DNA from: a virus | Virus record (IMG/VR): IMGVR_UViG_3300036831_000191 | Span: 1-21,828 of that record | DNA: 21,828 nucleotides | Direction: 5' to 3' (one strand) | In this document: in pieces, positions 1 to 21,828 of the stretch | How positions within the stretch are numbered: the stretch's first letter is position 1 | How the letters are laid out: every line of letters starts with the position of its first letter | Notes under the pieces: generated by a model | Database searches by the model: none | What the model was told of the DNA's origin: nothing | Seen by the model: only the letters and a program-made list of their open reading frames with translations | Translations under genes and position numbers: made by a program

Positions 1-437
1 AGCGACGTGTCGGTGCCGTTCCACAGCGCCACATCGTGCGTGCGCAGCAGTCCATCCACCGAATCGGCCAAGTCCTTCGCCTGCAAGTAAGCAAACTGGC
101 TCTGTTGCGCCGTCACTTCCAGGTCAAACAGGTTGTAGTTGAGTTGCGACACCAGCGCCTTCAGTGGCACTGCCATTTCCACGCGCGTCGGCGATCCCAC
201 TACCGGCGCGATGTTGCGTGGGTCGACAAACGCCTGCGACGCCGTCGGAGCGTTAATGGCGGTCTCTTCGAAAAACCGTGACGGATGCCCCGTTGCCGGC
301 ACTTGCTTGATCCTCTGCCCAAACGCGCCACGCCGTCGCACGATGTCGAAGATCTCCGTCTGGTACCGGTCAATCTCAATCGCGCCCGGCCCAAGGTAGT
401 CTGCCGACGCGTACAAATCCACAAATTGTCCCTTCAT
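1..437 (-). CDS. Probable phage major capsid protein, 5' part (gene runs off the left edge)
   Basis: This is an open frame of 145 codons from an ATG at 437 to the window edge with no stop; the C-terminal part is missing. The start follows a good Shine-Dalgarno (AGGAGA, four bases before ATG). The protein begins MKGQFVDLYASADYLGPG. It then has a charged helical stretch (EIFDIVRRRGAFGQRIKQ), a glycine/proline loop with FFEETAI, and a helical region ending in DVALWNGTDTS. This layout (N-arm, extended loop, spine helix with a near-terminal NGT segment) resembles HK97-fold coat proteins. Its place directly after portal, protease and scaffold genes supports a coat protein strongly, because this is the usual head-module order. 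An intrinsic terminator lies just upstream, so it may be transcribed partly on its own. The capsid call is inferred from context plus general sequence character. Another head protein, such as a head decoration protein, is the main alternative. Confidence 0.6.
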   Translation of the reverse strand, partial: MKGQFVDLYASADYLGPGAIEIDRYQTEIFDIVRRRGAFGQRIKQVPATGHPSRFFEETAINAPTASQAFVDPRNIAPVVGSPTRVEMAVPLKALVSQLNYNLFDLEVTAQQSQFAYLQAKDLADSVDGLLRTHDVALWNGTDTS

Positions 438-499
438 GTTTTCTCCTATGGTTGATTTTTGCCCGAAATCGGAATTCGATTGCTTTAGTTCCTGCTGCA

Positions 500-530
500 A
501 ATAAAAAGGGGCACGATAAAGTCGTGCCCC
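500..530 (-). terminator. Intrinsic terminator between scaffold and capsid genes
   Basis: A 9-bp perfect stem, GGGGCACGA (508-516) with TCGTGCCCC (522-530), closes a 5-base loop. Read on the minus strand the stem is followed by TTTTTAT. It lies about 50 bases after the stop of the coiled-coil gene and about 70 bases before the capsid start. Confidence 0.8.
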
Positions 531-579
531 ATCTTTATGTCTTGACGCAGATGACGGACTCGGTATCGAAGTGTCGCGC

Positions 580-1011
580 CTATTCGATAATTCCCGCGCG
601 CGCCAGCTCTGACTTGACCGCGATCCTCTGCTCCACGCTCAAGGTCTGCAATGTCTTGTCCAGCACGCCCTTGTCGAGCTTCTCGCTGCCGGCCTCATCG
701 TAGCTTTTTGCCAGGATTGCTGAAACCATTGGTGGAAGCGTCTTTCGCGCCATCCGAGCCGCTTGCGCCTTCAGATCGGCGTTGGATCTCTCTAGCTCCG
801 CCACTCGTTCCTGCAACTGGCGTGCCCCCTCACCGCGCGCCGCGACCTCGTATGACGGCTGCTCCTGCACCGCCGCCACAATCCGGTCCACTTTCGAATT
901 CAGCGCTTCTTGCTGTGTATCCAGCCGCCCCAGCACACGATCCAACGATTCGGCTGCATTCGCCAGCCTCTCCGCTGTCGCCATCAATTGCTGCACCACT
1001 TCTTCACTCAT
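580..1011 (-). CDS. Coiled-coil protein, candidate phage scaffold
   Basis: The protein has 143 residues and a clear start: ATG at 1011, preceded by AAGGAG with a 7-base gap. Residues 1-35 and 60-90 are rich in heptad-like Leu/Val/Ala with Glu, Gln and Arg, as expected for coiled coil; examples are RLANAAESLDRVL and LQERVAELERSNADLKAQ. The C-terminal third is helical and mixed-charge (KLDKGVLDKTLQTLSVEQRIAVKSELARAGIIE), with no cysteine and little aromatic content. Small coiled-coil proteins encoded between the prohead protease and the major capsid protein commonly act as scaffolds during procapsid assembly, and that is the likely role here. No family was recognised from sequence alone. It sits 54 bases after the protease stop, apparently in the same transcript. 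Confidence 0.65.
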   Translation of the reverse strand: MSEEVVQQLMATAERLANAAESLDRVLGRLDTQQEALNSKVDRIVAAVQEQPSYEVAARGEGARQLQERVAELERSNADLKAQAARMARKTLPPMVSAILAKSYDEAGSEKLDKGVLDKTLQTLSVEQRIAVKSELARAGIIE

Positions 1012-1065
1012 GCCGTGCTCCTTCTCGGTGATTTCACCGCAAACCGTTTTGTCGCGTTCTGACGA

Positions 1066-1827
1066 CTACCTACCAGGTGCTAGCTCAATCCACGTGTTCC
1101 GGTACGCTGCCTTATCTCTCCGCAAAATCGCCGCTCCCGTGAAAGTTACTTTTTCCAATATCCAAACTTCTGCTCTGCTGTCTGCAAGCTCTACATCGGT
1201 GACCTCGTAAGACAAGCCAAGTCCCGCCACTCCCGCCGTTGCCATGCCCGCCTCGGCCCGGATCGTCGGACAACATCCGACAGCGCTTCTCAGTGTTTTT
1301 CCATTCCCGCCCATTGCCGTCGTTAAGCTCAGAATCTTTTCTGCCACTGCCCGCAGCGATGACCTCAATCGGTATCCTTCGCTCCAACGGCCTGACTCAG
1401 ATCTTCCAACTCCCGCATGCATCCCGTCCGCTGGCGCGCGCTGCTCGTATAAGGAGTGCGACTTTGTACCACCGCCGCTTTTTGTCTTGGCGATTTCTTG
1501 CACAATCTCGGGAAAGTCCCTGGCAAACAGATAGCCACCTAACTCCAGGTTTCGGCCCACAATATCTGCACGCGTGATCACGCCCACCTTTCTCCGAACG
1601 TCGTGACGATCCAGCGTCGGCGAGTAATCCAACGCCATTCCCAGCAACGAGGGAAGCGCTGTCTCCGCCGCTCGCTTCGTCAGCACCACAACATGCCCCC
1701 TGGATCCTGAAGGAGCTCGCTCCGAAGGCACATCGACCATCGTCAATACACCCCGAAACGCCGTCCGGTTCGGGTGCCCCACGACTTCTGGCATCGCCAC
1801 CGCCATACTCTTCAGTTCAAGCATCAT
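1066..1827 (-). CDS. Putative prohead maturation protease with a central insertion
   Basis: The protein has 253 residues and starts at ATG-ATG (1827 or 1824) after AGGGG. The first ~112 residues (RTAFRGVLTMVDVPSE, GMALDYSPTLDRH, KVGVITRADI, LELGGYLFARDFPEIVQEI) and the last ~50 (LGLSYEVTDVELADSRAEVWILEKVTFTGAAILRRDKAAY) look like the two halves of a compact beta-rich phage head protease. The His75 (DRHD) and the serine/threonine positions near the C-terminal half are candidates, but I cannot assign the active site with certainty. Residues ~115-202 are different: low-hydrophobic, with many Gly, Ser, Arg and a CC pair, and they break the fold exactly where the two halves would normally join. 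This could be an insertion, or a stretch read in a shifted frame. Its position between portal and scaffold supports the protease role. Confidence 0.55.
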   Translation of the reverse strand: MMLELKSMAVAMPEVVGHPNRTAFRGVLTMVDVPSERAPSGSRGHVVVLTKRAAETALPSLLGMALDYSPTLDRHDVRRKVGVITRADIVGRNLELGGYLFARDFPEIVQEIAKTKSGGGTKSHSLYEQRAPADGMHAGVGRSESGRWSEGYRLRSSLRAVAEKILSLTTAMGGNGKTLRSAVGCCPTIRAEAGMATAGVAGLGLSYEVTDVELADSRAEVWILEKVTFTGAAILRRDKAAYRNTWIELAPGR

Positions 1828-1947
1828 CCATCCCCTTTTCTTGGCCCTGTCATCCTCAACGAAGCAATCTTGGTTAATGAAGCGAATCGTTATTACACCG
1901 TCGGAGATCCCTATACATCTGCCGGAATCGTCATCCCCCGAAGCTTT

Positions 1948-3198
1948 TCACGTGGGCTCGGTGCGGCTATCACCTGCTGTTGTCTCCAAATCTGGTAACC
2001 CCCTCATCCTCCTCACTTCATTGATCGTAAGCACGCCGTTCTGCAGCAGAATCTGCTGAATCTGCGCCTCCTCCAGCGGATCCTGAGTGTCGAGTTCTGC
2101 AAACACAAATTCCAGGTCGTTCCAGCCCAATCTTTTTTGAATCGCATCTCGCGTAAGATGTTCCGCCAGCAACCGGGCCGTCGGCACAATCGCCTGCCGG
2201 AATGCCAGGTCGTTGTACTCTTCCGCCGTTGATCGATTCACGTCCCGTTCCACTCCCAAATAAAACGGAGGCAGATCGAAAGCGTCCGCAATCACCCGCA
2301 GCAAAAATTCCTGCCACTGTAATCGCAAGTCCGCATCCGTCCCTCCACCGAATCGCAGCACTTCTGGTTTGCTCTCGACCGACAAAATCGGAACTCGCCC
2401 CGTCCCCTCGATCTCGTCCTGCCACCAGCGAATAAGTCGCTCGTGATGGTCAGGCGTCAAATCTTGCAGCCACAGCGCATACTGCACGACTGAGTTCGAA
2501 GCAAGCCGCGACGCATACCGGTGCGCCCCAAGAAATGCGTTGATCGTCTCAAACGCAACCTCAAGCCGTCCCAGCCCAAACGGTGTATGCGTCCGCGGAT
2601 TCAGCCGGATATAGATCAACTCGTCATCGTCCAGTTTGATCTGGCTCCTCGGTCCCGACTGATCCGTAACCTGCAAATATCGCTGCCCCCGCGCGGAACC
2701 ATCCCAGTCCAGATTCATTCGGATCGACGACCCATCCACCGGCCACAATAGCAACGGGAGTCTCGCATCGCTCGAAGTCTGCACCTCGATTGCGCCGTAG
2801 CCCCCAACAATGATGTCTTCCAGCACCTGCTCAGAAAAGGATCGGAAAGAGTCGTCAGGATTCGGCGCGTTGAAGTTCTCCGTCAGAATCTGCACCCGCT
2901 CCGCTCCATCAGGCATCGACTCCAAAGCGATCCCCTGCCGCGGCTGTATCCGCCAGCGCATGCCCGCAATACGATCCTTAATCGTATTGATCGCCCTCCG
3001 GGGAACCGGAATCTCCGAAAATCGCCGCAGGTTGTAGGCCGTCGGCTTAGGCATAATGTCGCCCGGCGGACCATACGAGTTAAAAATGGAAGGCAGAGGC
3101 AGAGTCCGCCGCTTACTCTCGGCCTTCCCCTGAGATGAAGCCGAAGACACTCCCGCAATCCGGCGCATAGCGCCGCGCAACGTTTCTGCAATTTTCAT
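1948..3198 (-). CDS. Phage portal protein
   Basis: This protein would form the dodecameric ring at the capsid vertex, through which terminase pumps DNA. The chosen start is ATG at 3198, giving 416 residues. The frame opens earlier at 3270, but those codons overlap the toxin-antitoxin operator and encode no recognisable portal sequence. A diverged copy of the same N-terminus at 4161 also begins at the equivalent ATG. Portal features include PTAYNLRRFSEIPVPRRAIN (about 52-71), followed by IKDRIAGMRWRIQP; the wing/stem region with YGAIEV; the loop DDELIYIRLNPRTHTPFGLGRLEVAFETINAFLG; and LPPFYLGVERDVNRSTAEEYNDL near residue 315-340. The tail ILLQNGVLTINEVRRMRGLPDL is typical of portal C-termini. 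Length is normal for the SPP1/HK97-type portal group. It lies downstream of terminase, but an accessory cassette and a toxin-antitoxin pair separate the two. Confidence 0.9.
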   Translation of the reverse strand: MKIAETLRGAMRRIAGVSSASSQGKAESKRRTLPLPSIFNSYGPPGDIMPKPTAYNLRRFSEIPVPRRAINTIKDRIAGMRWRIQPRQGIALESMPDGAERVQILTENFNAPNPDDSFRSFSEQVLEDIIVGGYGAIEVQTSSDARLPLLLWPVDGSSIRMNLDWDGSARGQRYLQVTDQSGPRSQIKLDDDELIYIRLNPRTHTPFGLGRLEVAFETINAFLGAHRYASRLASNSVVQYALWLQDLTPDHHERLIRWWQDEIEGTGRVPILSVESKPEVLRFGGGTDADLRLQWQEFLLRVIADAFDLPPFYLGVERDVNRSTAEEYNDLAFRQAIVPTARLLAEHLTRDAIQKRLGWNDLEFVFAELDTQDPLEEAQIQQILLQNGVLTINEVRRMRGLPDLETTAGDSRTEPT

Positions 3199-3257
3199 GA
3201 TGATTTCTCTTTGTCCTCTATGCGCGAGGCTTTCTGACCAACGATTTCTCGGGAAAT

Positions 3258-3295
3258 AGCGTATAGTCATCTATACGTATAGGCGGCTATACGCT
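3258..3295. promoter_or_regulatory. Symmetric operator upstream of the toxin-antitoxin pair
   Basis: There are three palindromic parts. A left arm AGCGTATAG (3258-3266) and a right arm CTATACGCT (3287-3295) are exact inverted repeats. Between them sits a perfect 12-base palindrome, CTATACGTATAG (3271-3282). The spacers on either side are 4 bases each, and the outer arms and the inner palindrome share the same centre (between 3276 and 3277). This gives four copies of the half-site CTATAC/GTATAG in a perfectly symmetric array ending 18 bases before the antitoxin ATG. Ribbon-helix-helix antitoxins typically bind such paired short repeats cooperatively and repress their own operon. TATAGT at 3262-3267 is a near-consensus -10 box embedded in the array, but no good -35 was found at the proper distance. 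The site is also 60 bases upstream of the divergent portal start. Confidence 0.8.
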
Positions 3296-3313
3296 TATCC
3301 CGTCGAGGAGTCC

Positions 3314-3592
3314 ATGGCCGAAACAGAACTTACCCGCCTGACGATCGTATGGTCCAAAGACACCGATATTGCCTTGCGCACCCACCTTGGCGCGCACGGC
3401 TTTAAAAAAGGCGCCCTCTCAAGGTTCGTCGAGGACGCTGTCAAATGGCGCTTGTTCGATCGGACGGTCAACGAGGTCCGCGACGCCTTCGCCGACATGT
3501 CTCCCGACGAGCTCGACAGCCTGATCGACGAAGCGGTAGCCAGCGTACGAAAAGAAAAACAGCGTCAACGCAAACGCCGCACCAGAAGATAA
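3314..3592 (+). CDS. Ribbon-helix-helix antitoxin
   Basis: The protein has 92 residues, starting at ATG after GAGGAG with a 3-base gap. The N-terminus reads as a short beta strand (ELTRLTIVWS, residues 5-14), a helix (KDTDIALRTHLGA), a turn (HGFKKG) and a second helix (ALSRFVEDAVKWRLF). This is the MetJ/Arc/CopG ribbon-helix-helix pattern: the strands pair in a dimer and insert into the major groove. The C-terminal part is acidic and then strongly basic (KEKQRQRKRRTRR), and it would cover the toxin. The antitoxin stop and the toxin start are separated by only three bases, so the two are co-translated. The operator immediately upstream fits autoregulation. It is on the opposite strand to all surrounding phage genes. 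Confidence 0.8.
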   Translation: MAETELTRLTIVWSKDTDIALRTHLGAHGFKKGALSRFVEDAVKWRLFDRTVNEVRDAFADMSPDELDSLIDEAVASVRKEKQRQRKRRTRR

Positions 3593-3595
3593 GGC

Positions 3596-4003
3596 ATGCG
3601 GCTGGTGATCGACACCAACGTCCTCCTCAGCGGCCTGATGTCTCCCGTTTCATCCTCCGCGCAGCTACTCGCGCTATGGCGCAATCGCGCCTTCGACCTC
3701 ATCACTTCGACCGAGCAGATCGACGAAATCGCGCGTGTCACACGCTACCCAAAGATTCGCGTCCGGATTGCGAAGGCGCTCGCAGGACGTCTCGTCAACC
3801 GGCTTCGTGACGTGGCCATCGTCGTTAAGAACTTACCGAAGGTCGATCTCTCTCCAGATCCCGAAGACAATTACCTGTTAGCGCTGGCCCAGGCCGGCCA
3901 CGCTCACTTTCTCGTAACCGGTGATAAACTATTGCTCAGTCTGAAGCACCACAAATCCACCCGCATAATTGCTCCAGCAGCCCTGCTCGAACTACTAAGG
4001 TGA
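3596..4003 (+). CDS. PIN-domain toxin (VapC-like ribonuclease, COG1569-type)
   Basis: The protein has 135 residues, the usual length for a PIN toxin. It begins MRLVIDTNVLLSGL, carrying the first catalytic acid D6 in the diagnostic VIDTNVL motif. The second acidic site is in STEQIDEIARV (E44). The third lies in SPDPEDNYLLALA (D91), and a fourth in HFLVTGDKLLL (D110). Together these form the metal-binding acidic pocket of PIN ribonucleases, which in VapC toxins cut tRNA or rRNA. The C-terminus IIAPAALLELL resembles the usual closing strand and helix of this subgroup. The gene directly follows its antitoxin. All expected catalytic residues are present, so it is probably functional. The specific RNA target cannot be predicted. 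Confidence 0.88.
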   Translation: MRLVIDTNVLLSGLMSPVSSSAQLLALWRNRAFDLITSTEQIDEIARVTRYPKIRVRIAKALAGRLVNRLRDVAIVVKNLPKVDLSPDPEDNYLLALAQAGHAHFLVTGDKLLLSLKHHKSTRIIAPAALLELLR

Positions 4004-4059
4004 ACGTCGCAGCGTGAAAGCTCTACGCCCTCAACTTCCGCCGCGCCCTGGCCGCGATC

Positions 4060-4161
4060 TGGCATCGTTCGCCGTTCCTTCTCTGCCGTGGCCAATGATG
4101 ACGATGCAGGCACTCCGGCAATCCGGCGCGTCGCGACGCGCAACTTCTCTTTAATGTTCAT
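4060..4161 (-). pseudogene. Truncated 5' fragment of a second portal gene
   Basis: The minus-strand frame starting at ATG 4161 encodes MNIKEKLRVATRRIAGV followed by PASSSLATAEKERRTMP. Aligned without gaps to the first 34 residues of the intact portal (MKIAETLRGAMRRIAGV, then SSASSQGKAESKRRTLP), about 20 of 34 positions are identical. The DNA is also alike: CAATCCGGCGC and CGCGCAAC occur in both. Similarity stops after the Pro at residue 34, where the frame runs on into sequence antisense to the toxin gene. So this is a stranded portal start with no body, lying on the far side of the toxin-antitoxin pair from the intact portal gene. It still has a start codon and could in principle be translated as an 85-residue product, but I see nothing to suggest function. 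Confidence 0.75.
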
Positions 4162-4189
4162 AAGATTGTCTTCTTAAGAAACCCAGTGT

Positions 4190-4230
4190 GGGGACAGCCG
4201 CCCTCGGCTGTCCGTCGAGCGAAGCTCGAC
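4190..4230. repeat. REP-like double hairpin
   Basis: Two adjacent perfect hairpins occur here: GACAGCCG (4193-4200) with CGGCTGTC (4205-4212) around a CCCT loop, and GTCGAGC (4214-4220) with GCTCGAC (4224-4230) around GAA. They are preceded by a GTGTGGG lead. Such twin GC-rich hairpins in intergenic DNA are typical of bacterial REP elements. From memory, the GTGTGGGGACAGCC type recurs in Acidobacteriota genomes, but this was not searched. It lies between the membrane-protein gene and the portal fragment, with no T-run on either side, so it is not a terminator. Confidence 0.55.
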
Positions 4231-4256
4231 CAGTTCCTTTCAATCTGACCCGGTCC

Positions 4257-4281
4257 AACAAAAGCCCCGCCGTAGCGGAGC
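4257..4281 (-). terminator. Intrinsic terminator closing the kinase/DUF3037/membrane cassette
   Basis: On the minus strand, GCTCCGC pairs with GCGGGGC (one G-T wobble) around a TACG tetraloop, followed by TTTTGTT. It lies 25 bases after the stop of the membrane-protein gene. It would separate cassette transcription from the portal gene downstream. Confidence 0.75.
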
Positions 4282-4305
4282 CCGCACTTCAACCTCTTGA
4301 TTCCG

Positions 4306-4764
4306 TTATTTGCCGCCCAGCAACGAACGCAGAAGCGCATTCATCGCATCGCCGAGCGCCGGCCCCAGGCCTACCAACCCCCATAGGAACCAATTCGTGG
4401 CCGCGACCCAAACACCTGCGTATCGCCGCAATCCACTGCCCAACAAAGCAGCCAAGAATGTCGCCACAGAAAGCAGGCCACCGACATTCGAGAGTCTCAC
4501 CTCCAGATGATTGATTGAGTTATACCCCGGATCAAGAGGCACCCAACCGTATATCCCAATCACCAGCATCACACAGTAGAGCCCTTGAGTGCATAAGCCG
4601 AGCGATACCGCGACGTAGCCCAACCTCATTCGCAATACCGGATTCCCGCCTTCCACGGGCTCACGCCCTCGATAGAATGCAGCCGTCACCAGCAGGCAGA
4701 TGTTGGCGACGGACAGCGCAATTATTGCGAACGTTTCTGCGGAAGGGTGAAAGCCCCGATTCAC
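4306..4764 (-). CDS. Four-helix integral membrane protein of unknown function
   Basis: The protein has 152 residues. It starts at a GTG that overlaps the stop of the preceding DUF3037 gene in a GTGA arrangement, a strong sign of translational coupling. Four hydrophobic segments are visible at about 11-31 (FAIIALSVANICLLVTAAFY), 47-71 (RLGYVAVSLGLCTQGLYCVMLVIG), 92-110 (NVGGLLSVATFLAALLGSG) and 114-136 (YAGVWVAATNWFLWGLVGLGPAL). Short charged loops (YRGREPVEGG, LRRYA) separate them. No enzymatic motif or known family was recognised. Size and topology recall small membrane effectors of toxin or defence cassettes, or holin-like proteins, but this is speculation. Coupling to DUF3037 and the terminator 25 bases downstream make it the last gene of the cassette. 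Confidence 0.75.
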   Translation of the reverse strand: MNRGFHPSAETFAIIALSVANICLLVTAAFYRGREPVEGGNPVLRMRLGYVAVSLGLCTQGLYCVMLVIGIYGWVPLDPGYNSINHLEVRLSNVGGLLSVATFLAALLGSGLRRYAGVWVAATNWFLWGLVGLGPALGDAMNALLRSLLGGK

Positions 4765-5561
4765 GCTCTCAACTCCCGGCGAGCCACCTCCGCAATCATC
4801 GGCATCTCCGCCGCCACCGCAATCCGAATCTTTTCCTCGTCCATCGCGCTGAGCGCAAACTGCACACTTTCCAGCCCACGATCGAGATCGTCGTCAATCA
4901 CCGCCGTCAATGTCGGAGTCGCGAGCACCTTAGACATCACCGGCGCAATCCTTGGATACCGCGCCGCTAATAACACCGCAGCATCCACGTTCGCCTTCAG
5001 CGATACCGCATGAAACAACTTGATCTCTCCGCCCACGCGATAGCCAAAATCAAACTGAAAAGGATCACCCGGCTTTGTATAAGGAGCGACCGGCACTGGA
5101 AGTATGAACTTCGCAACCCCGGCCTGCTCAAATGCCTCCCGCATTCTCCTCAAAATCCGCTGCCGCCCGCTGGCAACGCGCTCGCCGGCAACCTTGGCCG
5201 ATTCCAGATAAATCGAAGCCACAGTTTCGATCTCTAACGCCGGATTCTCCGCCACACAACTTTTCGTCGACGATAACTGGATAACGTTCGAGAACGAATC
5301 CCCCATCCTCTTTATTAGCGCATCGCGATCCTTCGCATCGACTAATTGTCCCCGAATCTCCCGTTCCAACTCCGCCAGCATCTCGAAATCCGCCTGCGGA
5401 TCCAAACAGCGAACCCGCCGCCAATCTCGGGCGAATCGCACTTCCGCGAATCCGCTTCCGCCAGCCTCCACCATCACTACGCCAATATTGACAAACTCAT
5501 CCTTCACAGCGTCCGGCACATACCGCAGCAGGAAAAACTCGAGCTGTCGACGATCTCCCAT
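4761..5561 (-). CDS. DUF3037 family protein
   Basis: The protein has 266 residues from ATG 5561; a GTG one codon upstream is an equal alternative. The N-terminus (QLEFFLLRYVPDAVKDEFVNIGVVMVE, then FAEVRFARDWRRVRCLD) matches the DUF3037 signature of YxxLRYxPDxxxxExxNIGVV. The remainder is predominantly helical with a mid-length acidic/basic region and has no catalytic motif that I can identify. DUF3037 genes are known to sit beside HipA-like kinase genes, as here, which suggests that the two act together; their biochemical role is not established to my knowledge. A 100-base gap separates it from the kinase gene upstream. Its stop overlaps the start of the membrane-protein gene. Confidence 0.8.
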   Translation of the reverse strand: MGDRRQLEFFLLRYVPDAVKDEFVNIGVVMVEAGGSGFAEVRFARDWRRVRCLDPQADFEMLAELEREIRGQLVDAKDRDALIKRMGDSFSNVIQLSSTKSCVAENPALEIETVASIYLESAKVAGERVASGRQRILRRMREAFEQAGVAKFILPVPVAPYTKPGDPFQFDFGYRVGGEIKLFHAVSLKANVDAAVLLAARYPRIAPVMSKVLATPTLTAVIDDDLDRGLESVQFALSAMDEEKIRIAVAAEMPMIAEVARRELRA

Positions 5562-5665
5562 CACTTTGTCATTCCGAACCAGACGCCAAACCCGTTGATG
5601 AATCTACTCTACTTGCCTCGCGTACCTTCGTCTCCTCAGCGGGTCGCGCTCTTGGTCTCGGCGGC

Positions 5666-6469
5666 CTAAGCCTGTTCCCTCCACCCCGGAAACGGCCTCC
5701 GCGGCGACACCCGAAACGCTTCAATCAGTTCCCGCACCATGCCCCGCCGTCCAATCAAAGTCCGCACCAACTTCTCCAACTCATCCCACTCTCCGCCATA
5801 CCACTCCGGAGGAATTTCCCCCGCCAACGTCCACACCACATCCTCGTCCATCTTCTCGATCCGCGACAGCCACGGCTCGAACGACTCCCATCCGCGTACG
5901 CTCCCATACACTTCATTCCGCGCATATACTCCCCGCAGCGGATAATCCGGAAACGTCCACTCCCCAGCATTAAAACAATACCCCTGGTCGATGAACGCCG
6001 CCGTATACTTCTTCTCTCGCAACCTTCTCCAGAAGGCTGCCTGCCGCCCATTTGCGTTCCCCGTCCACTTGTCGACAACCAGCATCCCCGCAAACGTCTC
6101 CAAATTTCTGACCTGCCCGAACATCTCCACTGGAAGATAATCCAGCACCTGGCCCTCCATCGGACTCACCGCATACCGCGACCCAAATTGTAGTCCCGCC
6201 TGGCATCGGATCACATCGTGTGCCAGTTGAATGCTCAGTTCCGGCGTGTGCTCCACCAGCCACTCGTCCACTTCCACTACTTCCGTCACCGGCACCGGCA
6301 GCCCCGCCCGCTCCGCAAGCCTTGTCCCCAGCATCTCATTCGTCAGCACCCGCAAATGCTGTGGATTGTTCCGAAACTTCACCACGTAAAATTGCTCGTC
6401 GGAGCAGCGCATCAAATGCCCCTGCGCTCCGCCTCGCATCTTTCTAACGTGTTGGATAGCTTCTACCAA
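5666..6469 (-). CDS. HipA-like kinase domain protein (HipA_2 type)
   Basis: The protein has 267 residues. A protein-kinase-like fold is indicated by the loop RGGAQGHLM (12-20), a candidate ATP-binding Lys31 in FYVVKF, Glu45 in LTNEMLG, a catalytic-loop candidate DKWTGNANGR (Asp133, Asn138/140), and a metal-binding IDQG (Asp161) standing in for DFG. These match the stand-alone HipA-like kinase family that accompanies DUF3037, not the full-length HipA toxin, which is about 440 residues. The best start is a TTG at 6469: an in-frame stop lies two codons upstream, and the conserved beginning VEAIQHVRKMRGG would be cut off if ATG 6439 were used. No clear Shine-Dalgarno is visible, consistent with low translation. 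All key residues are present, so it is probably active; the substrate is unknown. Confidence 0.8.
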   Translation of the reverse strand: MVEAIQHVRKMRGGAQGHLMRCSDEQFYVVKFRNNPQHLRVLTNEMLGTRLAERAGLPVPVTEVVEVDEWLVEHTPELSIQLAHDVIRCQAGLQFGSRYAVSPMEGQVLDYLPVEMFGQVRNLETFAGMLVVDKWTGNANGRQAAFWRRLREKKYTAAFIDQGYCFNAGEWTFPDYPLRGVYARNEVYGSVRGWESFEPWLSRIEKMDEDVVWTLAGEIPPEWYGGEWDELEKLVRTLIGRRGMVRELIEAFRVSPRRPFPGWREQA

Positions 6470-6512
6470 AGTTTAGGTGGCGCGCTAGCTCTCTTGACCG
6501 CGAAAGCCCGCT

Positions 6513-6540
6513 ATCTTATCGCATCTCGTCTTGATTCCAA
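6513..6540 (-). promoter_or_regulatory. Candidate promoter for the kinase cassette
   Basis: On the minus strand TTGGAA (6540-6535) and TAAGAT (6518-6513) are separated by 16 bases. Each matches the sigma-70 consensus at four of six positions. Transcription would start near 6506, about 37 bases before the TTG start of the kinase. It lies in the 108-base gap after terminase. It would give the cassette expression independent of the late phage operon, but weak promoters of this quality arise often by chance. Confidence 0.3.
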
Positions 6541-6577
6541 TGTGACGAATGACCGAATTCTGCGAGGAAAATCCTGT

Positions 6578-8095
6578 TCACTCTATCTGCAGGCTTGACA
6601 TGCTCAGACGCCTCTCCTTTATTCCCCGTCCCGCATCCTCCAACCGCACTGCCAGCGCAATCGCCATAGCCATTACGCAATCATCATGCGCTCCATCCGC
6701 TGCGGCCGCATTGCCGTCCGCGCGCCTAACGAACGTTTTGCATTCACCCAGCAATCGCCTGCTGTGGAACGATCCGGGCTCCGTCATCAGCACCACTGCC
6801 ATATTCTCAATCATCGCCGGCCTCGTCGCCGCAGACGTCAGCCAACCCGGCTGACCCCCTTTGTGATACAGATTTCGATACTCCAGGTGATTCAGATGCG
6901 CCAGCACCGCATACCCATGATTATTTCGCTCCACCGCAACCAGCGCCAATTCATATCGATTGCCAAGCTCGGCAACCCGCCGAGCTAGTTCGAACGGTGG
7001 AAAGTGCCCGTGCAATTCTGCACACTGGATCCCTACAGTCCGCTCAATCACCTGCGCGCACGCATAATCTCCATCTGCCCCTCCCCCAGCTGTATCCACT
7101 CCCACAATGTAGGCTCTGCCCTCCTGCGGCGGAAGCCAGATCGTGAGCCGTCCATTGTCCGCTGTTTCTGTCTCCTCGCCCGCCAACGCGGCCGCGCTTT
7201 CGATCGCTTCCCGGTCAAACACGCATTCTCCAGATACCAGGAAGCACGAACTGGCATCTTCGGCATATTCTTGTGCCGAAAGACTCCGAAAGATCTTGGT
7301 TTGTCTCCGCCGCCACCCGATCTGCCCTTCGTCGAGTTGATGACGGTCCATCAATTCATTCTCTTGAGCAGTTCGCGGAAGCGTACTCTGCGCGGTCACA
7401 ATTTCCCGGTAGCTCGGTTCATACCACCAGGGGAAAAAGTGCTGTATATATCCGGTCTCACTCGCCTTCTGCCACTCGCTATAAAACACTCCTGATGCCC
7501 CGTTCGGCGTCGATTCCAGCACAATTTCGCCTTCCGGCGTCACCGCCGCGCGCAGGGACGCTAACGACTCCGCCGCGTCGCGGGGCCAACGGGAGACCTC
7601 CGAGCAATGAAGGTAATGTATCGTCATCCCGCGCCCCGCGTTCGCATCCGCCGCCTCTACTCGGTATTCGCTGTCCAGCCGCGGAAATACCAGTTGGCGG
7701 ACATTTGAGCGCGAATGAATCAACGCTCCATCGCGCAGCTCATCGGGCAGGTTCTCCCAGAAGCGCCGCACAATATTAAACATCCCCTCCGCGGACTCCT
7801 GGCTGTGCGCCACCTGTACCGCCAGGGTCCCCGGTCTCGAAATAGTCTGTAAAAAAAATCGCGCCGCAACGTACGTCGTGATTCCCAACTGGCGAGCCTT
7901 GAGCACAATGTTTTCCTTGCCGCATCGCCGCGAATACTCTAATTGCGCACGGTTCAACTTCAGCTCTTGGCTCGCGCCATTCTTAAGGCGAATCTTCAAC
8001 CAATCTTCAATTACCAGATCGCGCACGCATCGCCCATTCACCTGCGTATCGAGATGTCGTCCCAAATACTGCAGCCAGTAAAGATCATCCTCCAC
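6578..8095 (-). CDS. terL: Terminase large subunit (DNA-packaging ATPase/nuclease)
   Basis: The protein has 505 residues, starting at GTG after AAGGTG with a 6-base gap. It packages phage DNA through the portal and cuts the concatemer. The ATPase half has a Walker A-like segment LKARQLGITT (65-74), the arginine/glutamine-rich variant common in terminases. A Walker B region is TIHYLHCSEVSRW (158-170), where the usual DE is SE. The coupling motif is ESTPNG (194-199). The nuclease half shows the RNase H-like acids: Asp334 in YIVGVDTAGG, Glu389 in LVAVERNNHG, and Asp471/472 in GAHDDCVMAMAIA. All catalytic positions of the nuclease are present. No small terminase gene is obvious next to it. The glycosyltransferase gene ends 88 bases upstream, and the accessory cassette follows. 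Confidence 0.92.
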   Translation of the reverse strand: MEDDLYWLQYLGRHLDTQVNGRCVRDLVIEDWLKIRLKNGASQELKLNRAQLEYSRRCGKENIVLKARQLGITTYVAARFFLQTISRPGTLAVQVAHSQESAEGMFNIVRRFWENLPDELRDGALIHSRSNVRQLVFPRLDSEYRVEAADANAGRGMTIHYLHCSEVSRWPRDAAESLASLRAAVTPEGEIVLESTPNGASGVFYSEWQKASETGYIQHFFPWWYEPSYREIVTAQSTLPRTAQENELMDRHQLDEGQIGWRRRQTKIFRSLSAQEYAEDASSCFLVSGECVFDREAIESAAALAGEETETADNGRLTIWLPPQEGRAYIVGVDTAGGGADGDYACAQVIERTVGIQCAELHGHFPPFELARRVAELGNRYELALVAVERNNHGYAVLAHLNHLEYRNLYHKGGQPGWLTSAATRPAMIENMAVVLMTEPGSFHSRRLLGECKTFVRRADGNAAAADGAHDDCVMAMAIALAVRLEDAGRGIKERRLSMSSLQIE

Positions 8096-8183
8096 CGGTT
8101 CACCTTTTCGTAGTTCGTGCCTCTCGCAGCCTTCTACGGCTTAGGCCTTGCTGAACCCAGACAGCCGGGCCGACGCCTCCTGC

Positions 8184-9272
8184 TCAAAGTTCTGTCGAGT
8201 CCTCGTTCCGCATCCTCGCATATTGTCGAATCCCGTCGCGCAGTAGCGGATTCCTTTCCGTTAGCTGGTACAGTCCCTGCCAGTCTCGTTTCAAATCAAG
8301 CTCTGGGTCATATCCCGACTGAGCCAGAAACCTCCAACGCTGGTCATAAGATCGATTCCGTTTCGATCCGTGAAAAAGATGATTCACCAGTCCGGGCAGG
8401 TACCCCACATTTCGTCGAATATATTTTTCCGCCTGCTCCTGCCACTCTTGGCAACGTCGGATGTACGTCGGCGAATACCCCGAATACAGTGATCGATGAA
8501 CCTGACCCACCAACGCCGATGCCATATGCCAGTCTCCCTGCCCCAAAATGGCGTGGTCGATCAACATTCCAACATTCTCCAGCGCGCTTCGCTTTGCCGC
8601 CCAGGCAAAGCCAGGATGCCAGAATTGTCCGCTGTGCACGCTGTAATAACCGTATGTCGGCTTCTGCGCCATGAATGCCGGCTCATGCGGACTGGGCCGG
8701 TCCGTCACCCACTTGTATAGGAAACCCGGGGTCGTGGTCAGAGGTTCGTAATTCGGGCCTACATCCTGCGCATGGCTGAACATTTGCAGCACGTCATAGT
8801 GCTGCAGAAGCTGCAACGTCTCCTGCGCCCAGTCCGGCCGGTTGAATTTTATATCCGCATCGATCCACGCGACATATTTCGCCTCGGCTGGCAGGCGCTG
8901 CATCAGCAGGTTCAGGGCATTTTCCTTGTGCCAGATTTCATGTGCTGTCCGCAATTGCAAATGCCGCGGATTGTCCGCTTGAGTCACTTCAAAATGCCGC
9001 TCGCCAAACCCCACCTCCGCTGTATATAAGATCGCTCCCGCCGCCTCGCACTCACGCTCGAACATCCAGTAGTTCCAGTACCGCGACCTCCAGCGCAAAG
9101 GATTCTCCAGCATCGTCACCACATACAGCCGGTCCGCCAGCATATGGAGCCCAGGCCGCGCCTGCGAGGGATGATTGATGCAGCGCGCGCATTCGCAGCG
9201 CACATGATGTTGCAGCTTCCATTCATCGCTCACAGAATCGCTCCTCGTCTTTTTTTTCATTCGAACGGGCAT
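8184..9272 (-). CDS. GT-A-fold glycosyltransferase-like protein
   Basis: The protein has 362 residues. A Rossmann-like opening (DRLYVVTMLENPLRWRSRYWNYWMFER, from about residue 47) is followed by AKYVAWIDADIKF. Its Asp138-Ala-Asp140 is the DxD metal/nucleotide-sugar motif. Later landmarks are QGDWHM (245-250) and NHLFHGSKRNRSYDQR (297-312), which resemble a conserved acceptor-side HG...R.Y..R segment found in phage-encoded glycosyltransferase-like proteins. The first 45 residues are an extension with a small cysteine cluster (CECARC) that could bind metal. There is no membrane segment, so it should act in the cytoplasm. The acceptor might be phage DNA, a virion protein or a host surface precursor; the sequence does not decide this. 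ATG 9272 and ATG 9260 are both possible starts, neither with a strong ribosome binding site. Confidence 0.75.
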   Translation of the reverse strand: MPVRMKKKTRSDSVSDEWKLQHHVRCECARCINHPSQARPGLHMLADRLYVVTMLENPLRWRSRYWNYWMFERECEAAGAILYTAEVGFGERHFEVTQADNPRHLQLRTAHEIWHKENALNLLMQRLPAEAKYVAWIDADIKFNRPDWAQETLQLLQHYDVLQMFSHAQDVGPNYEPLTTTPGFLYKWVTDRPSPHEPAFMAQKPTYGYYSVHSGQFWHPGFAWAAKRSALENVGMLIDHAILGQGDWHMASALVGQVHRSLYSGYSPTYIRRCQEWQEQAEKYIRRNVGYLPGLVNHLFHGSKRNRSYDQRWRFLAQSGYDPELDLKRDWQGLYQLTERNPLLRDGIRQYARMRNEDSTEL

Positions 9273-9324
9273 TGTTTGCGATCCGTACCTCGGATCTCAC
9301 GCATCCTTGCAAAATCGCATCAGA

Positions 9325-9987
9325 CTACTTCAACAACCCCAGACTGGCCCAGCGCGCGAACTTCCGGTGGCTATGAATCCGCAACCCCGCCGTGGTGTGA
9401 TCCAATTCAGCGTTGCCGCTCTTGGCCGTTATCGTGGCGTTGTATGAAGCTACGAACTCACTCGCGCTCAGCGGAGCTTGTTTCTTTACTTGTCTGGCAG
9501 CCATCGCTGTCATTGCCGGCGATGCGCCCGACTTTGCCAGCGGTACAATCGCCGCCACTGATTGCACCTCCGACAGCAGTACTCCCAGCGCCGCGCCAAT
9601 CTTCGCCTGCGTGGCGGCATCCTTTATATGCAGTGCCGGCAACAACCCGTTCATCGTCGTGTCCACCGCGCCCAACGCGCTCTGAATCTGACTGAGCAGC
9701 CCTGGTTGTGCCGCCACGTTAGCCTTCTCATACTGCGTCATCAATGATTGCAGCAACTGTAGATCTGCCCCCGCCTGATTCCCGGCGCTATTCACCATCT
9801 GCAAATCGGCAGTCGAGACGGCGCCCTGCAGCGTCGCTACTAAGGTCACAATGTTCGCCGTCGCAGGAATCAGCGCCGCCACAATCTGTTCCGCCTGCCC
9901 AGTCCAAGCCGTCGAACACGCCGTTAATGTCAGAACTCCACACATCAGCGCCGCCGCGAATGCTTTTCTGATTCTCGTGTTTCTCAT
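9325..9987 (-). CDS. Predicted lipoprotein
   Basis: The protein has 220 residues from ATG 9987, which follows AAGGAG with a proper gap. The frame is open further upstream, but that part covers a terminator hairpin. The N-terminus is a typical type II signal peptide: positive MRNTRIRK, a hydrophobic stretch, then the lipobox LTAC with the lipidated Cys24. The mature part is alanine-, leucine- and glutamine-rich and helical (LMTQYEKANVAAQPGLLSQIQSALGAV and similar), with a basic tail (RIHSHRKFARWASLGLLK). No family was recognised. A phage-encoded lipoprotein may change the host surface, for example by superinfection exclusion, or may be an outer spanin. It is longer than most spanins, and no inner-spanin partner is visible. 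It sits 53 bases before the glycosyltransferase gene. Confidence 0.7.
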   Translation of the reverse strand: MRNTRIRKAFAAALMCGVLTLTACSTAWTGQAEQIVAALIPATANIVTLVATLQGAVSTADLQMVNSAGNQAGADLQLLQSLMTQYEKANVAAQPGLLSQIQSALGAVDTTMNGLLPALHIKDAATQAKIGAALGVLLSEVQSVAAIVPLAKSGASPAMTAMAARQVKKQAPLSASEFVASYNATITAKSGNAELDHTTAGLRIHSHRKFARWASLGLLK

Positions 9988-10021
9988 GACTGCATCTCCT
10001 TGCGTCGATTTTCTGACCCTC

Positions 10022-10053
10022 AAACAAAGAGGCACGGATTTAACCGTGCCTCT
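10022..10053 (-). terminator. Intrinsic terminator between the deacetylase/beta-helix gene and the lipoprotein gene
   Basis: A perfect 10-bp stem AGAGGCACGG (10028-10037) with CCGTGCCTCT (10044-10053) closes a 6-base loop. On the minus strand it is followed by TTGTTT. It lies about 90 bases after the stop of the large gene and 41 bases before the lipoprotein start. Confidence 0.7.
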
Positions 10054-10142
10054 GGTCCGAGTCCGCCAATGATTTTGATCCTGTATTCCTAGTAAACTGC
10101 CTTGCAAAAGCTCCCGCGCCTGCCCCTCGCTCACATTGCACT

Positions 10143-13100
10143 CTAATCCGGCCACGGTCCGCTCAGCCCACATGCGGACGCACAAACATACTGTGTCTGC
10201 GTTTGGGCCGCATCAATCGCCGAAACGTTTGCTCCGGCATCAGTCCCATCCGCTGGCGCTTCCGCTCCGCCGCTCTTGAACACGCTGCCTGCGATCAGCG
10301 CGTAGCCGTGGTAATCTCCCAGCGCCAACGGCATACTGGACGCGCTCATCGCCCCTGTGAAGCCAACGCACCCCGACGTGGGCGTCGCGCCCGTGCAATA
10401 CGACGTTGCCGGAAAGTACATCGCCGGACTCGCCACTGGGAACGCAGGATTGTTGCCGTAGGCCGTGTACAGCGATCCATTGCGTCCAGGAAAAACATTC
10501 CTGTCCGCCGTCATGCTGCTGTAGTCGTAGTTGAACAGTTCTGTCGGCGTACCTTCCCCCGCATCGCTATTCCATCCCGAAGTCCCCGTACCTACGCCCA
10601 CCACGAAAATATTGTTCTGCAGCGCCGTGTTCCTTGCATAATTGGGGCCTGAATTCTGGCTTTCCTGGTTCGAGCTATAAAGGATGGTTTTGGAATCGCT
10701 GACCACCGTGTTGTGCGCCAGGTAAAGATTCTGCGGATTGCCATTGATGTTGGTTAACGTGCAATAGCCGGATGTGTCGCTCGTTCCCGGCGAAACCCCG
10801 CTCCACAAATAACTCACGGTGATGCCGGCCGCGCTGTAGCTCCCCGTCCAGGACGCCGAGCCGCCCGTTACGATCGGTCCAATGCCCGAAGGGTAAGTTC
10901 CCCAACTATGACTGCTTACCGGCACGTTGAAAGCCGTAACCGACTGACAGTTGGTGATCGTGACCGCATCACCGGCGCTGATATCCATCACTTGTTCGCC
11001 TGGGCCGGGATTGCTGGCGCTGGTAATCAGCGTGGCAGTCAACGTCCCACTCCCCGTGCCGAGAGAGACTGCTGGAGCCGACGTATAGCCCGATCCCTGG
11101 TTGGTAATCGCGGCCGCGCTCAACGCCCCGCCGGAGCACGTATAAGTTCCCGCTGCCTGCAGTCCGCCCGCAATATTGGGCGCCCCAATCACCAGATTTC
11201 CCGCCACGCATCCCGTCCCTCCGGCAGTCACCGAGAAACTCGATAGCTGTCCTGGGCAGGTTCCTCCCGTGGTTCCCGTCGCCCCGCCGTTGACCGCGCA
11301 GATGCCAATAAATTGCGCGTGCGAAGCGTCGGTTTGCGTTACAGTTCCCTGCCATTGAAACCGCGCCGCCGAGGCTTCTATGTTTGACGCCCCAACTCCC
11401 ACACATCCCGGATTCGACGCAGAGATGTTATAGAAGAGATTGTTGGACCACAGCCCGCGCTTGAACGGATACGCAACTCCGCCCCCGTCCCCATCATTCG
11501 GTGTCGAGCCGTCTACTTCCCAGCCCTCGCATGTGTTGCGCGCAATGTTGTTGACGTAAGTGATGTCGCTCATCGCCAACTGATAATTCAGCAGCCAGTT
11601 CTGCACGTTCCAATCGCCGATTACGCCTGCCTGCCCCCCGGAGTTATCCGAGTTCTCAAAAATGTTCCCGGCATAGAGAACGCGTTCTCCATTTTTTAAC
11701 TCGGCAACATTCTTACGCTCGATACTGGTGTTTGATGGCCAGTGAGCATTCCCTGCTCCAATCGTCATCTGGCCGAGCCACGCGTAAGGAAAGGTAAAAC
11801 GGTTGCGCCGTATTTCCACATCCTGAAACGGCATCAACCCAAAGATCGAATAGGGTGTATTGGATTCCGCTCCGCCGGTGAACAGCCCAATCGAATCTCC
11901 CTCAACCCAGTTGTGATCGAACTTATATGGCCCTTGCCCCTGCACGTTGATGGCATGGCCTTCGCCTCCAGGCCGCAGCACTTGGCTGACTTGCGAATCC
12001 ACCACTGAGCAATAAGAGCAGTCAAGATTAATTCCAGCCGAGACCGAGTTCGCACCCGCCGCCAGCGTCGTCCAATCCCCGTGTACCCACATCTTGCGAA
12101 GGTGAATATGGGAAGGAAATTGAGGCAGGCTCGTCTCGCTCAACGACTGCGCCATGTTCACGATGTTATTGTTGCCCGTGTTTCCCGCGCTCATCCTCGC
12201 TTCGCCATCTTCAATCAGCCAATGGTCTGGTCCAATAGTCGTGCCGGAGCACTTCGGCGGCTGAGATCCCGACGAGGTTCCGGTCGGATCGCAAAAGCTG
12301 ATCCCTGAGGGATTCGTCCCAGAACTCTCTACCGTCCACATGTACTGCACATCGTTATATGCACTGGTATTGGTCTCAGCGCCGTTTGCCAGAGTAAACG
12401 CGCCGGCTGGAATCGCGGTCTGCGCCGTTCCCAGTTGGTAGTACATGGCATCTCCCGCGCAGTCCGGATTATCGAATCCAATATCGATCGAGGTCGCCAG
12501 GTTGTCTTGTATTCCGTGGGAGCACACCGTGGTTCCATTAGGTAAACTCGAATCCTGGGTCGATCGCAGCACTAGAAAGTTGGCAGAAGCAACCGTGTTC
12601 GATTGCGGAATCACCAGTCCCAGCGCGTTCGACGTGGTGTACAAACCAGGCGGAATGTCAAGAGCGATTCCAGCTCCAGCGGCCGTTCTGCAAGCCTCCG
12701 CATCGTTTACCGCCAGTTGAAGTCCCGCAAAGGTCGGCGTGCCAACCGTCCAGTAAGGGAGATTAAACGTGCAACTCGCGGGCGTAACGCCTACCCACGC
12801 CTGCGTGCCCAGATTGAGCTCGTAAGTGTAAAGCGCATTGCCTTCATTGTTATTCACCCACAGTTGCGGCAGGCTGGGGGATCCGGGGCACAGATAAAAT
12901 GGCTCTCCGCAGTTTACCGAACCCAACCCGATAGAGAAGTGCGATCCCGCCTCGTCGGTGCCGTACACCGCATAGCCCACATATGCGTGTGCCCCAATCT
13001 CCCACCCGCTTCCGTAACTGTTCTGGTTTATTCCGTTCAGATCGTACTCATACGCAGTTCCTAAATTCTGTCCCGCGTCCACAACCGGAGAACTCCTCGT

Positions 13101-15221
13101 CGGACGGAAATCCAATGCCATGCTCGTGGCTGGCAGCTTGTAATAAGAATTCCCGTCCGAGCCGCTTTCCTGCATTCCCCCCAGCAGCCAGTTCGCCAAA
13201 CCCGTATTTGTTTGGATTGTCGCGCCGCCCGCGTTGAAATCCGCTATGAGATTCGTAATCTCCGTCGAACTCAGTTCATTCAGGTGCCAGAAAATTCCCC
13301 AAGGCACTCCCCACACCTGCTCCTTCCACACCAGCGCCTGAATTTTCTGATCTAAAACCGTCGGCTGCAGTGCCTGCCACGAGGGATTCACTCCAAAACT
13401 AGTAATGTTCTGCACGTCGAAACCGTCTGCGTAGGTGTCCTTTACTCCTAAATCTTCTTTCAGAGCTCCGCGTGCCCCGGTATACGGCACCCCGGCCGTG
13501 ATCCCCTGCATCGTGGTCGTTTCGTATCCTCCCGGATATACATACACCGGCGTCGCTGGCAGCCCCGTCAAATTAGTCGTCATCCATTGCCGCGATAACG
13601 TAATCTCGTCCGTTGTCAGCCGGGTCACATCTAACTGCATATGGTAGGCCGTGCTCTTTACATCCTGACCGCTAACATCGGCCAAATCCTGTGCCAGCAA
13701 GGCCGATTCCGTATATGCGGAACACCCTGTTCCATAAGGCCCTTGGCAGGTCGGAATCTCCGTAGCGGTGAATTTTCCCGTTGCCAATAATGCCAGTCGC
13801 AACGCTTTAATCGTCCCTTCAGCCTGCCCCTGGGCAAGGTTGTAACTCACACTATCGCTCGCCCCGGTCACCGTGATCGTCAGCGTCTTGCCGCTTATGC
13901 TCAACACCGCCGCCGTTCCGCTTCCCGTGTACTGAATTTCTAGGGCATCTGTATTGGTGTAATACGTATGCGACATCGAATGCGACGTCACATCTCGTCC
14001 CCCATTTACCCATCCCTGAAATTCCGACACCAGCGTCTGCGCAAGCGGGTACCCCACCGTGATTGCCGCGCCCACCGGAACTCCCGCCGCGTCGGCAATT
14101 GGCAACACCGTGCTCGCGTAATACGTGTCCGCACCCGGCGTCATTCCCGCATCATCCAAAGTCAACGTCACTTGCGCCGGATACCTCTGCCATTCCTGGA
14201 CTGCTGGCGCTGTATCCGCCGCAACATTCCCCCCGCCCGCGATTGGCCCGCCCCCGCTTGTCCACTCCACATCCGTCGAGCCCGCCACGGCAAGGCTCGA
14301 AGCATAAAAATGACAGTACGAGTACGTCACGGCCCCAGTATTATCTACCAACGCCCCGTCCCGATTCGCGTACCCCTTGTCGTTCACCATCGCGATCGCC
14401 GTCGCCGCCCCGTCAAATCGGAACCCGTCATAGTTCAGATGAGCCTCCGCGTTATAAATCTTGATGTCGCCCGGCCCCGGAGCGGTTTCATTCACGTAAA
14501 ACCCCAGGGGCTGCGTTCCCTCAGGAATCATCGAATCTGCTTCCATATTCGCGAATACCAGATGATCGCTCGCACCCTGCACATACACGCCATAATCATC
14601 GAACCAGTTCACCAGAAAATGCTGGAACGTCAGCCATGACCGTCCATTAATATCGATGACCGGCACATTGCTTAACGCCATCGGGACGATCGGCTCGTTG
14701 TAGTACGTCGCCGGATTCCCCGCTGAATAAACGTAAATGAATCCGTTTGCCAGATAAAAATCCCATTGCGCCGTTAGGTTCGACGACACAGCCGCAACCT
14801 TCTGCCCCCAGATGGATCCGAATAAACAAAAATTGATTGTCGAAAACGTTGCCGGTACGGGCGCCTTCCATGCGTTCCCCGTAACCAATACCCACGTCGA
14901 GGACGGCACTGCGTAATATCCGGTGAGGTTCGGCGCCGCCCCGGTGCCGTACGCATCAAAGACAATGGGATTCCCCGAACTTCCCGAAGAGGCCGGGGTC
15001 AAACCTTCATTCCAAACATCGCCGCGCTTAAACAGAATCGAATCTCCCGGTTCAAACGTCTGCCCGTTCACATGCGCAATCGTCTGCCAGGCGTTCCCAG
15101 CCGACGTCCCACTGTTCAAATCGTTCCCGCCGCTCGAGCTCACATAGTAAGTCGCCGCCCATACGTTCGCGCTGGTCAGCAACAGGAGGGCCGAAACAAC
15201 CCACGATCCCTTGGTCCTCAT
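10143..15221 (-). CDS. Giant secreted beta-helix protein with an internal polysaccharide deacetylase (NodB) domain
   Basis: The protein has about 1692 residues. A Sec signal peptide (MRTKGSWVVSALLLLTSANVWA) sets the preferred start at ATG 15221; a GTG at 15287 would add 22 charged residues. The mature N-terminus (TYYVSSSGGNDLNSGT, AWQTIAHVNG, GDSILFKRGDVW) is the classic beginning of a right-handed parallel beta-helix that binds or cuts polysaccharide. Around residues 345-580 a NodB-type deacetylase appears: VTLTLDDAG with two metal/catalytic acids, HSMSH (the HSxxH metal motif), and VYVYPGGYET. After it the first helix seems to close with RSSPVVDAGQNLGTAYEYDLNG and WEIGAHAYVG. A second, longer beta-helix region follows, with Ser/Gly/Asn-rich repeats and a GSGYTSAPAVSLG element. 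It probably binds or modifies envelope or capsule polysaccharide; whether it is part of the virion or a released enzyme is open. Confidence 0.75.
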   Translation of the reverse strand: MRTKGSWVVSALLLLTSANVWAATYYVSSSGGNDLNSGTSAGNAWQTIAHVNGQTFEPGDSILFKRGDVWNEGLTPASSGSSGNPIVFDAYGTGAAPNLTGYYAVPSSTWVLVTGNAWKAPVPATFSTINFCLFGSIWGQKVAAVSSNLTAQWDFYLANGFIYVYSAGNPATYYNEPIVPMALSNVPVIDINGRSWLTFQHFLVNWFDDYGVYVQGASDHLVFANMEADSMIPEGTQPLGFYVNETAPGPGDIKIYNAEAHLNYDGFRFDGAATAIAMVNDKGYANRDGALVDNTGAVTYSYCHFYASSLAVAGSTDVEWTSGGGPIAGGGNVAADTAPAVQEWQRYPAQVTLTLDDAGMTPGADTYYASTVLPIADAAGVPVGAAITVGYPLAQTLVSEFQGWVNGGRDVTSHSMSHTYYTNTDALEIQYTGSGTAAVLSISGKTLTITVTGASDSVSYNLAQGQAEGTIKALRLALLATGKFTATEIPTCQGPYGTGCSAYTESALLAQDLADVSGQDVKSTAYHMQLDVTRLTTDEITLSRQWMTTNLTGLPATPVYVYPGGYETTTMQGITAGVPYTGARGALKEDLGVKDTYADGFDVQNITSFGVNPSWQALQPTVLDQKIQALVWKEQVWGVPWGIFWHLNELSSTEITNLIADFNAGGATIQTNTGLANWLLGGMQESGSDGNSYYKLPATSMALDFRPTRSSPVVDAGQNLGTAYEYDLNGINQNSYGSGWEIGAHAYVGYAVYGTDEAGSHFSIGLGSVNCGEPFYLCPGSPSLPQLWVNNNEGNALYTYELNLGTQAWVGVTPASCTFNLPYWTVGTPTFAGLQLAVNDAEACRTAAGAGIALDIPPGLYTTSNALGLVIPQSNTVASANFLVLRSTQDSSLPNGTTVCSHGIQDNLATSIDIGFDNPDCAGDAMYYQLGTAQTAIPAGAFTLANGAETNTSAYNDVQYMWTVESSGTNPSGISFCDPTGTSSGSQPPKCSGTTIGPDHWLIEDGEARMSAGNTGNNNIVNMAQSLSETSLPQFPSHIHLRKMWVHGDWTTLAAGANSVSAGINLDCSYCSVVDSQVSQVLRPGGEGHAINVQGQGPYKFDHNWVEGDSIGLFTGGAESNTPYSIFGLMPFQDVEIRRNRFTFPYAWLGQMTIGAGNAHWPSNTSIERKNVAELKNGERVLYAGNIFENSDNSGGQAGVIGDWNVQNWLLNYQLAMSDITYVNNIARNTCEGWEVDGSTPNDGDGGGVAYPFKRGLWSNNLFYNISASNPGCVGVGASNIEASAARFQWQGTVTQTDASHAQFIGICAVNGGATGTTGGTCPGQLSSFSVTAGGTGCVAGNLVIGAPNIAGGLQAAGTYTCSGGALSAAAITNQGSGYTSAPAVSLGTGSGTLTATLITSASNPGPGEQVMDISAGDAVTITNCQSVTAFNVPVSSHSWGTYPSGIGPIVTGGSASWTGSYSAAGITVSYLWSGVSPGTSDTSGYCTLTNINGNPQNLYLAHNTVVSDSKTILYSSNQESQNSGPNYARNTALQNNIFVVGVGTGTSGWNSDAGEGTPTELFNYDYSSMTADRNVFPGRNGSLYTAYGNNPAFPVASPAMYFPATSYCTGATPTSGCVGFTGAMSASSMPLALGDYHGYALIAGSVFKSGGAEAPADGTDAGANVSAIDAAQTQTQYVCASACGLSGPWPD

Positions 15222-15306
15222 GCGTAGTCGTTCCGCCCCTCGCCTCTTCGTACTCTCACCGGCTTTGATGGAAACTTCCACGGCCACTCTCCACTTCCTC
15301 GCTTCA

Positions 15307-15330
15307 AAAGACGAAAGCCATCAGCTTTCG
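15307..15330 (-). terminator. Possible weak intrinsic terminator
   Basis: CGAAAGC (15312-15318) and GCTTTCG (15324-15330) form a 7-bp stem with a 5-base loop, followed on the minus strand by TCTTTTG. It lies 54 bases after the stop of the small acidic gene and upstream of the giant beta-helix gene. The stem is AT-rich and the T-run is interrupted, so function is uncertain. Confidence 0.4.
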
Positions 15331-15384
15331 CCAATGGCTCTTGGTAATTGTTTTGCCAAGGTCCGAGACCCGGCTCCTGAAGAC

Positions 15385-15633
15385 CTATCCCTCTCGTTCT
15401 GCTTCATCCTCAACGCTGTCGGCGCTGTCACCCATGTCATAATTCTGCAACCCCGCGTTCGGCGAGGTTGCTGGCCCCGGCTGGGTCACCCGGCTTTCCG
15501 AAAATGCCGGCGTAGTCTGCCCACCATCAGCATCCGTCCCGCCCCAGTTCGTAACTGCCGGATTTCGATCGCTTTGCTCGAACGACTGCATGCCAGACGG
15601 TTCTTCCAGCTCAGGTTTGATCGCATTGCTCAT
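15385..15633 (-). CDS. Small acidic protein of unknown function
   Basis: The protein has 82 residues, starting at ATG 15633 after AGGGGGAAAG at a workable distance. It is highly polar and probably disordered, rich in Glu, Asp, Ser, Pro and Gly (IKPELEEPSG, GGTDADGGQTTP, DSADSVEDEAEREG). It has no signal peptide, membrane segment or recognisable domain. Position between two giant secreted genes on the same strand, with a reasonable ribosome binding site, argues that it is real. A helper role for its neighbours is only a guess. Confidence 0.5.
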   Translation of the reverse strand: MSNAIKPELEEPSGMQSFEQSDRNPAVTNWGGTDADGGQTTPAFSESRVTQPGPATSPNAGLQNYDMGDSADSVEDEAEREG

Positions 15634-15691
15634 AAATCTTTCCCCCTATCGCGAATGTTTCCTGTTCAAACAAATCAATGCCCTCCATTCA

Positions 15692-18600
15692 CTAATGAAT
15701 CTCCCACGCCACCGTGGTCGATTCAGTCGGATTGTCCGCCGGAATAGTGATGCCATTGTTCAGTGTTCCACCAGCCGTCACGCTCACCGAACTCCCGCTG
15801 CCCCCGCCCAGAAAGTTGAATCCCGCCGAACTTCCTCCGTAAATCTGTGCGCACGAGCTCGTACAGCTGCTCGTGATGGCCAGATAATACTTGCCAGGCT
15901 GCAGCGTTGCACTCGCTAGCCAACTGAGAGTCCTCCATCCCGTGCTCGGCGCAAATGATGCCCCCGACGCGCTCCCAATGTGAGCCACAATATTCCCAGC
16001 GCTGTTCAGTACGCCCATGTCATAAGTGTTGCTAGAATTGTCTGCCGTTGAAACGTAATACGTGACCTGTGTCGTACTCAGCGGAAACGTCAGCACTACG
16101 CCCCACACTTCCGCCTTGTTCGCTGTGCTTGAGAACGTCACCGGATTCCCAGTCGTGCCCGTCGTAAGCCAGGGAATCGAATACGATGCGCTGCTGCTCA
16201 CGTTCGACCCCGGCATGTCGAAAAACATCTGCACCGTCGTGCCCCCTGCACTCGCCTGCAGTACCCGGCCCAGCACCTGCACCCCGGCGGGCTGCGTCGC
16301 GCCCGCATCATGGCATAGCGGATAGAATCCGCTACTGGCCGTGGTCGACTGCACAACGAAATCTCCAACCACTGTTGCCGTCCCGTCGAAATTGCAAAAA
16401 GCCGATCCCATGCGAGCCAGAGTCACTACTCCGGAAGTGCCCGCATTGGCAATGACTACTCCGATGATTCCACTGCTCGATGCGCTTGATGGCTTCGCCG
16501 CGCAACCTGACGACGTCAGCACCGCCAATCCATTACTACTCGTGCCATTCGTCGTGTCATTACATAGCTCATAACTCTGGTTGGCGAATTTTCCCAACTC
16601 GAATCCGCTCCCGCTGGTCGCGTTTCCTGCCGCATACAACGTCCCCGGACGCAATCCGCTCCCGCTTCCAGAGCTATTGAATGATCCAACGTTATACGCT
16701 TGGTCTGTCCAGGGCTTAAAGTTACTGCTCGCATCCACCACCCATTTCAGCCCGCTATTAATCCACAATCCCAGCCCCGGCGCTGCCCCGGATGCCGAAT
16801 TCTCGCTGCGAACCACTGCATAGTTGTCCGTCGCGTCATAGCCCAGCGATGTCCGCTGCCACGTCGAGCTGTTTGTATAACTTGAATACACATGGAGGTT
16901 CTGCGCCGTTGTGCCGTTATATTCCCCCACATCATTCGCATCTTCCTGGAAAAGATTCGAGAAGTAGGAGCTCGTCGCTGTCGTCGCCACCTTCTGCGGT
17001 GCCCCGGAGTTCGCCGAAATGTAAAAGTTCCCGTCGTTTGAAATTCCCAGCGCAGAGGTTCCTGCTCCCGCCGCCGCCATCGATGTCCCTGGAATCGGCG
17101 AACTCACCATCCATGGGCCCGCCACCAGCAATTGCCCGTTCACCGTCACGTTCCCGCTGAACGTTCCGGCCGCAGCGCTTACCCCATTACTCCCTGCGTA
17201 ATTCAGGGTCGAACCGCTGTCCGTCAGCCCACCGTCTCCGCTTACCGCCGTTCCGTTTGCCGCGTACATTGCAACCTGTGCCGCGTTTCCGTTGTTAACC
17301 GTTCCGGAGCCCCCACCACTCCCACATCCGGTGCAGGTTCCCGTCACCGTCAAATTGCTGTTGATGGTCACCGGTACGTTGAATGTTTTCTTCGTCGCGG
17401 TCAGTCGCTCAAGGAAACTCACATTGTCACCCGCATTTCCTATGTAAGCGGAAATCGCTGCCGGCGCCCCAAATGCCAGTTGTACGGCATTCACCGCCGC
17501 CCCGGGCGCATCGTTTCCAATGTAACTATCGCTTGCGTCGGTTGCCGCCCGCTTACCGCTGCTCGCTTGGGTCTTTGACGGATTGGAATCAACCAGCGTG
17601 ATTATTTCTCCGCTCGGAACCGTTTGAGCGTTCTTCCGTTCCACAATTACTCGCCCTTTCAATCCATTGGTCGATGCATTATTGTCGTCAAGCAGCGTGG
17701 AGACCCCTCCGAGTGCCTGCACGTAAGCGTCTTTGTAGCCAGCTTGCGTATTCTGCAGAGTTGTAACTGTTGGAATCGCCCGTCCGCACAGGGCCTCAAC
17801 GCCCTGCAGAAGCGAGTTGGTGTCGTAGGTGAAATTCCCACAACCCGCGCTCGTCCCCGTCACGATTACCGGCCCTGGCCAGAACATTGCATCCGGCGTA
17901 TACTCCGTAGGATCGGTAATCGTGACGGCCGCCGTGGCGATGCTCACGTTGTCCGTAAAAGAACATTCCAGACTCGAACATTGAGTCACACCCGTCGCCA
18001 CCGACCCGCATGCCCCCGTGGTTCCGCCCGTGCAACTCGCCGTCGTGGGCGCATTGCTCGGGTCCGTCGTTCGCAGGATCGTATAACTTCTCAGCGTATT
18101 GGTTGGTGCCACCCGCGGAAAGAAGCCACTTACAGTTGCACCCGATGGAGCCGCAGAGCCGAAGTACAGGGGCGCACTAGCCCCTAGCACAGAATCAATC
18201 GCAACCAAGTAATAGTAGTAAGTCTGTGATCCTCCCGCAGCAAACTGCGGAACCACTCCTTGCGGTCCCTCTCCACCCGTCCACCTCGTAGATCCTCCAA
18301 AGCTGTAAACCCCCATCGAATTTCCGCACCCAGAGGAAGATGTGCACGAAGGTGTTTCTGGATTCTGGCATCCATTGCTTTGCTCAATGTAGATGTCGTT
18401 CAAGATCGTGTTCGAGAACCCGCCACGCCGGTTGCCCGTGGATAACCCATACTGGGCAAATCCTTGTGTAATTCCACCGTCCCAGATAACTGTGTTCCCA
18501 TTGAATGCCGTCAATCCGTTGCCCGTGCAACTCTCGCTCAGATCGACATTCTTCAGCCATGCTACGGTCGCGTTAGCCGACGGTCCCGGGAAGTAAAGCA

Positions 18601-20779
18601 TGTTCCCGCAATATGGCGAGGTTGTTGTACACGCATCCCCTGCCCCCAGGCTCAGAGCCCCCGGTTTGAAGTCCGTCAACGAAAATGCTTGATCGTTTAG
18701 CACAGTAATCCCGTTGTTGAAGTGCCCCGCGATCTGCATCGCCATTCCACCCGGCTTGCTCATATCGAAATCGCTTATGATGTCGTGGTTGCTGTTAAGT
18801 AATACCGGAGCGTTCAGGATGTTGATGTATCCGGGTGTTGTCGTCACCGGAATTCCACCCCCGCATCCAGAATCGGGGTAACTAACCGAAGTCGAAGTCA
18901 CCCCGCTCACTCGCGTCAATCCCGCCGAGACCGAACCGCCCCAGAAATGCGAGACGTCCGTACGTTGCACATCCACCAAATCTCCCACTTGGATTCCGTG
19001 CGCAACTGTGGTGGTGATCGTCGCTATCCCGCTTGTGCACTGTACCGATGCAATCGGCCAGCCGTTGATATCCAACTCCGAGGCCATCCTTACCCCGCTT
19101 AGCGTTAACGGCCCAAATCCGATTCCAGCGCCGTCCGCTTCAACGCAGGCATCCCGCGTATAGCAATCCAGCACCGTTCCCTTCGCATCCCACTTCACGT
19201 TGTTGGTCGGCATGTGGATCGTGCCGTAAACCTTGTACATCAGAGAAACATTTCCATTTGCCGCGCTCGTTCCTGCTGGGCCGGTAACAAGATACGCATT
19301 CCCTGTCCCGTTTGTACCCGTTACGTTCGCCGTCGAAGCTAGGGATTCGTAGATTCCGCTCGACGCCGAACCGAGCGTGTATCCAGTCGCATGTGAATTC
19401 TGGGGCGTGAACTTAATGGTTCCGCTATTTCCGCCCGGGACGCACGATCCCCCGCCCTGCAGTCGTACCGCCTCAGGTGTTCCCACCCCCGATATATAAA
19501 TGACGCCGATGGTGTCTCGACCATCGATTCCAGCCGGACAGGGAGCCAACGTTACGGTAGCTTGCACTCCACCGGTCAGCGCCCCGCCCGGGTTTTGCGC
19601 CCAGTTATTCGCCGTCGCCGCATATTGAATATTCAGGAGATTGTTGACGCTGAAACCCGTCCCTGGCACTTGCACAATATTCTGATTCGCTGAGGGGCTC
19701 ACAGACACAACCCCCGTCCCGTTCGTCAGCGTCGTCGGCGCATATTGCCCCGTCCCTGACAAATATGTCAGTACTTGTCCGTTTACCGGCGTGCCGGTCG
19801 CCACAGGAACGCTCTGAATCGCCGTCGCATTCGCGCTCGATCCGCACGGCCCCCACGTCCCATTTCCCAAGAGGCAATTCAACCCCGTAGCTGTACCGCT
19901 TCCCAATTCGCTTATCGGAACCAGCCCGCTCACCAAATCCGCCTTCGCTGCGGCGCTCAAGTCCACATATTGTTTAGGCGCGGCCTGAAGGGGAGCCGTC
20001 GGACTTCCGCTTAAGGTCAGCGCGCCTGTCATCGCCCCGCCCGCCGTCGGCAGATAGTTCCCCGCTCCTACCCCGGCAATCGCCGTGTCCACATATGTTT
20101 TGTTGGCCACGTCTCCCGTGCTCACTGGCGCCGGTACGCTCGGCGGCGACGCGAACGACTTAGTTCCACTGATCGTCTCCGCTCCCGCTAGGTGAACCAC
20201 TGCGTTGTCGTTCGCCTTGGCCGCCAGCGCCGTGTTCACGTACTGCACAGACGCCCCTGGAGCTGCCGTTCCCGATCCCGGCGTCGTTCGCACCTGCGCC
20301 AGGGTTGCCGGTGAACTCGTCGGCACCACCCAATATTCGGTTTTCACTTCGCCTGGGCCCAGTTGATAGACCACCGTGTAATACACGCCCGGCGGCGTTG
20401 CTCCCGCGTTAGGCGCCAAGGCCACATTCAAAGCCCCGTTCGCTCCCAGCGTGACATCCAGCGAGCCCTCGGACATCGCTGCCCCGCTCGCCGTTACAAA
20501 CGCCGGCCATGTAATTATCAGGACTCCCTGAGCCGTACTCCCATCCGCTTGATAAACCGTGTCGATCACGCTTGTCAGAGTCGGTCCGCTCTGCGGTGCC
20601 GGTGATGCGGCGCGCGGCATTGCTCTTGCCGCGGTTGGCTTCGCCGTCGCGGAACTTGGGGGCTTTTCCCCACTTCGCGCAGACCCTTCTTCTCGCGCGG
20701 AGACTTGGATGCTCATGCCCACTATCAACGTAAGCGCCAAATAAAAAAGCCGCCCCGCCGGGCGGCATGCCTGAAACAT
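15692..20779 (-). CDS. Giant secreted phage-fibre-like protein
   Basis: The protein has 1695 residues. The start is supported by AGGAGG four bases before ATG. It opens with a Sec signal peptide (hydrophobic LFYLALTLIVGM, probable cleavage after VSA at residue 28), then a Pro/Ala/Ser-rich linker (30-66). Residues 67-160 form a beta-sandwich-like domain. Residues 176-290 carry phage tail-fibre type repeats: ETISGTKSF, NKTYVDTAIAGV, MTGALTLSGSPTAPLQAAPKQYVD. The middle (about 480-1000) is Gly/Ser/Asn-rich beta-helix-like sequence with several Cys pairs. Further fibre-like modules follow (VTVTGTCTGCGSGGG, LTDSGSTLNYAG), and the C-terminal ~200 residues are a beta-sandwich (WRTLSWLASATLQPGKYYLAITSSC), possibly carbohydrate-binding. 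Fibre repeats point to receptor or surface binding, while the signal peptide points to export by the host. A terminator-like hairpin lies within its first codons. Confidence 0.75.
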   Translation of the reverse strand: MFQACRPAGRLFYLALTLIVGMSIQVSAREEGSARSGEKPPSSATAKPTAARAMPRAASPAPQSGPTLTSVIDTVYQADGSTAQGVLIITWPAFVTASGAAMSEGSLDVTLGANGALNVALAPNAGATPPGVYYTVVYQLGPGEVKTEYWVVPTSSPATLAQVRTTPGSGTAAPGASVQYVNTALAAKANDNAVVHLAGAETISGTKSFASPPSVPAPVSTGDVANKTYVDTAIAGVGAGNYLPTAGGAMTGALTLSGSPTAPLQAAPKQYVDLSAAAKADLVSGLVPISELGSGTATGLNCLLGNGTWGPCGSSANATAIQSVPVATGTPVNGQVLTYLSGTGQYAPTTLTNGTGVVSVSPSANQNIVQVPGTGFSVNNLLNIQYAATANNWAQNPGGALTGGVQATVTLAPCPAGIDGRDTIGVIYISGVGTPEAVRLQGGGSCVPGGNSGTIKFTPQNSHATGYTLGSASSGIYESLASTANVTGTNGTGNAYLVTGPAGTSAANGNVSLMYKVYGTIHMPTNNVKWDAKGTVLDCYTRDACVEADGAGIGFGPLTLSGVRMASELDINGWPIASVQCTSGIATITTTVAHGIQVGDLVDVQRTDVSHFWGGSVSAGLTRVSGVTSTSVSYPDSGCGGGIPVTTTPGYINILNAPVLLNSNHDIISDFDMSKPGGMAMQIAGHFNNGITVLNDQAFSLTDFKPGALSLGAGDACTTTSPYCGNMLYFPGPSANATVAWLKNVDLSESCTGNGLTAFNGNTVIWDGGITQGFAQYGLSTGNRRGGFSNTILNDIYIEQSNGCQNPETPSCTSSSGCGNSMGVYSFGGSTRWTGGEGPQGVVPQFAAGGSQTYYYYLVAIDSVLGASAPLYFGSAAPSGATVSGFFPRVAPTNTLRSYTILRTTDPSNAPTTASCTGGTTGACGSVATGVTQCSSLECSFTDNVSIATAAVTITDPTEYTPDAMFWPGPVIVTGTSAGCGNFTYDTNSLLQGVEALCGRAIPTVTTLQNTQAGYKDAYVQALGGVSTLLDDNNASTNGLKGRVIVERKNAQTVPSGEIITLVDSNPSKTQASSGKRAATDASDSYIGNDAPGAAVNAVQLAFGAPAAISAYIGNAGDNVSFLERLTATKKTFNVPVTINSNLTVTGTCTGCGSGGGSGTVNNGNAAQVAMYAANGTAVSGDGGLTDSGSTLNYAGSNGVSAAAGTFSGNVTVNGQLLVAGPWMVSSPIPGTSMAAAGAGTSALGISNDGNFYISANSGAPQKVATTATSSYFSNLFQEDANDVGEYNGTTAQNLHVYSSYTNSSTWQRTSLGYDATDNYAVVRSENSASGAAPGLGLWINSGLKWVVDASSNFKPWTDQAYNVGSFNSSGSGSGLRPGTLYAAGNATSGSGFELGKFANQSYELCNDTTNGTSSNGLAVLTSSGCAAKPSSASSSGIIGVVIANAGTSGVVTLARMGSAFCNFDGTATVVGDFVVQSTTASSGFYPLCHDAGATQPAGVQVLGRVLQASAGGTTVQMFFDMPGSNVSSSASYSIPWLTTGTTGNPVTFSSTANKAEVWGVVLTFPLSTTQVTYYVSTADNSSNTYDMGVLNSAGNIVAHIGSASGASFAPSTGWRTLSWLASATLQPGKYYLAITSSCTSSCAQIYGGSSAGFNFLGGGSGSSVSVTAGGTLNNGITIPADNPTESTTVAWEIH
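20743..20766 (-). terminator. Intrinsic-terminator-like hairpin inside the signal-peptide codons
   Basis: On the minus strand GCCGCCC pairs perfectly with GGGCGGC around GGCG, followed directly by six T and AT. The stem covers codons 5-11 of the giant fibre gene, and the T-run encodes Leu-Phe-Tyr of the signal peptide. By structure this is a strong rho-independent terminator. By position it would abort the downstream gene unless translation prevents folding. Confidence 0.6.
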
Positions 20780-20834
20780 ACTTCCTCCTAAAACTCGTCT
20801 AACTTACTCACCGCGTCTCGCCTTTAGTCCGTTG

Positions 20835-21452
20835 TCACTCCCTACTGTTCAAGAACTCTTCCACGCTCCTTACATAAACTTCTGCGAAATCAGCAGCCGG
20901 CCGGCGCGACTCGATCAATTCCATCGCATCCTCCACTGTCCACCCCATCACTCCGAGCAGCGCCAGCGTCATCATTGGGGCCCGATGCACCCCGGCCGCG
21001 CAATGGACAAATAACTTTGTCTCGCTCTCCTGCAGTGCCGCCAATCCGAACTCTACCCCCCGCGTAAATACCTGAGCCGGCTTCGGCTCAAAGTCATCAT
21101 CCACTGGATTCCAGCACACCGCAATTCCGTGTCTTCCCGCTAGCGCCGTGTCGTCGAACTCGATCTGCATGTCGAGAATGTGCGTAATCCCCACGCGTGA
21201 TACCGCCGCCATGTTTTCCGCGTTCCAGATTCCGCCTCCCACCGCGATCCGATCGGTCACCCATGTGATGTCGATCCCCACCTTGCGTCGTCTGACCTTT
21301 CTGTCCGGCCCAGTGTTAATCGAAATCGCATTATCCAACCCATTTTTTGCGATTCTCTCCAGCGCCTTTCTCACACTCTCGCGCGATTCCGCTCGCGGCG
21401 AGATAGACAGCGCTGGCGGCCGGCTCCTCTCCGTACTGAAGCCCCGCTTCAT
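20835..21452 (-). CDS. Dual-specificity / protein-tyrosine phosphatase-like protein
   Basis: The protein has 205 residues. The start chosen is the ATG at 21452, whose ATGA overlaps the stop of the preceding gene; an ATG 14 codons upstream is possible but lies inside that gene. The signature loop HCAAGVHRAP (150-159) carries the nucleophile Cys151 and phosphate-binding Arg157 of the HCxxGxxR motif. A general-acid Asp is likely among WNPVDDDFEP (115-123). The fold opens with DITWVTDRIAVGG and GITHILDMQ, as in the DSPc family, and ends with an alpha-helical EDAMELIESRRPAADFAEVYVRSVEEFL. The first ~55 residues are a basic extension. It would hydrolyse phosphate from protein Tyr/Ser/Thr or from another phosphorylated molecule; the substrate is unknown. 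No signal peptide is present, so it is cytoplasmic. Confidence 0.85.
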   Translation of the reverse strand: MKRGFSTERSRPPALSISPRAESRESVRKALERIAKNGLDNAISINTGPDRKVRRRKVGIDITWVTDRIAVGGGIWNAENMAAVSRVGITHILDMQIEFDDTALAGRHGIAVCWNPVDDDFEPKPAQVFTRGVEFGLAALQESETKLFVHCAAGVHRAPMMTLALLGVMGWTVEDAMELIESRRPAADFAEVYVRSVEEFLNSRE

Positions 21453-21828
21453 TCTACGGCATCCCCCCCAACCCCCATGACTGACGATCCCCATACCAAC
21501 GGAGCCGGTTGCGGGGTTTCCAAAGCGCGACCCGCCGTCCTCACCTGTCCACTCGATCGCAGATCAACATCTTCTTCGCACGCAGCCGCAACGCCGCCAT
21601 TCGCCGCTTCCACTCCTAGGGTTTTCGAGTTCTCAGCATCCACAATCGGATCAATCGGCACCCCCAGCCGCTCCAGTAGCTTGTAAACTACAGAATCTTT
21701 CCCCGACCGTGCCTTTTCCGGTGCCGGATACACGCCCGCTACTTCAAACAGATACTTCGCCTGAGCTAACTGTCCCGATTTAGCGGCTTCTATCAGTCCG
21801 TTCGCAATGGCCCCCGCCGACTTCAGCA
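21449..21828 (-). CDS. Hypothetical protein, 3' part (gene enters from the right edge)
   Basis: The frame is open from the window edge to TGA at 21449, about 126 codons; the true start lies outside. The visible part begins with a helical segment (KSAGAIANGLIEAAKSGQLAQAKYLFEVAGVYP) followed by VVYKLLERLGVPIDPIV and a polar, probably disordered tail. Its alanine-rich helical repeat loosely recalls the end of small terminase or DNA-binding adaptor proteins, but I cannot assign it. The stop overlaps the phosphatase start (ATGA), so the two are translationally coupled and probably work in the same process. Confidence 0.6.
   Translation of the reverse strand, partial: LKSAGAIANGLIEAAKSGQLAQAKYLFEVAGVYPAPEKARSGKDSVVYKLLERLGVPIDPIVDAENSKTLGVEAANGGVAAACEEDVDLRSSGQVRTAGRALETPQPAPLVWGSSVMGVGGDAVE

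Follow-up and report, generated by a model that had tools for sequence, protein, structure and literature searches.

HipA and DUF3037 proteins have been described as a standalone anti-phage pair in which deletion of DUF3037 is toxic (PMC12548924), and the same combination has been described as system DS-6 (PMC13092281). Two neighbouring genes of the phage DNA analysed here match PADLOC PDC-M66A and PDC-M66B and thus resemble this system but, unlike PDC-M66/DS-6 as described, they are fixed between the terminase and portal genes of a phage lineage. The same DNA carries a second pair that resembles VapBC-like type II toxin–antitoxin (TA) systems (PIN_3/TIGR00305 with RHH_6) in its gene order, 3-bp spacing, acidic residues, and palindromes, whereas this pair sits in a phage head module, and its toxin and antitoxin functions are predicted. 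With phage morons it shares its small size, its placement as a transcription unit of opposite orientation among conserved head genes, and its absence from most relatives. Unlike in morons, a boundary survives here: the pair appears to have come within a whole duplicated interval, of which portal and DUF3037 stubs remain, and a precise empty site is not definable. In work on phage mosaicism, illegitimate and homeologous exchange have both been discussed (PMC2327257). The likeness to those cases lies in the joining of related phages at sites without extended identity; the difference is that lambda and Red-like recombinases are concerned there, and an acidobacterial phage element here.

The window, that is, the whole stretch of DNA that was analysed, is the entire IMG/VR virus record IMGVR_UViG_3300036831_000191, of 21,828 bases. 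The following features are relevant to the argument:
1948 to 3198, minus strand: intact portal gene, with the second-copy, putatively donor-side, start (Pfam Phage_portal, E 1.7e-50)
3199 to 3313, no strand assigned: portal–RHH intergenic region of 115 bp, with an operator-like inverted repeat at 3258–3295
3314 to 3592, plus strand: RHH_6 antitoxin, predicted (Pfam, E 1.5e-23)
3596 to 4003, plus strand: PIN_3/TIGR00305 toxin, predicted (PIN_3, E 2.8e-21; TIGR00305, E 4e-18)
4023 to 4066, minus strand: second DUF3037 C-terminal tail and stop (IAARARRKLRA, then stop), including the GATGCC overlap with the portal fragment (blastn and alignment scores)
4060 to 4161, minus strand: truncated first copy of the portal start, 34 codons (protein and DNA match to the intact start)
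4162 to 4290, minus strand: putative resident portal leader (alignment with locus L025; dispersed repeat at 4187–4231)
4306 to 4764, minus strand: small membrane-protein-like ORF, found elsewhere only in L026 (54%)
4761 to 5564, minus strand: intact, putatively resident DUF3037, PDC-M66B-like (Pfam, E 1.9e-18; PADLOC PDC-M66B, E 6.9e-10)
5666 to 6469, minus strand: HipA_2 kinase, PDC-M66A-like (Pfam, E 7e-11; PADLOC PDC-M66A, E 2.8e-8)

Related loci were collected by portal-protein scans (21 viral and 80 genome loci), and two were added by a genus-level search; single loci are given an L number. Apart from one bin, the genome loci of the portal scan lie in Acidobacteria, and the window is a virus of soil Acidobacteria. 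The closest portals of isolate phages are only 22–25% identical to this lineage. Across the related loci the order TerL, HipA_2, DUF3037, portal, protease, p580, capsid is nearly constant, and DUF3037 precedes the portal gene with a median gap of 173 bp in the 96 loci measured. The gene in which the record breaks off at its left end is conserved downstream of the protease and, from its place, is probably the major capsid gene. Two ORFs beside the head module are very large (1714 and 1695 aa; 10143–20779, minus strand), and an ORF at 20835–21494 (minus strand) carries the dual-specificity phosphatase-like motif VHCAAGVHRA. In L027, a TruB-like gene (minus strand) and a rhomboid-like gene, both named by eye, are found between portal and protease (9292–11176), an unusual place for apparent chromosomal genes.

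The intact portal shows 91–92% amino acid identity to the single portal genes of L024–L027 and L129. When the whole record was searched with the portal protein, residues 1–34 were matched again at 4161–4060 on the same strand (20/34 residues, 59%, E 6.4e-5). In the DNA alignment the fragment and the intact start agree at 73 of 102 bases (71.6%), and the local alignment score of the two is 46, with a maximum of 19 in 2000 shuffles. The doubling of the first 34 portal codons in one orientation, which the original prediction had noticed, is therefore well above chance, and the two segments of about 100 bp are similar over background. The same prediction placed the RHH/PIN pair exactly between the two copies; it does lie between them, but it abuts neither, as 57 bp separate it from the fragment and 115 bp from the intact portal. 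An 85-aa ORF that begins with the fragment (4161–3904) was dropped as a gene, since it has no Pfam match and leaves the DUF3037 frame.

The decisive second remnant, which was absent from the original account, lies in the 57 bp that separate the fragment from the PIN gene. On the portal strand, positions 4058–4023 encode the C-terminus of a DUF3037 protein and its stop, with relatives ending similarly in IAEVARRELRA (many loci) or IAGEVRRELRA, each followed by a stop. Its best blastn match among the related loci is the DUF3037 end of L043 (E 3.9e-5), to which it aligns with a score of 46 (shuffle maximum 26, n=1000), while the window's own DUF3037 end gives 24 against a shuffle maximum of 18. 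The portal and DUF3037 similarities overlap at GATGCC (4066–4061). The window thus reads DUF3037, membrane protein, leader, and portal start as far as codon 34, and then, from the join onward, DUF3037 end, PIN/RHH, and complete portal: the start of the downstream gene is followed directly by the end of the upstream one. With a probability of roughly three in four, this structure arose when two related acidobacterial phage elements recombined unequally and illegitimately, with the TA pair as cargo, and is the scar of that event. The original prediction of recombination between related phages at the portal gene is supported in this form, and it is sharpened by the DUF3037 tail and by the layout of L068 described below. 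A weakness of the recombination reading is the shortness of the shared segments (102 nt and about 44 nt); its main uncertainty comes from its dependence on a single IMG/VR contig without reads.

The best surviving alternative is a tandem duplication in situ, running from the DUF3037 end to portal codon 34. After it, what the second copy contained would have given way to the TA pair, and the first portal start would have decayed. A portal start joined back to a DUF3037 end is exactly the geometry that such an event would leave, and tandem partial duplications of DUF3037 are known in L010 (6071–7760), L042 (5678–7415), L043 (1–1615), and L050 (5661–7517), with N-terminal identities of the duplicates of 85–93% in the first three and about 49% in L050. 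Past the second DUF3037 stop there is a weak similarity to the start of the window's own membrane protein, which is not significant (0.178). For these short sequences, sisterhood of the fragment and the intact start was not rejected by the AU test (p 0.125), but even in the tree forced to make them sisters their shared branch has essentially zero length. Further evidence against a local duplicate comes from the fact that the two copies are farther from each other than from the single copies of other genomes. Out of 102 nt, the fragment matches L024 and L026 at 83 and L129 at 80, compared with 73 for the window's intact start, whereas the intact start matches L025 and L027 at 85–86. Likewise, dS is about 0.75 between the fragment and the intact start and 0.36–0.37 between the intact start and L024 or L129. 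Unlike in a decaying duplicate, the changes between the fragment and L024 are mostly silent (13, as against 6 replacements; dN/dS 0.11; Fisher p 2e-5 for the silent excess), which implies that most of the divergence of the fragment accrued while it was still coding. Overall, the tandem duplication is unlikely.

The surroundings of the fragment point in the same direction. Fragment and leader together align contiguously with the single portal start of L025 (4228–4060, 74%), and L028 and L003 match part of this stretch; given the contiguous match to L025, the fragment is best read as the resident portal start in its normal place. Leader similarity on its own is weak evidence, because positions 4187–4231 are a palindromic dispersed repeat with many near-identical copies, present in 45 of 45 genomes of the host genus. 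A terminator-like hairpin near 4250–4285 was spotted by eye and was not called by the scan. From these sequence comparisons, the two portal starts look like separate alleles from recently joined lineages, and an old, locally decaying duplicate is disfavoured. Two sites and the nucleotides preceding the ATG suggest that the first codons of the intact portal may come from the subclade of L028, L029, and L068.

Relatives with and without the pair, whose comparison the original prediction had proposed, were both found. A single portal start without TA genes is present in L024–L027 and L129, the closest by portal (91–92%), and L028 is likewise among the relatives without the pair. In L068 (Ca. Sulfotelmatobacter), by contrast with the window, the pair occurs without the fragment: PIN (73%) and RHH (77%) lie immediately before the portal gene and divergent from it. 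L029 has a relative of the RHH gene (74%) and no PIN. The portal of L068 belongs to a different subclade (64% identity to the window over residues 1–142), so the actual donor has not been found. In-frame insertions near residue 144 of the portal were observed in L068 (about 3020–3270), L029, and L130; the dispersed repeat of 4187–4231 is also present inside the L068 portal gene, and the L068 insertion is apparently derived from a dispersed repeat.

Under the recombination reading, two related elements would have met in one cell, a resident with the order DUF3037, membrane protein, leader, portal and a donor with the order DUF3037, PIN/RHH (divergent from the portal), portal, much like present-day L068. 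The resident would have been cut at portal codon 33–34 and joined, at a GATGCC-like microhomology of 4–6 nt, to about the final 12 codons of the donor DUF3037. In this way the donor's DUF3037 tail, PIN, RHH, operator region, and portal start could have entered as one block, leaving the resident portal start behind as a dead stub of 34 codons. With a complete portal gene downstream of the join, the head module would still function. We infer this order of events, and the role of microhomology in the joining, from the arrangement of the remnants.

An assembly chimera, in which contigs of two co-existing relatives were joined at the point where portal meets DUF3037, is improbable. It would fit a junction known from a single IMG/VR record: the exact join is absent from the viral contigs searched, and a DNA search across the genus found portal starts, the L068 pair, and the dispersed repeat, but no second junction. 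Yet the overlap of 4–6 nt is far below the usual assembly k-mer, and the genes on both sides have a uniform G+C content of 56.5–58.2%, in which close relatives would agree too. A further alternative is that the TA pair was inserted as a mobile cassette with a target duplication of about 100 bp, as suggested by the two portal starts that bracket the pair. It was rejected as highly improbable, given that the copies are only 72% identical (71.6%, not near-identical flanking repeats), that the DUF3037 tail lies inside one boundary, and that neither long repeats nor transposon-type terminal inverted repeats bracketing the pair were found. The earlier judgement that the divergence of the copies is too great for a fresh target duplication is supported.

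The transferred pair has the arrangement of a type II TA system, with RHH_6 followed by PIN_3 on one strand at a distance of 3 bp in a predicted operon. The acidic residues D6, E44, D91, and D110 of PIN are invariant among six homologues, and dN/dS against L068 is 0.13 for PIN and 0.14 for RHH; to judge from these ratios, the pair is under purifying selection. Upstream of RHH, the 38-bp inverted repeat at 3258–3295 consists of two tandem 16-bp sites and is operator-like by sequence, and L029 has a perfect 32-bp palindrome at a similar position upstream of its RHH. No sigma-70 consensus promoter for the pair was found by the scan of this region with its operator-like palindromes. Based on the purifying selection, the conserved acidic residues, and the palindromes, RHH/PIN is probably a functional, self-regulated type II TA system. 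RHH would bind the palindromes upstream of its own gene and neutralise the PIN RNase, and the pair may be kept by addiction or by a benefit to the lysogen. The RHH–portal intergenic region would also serve portal expression, and RHH might influence that expression, since, on the opposite strand, the palindromes are upstream of the portal ATG as well, at a distance of about 60 bp.

Few close relatives of the pair were found. Single-protein scans of viral contigs with PIN and RHH found nothing, and profile scans for PIN/RHH yielded only distant relatives (35–44%) and no further TA at the DUF3037–portal site. Among 398 sampled genomes of the family, PIN exceeds 50% identity only in the genome of L068; six other genomes reach the cut-off of E 1e-30 with PIN identities of 44–48%, each paired with an RHH gene. 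At the site itself, the pair or its RHH was found only in the window, L068, and L029 among about 100 loci. These three are mutually closest relatives, which suggests one acquisition that spread.

The original prediction also proposed a preferred cargo site in head modules. The interval tolerates additions, but the preference finds little support, with the pair or its RHH in 3 of about 100 loci and an interval that is not unique. Intervals above 500 bp occur between DUF3037 and portal in 8 of 96 loci, between TerL and HipA in 6/86, between portal and protease in 2/75, and between p580 and capsid in 1/72, with none elsewhere. The TerL–HipA interval is nearly as variable in size as that between DUF3037 and portal, where the additions include small membrane-protein-like ORFs. 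Considering that DUF3037 and portal are neighbours in the 96 measured loci and that 3 carry the pair or its RHH, the pair is a moron-type TA moved by phage mosaicism, of a known kind and unusually legible.

As a separate observation, about 90 loci have the HipA_2/DUF3037 pair (PDC-M66/DS-6-like; 4761–6469, minus strand, in the window) conserved between their terminase and portal genes. The 86 HipA matches showed no stops, and conservation of K31, D133, N138, and D161 is at least 97% among 87 sequences. In the same host genus there are also related HipA/DUF3037 pairs located outside phage modules.

The window shows a step of mosaicism in which both broken ends can still be read. They allow the gene orders of the two parents, and the join, to be inferred, and a TA pair is seen travelling with a working copy of the start of an essential downstream gene. 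It also points to a little-studied lineage of acidobacterial phages. More striking than the TA scar is that the packaging module of this lineage carries a conserved pair known elsewhere as an anti-phage system. As a tentative proposal, the stretch from terminase to portal may be a standing home for toxin-type defence pairs, with HipA/DUF3037 fixed across many genera and RHH/PIN added beside it by recombination between co-resident relatives. If this is true, such pairs would serve the phage in fighting off competing phages or in stabilising lysogeny.

Follow-up and report, generated by a model that had tools for sequence, protein, structure and literature searches.

Gene content of the window and the start of fib1

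The analyzed stretch of DNA (the window) comprises 21,828 bases of an IMG/VR virus record, and its nearest terminase relatives lie in Acidobacteriota genomes, for most in Acidobacteriaceae. The minus strand carries most of the larger convincing ORFs, which in the order of transcription are a truncated small ORF, a dual-specificity phosphatase-like gene (DSP), fib1 (1695 aa), fib2 (1714 aa), a lipoprotein-like ORF, a conserved ORF, the large terminase, a HipA-like kinase, a DUF3037 protein and the portal. The truncated ORF (21449..21826, minus strand) is terminase-small-subunit-like by position only and had no match in Pfam or PHROGs; relatives of it were found upstream of DSP in 47 of 102 fib1 loci, where the upstream DNA is often short. 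DSP (20835..21494, minus strand; Pfam DSPc, E 1e-12) lies directly upstream of fib1 (15692..20779, minus strand), with 55 nt between the DSP stop and the fib1 ATG. The fib1 ORF begins with a signal-peptide-like N-terminus that has homologues in many Acidobacteriota loci, and encodes a putative giant fibre or secreted protein. The original prediction had spoken of a giant fibre gene, which is plausible, the one family match being a sub-threshold Pfam hit to BppL_N.

Several other features of the gene set were observed. Both fib1 (20779-15692) and fib2 (15287-10143), which are located near the terminase, have signal-peptide-like starts, which is odd for virion fibres, and the two products may be secreted proteins instead of virion parts; fib2 has a weak beta-helix match and, by eye, a stretch resembling polysaccharide deacetylase. 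The HipA-like kinase and the DUF3037 protein follow the large terminase at 6469-4761, and the DUF3037 gene is separated from the portal by two small plus-strand ORFs (3314-4003) that resemble, by eye, a PIN-domain toxin-antitoxin pair. Further minus-strand terminator-like hairpins between late genes (10053-10028, 530-508 and 15341-15314) precede the lipoprotein-like ORF, the ORF at the left end of the window and fib2, respectively; the late region may be split into several transcription units.

Direct reading of the minus strand at the fib1 start revealed a Shine-Dalgarno (SD) sequence AGGAGG (20784..20789), of a GGAGG type kept in many close relatives, followed by the start codon ATG (20779-20777), a left arm GCCGCCC (20760..20766), a loop GGCG (20756..20759) that varies among relatives, a right arm GGGCGGC (20749..20755) and a T-run TTTTTT (20743..20748) that continues with ATTT; both arms are also supported by covariation. 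The perfect 7-bp GC stem, the 4-base loop and the six T thus occupy 20766-20743 and fib1 codons 5-13, and they write part of the signal-peptide-like codons 1-28 (20696..20779, minus strand). Stem, T-run and upstream AGGAGG (20789-20784) are as originally described, but ATG and stem are 10 bases apart (13 nt counted from the A of ATG) and not 11. Among the terminator-like sites in the scanned half of the window, the fib1-start hairpin has the most G-C pairs (7). However, the number of such sites was not raised (6 found, against 7.8 +/- 3.2 in shuffles), and the fold of 66 nt at the fib1 start was not unusual (z -0.34; an equally good fold in 69 of 200 shuffles). Rfam yielded no match above the gathering score in the window. 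Significance from the window alone was rejected; by itself the window is unremarkable, and the significance of the hairpin rests on relatives.

Retrieval of related loci

A TerL-based retrieval yielded fib1 homologues whose signal-peptide codons contain the same hairpin with changed pairs. The DSP-based retrieval yielded matches in 46 of 399 genomes of the class (E<=1e-25) and in 140 of 398 genomes of the family (E<=1e-60), plus further regions; five of the 140 places in the family set, located at contig edges, were left out (G452, G528, G669, G449, G481). From the resulting 179 loci with DSP, the 156 with distinct DSP 3' ends were used as the set, and these consist of 102 loci with a fib1-like gene downstream, 25 with a HipA-like kinase and 29 others. 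Searches of viral contigs for fib1 relatives returned one short local match only, in an unrelated-looking contig, and phage records gave only short matches of 31-49%. DSP was absent from viral contigs in one search, and another search gave one close relative, in the same contig as L035. Titles and abstract openings in the searched literature contained no recognized earlier description of the element.

Conservation of the hairpin between DSP and fib1

Using a criterion of a CCGC/CCGT-type stem with at least 5 G-C pairs and at least 5 T in 8, we detected the hairpin and T-run on the coding strand in 87 of the 102 distinct DSP-to-fib1 loci, compared with 1.5 of 102 expected in dinucleotide shuffles, 4 of 102 on the opposite strand and 0 of 25 loci with DSP in the HipA context. 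After clustering at 80% DSP identity, 58 of 67 clusters contained the hairpin in at least one member. The positive relatives had a median dG of -14.5 kcal/mol and 5-7 T in 8, none of the 87 loci falling below 5 T and 50 of them having 7 T; the loop varied from 3 to 8 nt while the stems were kept. The 15 loci that failed the criterion include degenerate hairpins (L292, L294, L295, L313), a stem without T-run (L252, L269), assembly gaps (L121, L276) and one locus with a different, strong non-coding terminator in the gap after DSP (L212); closer reading of the DSP-to-fib1 loci L122, L184, L210, L218, L262 and L293 revealed nothing comparable to the hairpin.

Hairpins of this kind were also present in 7 of the 29 loci with other contexts (L226, L268, L272, L280, L304, L318 and L327, with L280 counted under a looser pair limit), and L254, with another gene downstream, has a strong terminator between DSP and that gene instead. 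In at least four of the seven (L268, L280, L304, L327), the same SD-ATG-hairpin-signal-peptide start precedes a different downstream protein, as if this start were an exchangeable 5' module. In three loci (L114, L219, L227), DSP and the hairpin are separated by another terminator, indicating that the hairpin is not simply the 3' end of DSP.

Position relative to the start codon and the signal-peptide code

The distance from ATG to stem was exactly 13 nt in 62 of the 87 loci, despite an identity of just 0.42 in the 10-nt spacer, whereas the distance from the DSP stop to the stem ranged from 22 to 455 nt. This contrast ties the hairpin to the start of fib1 and not to the end of DSP, although the fixed spacing could also be explained by common descent or by constraints on the signal peptide. 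An in-frame ATG lies within 60 nt before the hairpin in 79 of 87 loci.

Read in the fib1 frame, stem and T-run encode (Arg/Cys/Ser)-Arg-Pro-x-Gly-Arg-Leu-Phe-Tyr. Of 78 testable loci, 73 begin with a positively charged n-region and then a hydrophobic core, and in 67 the core is followed by an A-x-A-like motif, as called by a simple hydropathy rule and not by SignalP. The hairpin codons supply 2.6 Lys/Arg per locus, against 0.41 from the codons before them, so that in most loci the stem would serve as the n-region and the T-run as the first hydrophobic residues. Four exceptions to the rule (L290, L316, L324, L338) have their hydrophobic segment further downstream. These four appear transitional: the ATG still lies 13 nt before the hairpin, and some contain a second SD and in-frame ATG ahead of the hydrophobic segment.

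Selection beyond protein coding

Synonymous shuffles that used the genes' own codon usage, applied to 78 of the 79 loci (one was dropped for N or a stop in the segment), revealed that a terminator as good as observed is expected in 1.07 of 78 loci, and in 16.7 of 78 under a looser criterion. For covariation, 94 hairpins were cut out, of which 72 fit the register with a 4-nt loop and at least 6 pairs; 69 of these were distinct, four of them from the class of other loci. In this 69-row alignment 98.3% of cells were paired, as opposed to only 37-57% in slid registers, and double changes occurred at 4 of 7 pairs (19 double-change cells); 0 of 500 shuffles were as high in cells or covariation score, counts that are not probabilities because the rows are related. 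The amino acids track the pairing, P going with G and S with E.

In five loci (L107, L113, L266, L306, L335), the 60 nt ahead of the hairpin contain no in-frame ATG; an SD and ATG lie behind it instead, and in L266 and L306 the hairpin frame is also closed by stops. Across these apparently untranslated copies, identity was 1.00 in the stem and 1.00 in the T-run, compared with 0.52 in the loop, 0.39 upstream and 0.48 downstream. Synonymous conservation in homologues had been proposed as a check in the original prediction, and by this measure the structure is kept far beyond codon expectation. The case that it had named against itself, in which homologues keep the protein and lose stem and T-run, is mostly reversed, since 87 of 102 loci keep both while residues, loop length and translation change. 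These sequence comparisons support selection on the element as terminator-like, with no coding coincidence.

Distribution with respect to DSP

The hairpin was found in 0 of 39 fib1 homologues without DSP upstream. In the TerL tree, DSP-bearing (28 rows) and DSP-less (39 rows) elements form sister clades separated by one change. Because of this single split, the association between DSP and hairpin amounts to one event and gives no independent evidence for a DSP-related role; what counts is the retention of the hairpin inside the DSP clade. We rejected DSP with its own terminator as a fixed cassette, given the lack of the hairpin in all 25 HipA-context loci and the variable distance of 22-455 nt.

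Over ~6-7 kb upstream of four HipA-context DSP loci (L206, L216, L229, L231), no phage-family gene besides DSP was found, and the DSP-HipA arrangement looks chromosomal. All 27 DSP-bearing elements and 35 of 39 DSP-less relatives also have a HipA-like gene no more than 3 kb behind TerL; the phosphatase/kinase set of DSP and HipA-like proteins is common to phage and chromosome.

Terminator-like matches in host genomes and search for regulators

A search of seven host genomes for the pattern GCCGCC-N(3-7)-GGCGGCTTTT revealed 15 occurrences, compared with 2 for the reversed control. Three of the 15 are the fib1-start element itself, and nine of the 12 others, several of them possibly orthologous sites, begin 21-40 nt past the end of an ORF (>=90 aa). 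The position just behind an ORF end is the ordinary place of a terminator. The fib1 element itself combines the traits of intrinsic terminators, namely a GC-rich stem with an immediate U-tract on the transcribed strand and conserved pairing.

No minus-strand promoter-like site was found in 12000-21828 and no match to the sigma70 consensus upstream of DSP, nor was an antiterminator gene or a late promoter found. The window does not include an early region. The ORFs upstream of DSP in one relative gave no useful match in Pfam or PHROGs beyond a weak one to sigma region 4. An ORF located upstream of a small-terminase-like ORF (L367:2074-2664, minus strand) has a weak match to sigma-70 region 4 (E 0.012, below the curated cut-off); it is the sole candidate late regulator, in one relative.

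Discussion

Instead of a coincidence, the element appears to be a real control point or a boundary. We consider it somewhat probable that it is a selected intrinsic (Rho-independent) terminator at the boundary of DSP and fib1, which would stop transcription by default and be passed by readthrough or antitermination. A polymerase arriving from DSP would halt at the hairpin, and fib1 and the genes behind it would stay low; fib1 would be expressed upon readthrough, for which late phage antitermination is a likelier cause than chance. The late genes would thereby be kept silent while DSP is expressed, and the hairpin would double as signal-peptide code. From sequence comparison we infer termination in vivo, regulated readthrough and the silencing of late genes during DSP expression.

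Part of this arrangement might be accounted for without regulation. The hairpin could be a partial terminator that sets only the ratio of upstream to downstream transcript, its overlap with fib1 being compaction; the use of the same hairpin by host genes and the other minus-strand terminator-like sites between late genes (10053-10028, 530-508), as in ordinary multi-unit operons, are consistent with such a role, but it leaves unexplained both the fixed distance of the ATG ahead of the hairpin and the absence of the hairpin from the DSP-less sister clade, and we regard it as rather unlikely. That the conserved Arg-Arg-Pro-x-Gly-Arg-Leu-Phe motif of the signal peptide folds by chance appears extremely improbable: the motif is recognizable in many relatives and the window sequence on its own lacks a significant fold, yet codon shuffles, covariation, untranslated copies and the opposite-strand and shuffle controls all argue against simple coding coincidence, which was rejected. 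Stem-loop-stimulated transcriptional slippage is known to involve a hairpin with a homopolymer run behind it; at the fib1 element, with its six T in the window, polymerase slipping on the T-run could shift the fib1 frame. However, the T-runs are interrupted in many relatives (e.g., TTTTCTACTT in L104 and TTTCTTATTG in L107), which termination tolerates and slippage should not; slippage was rejected and seems very improbable.

The original prediction read the hairpin as a built-in check by translation, in which a prompt 30S subunit or ribosome covers the left arm and transcription continues, while slow initiation leads to termination. The spacing of 13 nt would place the left arm at ~+14 to +20, where the leading edge of a ribosome at initiation lies. 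The recurrence of this spacing in 62 of 87 loci despite the diverged spacer is the best argument for such a gate, and the in-frame ATG within 60 nt upstream in 79 of 87 points the same way; on the other side, the hairpin is identical in the five loci apparently without translation. According to PMC4824070, translation initiation takes 1-2 s, and in E. coli a terminator 30 bp past the AUG loses only ~10% efficiency from translation, but the spacing in that construct is larger and does not settle the case of 13 nt. Since 13 nt demands only the initiating subunit, the E. coli experiment is not decisive. Overall, the ribosome gate seems unlikely: a selected terminator-like element stands from the original reading, whereas translation as the main mechanism is disfavored by the untranslated copies and the published E. 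coli results, notwithstanding the 62 loci at 13 nt. The other suggestion of the original prediction, a phage antitermination target, may hold. A related possibility, tentative and on balance doubtful, is a dual-use code, in which a terminator was exapted as n-/h-region and kept 13 nt downstream of the start codon, and in which polymerase entry into the 5-kb gene depends on the initiating ribosome or on a late phage factor.

The preferred reading, a default terminator ahead of fib1, can be compared with known systems. The fib1 hairpin resembles intrinsic terminators in its GC stem, short loop and immediate U-tract, and in the occurrence of the same hairpin 21-40 nt behind host ORFs; it differs in falling within the opening codons of the gene that follows, where it encodes part of the signal peptide and lies behind the start codon. 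Lambda tR' is a terminator ahead of the late genes, in an untranslated leader beside the late promoter, and is passed through Q antitermination. The fib1 element would likewise be a terminator before phage late genes, passable only by modified polymerase, but it is coding, and promoter and antiterminator were not found here. Phage morons are accessory genes with their own promoter and their own terminator. DSP would similarly be an accessory gene followed by a terminator that shields the late genes from its transcription; unlike in morons, an own promoter of DSP was not detected, chromosomal-type DSP has no terminator (0 of 25), and the hairpin is set by the fib1 ATG and not by the DSP stop. 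The pyrBI-type translation-coupled attenuators named in PMC4824070 also have a terminator soon after a start codon; in contrast, the fib1 loci mostly contain no separate leader peptide, the hairpin is kept untranslated in five loci, and an alternative fold was not identified.

In the 87 distinct loci, selection holds a terminator-like element within the opening codons or immediately ahead of them, and for the majority one stretch of DNA would be both a probable transcription signal and a protein-targeting code. Predicted intragenic terminators are usually dismissed as noise or thought to be suppressed by translation. With these loci, nature provides a test of what gates start-codon-proximal terminators, ribosomes or antitermination. 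The titles and abstract openings in the searched literature contained nothing on regulation in this phage group, and the element marks a likely control point of its late genes. If the dual-use code is true, a start-codon-proximal transcription gate would have been kept through the whole Acidobacteria phage-like clade.
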